From contig NC_091124.1 of the NCBI RefSeq assembly GCF_040183065.1, forward strand, positions 69,697,001-69,761,000: a stretch of 64,000 nt of DNA, written 5' to 3'. The notes below the pieces were generated by a model. That model worked only from the letters and a program-made list of their open reading frames with translations. It made no database searches and was not told where the DNA came from. The stretch comes from Periplaneta americana. Lineage: Eukaryota; Arthropoda; Insecta; Blattodea; Blattidae. This document shows positions 1 to 64,000 of the stretch, piece after piece. How positions within the stretch are numbered: the stretch's first letter is position 1; each line of letters opens with the position of its first letter. The translations under genes and the position numbers were made by a program.

Positions 1-901
1 ACACGGACACAACCTTAATAAATGAATAATTCTAAGCTTAGGAAATGGAATGTATGATCATTCCACCTAAAAAAAAACTAAATATATCCAGCCTCTGGAT
101 ATATATTTCCTTAGACAATACAAAATATATGCTCGGAGGATAACAGATTGCATAAGGACTCTTGCTGAGAATCCAGAACTTAACTTGGGAAATCGAGTGT
201 TTATAATGAAAATGCAATCTGTTATTCATAATCAGTTGTCTGCTCCAGTGTACCGCCCTATGCTTCAATATTCCTGGCAATCAACTGGTTACGTGAATCC
301 TGAACAAGTCTCGGACTTCAAAAATGTAATTCAGATAGCATTTTATTTTTGAGCACTGGAGTGTGGTTCAGAAGATCGTTCAGGCGTTGCTTCTGCGTGT
401 TGTGCTTATTGCTCTGCTCCATGCTATTTCAGGCATTTTATAGAGAATCCTCATGTACATTTTTAAAGAAATGTATGACCAATACCAACCAAACGGAGAG
501 TTACACAAATGAATGCTTTTATGGTCTTCATCACCATTGTGAGGTAAGTCTCTGTACAAATTTTTAACCAAAAATTCCTGTTCGAGCCGAAACCCTTCCC
601 TTGTGAGACAGGATCATGTTCAACATATTCCGAACTCAATTCCCCGGAATTCACACTATCTTCTTTGAAAGTAAGGTTATAGCTGTTATCATCTCCCTTT
701 GACTGGGCACTTGTTGATGGCTAATGACTCTTCGGTCTTAGGGAGCCCGTCTAAAGCCACAGTTCCGGTTCAACGAAAGTTTAGCTAACACATCTGCTAT
801 AAAATTAGCAGGTATGCAATATATATATTTTTTGAGGTAACGTAACAGTCAATAGATTGTAGATTTCACGTACCACGAATAACAAACGCTGCCTGCCCAG
901 T

Positions 902-1106
902 ACACTTACTGGTTTTTAAGGAACCCGGAGGTTCATTGCCGCCCTCACATAAGCCCGCCATTGGTCCCTCTTCTGAGCAAGATTAATCCAGTCTCTACCA
1001 TCATATCCCACCTCCCTCAAATCCATTTTAATATTATCTTCCCATCTACGTCTCGGCCTCCACAGAGGTCTTTTTCCCTCCGGCCTCCCATCTAACACTC
1101 TATATA
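902..1106 (-). mobile_element. LINE-A 3' fragment
   Basis: The minus strand reads GRPEGKRPLWRPRRRWEDNI, DLREVGYDGRDWINLAQ and RAAMNLRVP*, followed by the (TAAG)n tail reading (CTTACT on plus at 905). This is the extreme C-terminus of the RT found in four other copies here. Confidence 0.8.
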
Positions 1107-1309
1107 AAAATAAAATAAATTTCGAGAATCACTGAGTACTTGGCAAGCAAGAAAGATCGAGATAATTCCAGTGACGAGTAGATCTAATATTAATGCTTCC
1201 ATGTAGCAAGAAGAGCGCAAACTACTTTCTCAGAAAGTATTTTTCGCTTGATGGAAGTAGTTTCCGTTTTTCCCGCTAGAGACTAGATGGAATTAGCAAT
1301 TTTTGTCAT

Positions 1310-1398
1310 CTTCATAACTTCCGCGGACGGAGCCCCTGAGAATCATTCGGGGAGCCCTAAGGGCTCCGCGGAGCACGCTTTGGGAACCGCTGCTCTAG
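1310..1398. mobile_element. Possible hAT-type MITE end
   Basis: The minus strand reads CAGCGGTTCCCAAAGCGTGC TCCGCGGAGCCC, a style of terminus common in hAT-type MITEs. It sits next to CTCTAGAG. The other end was not located. Confidence 0.35.
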
Positions 1399-1399
1399 A

Positions 1400-2207
1400 G
1401 TATGCCATTAGGAAAGTCCAGGATAACAGAGAGGGTTTGGAATTAAACGGGTTACATCACCTGCTTGTCTATGCGGATGACGTGAATATATTAGGAGAAA
1501 ATCCACAAACGATTAGGAAAAACACGGGAATTTTACTTGAAGCAAGTTTGGAAGTAAATCCCGAAACGACAAAGTATATGATTATGTCTCGTGACCAGAA
1601 TATTGTACGAAATGGAAATATAACAATTTGAAATTTATCTTTTGAAGAGTTGGAAAAATTCAAATACCTGGGAGCAACAGTAACAAATATAAATGATACT
1701 CGGGAGGAAATTAAACGCAGAATAAATATGGGAAATGCCTGTTATTATTCGGTTGGGAAAATTTTATCATCCAGTCTTCTATCAAAAAATCTGAAAGTTA
1801 GAATTTATAAAACAGTTATATTACCGGTTGTTCTTTATGGTTGTGAAACTTGGACTCTCACTTTGAGAGAGGAACTTAGGTTAAGGGTGTTTGAGAATAA
1901 GATGCTTAGGAAAATATTTGGGGCTAAGAGGGATAAAGTTACAGGAGAATGCAGAAAGTTACACAACACAGAACTGCACGCATTGTATTCTCCAGAAATG
2001 CATATAGAGTGTTAGTTGGGAGGCCGGAAGGAAAAAGACGTTTGGGGAGGCCGAGACGTAGATGGGAAGATAATATTAAAATGAGTTTGAGGAAGTTGGA
2101 TATGATGATAGAGACTGGATTAATCTTGCTCAGGATAGGGACCAATGGCGGGCTTATGTGAGGGCGGCAATGAACCTCCGGGTTCCTTAAAAGCCAGTAA
2201 GTAAGTA
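1400..2207 (+). mobile_element. LINE-A fragment with RT catalytic motif
   Basis: It reads [18 protein letters not shown], then [10 protein letters not shown] (YADD catalytic box) and, after a stop at 1629, FKYLGATVTNINDTREEIKR, ILPVVLYGCETWTL, LRKIFGAKRD and GRPRRRWEDN. There is a stop and a deletion/frameshift near 1992. It ends AAGCCAGTAAGTAAGTAG and abuts a long (TTA)n tract. It is the longest copy of this family in the window. Confidence 0.85.
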
Positions 2208-2226
2208 GTTATTATTATTATTATTA

Positions 2227-2296
<70 letters not shown>
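2208..2296. repeat. (TTA)n microsatellite
   Basis: Almost uninterrupted TTA repeats follow directly on the LINE-A tail at 2207. Confidence 0.95.
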
Positions 2297-3430
2297 GTCG
2301 TATATACTTTCATCTTGCGATCATTTAATTTTAAACCTGATGTTTTTTTTAAGTTTTCATAATCTTCCGATTTCTGTTATTATTAATTTTACTTTCAAGC
2401 TTTGCGTTCCCACTCTTGTTAAGGATGTGCGGTATTTACAGCTAATAAAAGTGCTACTACAGCTTCGTTCACAGAGCAGAGCTTTGAGTTGGTATCCCGT
2501 GACTCTCGCATTTACATTAGCTATCTCTATCATGCTTTCGCTGTCGCTCTTTCAAGGAGGCAAACCTCTCCTTGACCTTCGCCATATGCAGCATATAAAG
2601 CAAGACATAAAAACTGTATCTATATTCCTTTCCTTTTAAGCAGCAATATTTTGAAACTGTCTAGTATGCAGAAGTAATATTTTATCGGATACCCTTAACT
2701 TTATTGCAAATACGCGTTAAGCAAAGTTTATCTTCACGATTCACTAATTCATGTCAATTCACCCACGTTATAAAATGTAGCATGTTGGTATAATCATTTT
2801 GCATACAATTAAAAATACATTCAGTAGGCGTTCCGCATACATCGCCTTCACAGGAACTTCTCGCTTACGCATCAGGCTGTGAAATAACAGTGAGATGAAT
2901 AATGCAAGGAATAAGTTGCAAATATATTCCAATTATGACAAAGTAGCCTGGCAGAATATGGAGGGAAATAGACGAAACATCTATTCATAATAACAATATT
3001 AGGTTACCTAAAAGCCTTTCCCCAGGCCTACTTTCTCATAATTCGAATAGGTCTATACAATATTAGCATAGTCTAGTACTGTTCTCCAACCAGGAGACCA
3101 ACCGTGAAAGGAATGTGCTTACTATTGCGTAATCTATTGGAGCGAAGTAGATAGATAATATTACTGTTATAACGTCAGTTTAAAAACCATGCGCTCTCCT
3201 GCGTATGTTATTTCCTGTATGGAGAGATTAAAAGACCAGGAGATTAACAGTGATATAATTTTGTAACTAGGGTATTATAAATATGTGTATCAATTTATGG
3301 TTTGTGCTGTGAGAGCTAGCCAATAGAGATACGAGTACCCACGTGTGTGACCTTATGACATCAACATTCATTCACAGCATTACCCCGCTCCGTCTCATTC
3401 CGCAGAGACTTTCTCGTGGTTGGAGTACGG
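2297..3430. other. No gene seen
   Basis: AT-rich DNA with no supportable ORF, RNA gene or repeat structure beyond short runs. The ORF at 2295-2639 has no coding character. Confidence 0.5.
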
Positions 3431-3605
3431 TATATGCAGTCACGAAGTTCAATACGTAGTAAATATCCATCCATAGGTAGTTGCTAACCACTAGGATCGC
3501 TACTATCGCCTCATTACAGACAATGTGAAATAGTACCCGCATAGTCTATTTTTTTCTAGTACTCTCATAAACTCAAGCTTCGTGTCTGTATATTCTAGAT
3601 TGTGA
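3431..3605 (+). mobile_element. MITE-A copy 1 (about 175 bp)
   Basis: It shares with two other copies the core ATACGTAGTAAATAT, CACTAGGATCGCTA, ATCGCCTCATTACAG and CTCAAGCTTCGTG.CTGTAT. Its two ends (CAGTCACGAAGTTC and inverted CAGACACGAAGCTTGAGT) pair with each other. Confidence 0.75.
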
Positions 3606-3608
3606 TAT

Positions 3609-3640
3609 TAGGTTGATGCATAAGTTCGTAAGCATGTTTG
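3609..3640 (+). mobile_element. Mariner-type terminal repeat fragment
   Basis: TTAGGTTGATGCATAAGTTC matches the inverted end of the mariner at 12.4 kb (GGTTGATGTAAAAGTTCGTA on the opposite strand). No transposase follows. It is a solitary end, and it abuts a MITE ending at about 3605. Confidence 0.55.
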
Positions 3641-3984
3641 TTCGTTATCATAACACTGCGTTGTTAGGAGTAGTGATGGAGTGTGATTTGCAGACCTGTG
3701 ATTTTGTCACTGTGATAGATTTGTCACTGGTTCCAAATCACAGCTCCGAGAAATCGCAATTTCAGACCGATACGTGGTTCATACCATGGTGGAAACATAG
3801 TAGAGTGTGGGACAAGCTGTGCGTGTTTTCGTTCAGTCTACGCATGACGTCACCTTCACTGCAGGCCGCACTCGAATGACACAGTCAACATAACAGATTG
3901 TTGATGCTTAGATCTGCGTCCATAGATTTAAATGAATAAATAAAAGTCATGGTTTGTGTATTCAGTAAATATTTACAGTATAGG

Positions 3985-4360
3985 CTATAATAGGCTCTAC
4001 CTTGAAGTGATAACATTACAAAATAGATAACAATAAATTAAATTCAAGAAATAATGTAATATGGTAGTGCAACGTTAATAATTGCCGTCTGTAATGTACA
4101 CGTAGTTTTATAATAATTATAATACATTATGCTACAAATATGCACAAAATTCTGCCCATATAACACACACATTATATTACACATGAATTCAAGTACAATA
4201 GGGACTACCTTCAAATGATAACGCAATAAAATTATGATCTATTACATATTAAACCAAGTTTCAAGAAACAATCTGATATGGCAGTGTCATTAATAATTGC
4301 CTTCTGTAATATACACATGCTTTTATAATAATTATAATACACTGTGCAATAAATATATAC
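3985..4360. repeat. Two-copy tandem duplication, about 215-bp period
   Basis: The segments at about 4041-4130 and 4258-4345 share GTTAATAATTGCC/TTCTGTAAT and TTTTATAATAATTATAATAC, with a preceding shared CTACCTTGAAGTGATAAC-like stretch. Divergence is moderate. Confidence 0.7.
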
Positions 4361-4720
4361 ATACTTAGATCTATACAGTTATTTATAACATGCATTATTT
4401 TATGTATGTATGTATTTATTTACACTGCAAGTGGGCAAGCACCCGGTGGCAGTGGTATATACAATATTAACAATACACAGTTAAAATGATAAGCTATACA
4501 CAATAAAATTTACAATACATAATACAATTTACAACACATATACAATTTTATACACAATACAATAAGAATACACAATACAATTTAACACAATAATAATAAA
4601 ACATAAAATAAAACACCTAATTTTACAACACAACCTACATAATTATGTATAGGTCCTACATAAGTTTCAATAGTCTTTCACTTTACTCTCATCTCATTCC
4701 CTGTAGTGGCACTATGACGC

Positions 4721-4803
4721 ATTTCACTGACACTTTAGCTCACATTTCACTGACACTCTGTAACACATTTCACTGACACTATAGAACACATTTCATTGAC
4801 GCT
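4721..4803. repeat. 23-bp minisatellite, about four copies
   Basis: ATTTCACTGACACT with a short variable tail ending CAC recurs at 23-bp spacing. It lies in the 3' region of the LINE at 4.4-6.5 kb. Confidence 0.75.
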
Positions 4804-5033
4804 ATAAATTATCACTGATCGGAACTGTTCACTGCACTGTAAAACCATAACTTCACTGACTCACCTCGCTTCACTGATACAACAGTTCAAATATTTCTAG
4901 TCTAAGGCCCTCTTACACGCTATTTTTAAATAATTTACAATTCAAACCAAGGAAGTAAACTCGTCAGGCTAGATAAATACATGTCACCTTAAAAAATTAA
5001 ATGTTGAATGTCACCTTAATTTTAATTTTCACT

Positions 5034-6497
5034 TTATACACAACTCTTTAAATTATTCTTGAATCTCCTTAAGGAAGGACAGCCCTCAAAGACCGCTGCA
5101 GGTAGGTCATTCCAATCATTTATAGTTCTATTTAAAAATGAGAATTTACCTACATCCGTTTTCTGTTTCCTACATTTGATTTTAAAATCATGATCGTTCC
5201 TACCATAGTACGTTGGCTTTTCTAACCGAACCGTTATGTCTACCCATGCTTTCTGACCTAGATGTGCTCTATACAATGATGTTATTCTAGTTTTCCTACG
5301 TCTGTTTTCCAAAGTTTCCCATTTAAGTTCTTTTATCGTATCGTTCCCATCTTCTCTTTTACCTTTAACAAATTTAGCTGCCCTATACTGTATTCTTTCT
5401 AAGGAATTTATCTGATATATTCTATAGGGATCCCAACACGTAGTTCCGTATTCCATTAACGGTCGCACTAATGTTAGATATGCTATTTCCCTCGATTTGG
5501 GGCTAGCCTTTCTCAAGATTCTCATAATAAAGTGAAGTGCCCTCCATGCTTTGCCTGTAACATTATCAACATGCTCTCCCCAAGAAAGTTTGGAGTTTAA
5601 ATACACTCCTAGGTATTTACAACATTGTTCTTGCGGAATTACAACACCACTGAATTCGTAATTAAGACTAGTCTCCTCTCGGGTTTTACAAAATGTTATA
5701 GATTTACTTTTAGAACCATTTATTTTCATCCTATGCTTTAACGCCCAGTTGTAAATGTTATTCAAGTCTGTTTGAATAGACTCTACATCTGAATTATTTC
5801 TAATCTTTCTATAGATAATGCAGTCGTCTGCAAATAGCCTCACATTTGATGTAATATTCTGGCATAGGTCATTTACGTATATTATAAAGAGTAATGGACC
5901 CAGAACGCTGCCCTGTGGCACCCCTGAACTTATATTTCCAATTTCCGATATTTCATGACCTACTCTAACTCTCTGGGTTCTACCTTTTAAGAATTCTTGG
6001 ATCCATAGCACCACTCTTTTATCTATTCCTAGCCTACTTAACTTATCTATTAATATGTCATGTGGCACCAAATCAAATGCTTTCGAAAAGTCAATCACAA
6101 CTGCATCGATTCTTCCGCCTCTATCTACCTCTTCAGCTAGATCCTGAACCAGCGACGTAATTTGACTATCACATGAGAAGCCTTCCCTAAAACCATGCTG
6201 GCGGTTGTAAAACCAGTCTTTCGCATTTAGAACATGACGAATATAATCCGATATCAAATGCTCCATGACTTTACATACGGCAGATGTAAGGCTAATCGGT
6301 CTGTAGTTTCCGACATCTAATTTATTTCCACCTTTATGTATGGGTACCACTATAGCTGATTTCCAGTCACATGGAATAGCTGCATTGTTTATGGAAACAT
6401 CCTCGGAACCTAATTTAAGAATATCTGTAGCAATACTATCTGGTCCTCGAGACTTCCGATTTTTTAATTTCGTTATTCTCTCTCTAACCCCTTTGGG
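5034..6497 (-). CDS. Reverse transcriptase (partial ORF2 of the LINE)
   Basis: The frame is open for 487 codons from a TAA at 6500-6498. It reads KSRGPDSIATDILK and PIHKGG.....NYRPISLTS, then QHGFREGFSCDSQI, DFSKAFDLVPH (first catalytic Asp), SSGVPQGSVLGPLLF, FADD (catalytic pair) and KYLGVYL. It ends with a C-terminal tail of WNDLPAAVFEGCPSLRRFK. This is the full RT palm/finger order of CR1/Jockey-group LINEs; the endonuclease half is absent. There is no true start because the copy is 5'-truncated. The long uninterrupted frame suggests a recent insertion compared with neighbouring LINE fragments. Confidence 0.9.
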   Translation of the reverse strand, partial: PKGVRERITKLKNRKSRGPDSIATDILKLGSEDVSINNAAIPCDWKSAIVVPIHKGGNKLDVGNYRPISLTSAVCKVMEHLISDYIRHVLNAKDWFYNRQHGFREGFSCDSQITSLVQDLAEEVDRGGRIDAVVIDFSKAFDLVPHDILIDKLSRLGIDKRVVLWIQEFLKGRTQRVRVGHEISEIGNISSGVPQGSVLGPLLFIIYVNDLCQNITSNVRLFADDCIIYRKIRNNSDVESIQTDLNNIYNWALKHRMKINGSKSKSITFCKTREETSLNYEFSGVVIPQEQCCKYLGVYLNSKLSWGEHVDNVTGKAWRALHFIMRILRKASPKSREIAYLTLVRPLMEYGTTCWDPYRIYQINSLERIQYRAAKFVKGKREDGNDTIKELKWETLENRRRKTRITSLYRAHLGQKAWVDITVRLEKPTYYGRNDHDFKIKCRKQKTDVGKFSFLNRTINDWNDLPAAVFEGCPSLRRFKNNLKSCV

Positions 6498-6702
6498 TTA
6501 CTTTTGAACCTTCATTAATGTATATGTATACGCATTTCTTGTAATAATTTGTCATTATATAGTAAACAAATATTTTCATATATTTAGGCTATTGGAGACA
6601 TAATATATTATAGTCTACTACATTATTTACCTTACTATTCCACTCACGACATAATATAATTTCACTATTCTAAATCCCTCTCTGTTAAGTAAATACATAT
6701 TC

Positions 6703-8072
6703 TTATGCAATCTTTTTCATTTTCTTTATAATATTTCTCTTTGAAATTTCAGACATTTTTATTGTTTTATCAATTTCTTTAATTCTAATAAATGTTCTTG
6801 TTCTAATCAATGTCGTAATTACTTCTGGCGGAAGAGGAGAACTGATTTCTTCTTCGTTTTTCATGGCAGAATTAACCAAATTTACAGTCTTTTTTATTAT
6901 AAATTTCTCATGAGAAACGGAATCTCCGTGTACATCTGAGAATATACTGTCAACAAGCATGGCAACCAATTGTAGATCCTTAGAAGGGAGAATTAAGTTT
7001 CCACGCGACACTGTAGTAATCCAGTCTTTTTGATTAGCAGAAGTTGACAATTTTGTGGAAATTCCAAGATTCGGGTATTATATTCTGCAATATATTTTAA
7101 TCCTTCCTGGGATATCCGCTGTCTTGCAGAGATTTCATATATTTTTTTCTGGGAGGCCTATATTTTCTTCAGGATCTCCATCATCGGTAAATTTAAACTG
7201 TTTCAGAATGCCTTTAAGAAATTCTGCCGTTGCACACAGTTCTTTCTGCAGATTATCATTGACTTCTGATTGGCTTATACTAGGGCCCACTATTAATGCC
7301 TCTTCTTCCGAAAGCAAATCGGAGGTGTTTTTGTTCTCACAAAACTGGGATAATGGATTTCGACCTAGTATGTACCACTTCTGTCTATGTTTAAAATCTA
7401 AAGCAGAGGGATGATCGTTTGTTCTACCCATGCTTCTAATTTCCGAAAAAAAGTTTTCTACCAGGTCTTGGTAGAAATTAGAATCCCCTCCTGATAAGGT
7501 AATTTCCTGTTTGCTTCTCCTACTTTAACTGTGGTCATGAAGTCATTCATTTCTGAGAGTGTAATATTCTGATCTTGAAGGTTTATTCCGTAACTATGCA
7601 GCCCACGGTGGGTACCGAATTTAGAAACGGTATTAAATAAATCAAACCAATCATTAGTTAATTTTATTGCCTTTAAGTTTCTTTCGTTTTCACCACACCT
7701 TTCGAAGCCTTTGCTACTCTGTTCGAAAAGAGTTGTGCTGCCAAACTAACTTTTTGTCTTTGGGCACCACGGACACTTAAGTATAAAGGTGTTAACTTGT
7801 AAGCTAATTTTGTATCAGAGGACGAGAATGCACGTAAAAGTTCATGAATAGATTCTGATAAAATGTTCAATCCGTTCAAGTTGAAACCATGATCTAGAAA
7901 GTGATTCCTGTTTAATTTCAATAAATGTGGAGCGTCTGATTTTGGTAGAGAGTCTTGGCGTTTGCAATAATTCTCCCATTTTTACGAAGATGTTTATGTT
8001 TCGGGAATGAAAAATATTTAATATTACTGCCTCTGGTTTTTCTATAATGAGTACTGCAACCGTACACTGCAC
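6703..8072 (-). pseudogene. P-like transposase remnant (several frameshifts)
   Basis: The order of motifs from 8072 down to 6703 is: the DAPHLLK..RN region, the KLT..H/YLSVRG..RQKV.LAAQ.FS segment typical of P-superfamily enzymes, the NDWFDL segment, HPSALDFKHRQKWYILGR, and the C-terminal YIA/WI..VSRG..LPS block. Adjacent blocks sit in different frames with stops between them. The gene is therefore dead, though its order is intact. Confidence 0.7.
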
Positions 8073-8270
8073 AATGACTCATTATGTATTTTAATTAATG
8101 TCTAGTTAGGTATATTAAAGAAAATGTAGGCCTACTCAACGCAATGAGCTGCGATCCTGTCTGCAGTGAAGATGACGTCACAAGCCTCGGCCGCTATCGC
8201 AACAGCATGCGCAATCCCACACCTTTACTATGTTTCCGCCATGGTTCATAGCGATAGCGAATGATGTACA

Positions 8271-9147
8271 TACGACTGCAAATCTGAAGGACAATATATC
8301 TGGGATTCAGTTGTTATAAACATATAATTGTCGTCACACTCTTAAGACTATAGGTCAACATCGGCAACTCTTTGATACACTCGTCGACGTAAACATTCTT
8401 GGGCGATAACACAGGTCAGAGTGTGTTTTGTTTTTAGTATACTCCATAGCCATCTTTCTATACTCGTTGCGCTCATCATTTTTGTTGATATACATTGCAT
8501 CTGTATATCAATACACCCCGCAGAAGAGCGATAACATAAACATTTATCTACTCGTGATGCGAAACACTGAAATGTTTTGATTAAATACAGTGCTCATTTA
8601 TAGACAATATTGCTAAAGGCGATTAATTTAGATGAATTTAACCATTTATAGCGGACGCTATCGATTTCGGGAGATGGATTTTGTTAATCCAAAGCGAGTT
8701 ACTCATAGCTGCAAAGTCGGTTATCTTCGTCGCAAGCAAACTGCAGCTGGGATGGGCGAGACATAAGTGTAAACATACATTCCCGATTATCCTAGTGGAC
8801 TCGGATGGGCAGTCATCTCCAAAAACAATGCACATATAATTAATTTTATAGAACTGCTGTAGTCTGTGTGTGTGTATGCGTATGAAAAGGGACCAGTTCT
8901 CGGCACAAAGTTTTCGAGATAATTCCAGTTGTCGCTGCATAATCGTTTCCTCGTTACTATAAAGACAATCTATATATAACATTCTGTATATAAGAAAAAC
9001 TATTATATAATCAACAGACTGACTGACTAATCACCTTAAACCCTGTGTGTAAATTTCTGTTAATCATTAGTCAAAAGATAAAACAAAGTTTTACAAAATA
9101 CGAACATTAAGGGATGTAAAATGGGCGGTAGTAATGATCAAAATTTA
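8271..9147. other. No gene supported
   Basis: A 114-codon minus-strand ORF at 8638-8982 has no recognisable motif and no splice context. Otherwise AT-rich. Confidence 0.45.
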
Positions 9148-9327
9148 GGGCCGTATTCATAGAAATTTTTAGCGCGGGCTTCCGGTGGATGATCAGCGTT
9201 TTTCGTATTCATAAACCAGTGTTAGCGATAGGATATGATTTGAATTCTGTACTAGTAACCAGTGGATAGCCGGGGCTAGCTTAGCACGCTCGTAGCGCGT
9301 GCTGCAAAATGTCTATGAATAGCACCC
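9148..9327 (+). mobile_element. MITE-B copy 1 (180 bp)
   Basis: It opens GGGCCGTATTCATAGAAATT and closes AAATGTCTATGAATAGCACC C; the ends are imperfect inverted repeats. The body includes GATCAGCGTTTTTCGTATTC and GCTAGCTTAGCACGCTCGTA. A near-identical copy is at 26.3 kb. Confidence 0.8.
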
Positions 9328-9989
9328 ATACTGATTTATTTTTTCAACCAGCAGACATACAGCCCTTAAATTTAAAACAAAGGCTCCTTTATAAAATTAA
9401 ATTAGACTATTCATTTAATCTCTTATTTCAGCATACCTCTCCTTTCGATCGATTTCTGTCGCTTCCGCAACTCATTCTTGTACTTCATTAATGTTTGTTA
9501 TTAGCCTAATGAAGACAATTCGACACAATTAATGCCTTTTCTTCGCATGTTGCTTCATGAAGTAATAAACATTTGCAATAATTTCTTGGTTCTGGTTATG
9601 CAATGTTTTTTTTCCTCTTTTAATTTAGAAAATGAGGGAGGCGAATTGTAAAATTATTACGAACAAAAGTCATTTACACACTCCTATAAATCGGGCTGTA
9701 CTGTGGTGTATTTTATAATAATGGCGATACGAGCTCCTGGTATGTATAAACAACGACTGACAGCGTTATCGCAACTCATTTATGCAGTCCAAACAGAACA
9801 ACATTTGGCTCGCCTACTAGCAATGCCATCGAGGTCACCTGCCAAAATCGCTGACTCCAACTATAACCATCATTATTGATTTCTATAAAATCTCAATAAT
9901 CGAATGTTAGGCCTATGCAAATAAGACGAAGAGCATTGTCAAAGCAAGAAAAGTAAAGAATGTAAACTTGCAAATTCTAAATGAGTCGT

Positions 9990-11181
9990 AGAGCAAGTGG
10001 ACAGCTTCAGATACTTGGGGTGCACTATAAGCAGTAACATGAGCTGCTGCCAGGAAGTCAAAAGGAGGATAGCAATGGCAAAGGAAGCTTTTAATAGAAA
10101 AAAAAGCATCTTCTGCGGACCTCTGGAAAAAGAACTAAGGAAGAGACTAGTGAAGTACAGACGTGGACAAATTATTAGACTAAAACTTTTTTCTTGGAAA
10201 CACATAATATAATTCGTCATATCAACTACGAGTATAATTCACAGAGTCTCTATCGTTGTAAAAATGATTGTTTACATCTTCTGGTACATTTTTCCATTGG
10301 TTAAGTATATTTTGTCTGGCTGTGTTGGTACTATTGATTTTTAAATTATATACTGCAGAAGATATTCAACAGCCTGTTCTCCCATGGCCTGCAAGAAGAC
10401 CGGACATGAACGAAATTGAAAATCTGTGATCTATACTGAAAAAGAAACTGAACAAAAAGACACTTACAACAAAACATGGACTCATTTAAGCACTATCTCG
10501 TATCTGGCAAAATGATGCTGATATTCAAAGAAAGTGTCAATCTTTGATTTCCAGCATCCCTGACAAAATCAACGTGTTAATAAAGAAAAAGGGAATGTTC
10601 ACATAATATTAATAACTCCCAGACTCAAATTTCTGTTCATTATTTCTGTGCAAAATACATTTTTGTTCATTAATTTTGTCGATAAATACAGCTTTGTTGC
10701 ACATATAATTAATTTAGTCTAATAATTTGTCCACGTCTGTACTTTGTGTGGAGTGTAGCATTGTATGGAACAGAAATATGGACATTACGACGAAGCGAAG
10801 AGAAGAGAATAAAAGCATTTGATATGAGGATATGGAGAAGAATGAAGCGTGTGAAGCAGACAGACAGAAAGAAATGAAGCTGTGTTGGAAAGAATGGGTG
10901 AAGGAAGAATGATGCTGAAACTGATCAGATAGAGGAAAAGGAATTGGTTGGGTCACTGACTGAGAAGAAACTGCCAACTGAAGGATGCACTGGAAGGAAT
11001 GGTGAACAGAGAATATTTCGGAGCAGAAGAATATGGCACATGATAAATGACATTAAGATGTATGGATCATATGAGAAGACAAAGAGGAAAGCAGAAAATA
11101 GAAAGGATAGGAGAATGCTAGGTATGCAGTGAAAGACCTGCCCTTGGGCAGAACACTAAATGAATGAATGAATGAATGAAT
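9990..11181 (+). mobile_element. LINE (RTE-like RT C-terminus) with (AATG)n tail, split by a Tc1-like element
   Basis: The first part (to 10157) reads DSFRYLGCTISSNMSCCQEV and KSIFCGPLEKELRKRLVK. The second part resumes at 10742 with FVWSVALYGTEIWTLRRSEE and MRIWRRMKR, continues through frameshifts (IWHMINDIKMYGSYEKTK) and ends AATGAATGAATGAATGAATG. The RT frame rejoins across the insertion as LVK-Y-FVWSVALYG. Confidence 0.8.
10158..10739 (+). mobile_element. Short Tc1-like element, 582 bp, inserted at TA
   Basis: Perfect 27-bp terminal inverted repeats lie at 10158-10184 and 10713-10739 (starting CAGACGTGGACAAATTATTA) and are flanked by TA on both sides (10156-10157, 10740-10741). The interior retains a Tc1 transposase C-terminus: QQPVLPWPARRPDMNEIENL*SILKKKLN with stops (catalytic Glu region MNEIENL). 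It is a non-autonomous internal deletion. It disrupts a LINE and is therefore younger than it. Confidence 0.92.
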
Positions 11182-11819
11182 GGAATACGTGAAAGACAAG
11201 ACTGAACACATCACACAATTCATCACATTTGCCAATTCTCGGGTCGACTATTCTTATCCAAGATTGTTACTGCGGAAAAATTTTGAGTATGCATTTCTCC
11301 CATTGGTCAGTGAACATATCACTGGTCACCAGTTTAGGGTACAACCAGACGAGCTGTAAATGTCGCTGGTTTTCGGCGACAAATGAAGCTGGAATTATAA
11401 ACTGGTTAGGTGAAATGCAAGCTGCCACACGTAGCAATAAATGTAGCTTGAGAGACTTTTCCAAAGTCGTTTCGCAACTCGAATGCGCCTGGGTCCATTT
11501 CTTCTTCTACAAATACTGCTGCTGGGTGGCCAGACGTGGCTATAATATTATTACTGCTGCTGGGTAGTTAGACGCGGCTACAACAGGTCACAGGAACTAT
11601 TTGACTTCGCTGCTTTTGGTTTTCCTGGTACAATTGTTGCACCCGAAGACGGCACAACCTGGCATTTTGTAGTCTTTAAATCACACATAGGATAACTTGT
11701 AGAAACTGTTTTTTTTGTATAATTCGTAATCTTACGATAATATAATAGCAAGCAATGATCAATTATAAAGCCATTATACATTTCATCCAGTAGAAAAAGA
11801 TCTATTTATGTCAACATGC
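11182..11819. other. No gene seen; short tandem duplication
   Basis: ACTGCTGCTGGGT.G..AGAC followed by GGCTA occurs twice at about 36-bp spacing near 11515-11583. Nothing else supportable. Confidence 0.5.
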
Positions 11820-12430
11820 AAAAAAAGAAAGGAATGACTGAGTCCTAACGAAAAAGCAGCACCTGTACAAAAGAAAGTGTCCATCCACAGAAGATGATGT
11901 TATGCGTCTGGTGGGATAAAGAAGATGTCGTGTACTACGAATTGCTTTCCAGGAATATAACAACTAAAACTACTGACGTTTATTGCCAACAACTCAGAAG
12001 CTTTGCTGCCGCAATTGAAGAAAAACGACAGGAAAGACTGCATCAAGTGGTGCTGCAATACGATAATGCATGCCCACACTCCGCTAAAATGACAAACGCA
12101 ACTATCTAGGAGTTTGGTTGGGAGGTGATTCCACATCCTCCATATTCTCCCGATCTTGTGCTCTCAGATTTACACGTTTTCCGTCCTATATCTAATCACC
12201 TTCAAGGAAACCTTTGGTAAGGAAGATGCTTTACAAACTTGGCTTGTCGACTTCTTTAACTACAAGCCAGCAGATTTCTTCAGACGCGGAATCGAGAAAC
12301 TACCCCAGCGTTGGTAGAGGGTCATAGATAATGTATGAAAATACCTACTGATTAATCCCTTCTTCTATTTATTGCAAATAAAAACTTTCGTCACTGCGAA
12401 AAAAACGCTACGAACTTTTACATCAACCAA
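11820..12430 (+). mobile_element. Mariner transposase remnant (C-terminal half) with 3' terminal repeat
   Basis: It reads MMLCVWWDKEDVVYYELL, LQYDNACPHSAK (second catalytic Asp), then after a stop PPYSPDLVLSDLHVF (third Asp, DD34D-type) and DFFNYKPADFFRRGIEKLPQ. The end GAACTTTTACATCAACC near 12411 is a mariner-type terminus. The N-terminal half was not found nearby, and stops make it inactive. Confidence 0.85.
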
Positions 12431-13148
12431 TATTTGTATTTATTCACCTCATACCCGTAATTTGCTATTTGGAGACCTCTTTACTTTACACAATAATTTT
12501 ATTTCCGCGTCTGATTTAAATGTTTAAGTTTAGAAGGATTTAATATTTAGAAATTGAACGGCTCAATATATAGGCTACGTTTATTTAACCCAGCATATGT
12601 TAATATGCACGTATACCCAAAGGTATAAGGTTAAGGAGCTATTTGTGTACAAAATGTTACGAGCTTGTACTGTCCAGAGTAAATGCTCAAAGCATAACAA
12701 GATTGCAAAACGCTGTGGCCGGGAGGAAAAAGGTCGTAAGTCAATTTTTTGTGAAAATGAGATTTTTATATATTCTGAAAGCCGAAACAATTCTCTACAA
12801 TCTGGTAAAACGACTAAAGTCAAATAAGACTCATGACTTGATTTATAGAGCGTTACCAAATGTCCTAAGTACTTTTGGAATCGAGCACACACAGAATAAA
12901 GAACTTAAGAATGTTTAATACTTTATTCCTTATAAACCATCACATATTTTCTTTCCATGCTTCCCTATTAAAAAGGTCTAAATTGTATTTTAGCCATTTT
13001 ATCACATACTGATGCCCTTTCCTTTTAAAACTTTAAGCACCAGAGTAAACAGTCCTATAATTGTTTAAGACCTATTTTGCATTTCTAATAATTTACATTT
13101 CTCATTTATTTTGACATGAAAAAGGTCTTATGTTTAATAGTCCCTTCT
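12431..13148. other. No gene seen
   Basis: AT-rich; overlapping short ORFs on both strands at 12581-12918 lack coding character. Confidence 0.5.
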
Positions 13149-13156
13149 ACTCAGTT

Positions 13157-13413
13157 GGTCCACACCTGTGGAGTAACGGTCAGCGCGTCTGGCCGCGAAA
13201 CCAGGTGGCCCGGGTTCGAATCCCGGTCGGGGCAAGTTACCTGGTTGAGGTTTTTCCGCGGTTTTCCCTCAACCCAATATGAGCAAATGCTGGGTAACTT
13301 TCGGTGCTGGACCCCGGACTCATTTCACCGGCATTATCACCTTCATTTCATTCAGACGCTAAATAACCTAGATGTTTATACAGCGTCGTAAAATAACCCA
13401 ATAAAAAAAATAT
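13157..13413 (+). mobile_element. SINE-1 (tRNA-derived) copy 1
   Basis: The head has an A-box-like GTGGAGTAACGGTCAGCG and a B box GGTTCGAATCC. The body includes TGAGCAAATGCTGGGTAACT and GGTGCTGGACCCCGGACTCA, and the end is CCCAATAAAAAAAA. Flanks repeat ACTCAGTT (13149-13156, 13414-13421). Confidence 0.9.
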
Positions 13414-13766
13414 ACTCAGTTTGGCTTCTAGTTTTAAAAGAGCTTCAGTGCGGCTATTTTTGGAAATAATCAAGAAAATTGTTAAATGAGCAACATTACC
13501 TATTTTAGAAGAAATGTAAACAAATAATATCCAGGAAAAATCTCTTAATAAAAAAAAAACTCTATAATTGACACCAATTTCAATCTTTGTACTGCTCTCC
13601 TGAAAAGTATAAAATTTTTACTTAAGACCCTTTTCCTCCCGGCCACAGTTATATTCTTAATGTTCATGACACTGGTACAGATACAAAGCTCCAAGCAAAG
13701 ATTATTTAAAAAAAAAAGCATAAAAATCAATCGCGCCTTCTTTCTTTTTACTTGATTATAGCCTAG

Positions 13767-13949
13767 CACAGTCTAGTATATACAGTCGCGAAGCTCAATA
13801 CGTAGTAAATATGCAAACATTAGCTAGTTGCTCACCACTAGGATCGCTAATATCGCCTCATTACAGGCAATGCAAAATAGTACCGTCACAGTCTATTGTT
13901 TCTAGCACCCTCAAAACTCAAGCTTCGTGACTGTATATAGTAGACTGTG
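13767..13949 (+). mobile_element. MITE-A copy 2 (183 bp)
   Basis: Inverted termini run CACAGTCTAGTATATACAGT and, from the other end, CACAGTCTACTATATACAGT, continuing CGAAGCT. Flanks carry ATTATAGC / GTTATAGC near the ends. The ends suggest a hAT-type or similar non-autonomous element; the family is not assigned. Confidence 0.8.
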
Positions 13950-14034
13950 GTTATAGCGAGATAGTATTTGGCGAGATGAATCCGAGGATTCGCTAGAGAT
14001 TACTTGACATTAGCCTGTTGGAAAAAATCGCGGA

Positions 14035-14140
14035 AATACCCAATCAGTTGAACACCCAAGCGGGAATGGAACCCACGTCCGAGCATGGCTCCGGATCAGC
14101 AGGGAAACGCGCCAGCCATCTCAACTACGCCGGTGGCTAG
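14035..14140 (-). mobile_element. SINE-2 head fragment
   Basis: The minus strand reads CCGGCGTAGTTGAGATGGCT, CTGCTGATCCGGAGCCATGC and GTGGGTTCCATTCCCGCTTG. This is the same tRNA-like head as the 49.5-kb element. Confidence 0.7.
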
Positions 14141-15777
14141 GGATCATCAGATTACACTCTCGTTGTGACGTAAGAACTTCGATAATAAAAAACGCAATAG
14201 TTGAATGTTCAGCATTTAGAATCGCCTATAAATTATTCAACTTTGGATATAGATATGAAGATTTAGCCTATATCGTTGTTGAATGGGTCGAGAAGCACAG
14301 CAAATCAAAATCAAATTCAAAACATTATTAGTATAAATTGGTATATAAAGTGTCATTTTCAAGTTACCAAACAGTTTGCAAGCATGCCGTCTATCGACGA
14401 GCATCTCTTTCCGCAAAACATGTGATATAACTCTCGGTAAGAAAGTAAGTGAAGTTTGATTTATAGGGAATGGTAGGCTACCGTACTTTTTCTTCCCATG
14501 AAACATTTTCTCATGGAGTATGTTCCGATGTAATTCACTTTCTTCTAAGATCACCCAAAGGCTTCGAATCTCTCCATGAGAATGATAATTCAAGGCCGTA
14601 AGGATCCTGCTCTAAGCCATTCTTTGAAGTCTATTTTCTCAATTTAATTTAAACGACAAATATTAACTCATAACTTGTTGAACGTCGAGTTCTTTCATAT
14701 CTTCATTTCCTCGAACTATATAATAGTCAGCTGTTCTTCTCATTAACATCGTTTCACAGGCTGTTAATGTACTTTAATCTCTTATCCTAATCATTCAAGC
14801 TTCACGTCTACACCAAAGTACAAGTCGAGCTAAAGCCTTTCAGGCTGCTGTATAAACGCAATGACAACATAATGTAAGAAAAATGAATCAACATTTCTCT
14901 CCAAACGGTCTTGACGGTGTATTATGAATATAAACTGAAACTTTGCTCAGTGGCAAAATGCCCAATGCTACCAAAAGCTGTTGTACTTTCCTATCTTCAT
15001 TAGTTTATCGTCGATAATCAATTTTCGTTGTTTTATGAATATGCAAACCTTTATGTATTTATATTTTGTTCACAGTACTGCGATAAAGTACGGAATCGAC
15101 CACTTTGGCTATTTAAATGCGAAATAGTATTTTTAACATGAGTTTTTTCTATTTATTTCTATTAATTGTCGTCATGTCCTATCAAGTACTAAGTCATAAA
15201 CGCCTGATACAGACTTCAGTTTTTTATCCATCATTCGTGGATCTAGAGACCTCTTCTCATTAGGACGGTATTTCAAGGTAGTCTTTCTACAACGTGTTTT
15301 ATACATTCTATACACATGATTTAATTTTAATATGTCCTCTAATTTCATCTTAATTAAGTAGAAACGAATAAAATATTACAATTTAAAACATCTTACTGCC
15401 GTCAATTCTCACCCTTTCTTTCCTTCTACAAATGACTATTCCCCTCTTTCTTATATTTGCTGTCGTGGTGTGTACTGAGTCTTGTTATAAATGTTATAAT
15501 TCTTTCGAGACGTCCGAACTATTTTCTCCTCGATGCGAATTTTTCAAGATGGCGTAAAATGAAATATCAATACATCAGTAAACTGATAGGCCTATTATAC
15601 TACTGTTCAGCTTTGTAACAATACAGTAATAAGCTTACATAAAATCTTGCAGCTAGCATTAAGATTACCAAAAGATGTTGGATAACGCAACAAAAAATAC
15701 CGGTATTTAAAAAGTTATAATGAAAAACTTAAAATAATACGGGCTTAAATGGTAAGCAATGTTGTTATTGTTGTTTC
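14141..15777. other. No gene seen
   Basis: AT-rich intergenic DNA. The 118-codon ORF at 14237-14593 on minus shows no motif. Confidence 0.5.
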
Positions 15778-15835
15778 GTGAACTGTCCGAAGACAAATTG
15801 GAACCTCATAAGTGACACCTCTGATCACATATATA
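15778..15835. repeat. Dispersed repeat R, left piece
   Basis: CTGTCCGAAGACAAATTGGA and ACCTCATAAGTGACACCTCT match the first third of the 38.2-kb copy. Confidence 0.7.
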
Positions 15836-15894
15836 ACAGATTGATCAGCCTAATGGACTTTCAAAGACAGCAACTTTTATCAATTTCACTATGG

Positions 15895-15897
<3 letters not shown>

Positions 15898-15945
<48 letters not shown>
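15898..15945. repeat. (TA)n microsatellite
   Basis: A pure AT dinucleotide run abuts the left terminus of the 1.37-kb element. It may have grown from the TA-rich target. Confidence 0.95.
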
Positions 15946-15948
<3 letters not shown>

Positions 15949-17317
15949 GAAGGTAAGGTAGTACATTAATTGTAGGATGTGATTCCTTGAAATATAACGA
16001 ACAAAAAAGTATAATACCATTTTGCTCGTTTTTGCGAGGCTTTTGAAGAAATAATAGGCTACTTTTATGCCGACATTTCGATCGCGAATTTTACGAATAC
16101 TGTTTAAAATACGGTTTAATTTCTTGTATACCAACGAAGAGAACGTTTATTACGTTCACGTTGCAGCAGTATTTTAATTAGGAAATTCACAGATTTCGAA
16201 TTAATCGAATGAAGAAACACTGGAAACATTGATTGTCGGGTCGCGCACAGGTCTAAAAATCTGGCCTCGCTGTCCGAACGGCAGACAGTTTGCCTAGTAC
16301 TCGCAACTGATCAGCTGTTGTGATGTTTACATTGCATTAGTGTGCAGTTGGACGTACAGCGATACAGTTTAGTTTATTTCAAAACTACGAAATGCCAGAG
16401 TTCACAAATCGTGAGTACTTAGACATGATCCAGGCCGTGGAAGAAATTCGGAACAGTGAAGAACTACTGACCAGAGTTCGTCATAATTGGACTAGAAGAT
16501 ATGAAAGCTGCACGCACGCTGATGGTGGTCATTTTGAACAGTACCTGTAAGATGTGAGTGGAATGTGGTTTACAGAGTGTATTACTCTTTATTTAATTAT
16601 TAACGCTCAGAATTAGTGATTCGTAAAACAACAAACTGTAATGTTAATTACATCTTGTTCACAAAGTTACATCAGTTTTATTTTTTCATTAATTGTAACT
16701 GAAACTTCAAGCCTAAGTGTTTTCACCAATTTGGACATAATTTCCTGATTTTCACGTTATTTCTTGTTATTGCTGTACGTATTTCTTGTTTACATTAAAA
16801 TTATTACGCAATACTTAGTATTGAATTGTTAGTGTATTGCATTGTAAGTTGATAATTCTTCATTCATTGTTGAACTGCGCCCGGACACGAACTATTTTGT
16901 TCATTCGGGTTATTAATTTACATTTTCTGACATTAAATTACACAAACTAAACAAATAACAGTTACGTCCCTGTCCAGAGTTTACGTAGGTCATTTTTGCG
17001 CGAAGATTAATCCACAGATTAGCTCGCGAAGTATTGCACCGAAGCTCTGTACATTTGTTTGCTACCGTCCTCCCCTCACCTGCTGCAAGATACACGGTGA
17101 AAGGTAGTTGAACTTAACCCACCCCCTTCAAGTCGCTGACCGCATGGGGTGTAGGGTACTACTTATGCGGCGTTGAGATATCTTGCAATTGCCGTCAGCG
17201 CTTTCGAAACACTTGTAATTATCTCACAATCCTTAAGTCCTATAATTTTTATTTGACAAAACTTACTCTAATGAGTTCTATGGCTCCTGTCAATTAATGT
17301 ACTACCTTACCTTCCAC
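15946..17317. mobile_element. Unclassified 1372-bp element with perfect 27-bp inverted termini
   Basis: The ends at 15946-15972 and 17291-17317 are exact reverse complements (starting GTGGAAGGTAAGGTAGTACA). The left end abuts a (TA)n tract (15898-15945) and the right flank is GCTGTATATA. Outside, both sides belong to one dispersed repeat whose uninterrupted copy is at 38218-38352, so the element split it. A 52-residue ORF (16392-16550) lies near the left third; no recognised transposase is present. Confidence 0.8.
16392..16550 (+). CDS. Short ORF inside the 1.37-kb element
   Basis: ATG opens MPEFTNREYLDMIQAVEEIR and continues NSEELLTRVRHNWTRRYESC to a stop after HFEQYL. The FTN.EYLDM start resembles helix-turn-helix starts of insect transposon proteins, but the rest is unfamiliar. 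It could be a remnant first exon or a chance ORF. Confidence 0.3.
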   Translation: MPEFTNREYLDMIQAVEEIRNSEELLTRVRHNWTRRYESCTHADGGHFEQYL

Positions 17318-17327
17318 GCTGTATATA

Positions 17328-17425
17328 TGATCAGGGGTGACATCAACAAAGCATCACTCATGAGGCAGCTAAGCCAGGAGATAATGGGACTGGGTGAACA
17401 GTTCCTTTCCCTCTCCTTTGCATAC
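17328..17425. repeat. Dispersed repeat R, right piece
   Basis: CATCACTCATGAGGCAGCTA and AGCCAGGAGATAATGGGACT, then CAGTTCCTTTCCCTCTCC, match the rest of the 38.2-kb copy. Confidence 0.7.
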
Positions 17426-18097
17426 ATCGTTGATTAGTACGAGTAACATATTTCACTAATCAGGCTTCAGATGTAGTATACAAACAATTGTTCTTATGAC
17501 CAGACAGCGGATTTTCGGTCCCGATACTGAACATTAGGTGTGCGTCAATTGCAAGGAGGTCATTAAACTCATTGCTACGCTCCCTCCGTAAGCCAAGGAA
17601 CGTGACGTCTTGTCGCTGTTCAAGGACCGAAAATCCCCTGCCTGCTTATGACACATACTGTTATGTGAGATGTATATACTGTGTGGTAATAGATGTAACC
17701 TACATATAAGCCAGAACCTCAATCAAAGGTAAATCAATGTTACAATAAAATTGCCTCAGGACAGCGCAAAGAATAAACAATATTAAATATATAGATATAT
17801 ATTTTTTTCCTGAAAGACAAGTTGATTGTTACATTTTTGGGATTTTAATTATTTAACGCAATCAGGTATCTGCACTAAGCTGAAAACCATTTTTTATTTT
17901 TTCACAAAATGCTGAATTCTCAAATAAAAATTCTAAACGTCTCATTTTAGAATGCTAAAAAAATCGCCTTTTATATGATTGAAGTAAAAATAAATTATTG
18001 AAATGAATAGTAGCCTAGCAATCTCGTAACAATAACAATATTTTTAGTACAATATTTTAGTGTTTGCATAAAAGGTGCCATTTTCAGAGAAATATTA

Positions 18098-19240
18098 CAG
18101 GGGCGGCTTTCGAAGAGGGGCTGCGGAGCTGCAGCACCCCCAGACATTTGTGACTCTTGTCTCGTTTTATGTTGTGAAAAACATTTATTATACAGTCTCT
18201 ATTTAGCGGCTCGAATTTAAAAAAAAAATTCGCTCTCAATGACATGGCACGCAATCGTTAGTGAAGTCACTTCCTCCCCTGGTGCTGCCAGAGCGAAACC
18301 AGAGACAAGGACTATGGGTGAAGCCACTTCCTCCCCTGGAGCTGCCAGTCTCGTCTCGGATGCTTTGCACGTTAGTTTTACCCCTCCTCCTGCTATCCCT
18401 CGCCGTGAATGCAGAGTTTCCAGGCGCTGCAAAATTTGCAGCAGTTTGTCAGTAGCGCGCAGTTTTAAATACATTTTCTTTAATGTTGTGAGTATAACAA
18501 GTGCAACAATGTTTAATTCTGTACAATATTTACAGTCTATTCAGTTCAGCACCTTAACAATTCAGGAGAAATGTGAAATTAAGTGCCCATCAGTTGAATC
18601 TCATAATGGAAAGAGCCGCTAAACAAAATAAAAAGACTCGCGTATTTTTTGATAATTTATCCAGTATCCCTGCTTTCTTCTCTCGATCTGTATTAGATTA
18701 ATGTGTTTCAAAGACAATTCCATCAGCTGGGGCAACAAGATGGATTTAAAATAAGAACAGTAAATGTTGTTCATGAGAAGGAGCCATTGCTAGAATGTTT
18801 TCAAATCATAATGGAATCAGAAACATCTAACATCACAATAAATGAGGCAAGCGCCCTGGTACGTACTCTTGAATATCCAGAATTCAATTTCTGGCTCAGT
18901 TATTTTTTTCATTTATTGATGTATCATGTATATATATTATACAGCCAACTACAACATCGCCAGTTAGATATTTCTAAGGTTCAAATCTGCATATAAAAAA
19001 TTAAATTATGGTTTATTTAACGACACTCGCAACTGCAGGGATTATATCAGCGTCGCCAGTGTGCCGGAATTTTGTCCGCAGGATTCTTTTAAATGCCAGT
19101 AAATCTACTAACATGAGCCTGTCTCATTTAAACACAACTTACAAGATAAGGCGCATGGAACTAATCTTTAAATAAAGTAAGCTGCTTGGTTTATTTTTGT
19201 ATGCAGCCCCCCTTAATTCAATACCCACGAGCCGCCACTG
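18098..19240 (+). mobile_element. hAT element remnant with ZMYM1-type transposase fragment
   Basis: Ends are CAGGGGCGGCTTTCG and ...GAGCCGCCACTG, inverted to each other, with imperfect flanks (AAATATTA / TAAATATA). The interior on the plus strand reads KKTRVFFDNLSSIPAFFSRS, then FKIRTVNVVHEKEPLLECF and SALVRTLEYPEFNFWLSYFF, as in hAT proteins annotated as zinc-finger MYM-type protein 1. Stops and frameshifts are present. A SINE 3' half sits inside at about 19003-19152. Residues near 18250-18350 carry a short direct duplication (CACTTCCTCCCCTGG twice). Confidence 0.75.
19003..19152 (-). mobile_element. SINE-5 partial copy inside the hAT remnant
   Basis: GGTTTATTTAACGACACTCG through AACATGAGCCTGTCTCATTT match the body of the other two copies; the tRNA-like head is absent. 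Confidence 0.75.
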
Positions 19241-19537
19241 TAAATATACCAAAGAATTTTACAGTTTTAATTAGCATTTATATTCTGTATTGTGTAGAGT
19301 CAGTTCAATTTCCCGGAGTGCAGTTTCACAGAAAAGACTTCGTCGACCGACCCTCTATCGCCTCATACTTATTAGTTGTCATGAATATGTCTTTCTTTAT
19401 TCTGACAAATTTTATTTTGGCTTCGCCTGTTAATAACCTATCACAAACATTCATTAAGAAAAAACTAACACCTTTTCTTCATTTCAACGTGGAAAGAGAG
19501 TTGCCAGATCTACTTATGAATAAACTGAAGTAGCATT

Positions 19538-20146
19538 CAATAAATATAAATGACACTCGGGAGGAAATTAAACACAGAATAAATATGGGAAATGCGTGTT
19601 ATTATTCGGTTGAGAAGCTTTTGTCATCTAGTCTGCTGTCAAAAAATCTGAAAGTTAGAATTTATAAAACAGTTATAATACCGGTTGTTCTGTATGGTTG
19701 TGAAACTTGGACTCTCACTTTGAGAGAGTAACAGAGATTAAGAGTGTTTGAGAATAAGGTTCTTAGGAACATATTTGGGACTAAGAGGGATGAAGTTACA
19801 GGAGAATGGAGAAAGTTACACAACGCAGAGCTGCACACATTGTATTCTTCACCTGACATAATTAGGAACATAAAATCCAGACGTTTGAGATGGGCAGGGC
19901 ATGTAGCACGTATGGGCGAATCCAGAAACGCATATAGAGTGTTAGTTGGGAGGCCGGCGAGAAAAAGACCTTTGGGGAGGCCGAGACGTAGATGGGAAGA
20001 TAATATTAAAATGGATTTAAGGGAGGTGGGATATGATGGTAGAGACTGGATTAATCTTGCTCGGGATAGGAACCAATGGCGGGCTTATGTGAGGGCGGCA
20101 ATGAACCTCCGGGTTCCTTAAAAGCCAATAAGTAAGTAAGTAAGTG
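19538..20146 (+). mobile_element. LINE-A fragment, 5'-truncated, (TAAG)n tail
   Basis: It reads NINDTREEIKHRINMGNACY through GRPRRRWEDNIKMDL and RAAMNLRVP*, with one in-frame stop near 19730. It ends CCAATAAGTAAGTAAGTAAG. Homology to the family begins at AAATATAAATGA, the same point as the 28.2-kb copy. Confidence 0.85.
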
Positions 20147-20149
20147 AGC

Positions 20150-22441
20150 ATTTAATAAACGGCCGAGGATCGCTAGGAATGTAGCAGCAGTGAAACATGT
20201 GGATGGAAGTTGAACTGAATTTAACTGAATTTCGGGAGGGGGCACTACGACCCAGCACTGTGACTTTCGAGATCTATTGCGCTTACCCTCAAGTTAGGCG
20301 CATTTTTTTTTATCTGTATATCGGTTCTTGAATTACTAGTATTTCTACTGCCATTCTCAACATCGTTTTACTATGTTCATCATAATCATTATGACTTTCG
20401 TCACCATAATTATCCATTCCCTCTCCTTGTGTGTTGAGGGTTAGTTCCGTCTCAGCTCGCAACTGACCACCAGGCATATTGTCAATTGTAGGATTCTTTT
20501 CACCATCAGATTCATCAGTTACGTTACCACATGTATTTTTGGTGGTAAAATGGTGATGGAAATGTCATTGCACTTAGGTATAGCAACTTGGTCGTCCTGA
20601 ATCATTTATAAGGCTTCATTTAGTGAAAAACTCCCTATAATAAAATAAGTAAATTACTACCAGTCTCACGAAATGTCCCCTCTTATGACTGACGTACTAC
20701 ATGTAGTACGCCTAACTTTACCATGATATGGCATAACCGTAAATTATAAATTAAGTCTAATTATGCATTATTATATACGAAGTACATGGTACGAGTATGT
20801 CCTATCAATATCAAAAGCATTATATCTATAGCATGTGATATATACTGACCTAGAGAAGAACACGTTCTGCTCCACAGCTATAACTCACACAAATATGTTC
20901 ACTATGACTATGACAATGACAGACTGAACATAAGAAGGAAAAATAGAGGAAATTTATAAATAACATCTAAGGATTACGGTATACCAACTATGAAAATCTT
21001 ACACAACAAAGTTAAAAAAAAAAAAAAAATGTCCGGTGTTCTATATATAGGACGACCAGTCCTATCTGGGTTTTAAATAACAACCAAGAAACTGTAATAT
21101 TTTTCCTAGTTTTAGAGACTTCATCATTTACTCATATGAAGCCAGTTATGTATAGATCAATTTACCGACATTCATGAAAAAAAAAAAAAGTAAAAATAAA
21201 CGTAAACGTGCATAAAAATGTAACAAATACATAGTGGAATTGAAAAGTATTAAAATCTCGTAACAGAGCGATTACAATTGACAAATTGTGAAAAAATTTC
21301 AATTTATTAAATCTGTCGCAGAGAAATTAATTTTCCCGAGTTAAGGAACTACTCCTCTTCTCGAGTTACCATATGAATTTATTACCGTCAAGAATAAGAA
21401 ACCAGAAGAATACAGATTTATAATTGTAACGGAACTTTATTGGAACAGTTCGAGTAGTGTGTACACAATGAAAATAATCCTGTTTTGTTAATATAACTGA
21501 GTAAATTTGGGTACTGGAGTTTATGTACTATGTAAATTCTGATGTCACATTTGGCGAGTTCAAGGCATCGTAAAATTTTAGACATGCCTGCTCTGGCTGG
21601 AGACGGCTGCGACCTTGAAGAGGGAACAGAAAGGAAGTTGCTGAAGTCGGACATGTACAGTAAGCTAATGTAATGTTTTCACTTCAACCGATGCCACCCG
21701 ATACACGCCAGAAGCGTGTGACTTGAGCGCGTCCCAGTGGCTTTGTTTATCACGGGTTCAATGTATGTACACTCTGCATAATACAAAACTGGAACGTCAT
21801 AATGGACGTATTTCTTAAATTAGATAAAAGAAACGTAAAGGCTTCTTGTGAAGAAGGAAAAAAAAACAGTCTTTTAACAATGGAAGGACGTTATCGCCTA
21901 GGGAACCTTGGTTCCAAGATTAATGTTGAATTAATGTTAAATATTAAGTTTTGTATTTTAAACAACCTTGTCATTAAAATAAAACCTTAAAATCTCATAT
22001 ACAATGCGCGATTGCTTCTTGTATAATAGACATGTTCAACCTATGTGTGACGTAACACGCTTTCAGTAATGTTCATCACCAATTTTCCATGCTTTCTCGC
22101 CTACATTGCCCCTCCACCGCAATTGAACAGGTTATTTGAGAAACCCCTCATGTCCAAAATCTTAACATTTTCAGGAGAGATAAAAAACTAAATATTTCCC
22201 ATATGAAAATAATTTTATGGAAATATATATTTTTCCCTTAATTTTACGTTGTAACTAAACTACATGTTTCAAGTTCAAAATTGAGGTTTTAACACAAGTC
22301 AGTTCCTCAGAAAAATTGTTTAAATATTTGGGACATGAAGGCTTTCTCAAATAAAAGATTAAATGTGGGAAGTTATGTCATTATTAATGAAGCAGAATGC
22401 GATAGAAGGTTTTGTATTGTAAAGTATTAATACACGTATTA
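20150..22441. other. No gene seen
   Basis: AT-rich with A-runs at 21010 and 21180. A fragment around 20215-20250 (AATTTCGGGAGGGGGCACTA) recurs inverted near 57080, so a further dispersed repeat is present. Confidence 0.5.
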
Positions 22442-22899
22442 TATAGAGTGTGGCAGTGGGATATGACGGTTTTTTTTAGCCCTGTTGTGGGACACTCAGG
22501 ACGAATTGAAAGGAAGCACATATACTTGAAGTAATCTAGTACAGTGCAATGTTTTGATTACTTTTTAATAATTACATTTCGAAGTAGCCTCCACGGCAAC
22601 GAATACATTCCTGCAATCTGCTATGAAAGTTCTGCATAACTCGCCCCAACAAAACAGATTCGGTGGCATTAATTTCATTCCTTATGTTTTGTTTCAGCTG
22701 GATGATAGTGCGAGGCTTGTTGCGATACACCCTACTTTTGAGATAACCCCATTGGAAGTAATCAGCTGCAGTCAGGTCAGGAGATCTTGGTCTCTTGGTC
22801 TCCAGGCAGTGTTTCCAAGTCGTGACATTATTCGTCTTGGAAACATATTTCGTAGTCAGTTCATTGAACCATGAGCAGAGTGCGCTGATTACTTCCTAT

Positions 22900-24447
22900 T
22901 AGAGTTGAGCTTAAACGATATTTCCAAGTATCTGTGACAACTGTGACTGTGACAATTAAATATCTGTGACTTTTATCTGTGATTTTGTCACACCGATATT
23001 TTGTCACACCGATAAAAATTAACAGGAAATATTGAAGAGCAGTGCAACGTGAATACGAATTCTCTATACACGCCACACATCAGTGGTGTATATGGGAAAA
23101 TGCAACAAATAAGTTATGTACATGTACCATTAACAAATAAATACTAAGCTAACTCAACAGAAACATGTAAAAAGTTAACCTCATATACCAAGAGGTTATA
23201 TCGTAGTCGATTTTAGATATGGAATCAGTTGATAATTTTTTAATGTAGTTGAGTATGGAAAAATTGAGGTTTGTGATTATCCTAATCGTTTTAAAAATTG
23301 ATCCTTTTTATTGTATATAATATAATGGATAAATAATTATTTTAAGTCGTGCATTAACATTATAATATTGAGTCAGAATAAAAATTAACGAAGCATCAGT
23401 ATTTGGAAAAACAATGGAAAATAATTATAACACAAAACTGTTGTTCAGACAAGATTTTACACAAGATAAAGTATTGGTAACCAATGGTATTATTATTTAA
23501 ATCGTATAATCATTATATAATTTATAATAAGATTGTGAAACTAGCGCTGAAGTAGTTTCGGCGAATTCGGATGTGAAAATCGTTGCATTTATAAAGATTT
23601 TTTTTTTTTTTTTTTTTTTTGAGAGACAGTTCCTCGGGTTAAACTAGCGCTGAGGTAGTTTAGGTGATTTCGGAAGTGAAAATCGTTGAATTTGATTTTT
23701 TTGTGGAGATGCAGTTGATCATATATCCAAGGCATAACAAAGCCTAAACTAACCAAACCTAACCTGTCACAGATTCGTATATGCAAGGTGTATATACGGA
23801 GTACGAAGGGAACTACCTCAACGCTAGTTTAATCGTTGATCGTATATGTCTAGGCATAATAAAAGCTTAAACCAACCAAACCTGACCTGTCACAGATTCG
23901 TATATGCAAGGTGTATAAGGGGAATACGAAGGAAACTACCTCAAGGTTAGTTTAGCGAAATAAGTTGTCCATCATATTAGCCAGTTTTGTCTCGTTCGGT
24001 TTTAATTGAGTGGAAAATACTTACACATTAATTTAAATTGACAGTAAGCTTAATGTGAAAATGTGAAGATCTCGGGGGAATACATAAAATATTTATAAAA
24101 CATATATACAGACTAAAATATGAAAACAAAATGTCAGATTCATGATTATATTACTATAATGCCGCTAATAACTTTGCAACACATCATCACTTTGAAAAAA
24201 ATAATATTGAACAAAATATCACGAAAAAATAATCAAATACCACCGCCCGATTGCTGTTATTGTATCATGCGCATGCGCAAACCCACGACGTAGAGGAGAA
24301 AATATCAGTCACAGACGTTGGAACGGTGACAGAGTACTGAATACGGAGCAGATTTCGATAGCGATATTTTGTCACAGATATTTCGCGTCATCAGTCACAG
24401 GTTTATCTGTGACAAAATATCGGTTTGTGAAATATCGGCCATCTCTA
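22900..24447. mobile_element. Non-autonomous hAT-like element, 1548 bp, 8-bp TSD
   Basis: Identical CTTCCTAT flanks both ends (22892-22899, 24448-24455), and the site fits the hAT NTNNNNAN preference. Termini are TAGAGTTGAGC and, inverted, TAGAGATGGCC. Sub-terminal regions are rich in CTGTGAC/GTCACAG steps in both arms, there is a T-run at 23600, and no transposase is visible. Removing the element rejoins a transposase frame ADYFLWGYL, which supports the boundaries. Confidence 0.85.
23723..23955. repeat. Two-copy tandem repeat, about 117 bp each
   Basis: Both copies begin GTTGATC.TATAT and share ACCTGTCACAGATTCGTATA, TGCAAGGTGTATA and AACTACCTCAA. A related motif (AACTAGCGCTGA.GTAGTTT) occurs at 23543 and 23641. 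It lies inside the hAT-like element. Confidence 0.8.
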
Positions 24448-24945
24448 CTTCCTATGGGGTTATCTCAAACGTAGGGTGTATCGCAACAAGCCTCGCACCA
24501 TCATTGAGCTGAAACAAAACATAAGGAACGAAATTAATGCCACCGAATCTGTTTTTGGGGGCGAGTTATGCAGAACTTTCATAGCAGATTGTAGGAATGT
24601 ACTCGTTGCCGTGGAGGCTACTTATGGAATGTAATTTTAAAAAAAGTAATCAAACATTAATAAATTGCACTGTACTAGATTACTTCCAGTAAATGTGTTT
24701 CCTTTCATTTCGTCCCGAGTGCCCCACAACAGGGCTGTAAAAATCGTCATATCCCACTGCCACACCCTATATTTTGATGTCTACAAAAATTATTGGTATC
24801 AGTCAATAATACTGTGAAAAAAAGTTTGTTGATAAGAATTTTCTATTAAATTATCCTTAGGTAAGGTCACATACACAGCACTGTCCAGTTATATCAAATC
24901 ATACAAATGCTACCAACATATAAATATACAACTTTTTAACATTGC

Positions 24946-25532
24946 TTACTTACGGCTTTTAAGGAACCCGGAGGTTCATTTTTGCCCTTACATAAGCCCG
25001 CCATCAGTCCTTATCCTGAGCAAGATTATTCCAGTGTCTACAATCATATCCCACCTCCCTCAAATCCATTTTAATATTATCCTCCCTTCTACATCTCGGC
25101 CTCCCCAAAGTTCTTTTTTCCCTCCGGCCTCCCAACTAACACTCTATATGCAATTCTAGATTCGTCCATACTGCTACATACCCTGCCCATCTCAAACGTT
25201 TGGATTTAATGTTCCTAATTAAGTTAGGTGAAGAATACAATGCGTGCAGTTCTGCGTTGTGTAACATTCTCCATTCTCCTGTAACTTCATCCCTCTTAGC
25301 CCCAAATATTTTCCTAAGCACCTTATTCTCAAACATCCTTAACCTCTGGTCCTCTCTCAAAGTGACAGTCTAAGTTTGACGGCCGTAAAGAACAACCGGT
25401 AATGAATCTGTTTTATAAATTCTAACTTTCAGGTTTTTGAAAGCAGACTGGATGATAAAAGCTTCTCAACCGAATAATAACAGACATTTCCCGTATTTAT
25501 TCTGTGTTTAATTTCCTCCTGAGACTTTTTAG
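24946..25532 (-). mobile_element. LINE-A fragment, inverted
   Basis: The plus strand opens CTTACTTACGGCTTTTAAGG (tail) and the minus strand reads back through the same RT C-terminus with frameshifts. Family homology ends at CTCAGGAGGAAAT, within about a dozen bases of the 5' limit of the two plus-strand copies. Confidence 0.82.
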
Positions 25533-25539
25533 CATTACC

Positions 25540-27288
25540 AACATATAAATATTAAACATTTTCAAAGCTATTCCAAAATCATAGAAAGTGATGTAATTGA
25601 GAAAACCCTCATGTCCTGTATTAGAGGGGTTTCTCAAATATATGCATTTTTCAACAGGCTCTGTATGCTACAAGAATGACTAAACTTGAGGGATTTCTTG
25701 ACCCCTAAAGATATATGATCCGTATATCACAATTTTGAAAAAAAAAAATGGACATGAGGGGTTTCTCAAATAACCTGTTCAATTTTGGCTTTCCTCGTCA
25801 CCCAGTACATCCTGGTTATGATATAAAAGGTCCTACATGGTAAGAAATTTTAATTAACTCTTGCAATGCATCCTGCCTATATCAGGTCCATTTTAATGAC
25901 GTTATATCTTTGCCTAACAACCCTAGCATATTTTGCATACACCTCAAAATTATAGGCTACACTTTACGCCAGTTAACATTTACACATACTGCCTCCAAAA
26001 GAATATTCTTTAAAATTAAGAAGTAATCTTTCATCGGGTCTGCCCAGCACCCAAATTTCGGACCCATGATATGTCAAAACTGGCAGTATTGATATTTTAT
26101 AGAGCATAGTTTTCGTTTTTAGTTTCAGAGTCCGAAATAGCATCTATTAGCCAACACTGTTTTTCTCTTTATCTTACCTGAGGTGTTATTATTCTATAAT
26201 GTTTACTAAAAATCCAAGTAGATTAAGTTTTGAATTACGTCCAAATTGTAGATCTTATAGAGCCGTATTCATAGAAATTTTAGCGAGCTTCCAGTGGATG
26301 ATCAGCGTTTTTCGTATTCATAAACCAGTGTAGCGATATGATATGATTTGAATTCTGTACAAGCCGGGGCTAGCTTAGTACGCTCGTAGCGCGTGCTGCA
26401 AAATGTCTATGAATAGCACCCATAGATTCTAATAGGAGTTTGGCCGATATTGCTATTTCTATAGCGTATTATTGATGCAATTACGTTTATTTTCTGTTCA
26501 CCTATTGTTAGGCCCATATTTATAGCTGCTTTTCCTACGGCAATAAATGTTTCCTTACTTTTAGTAGAGTACAGAAGATTATAACATTAACATTATCAGT
26601 ATATATCTTTGTTAATTTATAAAATATGGTGTCCATGTTATCTAAGCGTCGATTCGTCAGTCAGTGTTAAATGCAGAGTGTCCTGTAACCTTTTAGCTCA
26701 GACAAGTCTGGAATTTAACTCTAAACTTGTGATATAAGACGCGTTTCTGTTCTGTTTGCTACAGTAGTCACAGAATATCTCCGAGCCTGACACAGTTATG
26801 GTAACAATGTCGCCAGATTTGCGGGAGGAAGGGACGGGTGTGGCGCTCACTGTCAGACTCAATTACTTCACTATAATAGAGCAATATATACAGAGTGTTT
26901 CAGAATTCAATCGAAGAAATTTATCTGATTATAGAGGGATTGCACGGTGGTTCAAATCACGAATAATCTAGCGGGACAAAAATAATTTTGGTCACTCTTG
27001 AAGAAGTAAGTAAAAATGGTTCAATATTACTCCAAACATATCGCCCTATCACGATTCAGTCTTAAAGCAAGAGTAGTATAAAATAATACTGTGTGACAGA
27101 ACCTCAAAGTTGAATGTTTAGACGCTGACTTCGCGTCTGGAGTCAGACTATTATTGTCATTGTGAGATTAGTTAGTAGCTGCAAGGGAAGTGTGAACAAG
27201 AGGAAGCTCCCACTCGTACTGGACTTCAAAGATAAAATTATATTTAACTTTTTGGTATAATAATTATACATATACTGAGAGCTGTGCA
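25540..27288. other. No gene seen apart from MITE-B
   Basis: No supportable coding sequence. Phrases such as GACATGAGGGGTTTCTCAAA at 25753 recur near 22140 and 25610, hinting at an old dispersed repeat. Confidence 0.5.
26260..26421 (+). mobile_element. MITE-B copy 2 (162 bp)
   Basis: It has the same ends and body as the 9.1-kb copy with small deletions. It is flanked by ATA on both sides, so a 3-bp TSD of PIF/Harbinger type is possible but weak. Confidence 0.8.
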
Positions 27289-27296
27289 GTGGCGAC

Positions 27297-27370
27297 TCGT
27301 GATATTTTTTGCTTGTAGGATATGAGATTGATGACTGATGACCAAGACAGAAACTAATAATAATAATAAC

Positions 27371-27404
<34 letters not shown>

Positions 27405-28044
27405 GAGTATACGCAATTAATTTCTTGCTACGGTTAAATTCTTCTAAATGATCAAATACAACTTCAGATATTCTTTCGGCAGTCCTGTCATCTGAAAGTC
27501 CTGTTAATTGTTGTGTTTTATTATAGCTTATTCTTTTATTTTTATGTAATTTTGGTTTTTATTCATTTTATTTTTTATATTATATAATTTTAAATTATGT
27601 ATTATTTCGTTTATTCGGATCTTTTAAAATGACCAATGAACTGCATTTAAGGGGGCTGCAAGAGTACTTGAAAATTCATATTGTACACCACAAGGACTCC
27701 ACAACCCAGAAAGAAAGGTCGTTGTATTAGGATATGCGGTAACATCCTCAAGCACTGTTAAAGTTAAGCCATACCCTGTCATCCGCACCCTCCCCTGTCC
27801 ATAACTTTACTGCTAGAAAAAAACCGTTTGCTGTAAGATATTTGGATGGTTCCTCGGAAAGTATTTCTAAGGTCTGAGATGTGCAGTGGCGACAACTCAC
27901 GACAGAAAGTGGAAATTTGAAGAAAATTATTACGTCGGGACGCATTAAACATCAAAATCTGTAATTAAAATGTTTCCTATCCTCAGAGGCACGAAATTAA
28001 ACTGTAGGATCATCCTCATATCCTTCATGGAGGAATCGCCACTG
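27297..28044. mobile_element. Non-autonomous hAT element, 748 bp, exact 8-bp TSD
   Basis: It opens CAGTGGCGACTCGTG and closes ATCGCCACTG (inverted CAGTGGCGAT). The flanks are identical GAGCTGTG at 27289-27296 and 28045-28052. An internal second left-type end (CAGTGGCGACAACTC at 27894) is preceded by GAGATGTG, so a nested or duplicated end is present. An (AAT)n tract lies at about 27355-27403. No transposase is seen. Confidence 0.88.
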
Positions 28045-28156
28045 GAGCTGTGTGTCTGTAATATTAACTAAATTCGTTAGGGGAAAAATTCAGTTATTAC
28101 ATTGTAGACCCTACTATTAATTTTTATTCTAAAACTTTAAATAGACTTTTAAAAAT

Positions 28157-28738
28157 ATATATAAATGACACTCAGGAGGAAATTAAACGCAGAATAAATA
28201 TGGGAAATGCCTGTTATTATTCGGTTGAGAAGCTTTTGTCATCTAGTCTGCTGTCAAAAAATCTGAAAGTTAGAATTTATAAAATAGTTATATTACCGGT
28301 TGTTCTATATGGTTGTGAAGCTTGGACTCTCACTTTGAGAGAGGAACATAGATTAAGGGTGTTTGAGAATAAGGTTCTTAGGAAAATATTTGGGGCTAAG
28401 AGGGATGAAGTTACAGGAGAATGGAGAAAGTTACACAATGCAGAGCTGCACGCATTGTATTCTTCACCTGACATAATTAGGAACATTAAATCCAGACGAT
28501 TGAGATGGGCAGGGCATGTAGCACGTATGGGCGAATCCAGAAATGCATATAGAGTGTTGGTTGGGAGGCCGGCGGGAAAAAGACCTTTGGGGAGGCCGAG
28601 ACGTAGATGGGAAGATATTAAAATGGATTTGAGGGAGGTGGGATTAATCTTGCTCAGGATAGGGATCAATGGCGGGCTTATGTGAGGGCGGCAATGAACC
28701 TCCGGGTTCCTTAAATGCCAATAAGTAAGTAAGTAAGT
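28157..28738 (+). mobile_element. LINE-A fragment, (TAAG)n tail
   Basis: It reads MGNACYYSVEKLLSSSLLSK, ILPVVLYGCEAWTL, RWAGHVARMGESRNAYRVLV and GRPRRRWED, with a small deletion before LREVG that shifts frame. The tail is CCAATAAGTAAGTAAGTAAG. It shares its 5' limit with the 19.5-kb copy. Confidence 0.85.
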
Positions 28739-28837
28739 ATATATTCGAACATATCGATAAAAATGTAGTATAGTGTAGACAAATGTAAGGGTTTTAAGAG
28801 GTTTTTAAAGCTCAAAGTGTGGCACTTGCTCCTTTTT

Positions 28838-28972
28838 ATGATGTGTGCCTTTTCTTCCAAGGCGATTAACAAGAAAAAAGTCCTGCAACCAGGACTTGCC
28901 TTATTTGGCGAGAAAACGTCGGTCAGTATCATATCAAATCGACACAAACGGACCAAAACCACAATAAAATAG
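28838..28972 (+). CDS. Short ORF with hydrophobic start, uncertain
   Basis: Starting at ATGATG, the frame reads MMCAFSSKAINKKKVLQPGL, ALFGEKTSVSIISNRHKRTK, TTIK and stop (about 44 residues). Upstream in the same frame it is also open (FLKLKVWHLLLF), giving a signal-peptide-like segment without an ATG. It could be a last exon of an unseen gene or chance. Confidence 0.2.
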   Translation: MMCAFSSKAINKKKVLQPGLALFGEKTSVSIISNRHKRTKTTIK

Positions 28973-29730
28973 TAAATACGGTGTTAATTTATAGATATTA
29001 AATACATTAAATTAAACAATTGAACTTAATTTATAATAATTTTACGCGTCGAACTTACAGAATTAGTCTGGAATAAAAGTTAAATATCTTACGTTAAATT
29101 CGTTTGTTTAATAAGAGGAATTTTAATGATTTCATAATATATATTATGCAATTTTATTATTATTATTATTTACTATTATATAAAAATTCAGTTTGGTCCT
29201 TTACTTTTTATTTTTATAGGAAACTACACTCCATCTCCACCGTTCTAAACAATTATAATCATTATTACTTATATTACATAATAAATATAGCTGGCTTTTT
29301 AATGTTACAACACTAGTTTAAAGTTACATACTTTAAGTTAAAAAAAAAAGTACTGGCTGAAGCCTGAACTTTCGACCTCACCCTTTGACAGAAACCATCT
29401 ACAATGTTTACAGACATAGCAATATTGTATTCGACACATTTCTATGCCACATGCAGGTTCAATCAGTAGCGTACTTGTAATAAACATTTGCTAGCAGGGA
29501 AAGCTTTAATTAACATTACTAATTTAACTTTTGATTAGTTTTTAAACCTCTGGATTTTGCAATGATATGCTGGAGAAATTAAATCTGAACATATGGTTGC
29601 AGAATGACCAAATCAATGTGAAAGTCTGAAATCTCAATTTGGTAACTGTTCTTTTACCTTTTAAAGTTATTATTGTGCAACTGTTTTTAAGCAATTCAAT
29701 ATATGTATTTTAATATTCTCTTATTTACAG

Positions 29731-30082
29731 GTTATATCATACTTTATAGCAGTTTACTCCAATATCAGTCATGATTAAATCTTCAACTACATCCAAAGCT
29801 ACAGCTTCAGCGAAGTCTGCATCTGTTACAAAAACGAAAACGGTAATAGTTCTACCAAATAATCGCAATGCAAAGCCTGCACCTACAAGACAAACGAAGC
29901 CAGCTCCTGCACTGAAACCTCCAAGTGCTCCAAAACCACAACCAGCTCATAAAGCTGCACAGCCAAAGCCTCCTTCTAAACCAAAAGGTCATACTACAGT
30001 AAAAGGAGAAACTGTAATAGAAACAACAACTACAACAACAACGACGAAGACTGTAATAAAAGCTTCTGCCACAAAACAGAAG
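29731..30082 (+). CDS. Lys/Pro-rich gene, exon a (5' UTR plus residues 1-104)
   Basis: Coding starts at 29771 and reads MIKSSTTSKATASAKSASVT onward. The exon has good splice sites on both sides and the frame closes in phase 0 at 30082. Reading past the donor meets a stop within seven codons, which fits an intron boundary here. Confidence 0.6.
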
Positions 30083-32235
30083 GTATGGAACTCTGACATT
30101 TGAAATAAATCTAAGAAAAGAAATTCAAGTATATACAGAGTGTTGCAGGGGCGACAGGTCAGTATTCTGGGAGATCATAATATGTCCTTTTTAAGAAGTT
30201 CATATGAATATGTGGTCTATACCGTCTGTTGTAGAGATAGAAAAAACTCTTTGAATGTAAAAGTTACAAATTAAATTTTTTTTTTCATGTTATTTGTCGT
30301 TCAAGTGGCTAAGATTTTACAATACATTCTCAAAAATCCCATCCCATCAAATACATTTTCCAGTTTACTAAAGATTATTTTTTTGGTTCTACAGAATGTA
30401 TCTGTTACGGTAACAATTAATATTAGAGGAGAAAAATTCGCTCCGGCACCGGAGATCGAACCTGGGTCCTTGGTTCCATTTACCAAGCGCTGTCACCATT
30501 GAGCTATGCCGAAGTCCAATCCACAGCACCGGATCGAAAAAAAAAAAAAGTTTTAGTAAATTTTTCTAGCAACAGTGCATATTTCTGTACAGATTACTGT
30601 GTACATTACTGTGGGATCCCGGCTACCAAGTCACTCAACCGAGTGACTTAATAAAATGTCAACATACATGCCCAACTTGGAGTCAGGCTACAAAGAGAAA
30701 AACACTGGAGGAGGGGAGTTCGATCTGGTGCTGTGGATTGGACTTCGGCATAGCTCAATGATGATAGCGCTTGGTATGTAGAACCAAGGACCCGGGTTCG
30801 ATCCCCGGCGCCGGATCGAATTTTTCTCCTCTAATATTAATTGTTACATTTTCCAACTCGTGCGAGATGACATGTTTGCTCATCAAAGATCATCGTTGCA
30901 TTCCTACATGCCAACAGCATCTATTATGAAAATGAGCAGTTCATCTCATGAATAATTTCGAGGGAAAAATTGTTTCGGGACCAGGTATCGAACCCGGGAC
31001 CTTTGGTTTAACGTACCAACACTCTACCAACTGAGCTACCCGGGAACTCTACCAGACACCAATCCAATTTTTCCCCCTATATCCACAGAACTCAAAGTGG
31101 GCTGACAACCGTCAAGCAACCAACATTAAGTGCACACTAACTCTGTGTGACTTAAATTGTGGTTTTCTGTTAACGAACAGTGACGTGTATTATGCAAATC
31201 AAGCTTTCAGGTATAACTCCCTGTAAAGTTGATTTGAATAATTTCGAAGAAAAAATTCTTTTGGTGCCGGGTATCGAACCCGGGACCTTTGGTTTAACAT
31301 ACCGACGCTCTACCAACTGAGCTACCCGGGAACTCTACCAGACACACACAGATATATATCCAAAAGCTAACAGTTATTCTACAGCAGCGGACCTATACTA
31401 CGCTATATGACTTTGCCAGAAGGGGGTGAACACATGAATATGCACTATGGAATTACATAATCAATTTGAAAGGTTGGCACTTCTACTAATATGATTTTGC
31501 TCTTATAAAAATCAACATTTAAATATGATATACATGTTAGAACATATTAACGGTTTATATTGAGATTCTTCCTTCATCCATAATCCGTCCAGTGAACTGC
31601 AATAAAAGTCCTGTGGTACTGAAATATTTGTGGAAAGCCATTATAACAAATATATAGAGTCATAACTCTCGAAAGAATAACACTGTGTCCAACATGATGG
31701 CTGATGTAGCAAATCATATTTCAAAGAAGTATTTTCCGTAAAAAGTAGTTTTTTAATCAGTTTTATAAGAGACATATTCACAATGTTGAACAAACAAGCA
31801 AGGAATAACTGACCATCAAACATCTAGTGTGGCTATGTGATCACGGTGTATCTTAACTAGGTGACAATCGAACAACTAGGTGATAAGCAAGCTTCCTTCA
31901 GTGTGGCCATAGTCTTAGGTTTAACTCTCTTTTACAAAGACAGAAAATTATGAGCTTCTTGTTTCATATGATGTCACAGGCATAAGAATTTCCTAACATA
32001 AGCAACTTTATGCAAACATGAATGAGATAAATCAAAAGATATAATCCATCAAGCAGCAGTGGTGGTGTTTTTTCTTTATAAAAATAAATTTCGTATTCTT
32101 CTAAGTTTATTACTGTCAATTATGTTTTATCACCTTATTTCTCTCCATTTTCAGAATACACAGAGACCAAAACCTGCTCCAAAAGCAGCCCCTCCTAAAA
32201 CTGCAGCTGCAAGTGGCACATCTTGGTTGTGGTAA
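29731..32235 (+). CDS. Unrecognised Lys/Pro/Ala-rich basic protein, 130 residues, two coding exons
   Basis: Exon a is 29731-30082 with an acceptor (TTATTTACAG) and 40 nt of 5' UTR, an in-frame stop before the ATG at 29771, and donor AAG|GTATGG. Exon b is 32155-32235 with acceptor CCATTTTCAG and stop TAA at 32233. Both junctions are phase 0, giving 104 + 26 residues. The protein is strongly basic, dominated by K, P, A, T and S, with many KPAP/PKP steps, an eight-Thr run (about residues 83-92, ETTTTTTTTK) and a C-terminal SGTSWLW. It has no signal peptide, membrane segment or recognisable domain. Composition resembles histone-H1 tails, protamine-like or PEVK-like linkers, but no function is claimed. 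An AATAAA lies at 32589-32594. At least one non-coding 5' exon must lie upstream. Confidence 0.6.
30420..30535 (-). mobile_element. SINE-3 unit (inverted member)
   Basis: The minus strand reads GACTTCGGCATAGCTCAATG (A box) and CCCAGGTTCGATCTCCGG (B box). It is the mirror of the unit 190 bp downstream, giving an inverted pair within the Lys/Pro-rich gene's intron. Confidence 0.75.
30722..30845 (+). mobile_element. SINE-3 unit (direct member)
   Basis: GGACTTCGGCATAGCTCAAT and CCCGGGTTCGATCCCCGGCG show intact-looking A and B boxes. It ends in TTTTTCTCCTCTAATATTAA, which also borders the inverted partner. Confidence 0.75.
30955..31068 (-). mobile_element. SINE-4 tRNA-like unit 1
   Basis: The minus strand reads CCCGGGTAGCTCAGTTGGTA then GAGTGTTGGTACGTTAAACC and CCCGGGTTCGATACCTGG. 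D-arm, anticodon-stem and T-arm are recognisable (possible anticodon GTT), but the acceptor ends do not pair and position 33 is C, so it is not a functional tRNA. Confidence 0.75.
31245..31348 (-). mobile_element. SINE-4 tRNA-like unit 2
   Basis: Nearly the same as unit 1: CCCGGGTAGCTCAGTTGGTA, GAGCGTCGGTATGTTAAACC and CCCGGGTTCGATACCCGG. Position 33 is T and the apparent anticodon is GTT, but the acceptor stem is unpaired. Confidence 0.75.
32155..32235 (+). CDS. Lys/Pro-rich gene, exon b (last 26 residues)
   Basis: After a polypyrimidine tract and CAG, the frame reads NTQRPKPAPKAAPPKTAAAS then GTSWLW and TAA. It has the same Lys/Pro/Ala composition and the same phase as exon a, which is the main reason the two are joined across 2.07 kb. 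Confidence 0.6.
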   Translation, partial: NTQRPKPAPKAAPPKTAAASGTSWLW

Positions 32236-32482
32236 ATTGTGAAAGATAACAACATTGAAGATGGTGATACTATTACGACATTTCAAGGGACGGATATTGT
32301 AGAGTGTAATACCATAATTGAGGAGTTATATGTACAAGGGGTATATACTAGAAAACCATGTTCAGGGGAAATTACATTTGAAATATTCAGTTTGTTTTAG
32401 TGCTTGTACCAAATACTCTCTAACATTAATACTGGAAAGCTTTTCTGTTTAGCATTGCAAGCGGCGGCGAAAAGTAACAGTC

Positions 32483-32496
32483 CTGCCGTCTAGCGG
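32483..32496 (-). promoter_or_regulatory. CTCF-like motif
   Basis: Minus-strand CCGCTAGACGGCAG is close to the animal CTCF core (CC.CTAG..GGCAG). It lies 3' of the Lys/Pro-rich gene and before the THAP pseudogene. Motif match only. Confidence 0.35.
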
Positions 32497-32588
32497 CTTG
32501 AAACGTTCACACACTCCGTGCGTCGTGCTGGGTTACGTGAGGAAAAGAGGAGAGGTGTGCATTTGATTTCAATAAGAAGCTGCAAAGC

Positions 32589-32594
32589 AATAAA
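32589..32594 (+). terminator. Candidate polyadenylation signal of the Lys/Pro-rich gene
   Basis: AATAAA about 355 nt after the stop codon at 32235. It is the first clear hexamer seen downstream on this strand. Confidence 0.4.
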
Positions 32595-32706
32595 TAGTAT
32601 TCTTTAGAGTCACTTTGTTCATAACATTTTTAATTAATAACAAATTACAAAGTTATTAGAATAGAAATGAATTGATAAATTTTCATATTTTCAAATTTGA
32701 TGAAAT

Positions 32707-34239
32707 TTAGTTGTGCATGACTTTAGCAGCTTTCATACATGGCTTGTTTTGTTTTTTATCTGTATGGTTGTCCATTTTATTTTTGATGTAACAATTTATT
32801 AACACATTGAAATAGTTATCAATGAAGACATTGGCACAGTCACTGCAAATGGACATGTTAACAGGGAGCACTACCATTTTAACTAGTTCTTTTTTTACAC
32901 CAATTCTAGTTTTACAAATAACATGATCAATTTCTTTGAAAACATCAGAACACAATTGGCTGAGCATTAGAGAAAGATCATTAGGGAAAACAATTTTTGA
33001 ATCATTACAGTATTTTTTTATTTGTGATGTGCGTTGTTACGTCATCGTTGGGGTTTTCTTTACGAGATAAATTTCTTCGACAAATTTCGTGATTTATTCT
33101 GCTACACACCCAACCTGCAACATAAGCCCTTGCATTTTCTTGCAACACGGTTTCTTAATTTGTATGCTGTACATTTTTGTCATCAACAGTTACATCCAAA
33201 TCGGAGACATCTGTAATACCGCCTTCCCATTTTTTTTTCTTTCTTTTTAAGCGCACTTGCGACATAATGAATTCATCATTAGAAACAATTTTGATTAAAT
33301 CAGTATTTGAACTGGTTGTCTTCAGAGCTCTCACTTCCGCCCAAAGAGATGAAATAATTTTTTTGTGTTAGATACCAACTTTTGAGCTGCAACCAATTTC
33401 TTAGAAAGTGTCTTTATCTGAAGATTTTGAGCCATCTTTGACCTTTTAGGATTTCTTGCATCTTAAAAAATAAACAGGGACTTAATTTAGTGAAATATTA
33501 ATAACGTCTTGAAAGTCTAGGGCTAGGTAAATAATATTTTGCGAATAACTAACTGAATCAGTTTTATGAGAAAACAGGAGTTCACACACTTTCTTCACAA
33601 AATCAATAATTCGTATCTTTATGTTACGTATCACAATATGCATCTATTTAGTTTGAAAAAGTCATGACTTTCAGTATTTTAAATAGAGAAACTATAAAGA
33701 AATTGTGTCTGGTATGATGGTAGTAAAGTAGTTTTATGCAGTTTAATAACTAATTCACGTAGCACAGAGAACATGTTATTGCTAATGTACTATCTGATTA
33801 TGAGGTACCTGGTAGAGGGCTATCGTCGTTTCTGTCTGGAATCGGAGAACCTGTCGCCTCCTCGATGGAAGGTCTAATGTGTTTCTTTGGGGACCTTCGC
33901 GGTTCTTTCATCGTACTTTGACCCATATTTTCGGAAGGAGCTGTTAAATTCAGTGAAGGAATAGCTGTTCTCTTCAGTCTGTTATTAAAAAAAATATTAA
34001 AAATTAACAGGTCTATGACTCATTTGAAACTTCGGTACTTTTCCAATTACACCTTATTTTACTTACCCCTGACTTTTCAAATTAGGGTTATTGAAGTCCG
34101 ATAATCTAAAGTGATCTGAACATATTCTGTGATTTTTTTACAGATACTCTGTACCTCTAGTTTTAAACGTTTCGTCTAGGTCCTGTCTTTTACATTTATT
34201 TACACATATGGTACATCTATAAGACAAAAACAAATAACA

Positions 34240-34278
<39 letters not shown>

Positions 34279-34686
34279 TGATGATGATAATGATGGTGAG
34301 GACACGAGACCTGTCATGTGAATCGTGCGAGTGGGGAAAGAATGAGCTAACAGAAAAAGAGTTTGTTTCATGATTAAAATTATACAATCTACTGACACGA
34401 AAGTTCATCTCAGACTAATTATCTTCCTTCTCCATACCCATTGGTGATAGCCACAACACATGATAAGGTCACAAAACAAGTTATCTACTGTCTCCTCTAC
34501 TGTAATAATAATAATAATAATAATCATCATCCTGTGGCAGAAAAGTAATAGACTACTCGTATTTACATGACTACATACTCACCTATCTGTATCTTTCGGA
34601 AGTCTGAAGAACGATCTAGCATCTTTTTGCCAAGCGTAGTTTTTACAGAAGAACACAGAACAACCAATTCCACTTTTCCCTGACAT
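32707..34686 (-). pseudogene. THAP-domain, P-element-like transposase gene; broken and internally deleted
   Basis: Four exons with good splice sites and matching phases run 34686-34583, 34216-34067, 33978-33809 and 33461 to about 32707. Exon 1 has CSVFFC and FFRLPKD, and exon 2 has ICSDHF, together the C2CH zinc signature of a THAP domain. Exon 3 has LKRTAIPSLNL, typical just after THAP. Exon 4 has a short coiled coil (NLQIKTLSKKLVAAQKLV), then FIMSQVRLKRKKK in another frame, then ENARAYVAGWVC as in P/THAP9 transposase C-termini. Defects: a stop where an aromatic residue is expected (YL*KNHR), Cys in place of the conserved THAP Trp, a one-base frameshift after SNTKK, and loss of the whole catalytic middle. 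Confidence 0.75.
34240..34278. repeat. (AAT)n microsatellite inside the broken THAP gene
   Basis: AAT repeats lie in the intron between exons 1 and 2 of the THAP pseudogene. Confidence 0.9.
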
Positions 34687-35114
34687 TTTGTGGAACAACC
34701 ATGAGAATAATCCTTATGACTTACACCACGTGTTGAAGTACAAAACTCTTGTTAGATGCAGTTTACCGCGATACGTGTCACGTTATCCTCACTGTCAACA
34801 TTCCCTGCCGCTAGATAGCACTGATGAGTCATTCACCTCTCTTATCGTGAACTTTCCAGTATTAATGTTAAAGAGTATTTGCTTGTACTAAGTACTTAAA
34901 AAAAAAAACTTTTTTAATGAATAAAGTAATGAACATAATCTTTTATTATTGAAGACATTTCTTTGAAATGGATATTGTAATATTTGAAATAGCAACTTGC
35001 ATTTTAAAATGTGCCAATATACACCCTTAGTACATATAATATTAATGACAGGAATTTAATATACCCAAACTAAATTTAAATAACTATTGTAAGTCACTTG
35101 TAATAATAATATAG

Positions 35115-35606
35115 TCATACAAAGTAAAGATAATTCAAAATAAAAGAATAATTTATATTTTTCAATAGACTGATGTGAAATCTATAATAATTTTGATGGT
35201 AGTTTAACCAATGATACACAAACTTTTCTTGCTTGCCATTTTTCATCTCAGCAATCTTCTTTATTTTAGTCACTTCGCTCTCCTTTCCTCCTGCCATATT
35301 TTGTTGGTTTGCGTTGGTGAGTATTTCTTCAAACCAAGCCATCTTCTCTTCAATGAGGTATTTAAAGAGACTCCGAATATCATTTTTTTTGACAGTATTA
35401 AGTTGTACAATGGAAATTGATGGCAAATTTATATCCAATGGAACAGTTGAACATCTTTTTGTGAAGGAAAATAGTTCAAAAGACCCAGAATATATTGCAA
35501 CCCTGTCATGTGGAGAAAATGTCATTCTTTGATAAGACTGAATTTTGAAAATTTTCACGGTTAAGATGAATGTTATTGTGTGTAGCCACATGATTGAAAG
35601 AGACAC
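35115..35606 (-). CDS. Unrecognised ORF, 163 residues, probably repeat-derived
   Basis: A continuous minus-strand frame contains FSPHDRVAIYSGSFELFSFT, KRCSTVPLDINLPSISIVQL and VKKNDIRSLFKYLIEEKMAW, with a charged middle and a C-terminus that looks non-coding. I cannot name a family. The DDLRSL-like segment is similar in style to tails of insect transposon proteins, so transposon origin is the first guess. No splice partners were found. Confidence 0.3.
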   Translation of the reverse strand: MSLSIMWLHTITFILTVKIFKIQSYQRMTFSPHDRVAIYSGSFELFSFTKRCSTVPLDINLPSISIVQLNTVKKNDIRSLFKYLIEEKMAWFEEILTNANQQNMAGGKESEVTKIKKIAEMKNGKQEKFVYHWLNYHQNYYRFHISLLKNINYSFILNYLYFV

Positions 35607-35623
35607 TTAAGGACTGGCATGTT

Positions 35624-35852
35624 TATTTATTTACGACGCTGTATCAACATCTCAGGTTATTTAGCATCTGAATGAAATGAAGGTGATAATGCTGGTGAAA
35701 TGAGTCCAGGGTCCAGCACCGAAAGTTAGCATTTGCTCCTATTGGGTTGAGGGAAAACCCCAGAAAAAAACCTCAACCAGGTAACTTGCCCCGACCAGGA
35801 TTCGAACCCAGGCCACCTAGTTTCGCGGCCAGACATGCAGACCGTTACTCCA
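35624..35852 (-). mobile_element. SINE-1 copy 2
   Basis: Same family inverted. The 12-bp TSD is GACTGGCATGTT (35612-35623, 35853-35864). The B box reads GGATTCGAACC on the plus strand. Confidence 0.9.
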
Positions 35853-36318
35853 GACTGGCATGTTCTTTACAAAGTTTATCTCATCGTGTATCATGACATG
35901 CAGATAAACAATTCATCGCCATGATTGCTGTATCAGAGATATTGAAACATAATTTTGGAAGATGGGCAACATGATTATGGGGAACAAGAAAATGCATTAT
36001 ACTTAAAAGGGCTTATAGAGGTATACATCCCTTGTACAGATAACTCCTCAATTTATAGTGATGGTAATACACCTTCAATTTATTAAAAAGGTATATTTCA
36101 TTGCAGTTAATTTCAGTCGTTCAATTGTATTTAGTTCATTCTTAAATTCAATAAAATCAGATTGTATTATTTTCATAAGAACAGTACCTATAACCTTGAG
36201 TGACTGTGTTGATTGTAAACAAAATGAATAATGATTAAACAAGTTTCTTGTAAGGAAAATAATTATTTAGCATAGTTCTATTCACTCAAATTAAATAAAT
36301 GATTAGCATTTTAGTGGA

Positions 36319-36543
36319 GTTAAAGTTATGTTTTATTTAACGACGCTCGCAACTGCAGAGGTTATATCAGCGTCGCCGGATGTGCCGGAATTTTGTCCCG
36401 CAGGAGTTCTTTTACATGCCAGTAAATCTACTGACATGAGCCTGTCTTAAGCACACTTAAATGCCATCGACCTGGCCCGGGATCGAACCCGCAACCTTGG
36501 GCATAGAAGGCCAGCACTATACCAACTCGCCAACCAGGTCGAC
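36319..36543 (-). mobile_element. SINE-5 copy 1, 13-bp TSD
   Basis: The tRNA-like head is at the right end (minus strand GGCGAGTTGGTATAGTGCTG and GCGGGTTCGATCCCGGGCC). The body ends TTTTATTTAACGACGCTCGC on plus. TSD GCATTTTAGTGGA lies at 36306-36318 and 36544-36556, within a LINE. Confidence 0.9.
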
Positions 36544-36744
36544 GCATTTTAGTGGAACCTTGCATATTATGGAGTGGGAGATAATGAGACAGCTGATTTC
36601 TTGACTAAGAAAGGTAACAAAATTACTCCAAAGTAACATATCTATGTCTTACCACTTTGTTAAAAGAATAGTAAGATCAGATTGACAACTACGAGTATTT
36701 AATAAAATATTACAATGCGTCTAAAGCAAATAGAAATAAATAAT

Positions 36745-36915
36745 ATAATAATAATAATTCATGGCACTACAGCCCATGAAGGGCCTAGACCGACCAGCCG
36801 GCTGCTGGCCTCAAGCCCACATGCCAAAGCAGAGGTGAACGATCATCCAACCAGAATGGAGGGATCGTGTGGTTAGCATGATGATCCTCCCAACCGTTAT
36901 AGCTGGCTTTCAAAT
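36745..36915 (+). repeat. Dispersed repeat G, copy 1
   Basis: (AATA)n leads into CACTACAGCCCATGAAGGGC, CTGGCCTCAAGCCCACATGC and GTTATAGCTGGCTTTC. Three more copies are in the window. The microsatellite start suggests a retroposon tail; class unknown. Confidence 0.8.
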
Positions 36916-37130
36916 AAATAACATATTATGTGTAAATATAATGTAATAACAATCTGGCGGCAACATTCAGTTTACTTATAGGCCATGATTGTCTCAATAA
37001 ATATTTACACAGAATTGGTATTGCAGAATCCCTTACATGCCCTTTCTATCTTAATGAAGATATGGATCAAGATCGTCTACTTCACTATCCATCTTTACTC
37101 ATTTTTGCAGTCCAGTCTTGTAGTGTAAGA

Positions 37131-38217
37131 GAGTGAATGACATTGTCATCTGCTCAACACTGGATACTCGTACCAATCAACCACCAACATTTTCGTTTTT
37201 GTGTTATCAGAAGATCTTCTCAGCTTTTTCTTGTGTGACTTGCCATTAAGGTCATATGTTATCTGGATAGGTCACGAGCCTATTGCAGGGTAAGTCCATC
37301 ATTGAGGTTGCTACTTTGTGCCTCTGAACTTGAATGTTTTCTGTATGGGTATGTTTCTTTAGACGACAGGTTCCAGTTTTGAGGTACTGGAAACACTTGT
37401 GCCCTCTCGTATCTGCTATTGTATTAAAAGATACTACACTATTCAGAAGTCACAATATGGATGTAGGCGTACATTCAGAAACAGACCTGCTATGTTCTTG
37501 CAGATGGCTTTTCTCAAAACTTTCAGGATACATTTATCCCTTGAAGCCATGTTGATATTTGATCAAATGAAAGAAGCCAAGGAAGACCTATGAAACAACT
37601 TGGAAAAATGAGAGCAGAACAGGTTAGCAGGTGGCCTAATTCCAGGAAAGCTACATGATGGTAGTGGTGGTGGTAGTCATGGTGGCAGTAGTAGTAGTCC
37701 GAGTGTATCATCTACAGGAGTTACTTATACAAATGTACTTTCTCCAAGCACCTACAGTATATCCAACTAAGAAATGTGCCATTTTATCAATGTGTGTGCA
37801 ATACAATAGTCCAGAGTACTTCAAATGTAAGTGAGCGAGCTTAAAATGTCAACACGATTACCCAAGTCTGCAGCAAATTATCACAAAAATGACAATTTCA
37901 CTTGCAAGTTGCCAAAATTTTTACAGTGAAGCTTTGATTATCGACAACCATAATTTTTTCAGGATCATGTATTAATGTAATGTATTTCTATTACTTCTAC
38001 ATCAATTCATATAAGTAACAGTTTTGAATCATGTTTATTGCATATTAGTTTCATTGCTTTCAGTGATCATAAAGTAAATTTTTTGTTTAATTACAAGCTT
38101 TTTGTTACTGTACGTGATCATGGGAGTCTCTACTGTTTCTAGGGCGATGTACTTGTGATATACGCATCTAAGAGTATCATTATCATTCTCATCCTTCTTC
38201 CTCTTATAGTGTCCTCC
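37131..38217. other. No gene seen
   Basis: Short overlapping ORFs at 37334-37593 in two frames and GGTGGT/TAGTAG runs near 37665 only. Confidence 0.45.
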
Positions 38218-38352
38218 TTTCGAAAGCTGTTCAGTCAACCGTCCAAAGACTGGTTCGAACCTCATAAGTGTCACCGATGAGGCACCACTCATGAGGCAAC
38301 TAAGCCAGGAGATAATGAGGGTAGGGTGGCCAGTTCCTTTCCCCCCTCCAAT
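38218..38352. repeat. Dispersed repeat R, uninterrupted copy
   Basis: GTCCAAAGACTGGTTCGAAC, CTCATAAGTGTCACCGATGA and GCAACTAAGCCAGGAGATAA run continuously. The same pieces are split at 15780-15830 and 17328-17420 by the 1.37-kb element. Confidence 0.75.
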
Positions 38353-38875
38353 TGTCCATATTGAGCAGAAATGTTGAACACTTCGTTTGATAGTATGAGA
38401 TCTCATAGGAAAAAATGCAACATTTTTGTGTCAACTGTTAAGCATTATACTGAATTATATTTGTAGGATTACATTTAGTGCACGTTTTTCGTTGTATTTA
38501 CTTATCTTTCTACAAATATATACAAATGAGAGTAACCATTGTATTCCCCTTTACCCTTCATACATCCATGAACTTATTCCTTTTCTGTGTGTATGGTTAA
38601 AATTATTATCAATTATACAATATCCATAAGATTAACGTCTGTGGGACTGTGATACCAAGGTACAAGAAGGAAATTTTAACACTTCCTACATTTAGATATT
38701 AGAGGGGTCACTGAGGATTAGATCAGCCAAGCCATTTGGGGATTCTTTTACTATTATAGGATATCACTTAATTTTCGTACAGTTTAACAAACGATGATGT
38801 CACAACATGGCCGACTTAAAATGCGACAAGTAAATAAAACTATCTAAAAACCATTAATTGCACACAATTTCGCGA

Positions 38876-38985
38876 AATCCCATTCTGGAACAGAATTCAT
38901 CTGCTCTTATTGAAAAAAGGATATCACCAAAACAATTCAACAATATCCCATTCTGGAACAGAATCAATCCGCTCTTATTGAAAAT
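38876..38985. repeat. Direct repeat, about 65-bp period, two copies
   Basis: ATCCCATTCTGGAACAGAAT followed by a TC.GCTCTTATTGAAAA stretch occurs at about 38877 and 38944, immediately before the minisatellite. Confidence 0.75.
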
Positions 38986-39078
38986 ACAATATCAACACAA
39001 TCCCATAGGCGAAATTTCGGCATCTCCCCACACTATACACAGGAGAGAAAATGCACTTCAATCATTGAATTCACAGTA

Positions 39079-41010
39079 TTCGGCTTCACATCACTCAGAT
39101 ATCCCCCTCAACTAACCCACTAATCTTGTCACATACCTCGTCCTCATGTCACTCAGATATCCTCCTCAACTAGAACTAACCCACTAACCTTGTCACATAC
39201 CTCGGCCTCATGTCACTCAGATATCCTCCTCAACTAGAACTAACCCACTAACCTTGTCACATACCTCGTCCTCATGTCATTCAGATATTCCCTCAACTAA
39301 CCCACTAACCTTGTCACATACCTCGGCCTCATGTCACTCAGATATCCGCCTCAACTAACCCACTAACCTTGTCACATACCTCGGCCTCATGTCACTCAGA
39401 TATTCCCTCAACTACCCACTAACCTGGTCACATACCTCGGCCTCATGTCACTCAGATATCCGCCTCAACTAACCCACTAACCTTGTCACATACCTCGGCC
39501 TCATGTCACTCAGATATTCCCTCAACTAACCCACTAAACTTGTCACATATCTCGGCCTCGTGTCACTCAGATATACCCCTCAACTAACCCACTAACCTTG
39601 TCACATACCTCGGCCTCATGTCACTCAGATATCCGCCTCAACTAACCCACTAACCTTGTCACATACCTCAGCCTCATGTCACTCAGATATACCCCTCAAC
39701 TAACCCACTAACCTTGTCACATACCTCGGCCTCATGTCACTCAGATATACCCCTCAACTAACCCACTAACCTTGTCACATACCTCGGCCTCATGTCACTC
39801 AGATATCCGCCTCAACTAACCCACTAACCTTGTCACATACCTCGGCCTCATGTCACTCAGATATTCCCTCAACTAACCCACTAACCTTGTCACATACCTC
39901 GGCCTCATGTCACTCAGATATCTGCCTCAACTAACCCACTAACCTTGTCACATACCTCGGCCTCATGTCACTCAGATATTCCCTCAACTAACCCACTAAC
40001 CTTGTCACATACCTCGGCCTCATGTCACTCAGATATCCGCCTCAACTAACCTTGTCACATACCTCGGCCTCATGTCACTCAGATATTCCCTCAACTAACC
40101 CACTAACCTTGTCACATACCTCGGCCTCATGTCACTCAGATATTCCCTCAACTAACTCACTAACCTTGTCACATACCTCAGCCTCATGTCACTCAGATAT
40201 CTGCCTCAACTAACCCACTAACCTTGTCACATACCTTGGCCTCATGTCACTCAGATATTCCCTCAACTAACCCACTAACCTTGTCACATACCTCGGCCTC
40301 ATGTCACTCAGATATCCGCCTCAACTAACCCACTAACCTTGTCACATACCTTGGCCTCATGTCACTCAGATATTCCCTCAACTAACCCACTAACCTTGTC
40401 ACATACCTCGGCCTCATGTCACTCAGATATCCGCCTCAACTAACCCACTAACCTTGTCACATACCTTGGCCTCATGTCACTCAGATATTCCCTCAACTAA
40501 CTCACTAACCTTGTCACATACCTCGGCCTCATGTCACTCAGATATCTGCCTCAACTAACCCACTAACCTTGTCACATACCTTGGCCTCATGTCACTCAGA
40601 TATTCCCTGAACTAACCTTGTCACATACCTCGGCCTCATGTCACTCAGATATTTCCTGAACTAACCCACTAACCTTGTCACATACCTCGGCCTCATGTCA
40701 CTCAGATATTTCCTGAACTAACCCACTAACCTTGTCACATACCTCGGCCTCATGTCACTCAGATATACCCTTCAACTAACCCACTAACCTTATCACATAC
40801 CTCGGCCTCATGTCACTCAGATATCCGCCTCAACTAACCCACTAACCTCGTCACATACCTCGGCCTCACATCACTCAGATATCCCCTCAACTAACCCACT
40901 AACCTTGTCAGATACCTCGGCCTCGTCACTCAGATATCCCCTCAACTAACCCACTAACCTTGTCACATACCTCGGCCTCATGTCACTCAGATATCCCCTC
41001 ATTTAACCCA
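39079..41010. repeat. Minisatellite, roughly 32 units of 57-60 bp
   Basis: The unit reads CTCAACTAACCCACTAACCT, TGTCACATACCTCGGCCTCA and TGTCACTCAGATAT, plus a short variable joint. Joints alternate over much of the array between CCGCC/CTGCC and TCCC types. Some units lack the CCCACTAA segment (near 40047, 40610). Edges decay at both ends. Apparent ORFs in it are by-products of the periodicity. Confidence 0.95.
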
Positions 41011-41330
41011 TATCTAATTAGCAGTCCATAACTAGTCCTCGTACAAATTTAAAACCCAAATTAAACACAAATAAGAAGAAACAACGAATAAATCCACATA
41101 CACGCTCAACATAGGTACATAAATACCAAGAAAAATACCAGGCACATCCATGTACATCATAAAACGATTCAGAATTGGAATCAGAATCCAATGTTCACTC
41201 CTTCACGTATCTCCACTCAGACCAGCAATGGAATCCACAAGCAAGCAAGTAAACAATAAATAAAGTAATTTCAAATGCAAGAAACAAAATAACAACTTAC
41301 CATCAACACACTTCATAATATAGTGGTGTA

Positions 41331-41545
41331 TTTTTTATTAGGTTATTTTACGATGCTGTATCAACATCTAAGGTTATTTAGCGTCTGAATGAGATGAAGG
41401 TGATAATGACTGTGAAATGAGTCCAGGGTCCAGCACCGAACGTTACCCAGCATTTGCTCATATTGGGTTGAGGGAAAACCCTGGAAGAAACAACCAGGTA
41501 ACTACCCTGACCAGGATTCGAACCCGGGCCACCTGGTATCACGGC
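41331..41545 (-). mobile_element. SINE-1 copy 3
   Basis: Same family inverted. The 12-bp TSD is TATAGTGGTGTA (41319-41330, 41546-41557). Its tRNA-like head is truncated relative to copy 1. Confidence 0.9.
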
Positions 41546-42379
41546 TATAGTGGTGTATAATTTAAATTATGTACAATAATACCAACTGACAATAAAAATT
41601 ACACATGCACCAACCTAACCACCAGAATTCACAGCCATCTATACAGCTTCCCGCAAATACAAAAAAAAGGTAATCACACTAACCGATGACATCAATCTTG
41701 ACCAGCCATTCTCCAATCTAGCCAACATAAATTCTCATAAACACACTACAGATATCCTATAGTCATATAGACCCGCCATTTGTACCTGAAGGTATGAACT
41801 AAATGTGAAAGTTACAAAAGGATGTTGAGATGTGTGCTTACAGCATCAGTTTTCGAATTTCAAAGTGCATAGATCCCATAACCTATATATAGCCTAAATC
41901 CCATCAGCTCCTATCAAAAAGACTTTCACAAGAAATATACTTATTCACAAACGGGTATGTTTTAATTGTCTGCTGTTTGATATTTTTGGCAGAAAATGAG
42001 GGAGATCTAAATTATATGCTCAGAAAACTACATGAATATAAAAATTGAGGATTACTTAAGAATTAATATAGCAAAAAAAACCGATTGTCTTGTCTAGCTA
42101 TCGGGAATGAAACAATGGATATACTTCTTGCAGAAGATTTGTTGAGGGGTACATTCACATAATTATCTCGAAGTTATATTTAATAAAAATTGCATGAGTA
42201 ATTTAGAAATTAGGCCTAAGAAAAGAACAGACCTAGAAAAATAAATATGGAACAGTTACATTCAGTAATATGGAATAAAATAATAAACCAAATTAAGAAT
42301 TTATAAAACAATATTAGAAAGTATAGCAACTTATGAGAAGTTTGGGAGACTATTGAACAAAACAAACGAAAATTAAGTA

Positions 42380-42660
42380 TGAAACAATTAAGAGAATGAA
42401 TGGATATAAACTCTTCAATTATTGATAAAATAGAAACAAAAAAAGCTGAGATGGTACAGAATTGTACAAGAAAAGGGGGAAGATCAATGACCAAAGAAAC
42501 TGATGGAATGGCATCCTACACAACGAAGAAGGAGAGTACCATGACAAACTTAGTTGGATGGCATAACAACAGCCATGAATGATAACCTTCAAGACAGAGA
42601 CTGGCAGGACCGCCAACTTTGGAAACTGGGATGCAAGAAACGATCTAGTGTTGTATAAAT
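42380..42660 (+). mobile_element. LINE RT C-terminal fragment
   Basis: Reading with frame changes gives KLKWYRIVQEKGE, PKKLMEWHPTQRRRRVP, LDGITTAMNDN and DRDWQDRQLWKLGCKKR. This matches the terminal RT segment of RTE-like insect LINEs (GRPR..W.DGI..AM..R...DWQDR..W). It is fragmentary and inactive. Confidence 0.65.
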
Positions 42661-44400
42661 TTGCATTTAATAATAAATTAAAAAAAAAAATGTTATCAAA
42701 ACATTATGACGATAAAGATTCATAATTTAAAAGAACTTCGATATATCAGCTATGGTACAGATACTCTTTTGAAAAGTATAAATATAATATTTCTCTTCTG
42801 ATATTTAGTTTGTTAGTAACACAACATTCCTACCACTACCATCAGTACTTATTAATTACTATACCACCACCACTATCAACAACAGTAGCATCATCATAAT
42901 CATTTCCACAAGTCTGACAGCTCCACTTTCCATAAAGTAACGCTTTTTGTAACATGTATCTATTATATATTATTTGTTCTAATAAAAAAACTTCAATCTT
43001 GAAATATTTTTATTTCAATATGCAGGAAATATTTCTATACAAAATGCATGTTTCCAGCACACAATTTATAAATTGGGTGCAAAATATGGCGTTATGCATG
43101 ATGAGTCTATGTTGTGAGAACACATATGATACAAACACGTGATAATTAAATCATCAGTTCATTACAAGAAAATTACTACTGCATTATTAGGTCTGCATCA
43201 CAATCCAACACCCACATAGTCATGGTCCATCCTGAGATCTTAATGCAGAAGTGATTGCACTGCACAAGTAAGTATTTTATTTACAGGAATCTAAGAGAAG
43301 AAGATATCAAAGTTACTTTATAATTTCGTAAGTCACAAAGAGCAATAAAGAAAAGGAATCAGAAGGGAGGAAAGAAGTACAATTAGTGACAGGAAGGATA
43401 TCCGATATTTTCAGACCTGTCTTCGGACAGTTGACAAACAACAACAATACTGTTACTGCAGAATGAGAAAGATGCAAAAGGTTGTAATCTTGTTTAAGTC
43501 TTTTGATTGCGACCCTAACATAATTACTGATTAAAGTGACACTTTCTGCTCTTAGCTTCAGTTCAGAATATTAATTACATACATATTTAACGGAAGTTGA
43601 AAATTTAAATTAAGCACAAAAAAATTACAAGATTTATGTCCATTTAATATTACACTTACATATAATTAAAAAAGGAAAGGGGGAGGACACTAAAATAGAT
43701 CTGTGAAACTACTGAACAGTGAAAAAATTCTTTAAATCTGAGGATGTGCTAATAATAATCAATCAATTAGAATTATCAAGTAACAGTTGAATACATAAAG
43801 AACTTCCATACGCTAATTTCAACTTCATTCCTCTCAGAGAGTTTCAGCATGTATTTAATCATCATCATCATCCTTCACGAGATTTAGACCCAGTGGTCTG
43901 TTTCAGCTAACAAATGAAAGTATGTACGTATCTAATGCTGAAGAGTTAACAGTGAAGTTATTCTCTTTCTTGTTTCCCAATATTTGGAGGCGATATCTTG
44001 AAACTTGAAAGTCATCTGTCAAAGGTTTTAATGTGTAAATTATAATTTCATGACAAATGATTAGAAACTGAAAACAAACGTGAGAGAAGTTTTAGTAGAA
44101 TATCAAATATGCAATGCAAATATGGAGATGCTAATGCCATTCTTCACGAACTTCACAAGGTATATGATATGAAGATACAAGAAAATAATGTTCGTGAATT
44201 TCTTTTCTATCCACAGTGGGTACTTTTATTCTCACAATGAACAATAGAACCCTCTTAGGATGAACATTCTGGGATTTGAACTCTAGCCTCCAATATGAAA
44301 AGCTAATGTTCTTTTAGGCTGACAATATATCATGTATACGAATGAAAGGACCAGGTTTTATGCAAGTAACAGGAAATGAAAGAAATATACTGAGAGACTT
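42661..44400. other. No gene seen
   Basis: AT-rich DNA beyond the RNPS1 3' end. A TTTCAGACCTGTCTTCGGAC phrase at 43410 resembles part of repeat R. Confidence 0.5.
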
Positions 44401-44827
44401 TTTATTTTAGCCAATAATTTGTGAAATTTTTTATTAAGAAGAGTTCGTAATTCAGGATTCATTTTGATGAATGGTAAGGCCTTATAACTTGACAATCCCT
44501 TTTAGAACACAGACTGTACAATATTCAAGTATCTAAATGCGAATAATATTAAAGTCTTAAGTTTTATAAAAAGAAATTAAATATATTCTTAAAACTCTTA
44601 GATTCCAGTAAATGAAATCAAACAATTCACATCCATTTACTACTCCATCTCCACCTCACTCAAGTAGTTCATCTACATTACAAAGTTGGAGCTTCCCCAG
44701 GGATGTACATGAACAGCAATACCACCAGGTTCAGCCTTTTAGGAAAGTACCTGCTATTTAACAGTAGCAAGTAACAATCCTGACATGATGTGAAGTACAG
44801 CAGGTAATCTCAGTTCATTTTCGCCAC

Positions 44828-44963
44828 TTAACGTGAACTGCTGGAGCTGGAACGACTATACCGACGTCTTCGAGCAGGACTACGAGAACGGGATCTTGTG
44901 CGTGGTCGACGACGAGGAGGTGGAGATCTCCTTCTTGGAGGAGGAGGAGAGCGACGACGGTAT
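44828..44963 (-). CDS. RNPS1: RNPS1 last exon (RS/P-rich C-terminus) with stop
   Basis: The acceptor is GTAATATTACAG before 44963. The exon encodes YRRRSPPPPRRRSPPPRRR, RTRSRSRSPARRRR and a final serine run ending in Arg, with TAA at 44830-44828. Minus-strand AATAAA-like signals (TTTATT on the plus strand near 44401 and 44429) suggest a 3' UTR of roughly 400 nt; this is inference. Confidence 0.92.
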
Positions 44964-47900
44964 CTGTAATATGATCATTTTGTTATTTATGTAAATATAT
45001 AGCAACAACATGTGTGGAACTATTAAATGCAACTATCTGTCAAAGGAAACTAACATTATGGCATTCACAAGTATAACACTCCAATATGAAGCAAAATTAT
45101 CAAATTGTTGCTATACCAAAAGCCAGGTTATGAACCGACTAAACCGGAAGCAACGTTCTGTTGCTCTCTTTCTGAGCTCTACTGCCACATAGTGGCGCGA
45201 GATTCAAAGCATGTTCAGCATTTGTCACTGATATGTCTAAAATAACTATTGTCTATAGTTCTCGATAACACTATCAACAATATTAGTAATTAAAATTACT
45301 GTTTTTAAGAAAGCACGAGCTAATGACGCTAGTACGAAATGCGACTCGTAATGCACGTGGTACTGCAAATGAACTGGGAAGTTTGGCTACACTGTCTCCG
45401 TGATTCCGTTGCCAGATTTTCGTTAGCAGACGACATTTCCACGTGAGGTCCAATGAAAAGCTCCGTTCTCCTTCCCTCCTCCACCCCGCCATACTCAACG
45501 TATCATCGCTGCACAGGCTATCCCTTAACCTGCAGTTTCCTCTCACCCTGCCAACTACTTCCTGTTTAGTCGGTTCATAACCTGGCTTTTAGTGTAGACA
45601 TGAGATGAAACAAGTTCATTCAAGTAACAAAGCTTTCATGGAAAATAAGTACATTTTTAATAGTCATAGATCTGTTATATCTCTCTGGAAATGAAGTGTG
45701 GACAATAAAAAACAATGGAAGTAGATAAATAACATTTTTAAGCTAAACTTGGCATGCTCTTAGAATGGTACCTTGTATCAACAAATGCACGTGATCGTTT
45801 CTGATATATTATTGGTGGTTCATTTGCAGGTATCATTTCTGGGAGTGGTAACACATACCACAGTACAAGCAAGTCAATGTTGAAAATGGACATGCATTTA
45901 AAAATGGTATAAGCCTGACTATTACACTTTTACTACGTCACACTACTTTCGACCAATAAAACGGTACGAAAGGACGTCTTTCAACCAATCATGGCTGCTT
46001 ACCGCACAATTTTATCGCGTCCCTAGCATTTGTTTAATTTTATTGCGTCCCTAGCATTTGTTTATTTTTATCACTACCCTAGCATTTGTTTCTTTGTTTG
46101 CCAACATTTCAAACTGCACTGGTCTGGACGTCAAAAAACAGAAAATTACAAACCACTCCAGTCGATGCACAGCACTTTCAAATATGACTTGCATTGGCAT
46201 TCAAGAACAAGAATTAATAAAGATCACTGGTCATATATGAAGAGCACCATTCGGAAATCCTGAATAGGCCTAAGTTGAGGGATACATCATGTACATCAAC
46301 GAGTTCACTTCTTTTACGCACACATCCAATATAACATCAACTGAACCACCAACCACTAAAACATTCAAATTTGAAAATTGTTCTTGCAATAATTGTTTCT
46401 TTTAAAATTATTCATGTTTATTTTTTATTTCATCATTGTTAATTAAAACGTTTCTTGTTTATTTCATCATCCCTAATTAAAACTTTTCTAACACGTGTTT
46501 ATATTATTTAGGTTATGTTTGTTATAGCTTCTGCTATATGATATTATGGATAGTCACGTATCAGAGATTGTTTAATACCAAGATTTATTGAAAATCATCT
46601 GTCAAGTGACGTTGATTACTGGGATCCGGATGATTGAAGTGGAATGCAAATGTTTTAATAAAAATGAAACTGAATCAACAAAGCCTTCTTGACTAGTAAC
46701 AGTCCACAGAGTTCAATGATGATTCCATAGTTGGCACAACTGATACTGGTAACAAGAAAACAATCATAAAACACTACTGCCATCTAGCGTAATGTTGAGA
46801 TGGTACAATAATACATATTAAGACAGTTGTATTTTCGTAAGCCAATTAATATTTTATTGTATTGGAGTACTTTGTTACTTCTAATGTTTATATACTTTCT
46901 TCTAATCGTGTAATAGTAAATTAAATCCCACTCGAGTTTTGATTTTCTCTAGATAAATCAAAACCTCTAGTGAGATTACTGTTGATAAAATTATGGTAGA
47001 AATAAAACATTATAAATACAAATGTATGTAAATATAAATATGAAGTTATAAATTACTAAACATTATTATGATTGATGTCTCCTATGGCGCACTCTGGGCA
47101 AGAACTCTGTAAATTAGTCAGCACAAACTGGCTTCATATGGGTGAATGACGAACATTCAAGTACCTGTCATTTTCTTCAGGATGTCCATCAGTATACAAG
47201 GGATATTTTAAATTGTTCTTTTGTAACAATTGTGATTTTGTGGAGAAACGTCACTTTGGAAATACGCCCTTCAATTAAGGTTCTACTGTATTTTGTTTAT
47301 ATACTGTTACCAGCCTTATCTGCCACTTAACATGTCAGTATGCAGTTTTGGAGATGCATTCTATAGTTCACGTTTCTCAGTATCTATTAGATTTCGCAGT
47401 CTTATAAACCATGCCTATAAATCCTACCAATGGAAATCACATCCACTGCAGTACTCTCAATGGCATTCTTAACTTTTAGTGCATGACTTCCTAACTCAGT
47501 TGCTAATCAGTTTTTCTTTAAACAGAGTTCGCCATCTAATTTTTCTCATCACAAGACTGGGTGAAACCATTCCAAACTTTTACTCATGGAAAATTTCTAG
47601 AATATAGCCAGGAATTGAATCCTGAACCTCCTGGTTGTTATTAGTAGCAGCAGGCATAGTAGTAGATGATTAGTCATTGCAGCAGCAGCAGCAGTAGTAA
47701 TAATATTGATGATGGAATTATATCTAATCCTGCTGCATGATTTTCTTATTTAAAACTCATCCTTGGTAGTTCCCAACCAATCTACCTATTGTATATAGAA
47801 GAATGTTTCACCACATTTGTGTTGTACTTGCACATGTGCGCACACACAAACTTTCTCATTACAAAATTTGAAAATAATATTTAAATGACAACTAACTGTG

Positions 47901-50900
47901 TATAATTAGTCACACTGATCTAATTTGTTGGGAATAGAAAATCTGATATTAAATTTCATCACACTCACCTAGGTGGAGAACGTCCCCATCGAGGAGGAGG
48001 CCTTCGCATAGGCATAGGTGGACTACGTCGAGGTGGCACTGGTCTTGGTTTAGGCAAAAGTACAGGAGCTGCTGTGATTTCCTGCCCATCAATCTGACCT
48101 GTAAAATAAATGCATAAGATATATAAGATATACTATATTACAATGACTTTCGTGGGAGAAAGAAGAGCAGCTGTAGATAGAGGGAGAAGTAGTGTGTTTG
48201 AGTTTTTCTTTAAATAAAAATACAAATTTGTCTACATATCCCTATCTCAGAGAAGAGTGACAAATCATAGCAACACTACTAAAATTAAGCTCTAGGTCTT
48301 CCTTTTGTTCCATTCCTCTTTTCTGCTAGATGGGTAATATATTTTCAGACGGTGGTAATATGTGGTAGAATGATTTACTTCTGATGATAGGATAACTTTC
48401 GAGGATGATGACTAACATAGTGACCAATAAGAATACGGTGGTTATATAAGGTGAGGAAAACATGGGTGACAGCAGAGATACCAGTGGACTGGAGGAAGGG
48501 AATGATAATACCTATACATAAGAAAGGGAACAGGAATGAATGTAAGAAATACAGAGGGATTACACTAATGTGTCATTATTCTAAAACTTATGCAAGACTG
48601 ATAAAGAGAAAGAGCCAAAGGATACAAGATAGTCCACACCTGTGGAGTAACGGTCAGCGCATCTGGCCGCGAAACCAGGTGGCCCGGGTTCGATTCCCAG
48701 TCTGGGCAAGTTACCTGGTTGAGATTTTCTCCGGGGTTTTTTCTCAACCCAATATGAGCAAATAATGCTGGGTAACTTTCGGTGCTGGACCCCGGACTCA
48801 TTTCACTGGCATTATCACCTTCATCTCATTCAGACGCTAAATAACCGAAGATGTTGATAAAGTGTCATAAAATAACCTACTAAAAAAAAAAAATACAAGA
48901 TCAGATGACTAATAGTGCAGGAAGTTCGTCGGAGATTGCTTCGATGGGTAATATTCAAAAGCAAACTACAGAGAACAATACTGCGTAATAATATACTGCT
49001 AAACTTCGTATATGTGAAATATAATAAACCGTTTTTCATTGTTTTTTTTTTTTTAATTCCATTTATTCTATTCCACAGATCTTACATTAGAACTGAAACT
49101 TTAAGATGTGGTACAAGTCAAAATTTTACAATATTACAATATTTTGGCGAGATGAAGTTGTAAGAAGTGTGCAATAAGAAATTAAAGAGTCTAGTGCAAA
49201 TACAAAATGACAAAGATAATAACTATCATAACTGACGAGTCTATTTTTGCTGAATTTTTTCTCACTACACTACCCTTGCTATAACCTTATAAACAGTCTC
49301 CAGATATTTCAATGGAGCAATTCAGCCTTGCAGTCTGCTAATAGGTTCGCTGGTGCTGCAGTGCTATGGCAAACATGACTGTTGCACTGTTGAGATGTTA
49401 AATTTAACAGTCCACCAACAGAGCATCTCCAATAGCCAATCTTTTATGTTCTGCAGGAAATATTACGAATAAAATATGTGTACATAAATGGTATACTAGC
49501 CACCGGCATAGCTCAGTTGGCTGAGGTGTTTGTCTGCTGATCCGGAATTGCACTTGGGCATGGGTTCGATTCCTGCTTGAGTTGATTACCTGGTTGAGTT
49601 TTTTCTGAAGTTTTCCTCAATGGTAAGATGAATGTCAGGTAATCTATGACGAATTCTTGGCTTCATCTTACTAAATTCCATCTCACCAATGCCATTGATG
49701 CTAAATAACTGATATTTGATACGGCATCACTAAATAATCAACTAAAAAAAATGGTATATTAACATCCAACTCCTAGTAAAATACTATCATATGTCGAAAA
49801 TCATTATTTATTATTACAGCAATTTTACTAGGAAATAGTGTATCTTTACAGACCACAATTTTTGAGTTACAACATCATTTTACTGGAAGTGCGACATGTT
49901 GTTTGCTAATGCTCCGGATTTTGGGTTTCTTCCATTTTTCATCTGGATTTTAGTTACTGCTTGACAATGTAGCAGATGTTCTCCAGTCATTATAGTATCT
50001 GGTTGTTTTCAGATGGTGCAATGGGGGATGAGATGTGTTCAATCTGTGAAAATGTGCAATCATGTCCAGTAGTTAATCAAAATAATGCTACAGCTTTTCT
50101 TCGTGAAAAATCAGGAATCAAATTTTTATTTTCACAAATGGTTCTCCATTTTCTTCAGCACTGTTGTTTTTAAATTCTTCGTTTTTTTTATTATATGTTT
50201 CACTTATAATGTGGAAGAATGATACGTCATATACTTGGTTCTTAATTGTTCTTTGCTAAAATATTGGCTTGTTCATTTCCTTTAATACCAATATGGGATA
50301 GTATCCATTGAAAATTTTGGTATATTAACATAACAGCATCAAATTCATTAATCTAGAATGTTATGCCGAAGTTGTAAGATACTTTCTGACCTTACATGCT
50401 TTCGTTATTGCAGTAAGTGAAGTAAAATGTAGTCAATTTGTTAACTAATTAATATTATGAAAAAAGAAATTAATATCCATACATTACTGACTATTGTATA
50501 AGTTTGCATTTAATAGATTTCTTTTTCAGTTATGGTGTTCTAGAAGTGAATGTTAACTATTTAATGTTTGAAATATCTATTTAATATTTGCACTGGTTGC
50601 AGTCTTAGTCTCACGTCATAGCTGAGTTGTCTAAGGTGTCTTGCCTTAGGCTAGCATTATGGAATGAGAATTGGTTAGTGCATTTATGGGGAAAGAAATT
50701 TTGTCATGAAATTTCGGCTATTGCATGAGATTAGTCTTACGTCATAGCTGAGTTATCTAGGGTATCTTGCCTTAGGCTAGCATTATGAAATGAGAGTTGG
50801 TTAGTGCATTCACAAGGAAAGAAATTTTCTCATGAGACTGATATTCACTCATCAATACGATAAATTTTGGATGCTACAGAAAGTAGTGAAATCCGATTTT

Positions 50901-53900
50901 GAAAGCCAGACACAATGGCTGGGGGATCATCATGCTAACAACATATTACCCTCATACTGATTAAATTGTTGTTCACCTCTGCTGAAACATGTGGACACGA
51001 GGCTAGCAGTCGGATGGTAGGCCTTGGCTTTCCATGGGCTGTTGCAAGAGATATGTTTTTGTTTTGATTGCAGATTATAATAAACACATCTATCCTATTC
51101 ATTTTGAATATCACATCATCCCAAAATTAGAGAGCATAAAATGTTGTTGTTTTCTAATGCCAGGTGTTTGACAATAAAGTCATTTGACTTCTTGCACTCC
51201 AATATTTTTCAAAGATATCATGGTCAGCCACTGAAGCACAGAGAGCATAAAATGTATGATCGTATGAAAAGATGAACGAAAATTCTAAATTACATAAAAT
51301 CTTAAAGGACTTACATTAATTTTAATATATTTAATTGCCAAGAAAGACACCAGGGGTGCAAGTGGAGTGTATACTGCATTTCAGAGCTGCTTAAGTTATC
51401 TGGTTTGATTGGAGTACTTCTCCTCTAGGATCATTGGTCACAAGAAAATAGTCACTAACATGGGAGTATTGGATGTTTTCCCATAAACTACTGTAAAAAT
51501 CCGTGGCGCTACAGCCCATGAAGGGCCAAGACCGATTAGCCAGCTTCTGGCCTCACGTCCACATGCTGAAGAAGAAGTTGGACGATCATCCAAACAAACT
51601 ACTGTAGTAATGTCTAAATATACACTCCATATTACTTCATCACGTCATCGCCTTAACACTGAAAGTATGTAACAATAAGCAAGCCACACATACAAATAAA
51701 CTAATATCAAAGTAAAAGATTTAAATTGTATTACCATACCTCCATCCATGTGTTTCATAGCATTTTCTGCTTCATTAGGTGTCTCAAACTCTATGTATGC
51801 AAAACCACGTCCTGTGTGTGAGTGGAGTCTGTCTTGTGGAAAATCTACACTCTTTACTGTGCCATAAGTTGAAAATATTTCCAGAATATGATCCCGTGTC
51901 ACATTCCGCGTCAGTCGCCCAACATGAATCTTTGTAGGACGGGGTGTAGGAGAACGTTCCTTACGTTTCCGGCGAGGTGATGTGGATCTGTGAAACAGAA
52001 ATACATAAATAATATGATTTCCCAATATACTACGCAGTACTAATTATACAGTAATGCTTTTTATTAAGACTAACTTAATAAAACATTAATTTCAACAGTT
52101 TCTAACAGTCTGTAACAAGTCAGTCAATTACAATCTTGCATTCCAATATTATTCTCATCTATTGCTAGAGACTGAAGTGTTGTTAAACAGGAGAATGCAA
52201 ATGTAGGTATACAGCTGTTAAATTTTCTTAAAAGCAATAGCACAAGATATAAAGGAATATGAAATAATATAGTACTAAAATATTCAGACAATGCTGATGT
52301 CCATTTAAGCCAAGTTTACTCCTATTCTATTGACCTTGGAATGAGTGGTAACAGAAGGCGAATTCAAGACATGAAGAAGACACTAAAAAAATTGAAACTT
52401 TAAACATTTTTAACAATTCATACCTTGATCGTCCTTTTGGTTTTGGTTTCTCTGGTTTCTTTTTCTTCTCTTCTTTTTCTTTGACTTTCTTTTGCTCTGC
52501 ACTCCTACTGCGACTCCGACTACCACTTGCTCCCCTTATAAAGAAAGAAAAAGAGGTAATGCAATGAAACTGTTATAGGCCCTTTATCGTTTTTTTTTCA
52601 ATGCCACCAGGTTGTCTTTCGACATTTCTGATCTTCTCTCCTGATAGTGGCTTAGGTGTAATCCACTTCTGAGATTGGGTGCCTGGAAACGGAGTTACAT
52701 TATCCCGATGATATGACAGGATGATCATGATTATGTAATGCCAGGAGAGGTCTTACATCTAAGTTAACCTGAATTATTCCAGATCATATACAAACAGGAA
52801 TAATTCCCTTTGAGGAAAAATTCCTGTGCTCTAACAGGAAATCGAACCCAGGACCTCATGAATTGTAGCCAGAAACTCTGACCTCATTCAAACCTTAACG
52901 GAATGATATTCTCAGTGTTCTTCTAACAGCTCCAGTCAAAATTCTGAGGAATTTAGAGTGTGCCATCTCAGCTTTCTGGAGAGTTTCTAAATAGGTGACG
53001 AGCAATGTTGGAAGGAAGGAAAGGCAGGCAGAGAACAAAAAATATTGTACAAGGTATCCTGTTAAAGAGTCAAACGCAAGAGATGGTGTGTAATGTAAGA
53101 GAGTATTTTGCGAGGGAAAAAGATAATGGCGGGCCTCTTTTACCTTTGGCACAAGTCGTAATGAGAACTGCTAATTGTGTTAAAATTAATAAAAGCACTG
53201 TTATCGATATTGGAAAAGAAAAAGGCCATGTAGATGAAGATGACACAGGGTCCTCAAGACTTGAAACTCCGGGGAAAAGGGAAAAGTGGAGAAAAGTGCA
53301 ACAAATATAAATGCTTTTCAGCAAGATGCTTTTCTAATAATATTACATGGACGAATAAAAGTAAAGGTATCGTATTAAATTTAAACTTGTTTTTACAGTT
53401 TACAGTTCTTTCAACACTTTTCTAACAATATTACATTACATTAAAGAATACCGGTGCTGCTGCTAAAATATACTAAAAATAATAATGTACAATAATTTTA
53501 ATGCATAGTATTCAACAAAATGGTTAGCAATGTAGTGCGCTCACTTACATGTAAGATGGACAACATGACAACACTGCTCCCCCTTCTCTGTAAGTGTCAA
53601 GTCAGAAGTAGTTTTGGTCATACCATAGGTTAAACAGGTTTTCAGTTGACAAGAGGTTCAGTTAACAGATGTTTTACTGTATACTGCACTTCATTCTGGC
53701 AATAGTCCTGTCACTAAAATTGTTGCCTTTTGATCAGCAATCAATCTGAAATTACTCATTGTTTTCAAGTCTTGTAACAAGAACAAAATAATTTTAAAAT
53801 AATACCTGCGCTTTGCTCGAGCTCGGGCACCAGAACTTGTGCTGGAACTGCCAGAGCTACTGGAGGACGAGCTGGAACGGGATGAGGATCCTGAGCTTGA

Positions 53901-56900
53901 ACTGTGAGATGAACTGGAGCCACTCGATGACCGAGAACTGCTGTCAGATGAACTAGAAGTGAAAGAATAAAATAGATCTCAAAATCATTCGTACAATTTC
54001 TAACTCAACATTCTTTATTTGTAATGTTATCATAAGATTTATTACATTTACAAATAAGTCATGAAATAAAACATGAATATCGCTAAATTACATTTTCTCA
54101 CTTGGTAATACACCTATTACGTGGCAATATAAGTTACACTCCCTACTGGGAGCATTGTATGTAGCTATTATTCCGTCTCTCTTTTGATATACATCAAAAG
54201 CAAACTTCACCAGTACAGACACAGAACTGTAGGATTTAAGTAGATGAGTGATAGATTTAGAAAAGTTTTGAAGTGTAGAAAAAAACAAAACTGTCATAAA
54301 ATAGGCTATAATACCATATTTACTCGCAAATAAGATCCCATTGCACATAACAGGAGTTCTCAAACAGTATGTCGCAATGCATCTTTACATTTAAAAGAAT
54401 ACAAGCTAGTAATATAAATGACTATTTCCTTTCAAAAAAATACCACCAAATTGAAATTTTAATTTTCGGTATAGAGGCATCACACAGAAAATGTGACATG
54501 TGACATGTGCAGGGCAATGCGGTCTCAAAAGGTTTCAGCATATTCCGAATCTCACTGGACCGGTGGACAGCAATGACGTCACACTGCGGCGAAATAGGAA
54601 CAAAACTGCTGGAAGCTATCATGGCGGCTGTACAAGTTGTTGTCTGTGCTACGCTAGCAACATTTTGCTAAATTAAGAGAGCATAAACAATTCATTTCTT
54701 GAACCAGTAGTAATATCTGTCCGTTGACACGTTCACTCATAAGTCATTAACATTTTGTTTTTAAGTTGAGCTCATTACAAACAATACAGCAGAACTAAAG
54801 CAGAACACACCGACATGACACAACAGTGCACGATGTCATTCGTCTGCTAATTCCCGCCCTATACAAGAACCAATCAGATTCAATGATGGCGGCTGATGGA
54901 GACTGCCACCACCTCTGCAAGCTGATGGAACCAGTGCGACACCAGTGGAGCATCAGTGATGTCATCGTTGAAATCCGGAACACCGTGATGCCATCAGATT
55001 GCTCATTGCTGAGATTCGGAATACGCTCTTTGAGAGCTCCCCTAATTTTTTGAAGAGGAGGAAAGAAAATATTTAGCCTTGTGTATTGGATGCAAGATTA
55101 CTGTAACTCCAAAGGCAGTAAGTTAGAGAAGTTTATATAAAGCTGCATTTCTTGTATCTGCTGAAAGGCCAGTGAAGGTAACTCACTCTCCCCTGTTCCA
55201 AAGCCACCCATACTAGTGATAGTCAATCAATCGCACTGTTCCTAGTTCATTATGAAGTGTTCCACCACTTATTTCACGTGCTAATAGCCTAATCACTTTT
55301 AGATTACCTAAACCGATCAATTCTTTCTAGTAACCTATACTTTCAAGTCAACTGACATCCTATATGAATTCTTCACATTCCAAACTATCTTCCTAATGAA
55401 AATTTGAACATTTTCCCAATTATTTCGTCAAAAAAAAAAAAAAACCTTAAGTGTCGCCTGCTATAGAAAACAGAAGCTAATTTTAAAGATACGATGGAAA
55501 AGTATGATTCATATCACTTATATAATCCCCTCAACTAACCTACTAATCTTGTTACATACGTTCTTTATGAGTTAATGGGTTAACTGCGGGGATAACTAAG
55601 TGACATTAAGCCGAGGTATGCGGCGAGGTTAGTGGGTTAGTTGAGGGGATTATTTAAGTGATATGACATCCTACCTTTCCATCGTATCTTTAGAATTACT
55701 ATAATTTATTAACCTATGAACACTGTAATTACCCAAAAAGGACTATTTCCAGAACAATGTTAGCTCATTGAATTCAAGGCAGCAATATGTTCAATATAGA
55801 TATCGGAGAAACTTAGATGCATTATTTCACTACCGGTAGGTACAGTAATGCTCAACTTACAATTGTGTAACAACCGGCATAAAAGCCGAACCCACTATCC
55901 AGGTTTGTAAGACCAAAACTGTTAGAATCATAAACATAAATTTCCACTATACTAAAAACATGCATACCTTCGACTACTACTACCACTTCCACTGGAAGTA
56001 GATGCACTTCGTTTTTTCTTTTCCCTGCCTCTCTCTTTTTTATTCTCTTTATCCGAAGCGTCCGAATCAGAGTCGCTTTTCGCATTGCTGTTTTCGCGAC
56101 GATTGCGGGCCCTGAAACAAACATGTCATGTACATTTTTATGGTCATACTGAAACGGTAACACAATATTGCAAAGTATATATACATCACTACAATTTTAA
56201 AAAGCATATAACCATAAAATATTAATTATTATACCACTCACATCTTTTTCTTCACTTCAGCTTCGGACGGCATGGAACCGGAAATAATACAAGCATAGGA
56301 ATATTAGTCAATTTAGTTTCCATATTAACAAAAAGTACCACAAATATTTTCCATTTCATCATATTCGCTATAGAAAGATTATTCATATATAACTTTTAAT
56401 TACTAACATGAAAATCATTAGTTTACAGAGACAATGGTAAATTAATGAAACTGTAATCACAAAACAAACATTGCGCGGGATATTTAAAAGTATATACTCT
56501 ACAGTCCAAGAGGACTATAAAATCTTGAAACAGTTGTCGTTGACGTTCATCTTTCTAATGGTTTGTAAAGGCTTTGAGTGAGTTTTATGGTATTACTACT
56601 CATTAATAAACTATTCACACAATCTATGTATTTTTAATTACAAAAAACTGACATAACCAACTGCACTATTCTTCATACAATATAAATATGGTACACTAAA
56701 AAGTGTGATGTACTCGCTTACACTTATAACATCTATAGCGATTATCCCCGCATTCGGCTTATCACGCAGGCGACCTGAGCTCGAGTCCCGGTCTCGTCTG
56801 GGATCTTTCATGTGGAAAATCTATAGTGACAGTTTTGGCGGACGAGGTCGCAGTTGGAGTTTTCCTTGTCCTTCCATTTCCCCATATTAGGCATCTACTG

Positions 56901-57452
56901 CATATTATTTAGTCCAATCTCCATTAATGTCAACATTCCATAGCATTCCCCAAACGCCAGCTGGCAACGTACAGAGGGGGCTAGGGACGACGAATGGAGG
57001 TGCCTGTTCGAATCTGGATACGAGCGAACTTTAGTGTAGTCAGCCGGCGTGGATTGGAAATGAGCCTAGGGTTAGCGCAGTGCCCCCTCCCGAAATCCAA
57101 TTAAATTAGGCCTCTATAATGTCCTATGTATCGGAAGATATGCATACTTCTCTCGTAGCCACAGTAGTAAATGGAATGCAGTACAGCTATGTTGTGACGA
57201 AGAGAGAAATTTTCATCTACGTCGAAACTGCATTGTTCCTGTATCCAATCCAATCTGTATAAGCTACCTAGTCCTTTTACGAACTAACGGACTTAATGAG
57301 ATTCTAAGAATATACTACGGTAATAATTATGATTACTTATTCTGCATCTATTTATTTTTCTTTTAAGTGAACTTCCAGTCCAGTTGACACTTGATGAAGG
57401 GCGATAAAATTATTATTAGGATTAGGTTTGCCAGAATAGCACACGTCATGTA

Positions 57453-57484
<32 letters not shown>

Positions 57485-58233
57485 AATAATAATAATAATA
57501 ATAATAATAATGTCGTAGTACACGACAGCCCATAGAGGACCAAGGCCTACCAACAGACTGCTGGCCTTGCGTCCACATGTCTCAGCAGAGGTGAACGATC
57601 ATATAACTAGTACGGGGTAACGTGTGGTTAGCACGAAAACCCCCTCGCCAGCCCCAGCCATTATAGCTGGCTCGCGGAACCGGACTTCATTGCCTACTGC
57701 AGTTCCCTAAATTCATCAGAATGCTGGAGGCCCGATATTGCTTGATAAACTTTCCCTTTCCCAAAGCTCATTCCGTAACGTTATTTCTTGCATGACACAG
57801 AAGACCTCACATATTATAATCTACTCACTGTCTGTACAATTTTTAGATTTCAGTAAGAGTTAATACTGGTACATAGTTATTTTCGCTATCTGGTTAAATT
57901 TTAATTCCAATCTTCCAACTCTTAATCCGTGTTGTTTGCGTTGTGTACATTTTAGAGGATTAGTATGTGTAATAATATAACTTTTCGTGTTTTTTGTACA
58001 TTTTCATAAAAATTTCAGATTAGCTACCTATACAATGTTGGTTATGATTTATTATTAAAGTTAGGTTATAACAGTGAGTAAAAATGTTGATTATACTGAT
58101 AATTTGATTCTGAAAAGCTTCATATTTATTAGAGATAGATTACATAATTTACTATGTAACTGAAATTTAAAAAATTTGTAAATGATAAGGATATAATAGT
58201 TGAAATGAACACTTACCTGTATTTCGGCCACAT
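44828..58233 (-). CDS. RNPS1: RNPS1: RNA-binding protein with serine-rich domain 1 (whole gene, 7 coding exons plus alternative first exon)
   Basis: RNPS1 is a nuclear SR-like factor of the ASAP/PSAP and exon-junction complexes that acts in splicing and mRNA surveillance. Coding exons read in minus-strand order are 56273-56242 (or the alternative 58233-58217), 56111-55968, 53952-53806, 52534-52424, 51987-51740, 48098-47969 and 44963-44828, all with AG/GT boundaries. The joined frame is 948 nt, 315 residues, against about 305 in human. In order it has an acidic/Lys start, a Ser-rich tract (about 59-108), a Lys/Glu linker, one RRM (about 164-237) with RNP2-like KIHVGRL and RNP1 GRGFAYIEF, then an Arg/Ser/Pro C-terminus ending in SSSSSSR. 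The RRM plus flanking RS/P-rich layout is diagnostic of the family. The UTR limits are not determined. Confidence 0.93.
45111..45597. mobile_element. MITE-C: 487-bp inverted-terminal element
   Basis: Ends of about 39 bp are near-perfect reverse complements (core AAAAGCCAGGTTATGAACCG then ACTAAAC.GGAAG). The interior is relatively GC-rich and non-coding. It sits just beyond the 3' end (lower-coordinate side of intron) of the last RNPS1 exon, within the 44.97-47.97 kb intron. Confidence 0.8.
45182..45195 (-). promoter_or_regulatory. CTCF-like motif inside MITE-C
   Basis: Minus-strand CCACTATGTGGCAG preceded by GCG resembles the CTCF core with one or two differences. Confidence 0.3.
46011..46096. 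repeat. 28-bp tandem repeat, three copies
   Basis: CCCTAGCATTTGTTT recurs three times at about 28-bp spacing, in the large intron before the last RNPS1 exon. Confidence 0.8.
46777..46789 (-). promoter_or_regulatory. CTCF-like motif in an RNPS1 intron
   Basis: Minus-strand CGCTAGATGGCAG followed by TA is a close match to the CTCF core. Confidence 0.38.
47969..48098 (-). CDS. RNPS1: RNPS1 exon 6 (RRM end and Pro/Arg-rich segment)
   Basis: The acceptor is ATTTTACAG and the donor CTAG|GTGAGT. It completes the RRM with GQIDGQEITAAPVL and continues into a Pro/Arg-rich stretch (PKPRPVPPRRSPPMPMRRPP) ending WGRSPPR. The QIDGQEITA segment is highly characteristic of RNPS1. Confidence 0.94.
48440..48960 (+). 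mobile_element. LINE RT fragment interrupted by a SINE
   Basis: The plus strand from 48451 reads MRKTWVTAEIPVDWRKGMII, PIHKKGNRNECKKYRGITLM and SKTYARLIKRKSQRIQD. This is the start of an RT domain (W..G.I.PI.KKG....C..YRGI.L). A SINE with a 9-bp TSD splits it at 48630/48893. The LINE resumes only briefly. Confidence 0.75.
48631..48892 (+). mobile_element. SINE-1 copy 4, inserted in a LINE
   Basis: Full tRNA-like head, body and A-rich end. The 9-bp TSD is ATACAAGAT (48622-48630, 48893-48901). It interrupts an RT reading frame. Confidence 0.92.
49496..49748 (+). mobile_element. SINE-2 copy (tRNA-derived)
   Basis: The head GGCATAGCTCAGTTGGCTGA and B box GGGTTCGATTCC are followed by a body sharing TTACCTGGTTGAG with SINE-1 and an A-rich end. 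TSD AAATGGTATA lies at 49486-49495 and 49749-49758. Confidence 0.9.
50606..50842 (+). repeat. Tandem pair of tRNA-like repeat units, about 128 bp each
   Basis: Both units read AGTCT.ACGTCATAGCTGAG then TATCTTGCCTTAGGCTAGCA and GGTTAGTGCATT. The TAGCTGAGTTGTCTAAGGTG stretch resembles a tRNA D-arm/A box, so it is probably a SINE head duplicated in tandem. Confidence 0.6.
50896..51056 (-). repeat. Dispersed repeat G, inverted copy
   Basis: GAAAGCCAGACACAATGGCT, GTTGTTCACCTCTGCTGAAA and TAGCAGTCGGATGGTAGGCC read inverted against the other copies. Confidence 0.75.
51498..51605 (+). repeat. Dispersed repeat G, truncated copy
   Basis: GGCGCTACAGCCCATGAAGG through TTGGACGATCATCCAAAC; the 3' half is missing. 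It lies just downstream of the RRM exon on the intron side. Confidence 0.75.
51740..51987 (-). CDS. RNPS1: RNPS1 exon 5 (RRM)
   Basis: The acceptor is GTTTCACAG and the donor GGAG|GTATGG. The exon reads RSTSPRRKRKERSPTPRPTK, then IHVGRLTRNVTRDHILEIF (beta1 and helix 1), KSVDFP, GRGFAYIEFETPNEAENAM and KHMDGG. This is most of one canonical RRM with RNP2 and RNP1 signatures. In RNPS1 this domain contacts ASAP partners as well as RNA. The frame is entered in phase 2 and left in phase 1. Confidence 0.96.
52424..52534 (-). CDS. RNPS1: RNPS1 exon 4 (RS then Lys/Glu linker)
   Basis: The acceptor is TTTATAAG and the donor AAG|GTATGA. The 111-nt symmetric exon encodes GASGSRSRSRS, then a Lys/Glu-rich stretch and PEKPKPKGRS. 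It links the Ser-rich tract to the RRM. Confidence 0.9.
52600..52895 (-). mobile_element. tRNA-like SINE in an RNPS1 intron
   Basis: The minus strand has GTCCTGGGTTCGATTTCCTG (B-box match) with a body containing AGGTTAACTTAGATGTAAGA. It is not the same as SINE-1 to SINE-5. Ends are uncertain. Confidence 0.45.
52985..53315 (+). mobile_element. Transposase-like N-terminal (HTH) fragment in an RNPS1 intron
   Basis: An open frame from 53005 reads KSQTQEMVCNVREYFAREKD, NGGPLLPLAQVVMRTANCVK, INKSTVIDIGKEK and an Asp/Glu/Ser-rich tail (101 residues). The arrangement (repeat-like helix, then KIN.STV..I..EK) looks like a helix-turn-helix start common in insect DDE transposon genes. Exact family not assigned. 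Strand is opposite to RNPS1. Confidence 0.5.
53806..53952 (-). CDS. RNPS1: RNPS1 exon 3 (serine-rich domain)
   Basis: The acceptor is CACTTCTAG and the donor CAG|GTATT. The 147-nt symmetric exon is almost wholly serine with scattered Gly, Arg, Thr and Asp, ending GARARAKR. This is the Ser-rich domain that gives the family its name and is the expected phosphorylation target. Confidence 0.92.
54510..55050. mobile_element. Probable foldback element in an RNPS1 intron
   Basis: TATTCCGAATCTCA at about 54540 recurs inverted at about 55010-55025, with partly matching GTCTCAAAAGG/CTCTCAAAGAG flanks. The interior has TGATGGCGGCTGATGGAGAC. The termini are imperfect and no TSD was confirmed. Confidence 0.4.
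55478..55698. mobile_element. MITE-D: 221-bp inverted-repeat element, parent of the 39-41 kb satellite unit
   Basis: Arms begin TAATT.TAAAGATACGATGG on both ends in inverted orientation and continue ATATCACTTA..TAATCCCC and CTCAACTAACC. The right arm read inverted continues CACTAACCTCGCCGCATACC TCGGCTTAATGTCACTTAG. That matches the minisatellite unit at 39.08-41.01 kb. It lies in the RNPS1 intron between exons 3 and 2. Confidence 0.85.
55968..56111 (-). CDS. RNPS1: RNPS1 exon 2 (acidic/Lys-rich)
   Basis: The acceptor is TTTGTTTCAG and the donor AAG|GTATG. The 144-nt exon is symmetric (phase 2 in and out) and encodes RNRRENSNAKSDSDSDASDK followed by a Lys/Glu/Arg stretch and the first serines. 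It resembles the low-complexity N-terminus of RNPS1 proteins. Confidence 0.88.
56242..56273 (-). CDS. RNPS1: RNPS1 first coding exon (MPSEAEVKKKM)
   Basis: The ATG at 56273-56271 opens MPSEAEVKKK and ends AT|GTGAGT (phase 2), joining the exon at 56111 to read M-ARNRRENS. I see no convincing AG acceptor close to the ATG, so this may be a transcription-start exon. The nearest good acceptor upstream is a TTTCTATAG near 56370, which would give about 100 nt of 5' UTR. Either way the reading frame is unaffected. Confidence 0.65.
57455..57510. repeat. (ATG)n/(AAT)n microsatellite
   Basis: GATGATGATG changes to AATAATAATA and runs into a dispersed repeat. The same (AAT)n-then-repeat order occurs at 36745. 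Confidence 0.9.
57511..57675 (+). repeat. Dispersed repeat G, copy 4
   Basis: GTCGTAGTACACGACAGCCC through CAGCCATTATAGCTGGCTCG, again directly after an (AAT)n tract. Confidence 0.75.
58217..58233 (-). CDS. RNPS1: RNPS1 alternative first coding exon (MWPKY)
   Basis: An ATG followed by TGG CCG AAA TAC AG runs into a strong donor (GTAAGT at 58216-58211). The exon ends in phase 2 and joins in frame to the exon starting at 56111, giving MWPKYRARNRRE. The transcribed 5' UTR probably extends upstream (higher coordinates) of 58233. The reading is inferred from donor quality and phase; no transcript evidence is available. Confidence 0.6.
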
Positions 58234-58720
58234 GGAACTTTTAGTTGTTTCTTTTTAGTCGAAACTTTGGAGCTTGAACAACGCATGTTACAGGTCGTAA
58301 AAAAAAAGCATACAACTGAAATTAACGGAATGATAAAAGTCAATTTAAAGAATTAGCCGATAATATTATCTTAACATAGGGGTAATTACTTTTAACTGTC
58401 ACAAATTCGTACAGTACCCATTATCGACATTAGCCACGGTCGACAGTGCATTAGCATATTTTACTTTCATTGTTGTCTCATTGTTTACGAGTGAATAAAA
58501 TGCAGACCTTGGTTACACTGTGTTCGAATAAAAAGAACATAATTTAAAGATGATATAGAACTATTTTTCGCTGGGCGTTACTGTGAACTATAGGCCTATC
58601 TGTAATAAATTTTCTCAACTCAGACAAAATATAACTCATTGACCTAACTAGTTTATAATCAAATCTTTATGTAACAGCCCTGATCACATATAATCACGTA
58701 ATCAGGAGTAACAGTCATAC

Positions 58721-58896
58721 CACAGTCGTGAAGCTTGAGTTGTGAGGGTGCTAGGAACAATAGACTGTGCCGGTACTATTTCGCATTGTCTGTAATAATG
58801 AGGCGATATTAGCGATCCTAGTGGTTAGCAACTACCTATGGATGCATATTTACTACGTACCGTACTGAGCTTCATGACTGTATATAATAGACTGTG
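58721..58896 (-). mobile_element. MITE-A copy 3 (176 bp), 7-bp TSD
   Basis: This is the reverse-complement orientation of copies 1 and 2. It starts CACAGTCGTGAAGCTTGAG and ends ACTGTATATAATAGACTGTG. Direct GTCATAC flanks lie at 58714-58720 and 58897-58903. Confidence 0.85.
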
Positions 58897-59398
58897 GTCA
58901 TACTTTATCTCTGTTTCTATTCCGTATATTTATTGATACCGGTACGTAAATCAATAACTATCTGGCTAAATCACATTTCTGAGGATCCAGTTCTTTTCTT
59001 CTTCTTCTCCTCCTCTTGCATTTAAACAAGGGCCTGCCTGATGAAAGAAAGTTAATGAAACTGAAAAGTATGAGGTACAAGTAAGATTATATCAGTTTAC
59101 AAGCAAAGATAACTTTTAATTTTATAAACAAAAGGTACAGGTACATCTACACAGTTTAGCTTTTCTTTCAACTGTAAGCATTCAAGCACTGCATGCAAGA
59201 GTGAACGAAACGCATTCAATTGTACATGCTTTCTTTCACTAAAAATAAGACTGCATGCGGCAATTGGAAGTTACCTCCCCCCCCCCTCTCCTTTTACACA
59301 TAAGAACATAACTCACAAATTTTCCAAAATAAGGTCATTGGTAAATTTTAATGAATAAAAATACATGGAATGTATAATCTACCTAACAAGAAGTCAGA

Positions 59399-59832
59399 AT
59401 GCTTAGGCGTACTAGAAGAAATGAAATTGGCAGCACTAGAAACTGTTCATCATATCCTACATCCACAAATAGAATACCGGTAGCTATACATATCAGTAAT
59501 GACAAATGCGCTGGGGCTGGAATTCACTTTCAGTTTTTTTTCCATAGAACGGATTGTAGAAGATTCAATCTCAGAATTGTGTCGAGAAAATCATCCATAA
59601 AGAAATTTGACTCAGGATATAATTATCGTCCTAAGGCAAGGCAGCAATCAAGTGGTACCGGTAGTTCCAATGAACGAATGGATATTGCCCTGGAATGATG
59701 TTGCATTCTCAGATGCTTATGTGCGACGTCTTGTTCATGACGAGACAGTGACTGATGCGGATGGATTTTGGACTGGCTATTATGGCCCAAAAGAGGCTTT
59801 CTCTTGTTTTGTTTGTAATGGATTTTATTATT
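59399..59832 (+). other. Overlapping unrecognised ORFs
   Basis: Two overlapping plus-strand frames (59399-59698 and 59607-59834) read LRRTRRNEIGSTRNCSSYPT and NEWILPWNDVAFSDAYVRRL. Neither is familiar. Probably repeat debris or chance. Confidence 0.2.
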
Positions 59833-60049
59833 AATGAAATGTAATTTCAAATATTTTTAGAACAGTCAGACAACAGTACCTACTAATAATACCACTGATT
59901 AACTGTTCAACTTCTTCACTATGTTAATTTTTAGGTAATTACCTGGCTGACTAGTTTCGAAGTGTTGTTCTTCATTTTTCAAAGCCTAGTGAAGATTCCG
60001 GGCTATCTTCTGGTTTCCTGTTGTAGTGGGGTGTATTCATGATTGTGTC

Positions 60050-61110
60050 GAAAAGGGTGTGTGTGTTTTGAAATTGAGTAGTGTGTTCAGAATGTGCTAG
60101 AGGTGTGTTTTTGTATGTATGCAAATTTCATATTGTTGAAGAGTGCCAAGTTTCTGTTTTTTTTTTTTTTTTTTTTTTTGGCTGGATGTGTAGTGTTTTC
60201 ATGTCAGTGTCTATGTTTTTGTAGTTGTGATTGGAGTTTGTGATCGTTCAGTGTAGGTTGAATTGTTGTGTAGTTTGGTTATGGGTGTGATATGTTTCTT
60301 GTAACGTGTTTGAAATGATCTTCCAGTTTATTCAATGTAGAAGTCATTGCAACTGTTGCATAATAGTTTGTATACTCTTGTTAAGTTGTATTTATTTGTG
60401 TGTCTTGTCTGTGTGTTAAGATGTTTTTTGTAGTGTGTTCTGTATGCAATGTTGTATTTTAGTTTTCTGAATGATGATGCAATCTTGTATGTGTTCTTGT
60501 TTTCGTATATTAGTGTGATGTATTTGTTTTGTTTTTGTGTTTGTGTTGCGTTTAGTTTTTCTTACGATGTTGTCTATTATGTTGGGGTTGCATCCATTTT
60601 GCTGTGCTATGTATTTGATATTACGTATTGGTATTTCTTCTTTATAGTCTTGTTGGCTCATAGAATGGTGATGAGTCTGTGTATCATGAATCAGATTGCT
60701 GCGTGTTTGTGTTGTGTGGGATGACTGGAGGTGTTGTGTATGTGTGTTACCATGGTAGTGGGTTTCCTCTATATTTTGAACATATGTTTGTGGTCTGTTT
60801 TTGTTATCGGTATTGTGATGTCTAAGAAATTTATGGATTTGTTGTTTTCTGTTTCTAGTGAGAAGTGTATTTTGGATGTATTTCGTTTATATGTTTGTGT
60901 AGGTTTTCAATCTGTCTTTTGTTTCCTTTGTACCAGTATAGTATTAGTATATCATCTACGTATGTGCCAGTAAATGATGATGTCTGCGTGTTTGCTGTTG
61001 TCCTTGTTTAGAATGTGTCTGTTCTATGTTGTGTATGAAAATTTCGGGTAGGATGCTGGAGATGGGTGATCCCATGGGTAGGCCTTCAATTAAGTGTAGT
61101 GTTTGTTACT
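60050..61110 (-). mobile_element. Penelope-like retroelement remnant (RT plus GIY-YIG region)
   Basis: The minus strand reads MGSPISSILPEIFIHNIE (RT motif), TYVDDILILYWYKGNKRQ (catalytic YVDD in a shifted frame), NIIDNIVRKTKR, KLKYNIAYRTHYKKHL, then VYKLLCNSCNDFYIE*TGRS and FQTRYKKHITP. The C/H pattern with VYKL..C..C...YI..TGRSF is the GIY-YIG domain of Penelope-like elements. Frameshifts and a stop in the YIG..TGR stretch make it inactive. The 5' half is missing. Confidence 0.82.
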
Positions 61111-61168
61111 ATATGTGAAGTAATTTTGCTTGGTGATAGTGTCTGTAATTTACTAATTGTACCGGTAC

Positions 61169-61413
61169 TAATTGAGGGCTTTGCTGGAAGAAAGGCGGAT
61201 AGACCTATACGCCCTTCTTCGGGAAAACGGTTTAAAATGTAGTGAATAATTATAGTAGCGAAATTTTTTTTTGATTGTACTGTACATACCTGCAGGACAG
61301 GGCTGCGTGCGTGTATAACATTTTAATCAAGTGCGTTTTAAAATCTTAGATTGCATGTATCTCAATTCGCCATATTGACGTATACGCCCTTCTTCCGGCA
61401 AACCCCTCAATTA
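61169..61413. mobile_element. MITE-E: 245-bp inverted-terminal element
   Basis: Ends TAATTGAGGGCTTTGCTGGA and, inverted from the right, TAATTGAGGGGTTTGCCGGA continue into AGAAGGGCGTATA. No coding content. Confidence 0.78.
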
Positions 61414-62986
61414 TAGTTTAGATGCGATCTTGGCAGAAATACTCAAAGGATGTTGAAGACAATTTTGTAGACCACACCTTCCTTACTTCCCAGTCTTATA
61501 ATATACAATAACATTAATATGCTACCTATATTCTTATGCGGTTCAATCCTCAACTATCTATCGACCTGGATAGTGTAGGAAATGATAAATGTAAAGGTAG
61601 GAGGAAAAAAATACAACATATTAACGATCCACATGTACAGACACTTCTTATTTTGATTCAACACACTTTCTCATGCACTTCCGAATATGCACACAACAAA
61701 TATAATATTCAATTATTTACATAATTGATGATAAATGTTTATATAATAACTTGGCACCTATAATAGTTTAATTAACATGTAGGTCTCTTTCACAGCCATC
61801 CAGACAGAAAATTTTATCTGACTCATTCTTCGTGCTTTCAATCTACCAAATAACTTCCTGTTATGTCTAGCCCCTTAGAGGAACTCTTGCTGGGGTCTCT
61901 TTTTAAATGTAAAATATATTGGCACATAACATTTTAATAACAAAAAAACTTTCACTTTGACTGAAAATATGCAGGAGTGGTATCATCATAGTTTCACAAA
62001 CCACCAAAGTTCGGCACTATACATTTCACACACTTCAACTGTATTATACATCTGTTCATTCTGTCACTTCTTTATACCAGTACTACACATTGTACTGACA
62101 TACCTATGATACAATTTCGAAATACAGTACCGGTACCAGTTGGAATTATTCTTTACTCAAGATGCATGTATGTTTTCTTTCTTGGTATCGGTACTACAAT
62201 CATTTTCATTTAGCATATCACAGCCAACTCCAGGCACATGGCAACATTTATATACTTATTAAAAAAAAAAAAAAAGAGACAGTGTGAAATTAATTTATTT
62301 TAGAACATCTGCAGAAAAAGTTCACCTTAAAAATTACAGATATAGGTAAAAAAGTATTACCAATACTTCAACTTAATAGTGTTTTATATGTTAAAGCCAA
62401 ATTTATTGTATTTTAAAACACAATACAGGCTTACAAATAATTCACTTCCGAAAATGTACTTTAATATTAATAAAGATATAGTATATTCGTATATCTGTAA
62501 CTTTCAGTAAGTATACAAACATTAGAACTCAGTATTTATAACGATACAGAGGGTGAAAATTTTTTTCACAGATACAGAAGGACACGAAATACAACTTTTA
62601 TAATAGAGCAAGACATTAGTAAAAAAAATATGAATATGACACCAGAGTTTCCGCAGTCACATTCCGTAAGTAACCAGATTTTGTTTCCTTAAGTTTACAA
62701 GACTCATCAAATGCGAACTTTTTTTAAAACTGTATGAGTGTTAGCAAAGCTTATGATAAATCTATAATAATATATTATATATAGGCCTATATTTTCTATC
62801 AGGCATTCATCTATGAAGAGAAAGCATAAACCATTTTCCTTACAATCCAAATTATAGGCTATATATTTACTAAGAGATCTAAATATGCTGCATGTCAGAA
62901 GACATAATGAGTGAATGTTACATTTTAAATCACTATAGGCCTATACCGTAATTGAAGATCTGCATACTTCGTGTGTTGATATCAGC
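61414..62986. other. No gene seen
   Basis: AT-rich, with A-runs near 62260; no supportable ORF, RNA gene or TIR structure. Confidence 0.5.
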
Positions 62987-63003
62987 CCTGACGTAATTAA
63001 AAA

Positions 63004-63232
63004 ATTATTAAATTATGGTTTATTTAATGACGCTCGCAACTGCAGAGGTTATATCAGCGTCGCCGGTTTGCCGAAATTTTGTCCCGCAGGAGTTCTTTTA
63101 CATGCCAGTAAATCTACTGACATAAGCCTGTCGCATTTAAGCACACTTAAATGCCTCGAACTGGACCGGGATCGAACCCGCAACCTCGAGCACAGAAAGC
63201 CAGCACTATACCAACTACACTACCCAGGCCAA
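63004..63232 (-). mobile_element. SINE-5 copy 2, 17-bp TSD
   Basis: Same family and orientation. TSD CCTGACGTAATTAAAAA lies at 62987-63003 and 63233-63249. The long identical TSD suggests a fairly recent insertion. Confidence 0.92.
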
Positions 63233-63829
63233 CCTGACGTAATTAAAAAGAAGCATAGTATTTATTACTAAAAGAAATGGAAAAACAATTAGAAAGTACT
63301 GGTACAAACAAAACAGAATCCAAAACATGCTAGGGTATTTAACTTGGGAGAAGGTGCATAATGGGGAAAATATTGCACTTTATTTTAAATCTGCACTACT
63401 TTAATGCCAGGAAACCTCTGACTCCTCCCTCTTTCATATCCTTACTAAAGCTTTGTTGACAATTTGTGCGCCTGAAATAATCAAAGTTGTGCTCTATTTC
63501 GAACAGGTGCTTGTTCTTTTTATGGCACGGTGTTTTTGACCGCGTATGCTCTCTCATATTACAACATGAAAATGCATTCTCCCGTATCCCAGTAAGGCGC
63601 GTGTTGCACCAAACTGGCAAAATTGTGATGGCGTGACTTCCCCACTCCATCATAACCTTAATTAGAGCATTGTTGAGTTTTGTGTACTTGCAACACTCAC
63701 AGCTGTGCACTTATAATTATGTGCTCGTTCTTTCTGTGTTGTCGAACAATCCCCACATTATAAGCTATAAATAACAGTTTACTATTCTGTTTTACGTTTT
63801 ATATCAAGAACGATTCTGTGCAGTAAAAT

Positions 63830-64000
63830 GAAGAAGAGGCAGAACGTATTAATAGGTGGATAGATAGTGTGGAAAAAGATATGAAAAGAAATTAAATACT
63901 TCGTAAAGAGCAAGAATCTGTTACAAGGCAACTATTATTTATTGACGATAGTGAAGAAGAGGCTATTGTAGACGAAACTGATGACGTTGCAGATATCATT
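63830..64000 (+). CDS. Truncated acidic ORF at the window edge, transposase-like
   Basis: One frame reads EEAERINRWIDSVEKDMKRN, a stop, then LRKEQESVTRQLLFIDDSEE EAIVDETDDVADII to the end of the window. Acidic N-termini of this kind are common in piggyBac-type proteins, but the piece is too short to assign and already contains a stop. Confidence 0.25.

Follow-up and report, generated by a model that had tools for sequence, protein, structure and literature searches.

Evidence for common descent of a 58-bp minisatellite array and a 221-bp hairpin element in the genome of Periplaneta americana

A minisatellite array of Periplaneta americana and the head-to-tail pair of repeat units (here called b and c) carried by a hairpin element of the same window (the whole 64-kb stretch of DNA analysed here) are homologous, with an identical unit junction and an identical period. 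Common descent of the array and of the element as a whole is well supported by comparison of their sequences. With respect to direction, a path from the element to the array is somewhat favoured, mainly by precedents from other organisms, in addition to weak internal signs.

Organization of the array and of the hairpin element

The tandem array of head-to-tail units that a first-pass annotation had placed at 39079..41010 was confirmed, at 39080–41010 and with a period of 58 (table 1). Tandem Repeats Finder returned this period with 33.7 copies and 91% matches, and also called the array with a 115-bp unit (16.8 copies, 92% matches). Cutting at a fuzzy anchor yielded 34 anchors, corresponding to 33 full units of 49–64 bp, mostly 57 or 58 bp, and a partial last one. 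The mean pairwise identity among the 33 full units is 90.8%, and the array consists of many homogenised head-to-tail units, as expected of satellite-like DNA. CTAACC-like motifs are abundant in the unit, and the array is richer in G+C (47.6%) than the window (36.0%) or the hairpin element (35.7%).

Within units 4–26, the identity between units two positions apart (lag 2, 0.954) exceeds that between neighbours (lag 1, 0.926), and none of 500 permutations of the unit order gave a difference as large. The corresponding values for units 1–33 are 0.927 and 0.912, a difference matched by 4 of 500 permutations. By taking into account that the identities at lags 4, 6 and 8 (0.939, 0.934 and 0.931) are not above those at lags 3, 5 and 7 (0.934, 0.940 and 0.940), the local excess at lag 2 is taken as a sign of unequal exchange, rather than of a strict higher-order repeat. 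Besides the units of the hairpin element, no further copy or array of the 58-bp unit was found in the 64-kb window. Exact-pattern scans of a viral (two patterns) and a prokaryotic (one pattern) sequence collection gave 0 matches, a result of little weight for an insect-like repeat, and three short strings of the array repeat and of the terminal inverted repeat (TIR) of the element had no occurrence in the literature searched.

The 221-bp inverted-repeat element that had been annotated at 55478–55698 was also verified, by the match with its own reverse complement (77.9% identity across 226 columns) and by its fold as DNA, a hairpin of −61.9 kcal/mol (z, −13.95) equalled in stability by none of 200 shuffles. 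Its initial description as a single palindrome is incomplete: the right arm contains approximately 1.66 head-to-tail units and the left arm one. The stem is formed by an outer part of 31 bp at 90% complementarity and an inner part of 51 bp at 86%, the latter corresponding to the opposed units a and b, and the loop (55560–55615, 56 nt) is mostly unit c (38 nt or fewer). The element includes one forward unit (a), which is the single unit of the left arm, and two reverse units (b and c), of which c is partial. Taken together, the two reverse units are a direct dimer whose phase and period match those of the array. Their similarity was also detected in a direct comparison that makes no use of the array (score, 32; shuffle maximum, 25), with none of 2000 shuffles reaching the score.

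The short length and the terminal inverted repeats of the 221-bp element are those of a MITE. One copy of it is present in the 64-kb window, where exact matches to the TIR motif are confined to its two termini; a scan that tolerated up to 3 mismatches gave 5 matches versus 3.3 expected. The exact ends of the element are uncertain because several symmetric boundaries, namely 5 of the 20 considered, carry a possible short target-site duplication (TA, AT, AATT, TA and AT). All of these are palindromic, and so may be due to chance or be part of the inverted repeat.

Table 1. Coordinates of the array, of the hairpin element and of their parts within the window.
Feature	Position	Strand	Remarks
Minisatellite array	39080..41010	+	57/58-bp unit, 33 full units and partial ends
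Array units 4–26	39272..40586	+	units two apart more alike than neighbours; local 115-bp register
Last, partial array unit	40978..41010	+	nearest of 34 to element unit c
221-bp hairpin (MITE/foldback-like) element	55478..55698	none	exact ends uncertain
Left outer stem (TIR)	55478..55508	+	90% complementary to 55668–55698
Unit a, single array-like unit of the left arm	55509..55559	+	
Unit c, partial, directly behind b (head-to-tail)	55571..55606	−	coordinates from alignment
Unit b, array-like, right arm, inverted with respect to a	55610..55666	−	coordinates from alignment; stem pairing 55616–55666
Right outer stem (TIR)	55668..55698	−	

Homology of the array with the arms of the element

The two arms were aligned to three copies of the array consensus, with 300 shuffles per arm. 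A score of 65 was obtained for the left arm, where no shuffle exceeded 20, and of 115 for the right arm, where none exceeded 27; the best score in the rest of the window, divided into 500-base pieces, was 32, at a position near 23.7 kb. The match of the right arm extends for 96 contiguous columns, and covers approximately 1.66 consecutive head-to-tail array units, crossing the unit junction. When units a, b and c were taken separately, scores of 65, 77 and 42 were obtained against the array consensus (shuffle maxima, 26, 30 and 28, respectively), with 0 of 2000 shuffles reaching the score in each case. A chance or low-complexity likeness between unrelated C/A-rich repeats might be considered given that the CTAACC-like motifs of the unit also yield the top background score, but the shuffle tests on the arms and on the three units refute it, and its probability is negligible. 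The background match near 23.7 kb, considered as a possible related repeat, is a 30-column CCTAAACTAACC-type stretch, and was taken for a low-complexity resemblance.

The homology of the array unit with an arm of the element, as proposed in the first-pass annotation, is therefore upheld by the shuffles, but it does not cover the outer approximately 31 bp (the TIRs). The accompanying proposal, that half a transposon had been tandemly amplified, was correct in pointing to common descent, and too simple in that the element already holds the b–c dimer. Since an independent duplication with identical breakpoints is unlikely, one tandem duplication is most simply common to the array and to the dimer, and would predate the split between array and element.

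Direction of descent and precedents

The reading that we prefer, and to which we give an even chance, is that the dimer expanded in a relative of the present element to form the array, the ends being lost later, and that the element is a foldback-type MITE. With these assumptions, the 55.5-kb element would be non-autonomous, with subterminal arms built of the approximately 58-bp unit, the left arm having one copy, and the right arm and loop sharing a head-to-tail pair made of b and the partial c. A single tandem duplication would underlie both the array and the b–c pair; in a related element, unequal exchange would have amplified the pair into the 1.9-kb array, and the TIRs flanking it would have been subsequently lost or left behind. 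By analogy with other elements, the 58-bp unit may serve the element itself, for example as extra transposase-binding sites. A narrower version, in which the two loci, 14 kb apart, would record the early birth of a satellite from a foldback-type MITE, with an asymmetric arm duplicated once and a monomer from the b–c junction brought to approximately 34 copies, is offered only tentatively.

The right-arm match through the unit junction and the direct repetition of b and c support expansion of the dimer, and the excess of identity at lag 2 supports unequal exchange as its route. Under an origin of the array from the dimer, the array monomer is expected to correspond to the segment spanning the b–c junction, that is, the 3' part of b followed by the 5' part of c. 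This was evaluated against the array consensus of units 2–33, with column boundaries chosen on the alignment and with exclusion of the last 22 columns of unit c (16 of which differ, with no clear homology). The 3' part of b differs from the consensus at 0 of 17 and 4 of 19 columns, and the 5' part of c at 3 of 21. For the outer parts, the differences are 5 of 22 columns (5' part of b) and 4 of 17 (3' part of c). Overall, the inner and outer divergence (7/57 versus 9/39) differs in the direction predicted if the monomer had been cut from the b–c junction, as a trend in the aligned sequences that is not significant (Fisher p = 0.18). The nearness of the 3' part of b and of the 5' part of c to the consensus was counted in favour of dimer expansion. 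The same applies to two post hoc observations on the terminal units of the array: among the 34 units, a is matched best by the first (45/59, as against 44/59 for the runner-up), and c by the last (39/61, as against 37/61), which was cut at 58 bases and so extends into the flank.

A closer inspection of the array edges yielded signs on direction that are weak and mixed. In its 3' columns, the last unit differs from c at 5 of 17 positions and from the array consensus at 6 of 17, and alignments anchored at this unit scored 12.5 with c (1 of 500 shuffles as high) and 10.0 with the consensus (10 of 500). Beyond the last shared point, the similarity of the right flank to the centre of the element is at the level of chance (214 of 500 shuffles). 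The best fit to the left edge is that of the array consensus, with a score of 9.0 (1 of 300 shuffles), followed by c (6.0; 10 of 300), a (5.5; 39 of 300) and b (4.5; 55 of 300). No significant match to the TIRs of the element (outer approximately 31 bp) was detected in the array flanks at 38700–39079 and 41011–41330, and scanning the window for the TIR motif likewise gave no TIR at or near the array edges. A single 9-mer is the sole direct repeat of at least 9 bp that spans the array within 500 bp. The non-significant Fisher test, the chance-level right flank, the consensus-like left edge and the flanks devoid of TIRs were counted against dimer expansion. Also counted against it are the nearness of b to the array, rather than to a, in the 3' part (see below), the last unit being hardly nearer to c than to the consensus, and the fact that the evidence comes from one element copy and one array.

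Published cases of repeats that lie inside elements and became arrays were counted for dimer expansion. The closest of these are Tetris, Xstir and miDNA4. In Drosophila virilis, the arms of Tetris contain tandem copies of TIR-220, which also occurs as long arrays (PMC4079207). The authors of that study suggested that the TIR-220 repeats began as a partial duplication of the terminal domain, and that such repeats may provide further sites for transposase binding, as in Galileo (PMC4079207). The likeness lies in an inverted-repeat element with tandem repeats in its arms, long head-to-tail arrays and a variable number of units. However, the unit is approximately 220 bp in Tetris and 58 bp here, where the entire element is merely 221 bp; target-site duplications of 8–10 bp are described for Tetris and none is certain here; and amplification within the element is reported for Tetris, whereas the present array is without element ends. 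Direct repeats inside inverted arms, typical of a Tetris-like system, are confined here to one side of the hairpin, with b and c occupying the right arm and loop, and the sole array of the window is neither contained in nor fused to a copy of the element, as Tetris-like kilobase arrays would be.

Xstir/Xmix of Xenopus, according to published accounts, comprise a MITE and a tandem array of a common sequence (PMC12628747, PMC9659126), a sharing that is also observed here, but MITE–array composites are reported there and none is present in this window. The same accounts present miDNA4 of Xenopus tropicalis as a Tc1/mariner MITE with an internal satellite, and tell the direction differently, as capture of a pre-existing repeat (PMC12628747) or as an origin of the monomer inside the MITE itself (PMC9659126). 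As far as these accounts go, miDNA4 resembles the present case for the presence of one or more satellite units in a MITE and of arrays lacking element ends, and differs from it in that the units form the hairpin stem and loop here. It should be noted that Tetris, Xstir/Xmix and miDNA4 are likened to the array and element by description, not by sequence. BrickBuilt of Porphyromonas gingivalis, as summarized in its report, is a bacterial MITE with an internal minisatellite (PMC4596501), and shares with our element the location of a minisatellite within a small inverted-repeat element. The differences are its bacterial origin, the 23-nt unit and the inverted-repeat ends of its array, which are missing here. 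For coral MITEs, full-sized copies in tandem arrays have been described (PMC2872659). A relation of this kind between small transposons and satellite-like DNA is therefore already known, and the present one looks like another case. The route from element to array having been described in several organisms, the gain would be one more example with a readable intermediate. If the direction is confirmed, the present pair of loci would offer a compact example of a carrier element that still shows in its interior the dimer from which an array was seeded, with a bearing on how mobile elements start tandem arrays.

The reverse direction, in which an older minisatellite gave the MITE one or two units that were kept as subterminal repeats, is less probable in our estimate than expansion of the dimer. 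It has a precedent in the proposal, reported for miDNA4, that the ancestral MITE captured a pre-existing tandem repeat (PMC12628747), and it agrees with the lack of a TIR adjoining the array and with the best fit of the array consensus at its left edge; moreover, capture of two adjacent units would also yield an array-like b–c junction. Across the 3' part, unit b differs from the array at 4 of 36 columns but from its stem partner a at 11 of 36, which indicates that the arms of the element are not simple twins; this nearness of b to the array speaks for capture, and is in fact compatible with both directions. For the 5' part, unit c shows fewer differences from the array (3 of 21) than from a or b (6 of 22 each). 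There, however, a and b differ from each other at 1 of 22 columns and from the array at 5 of 22 each, so that they share states beside the TIRs that are absent from the array, and capture would need a later change common to both arms. That no further array or unit copy was found in the window also weighs against a minisatellite as the source.

A third reading, which we regard as slightly less probable still, sees in the two loci separate remnants of a foldback or autonomous transposon of larger size, the MITE being a deletion derivative and the array a leftover of a long arm. The unequal number of units in the arms (one versus approximately 1.7) would fit, as it resembles the variable arm repeats of Tetris. 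However, the inverted matches to the array that lie outside it within 37000–43500 are short, namely 17 nt at 42138–42154 (82–88%), which does not extend on reading, and 14 nt at 41384–41397 (93%), which sits in a dispersed repeat, and no transposase domain was found in the 7 of 25 frames scanned. With only these short matches in that interval, the array as the interior of a larger inverted element was rejected.

Other repeats and coding matches of the window

Several other repeats were noted in the window. Near the left end of the array, a 69-bp direct duplication (81%) is found at 38864–39000, a region where the unit consensus has no match. On the other side, at approximately 320 bp from the array, begins one copy of a dispersed repeat family with members at 13158–13410, 35630–35852, 41331–41545 and 48632–48889 (204–258 columns, 85–91% identity).

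Seven of the 25 stop-to-stop frames of at least 110 aa were scanned against Pfam, leading to the identification of a reverse transcriptase in one (PF00078, E 1.4e-34) and of an RNA-recognition motif in one (PF00076, E 7.6e-16), the other five being without a match at E 0.001. Fragments of a repeat family occur in both orientations at 904–1105, 1682–2207, 19539–20145, 24942–25523 and 28154–28738. We take these fragments to belong to a non-LTR retrotransposon; the single frame of this family that was scanned gave no Pfam match. A recurrent retrotransposon-like fragment of the window presumably resembles those common in cockroaches and termites.

The region at 30410–31345 includes a 129-bp inverted pair (92%) and a 111-bp direct pair (91%), together with three tRNA matches above the Rfam gathering score, and its repeats may be tRNA-derived SINEs. 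At 23535–23954 a composite arrangement was observed: a 56-nt sequence is present in two direct copies (88%, spacing 103), and behind it a 93-nt sequence is likewise present in two direct copies (89%, spacing 123). Inverted matches of 20–22 nt (AAACTAGCGCTGAGGTAGTT-like) join the one pair of copies to the other, and the whole may be a second inverted element whose arms were duplicated. Short inverted-repeat pairs of 32, 23 and 33 nt (88–91%), located at 22132–22354, 25594–25772 and 61169–61413, respectively, have TTATTTGAG or TAATTGAG at their outer ends, and possibly represent related MITE families. Finally, a 126-bp unit is repeated in 1.8 copies, with 89% matches, at 50605–50835.
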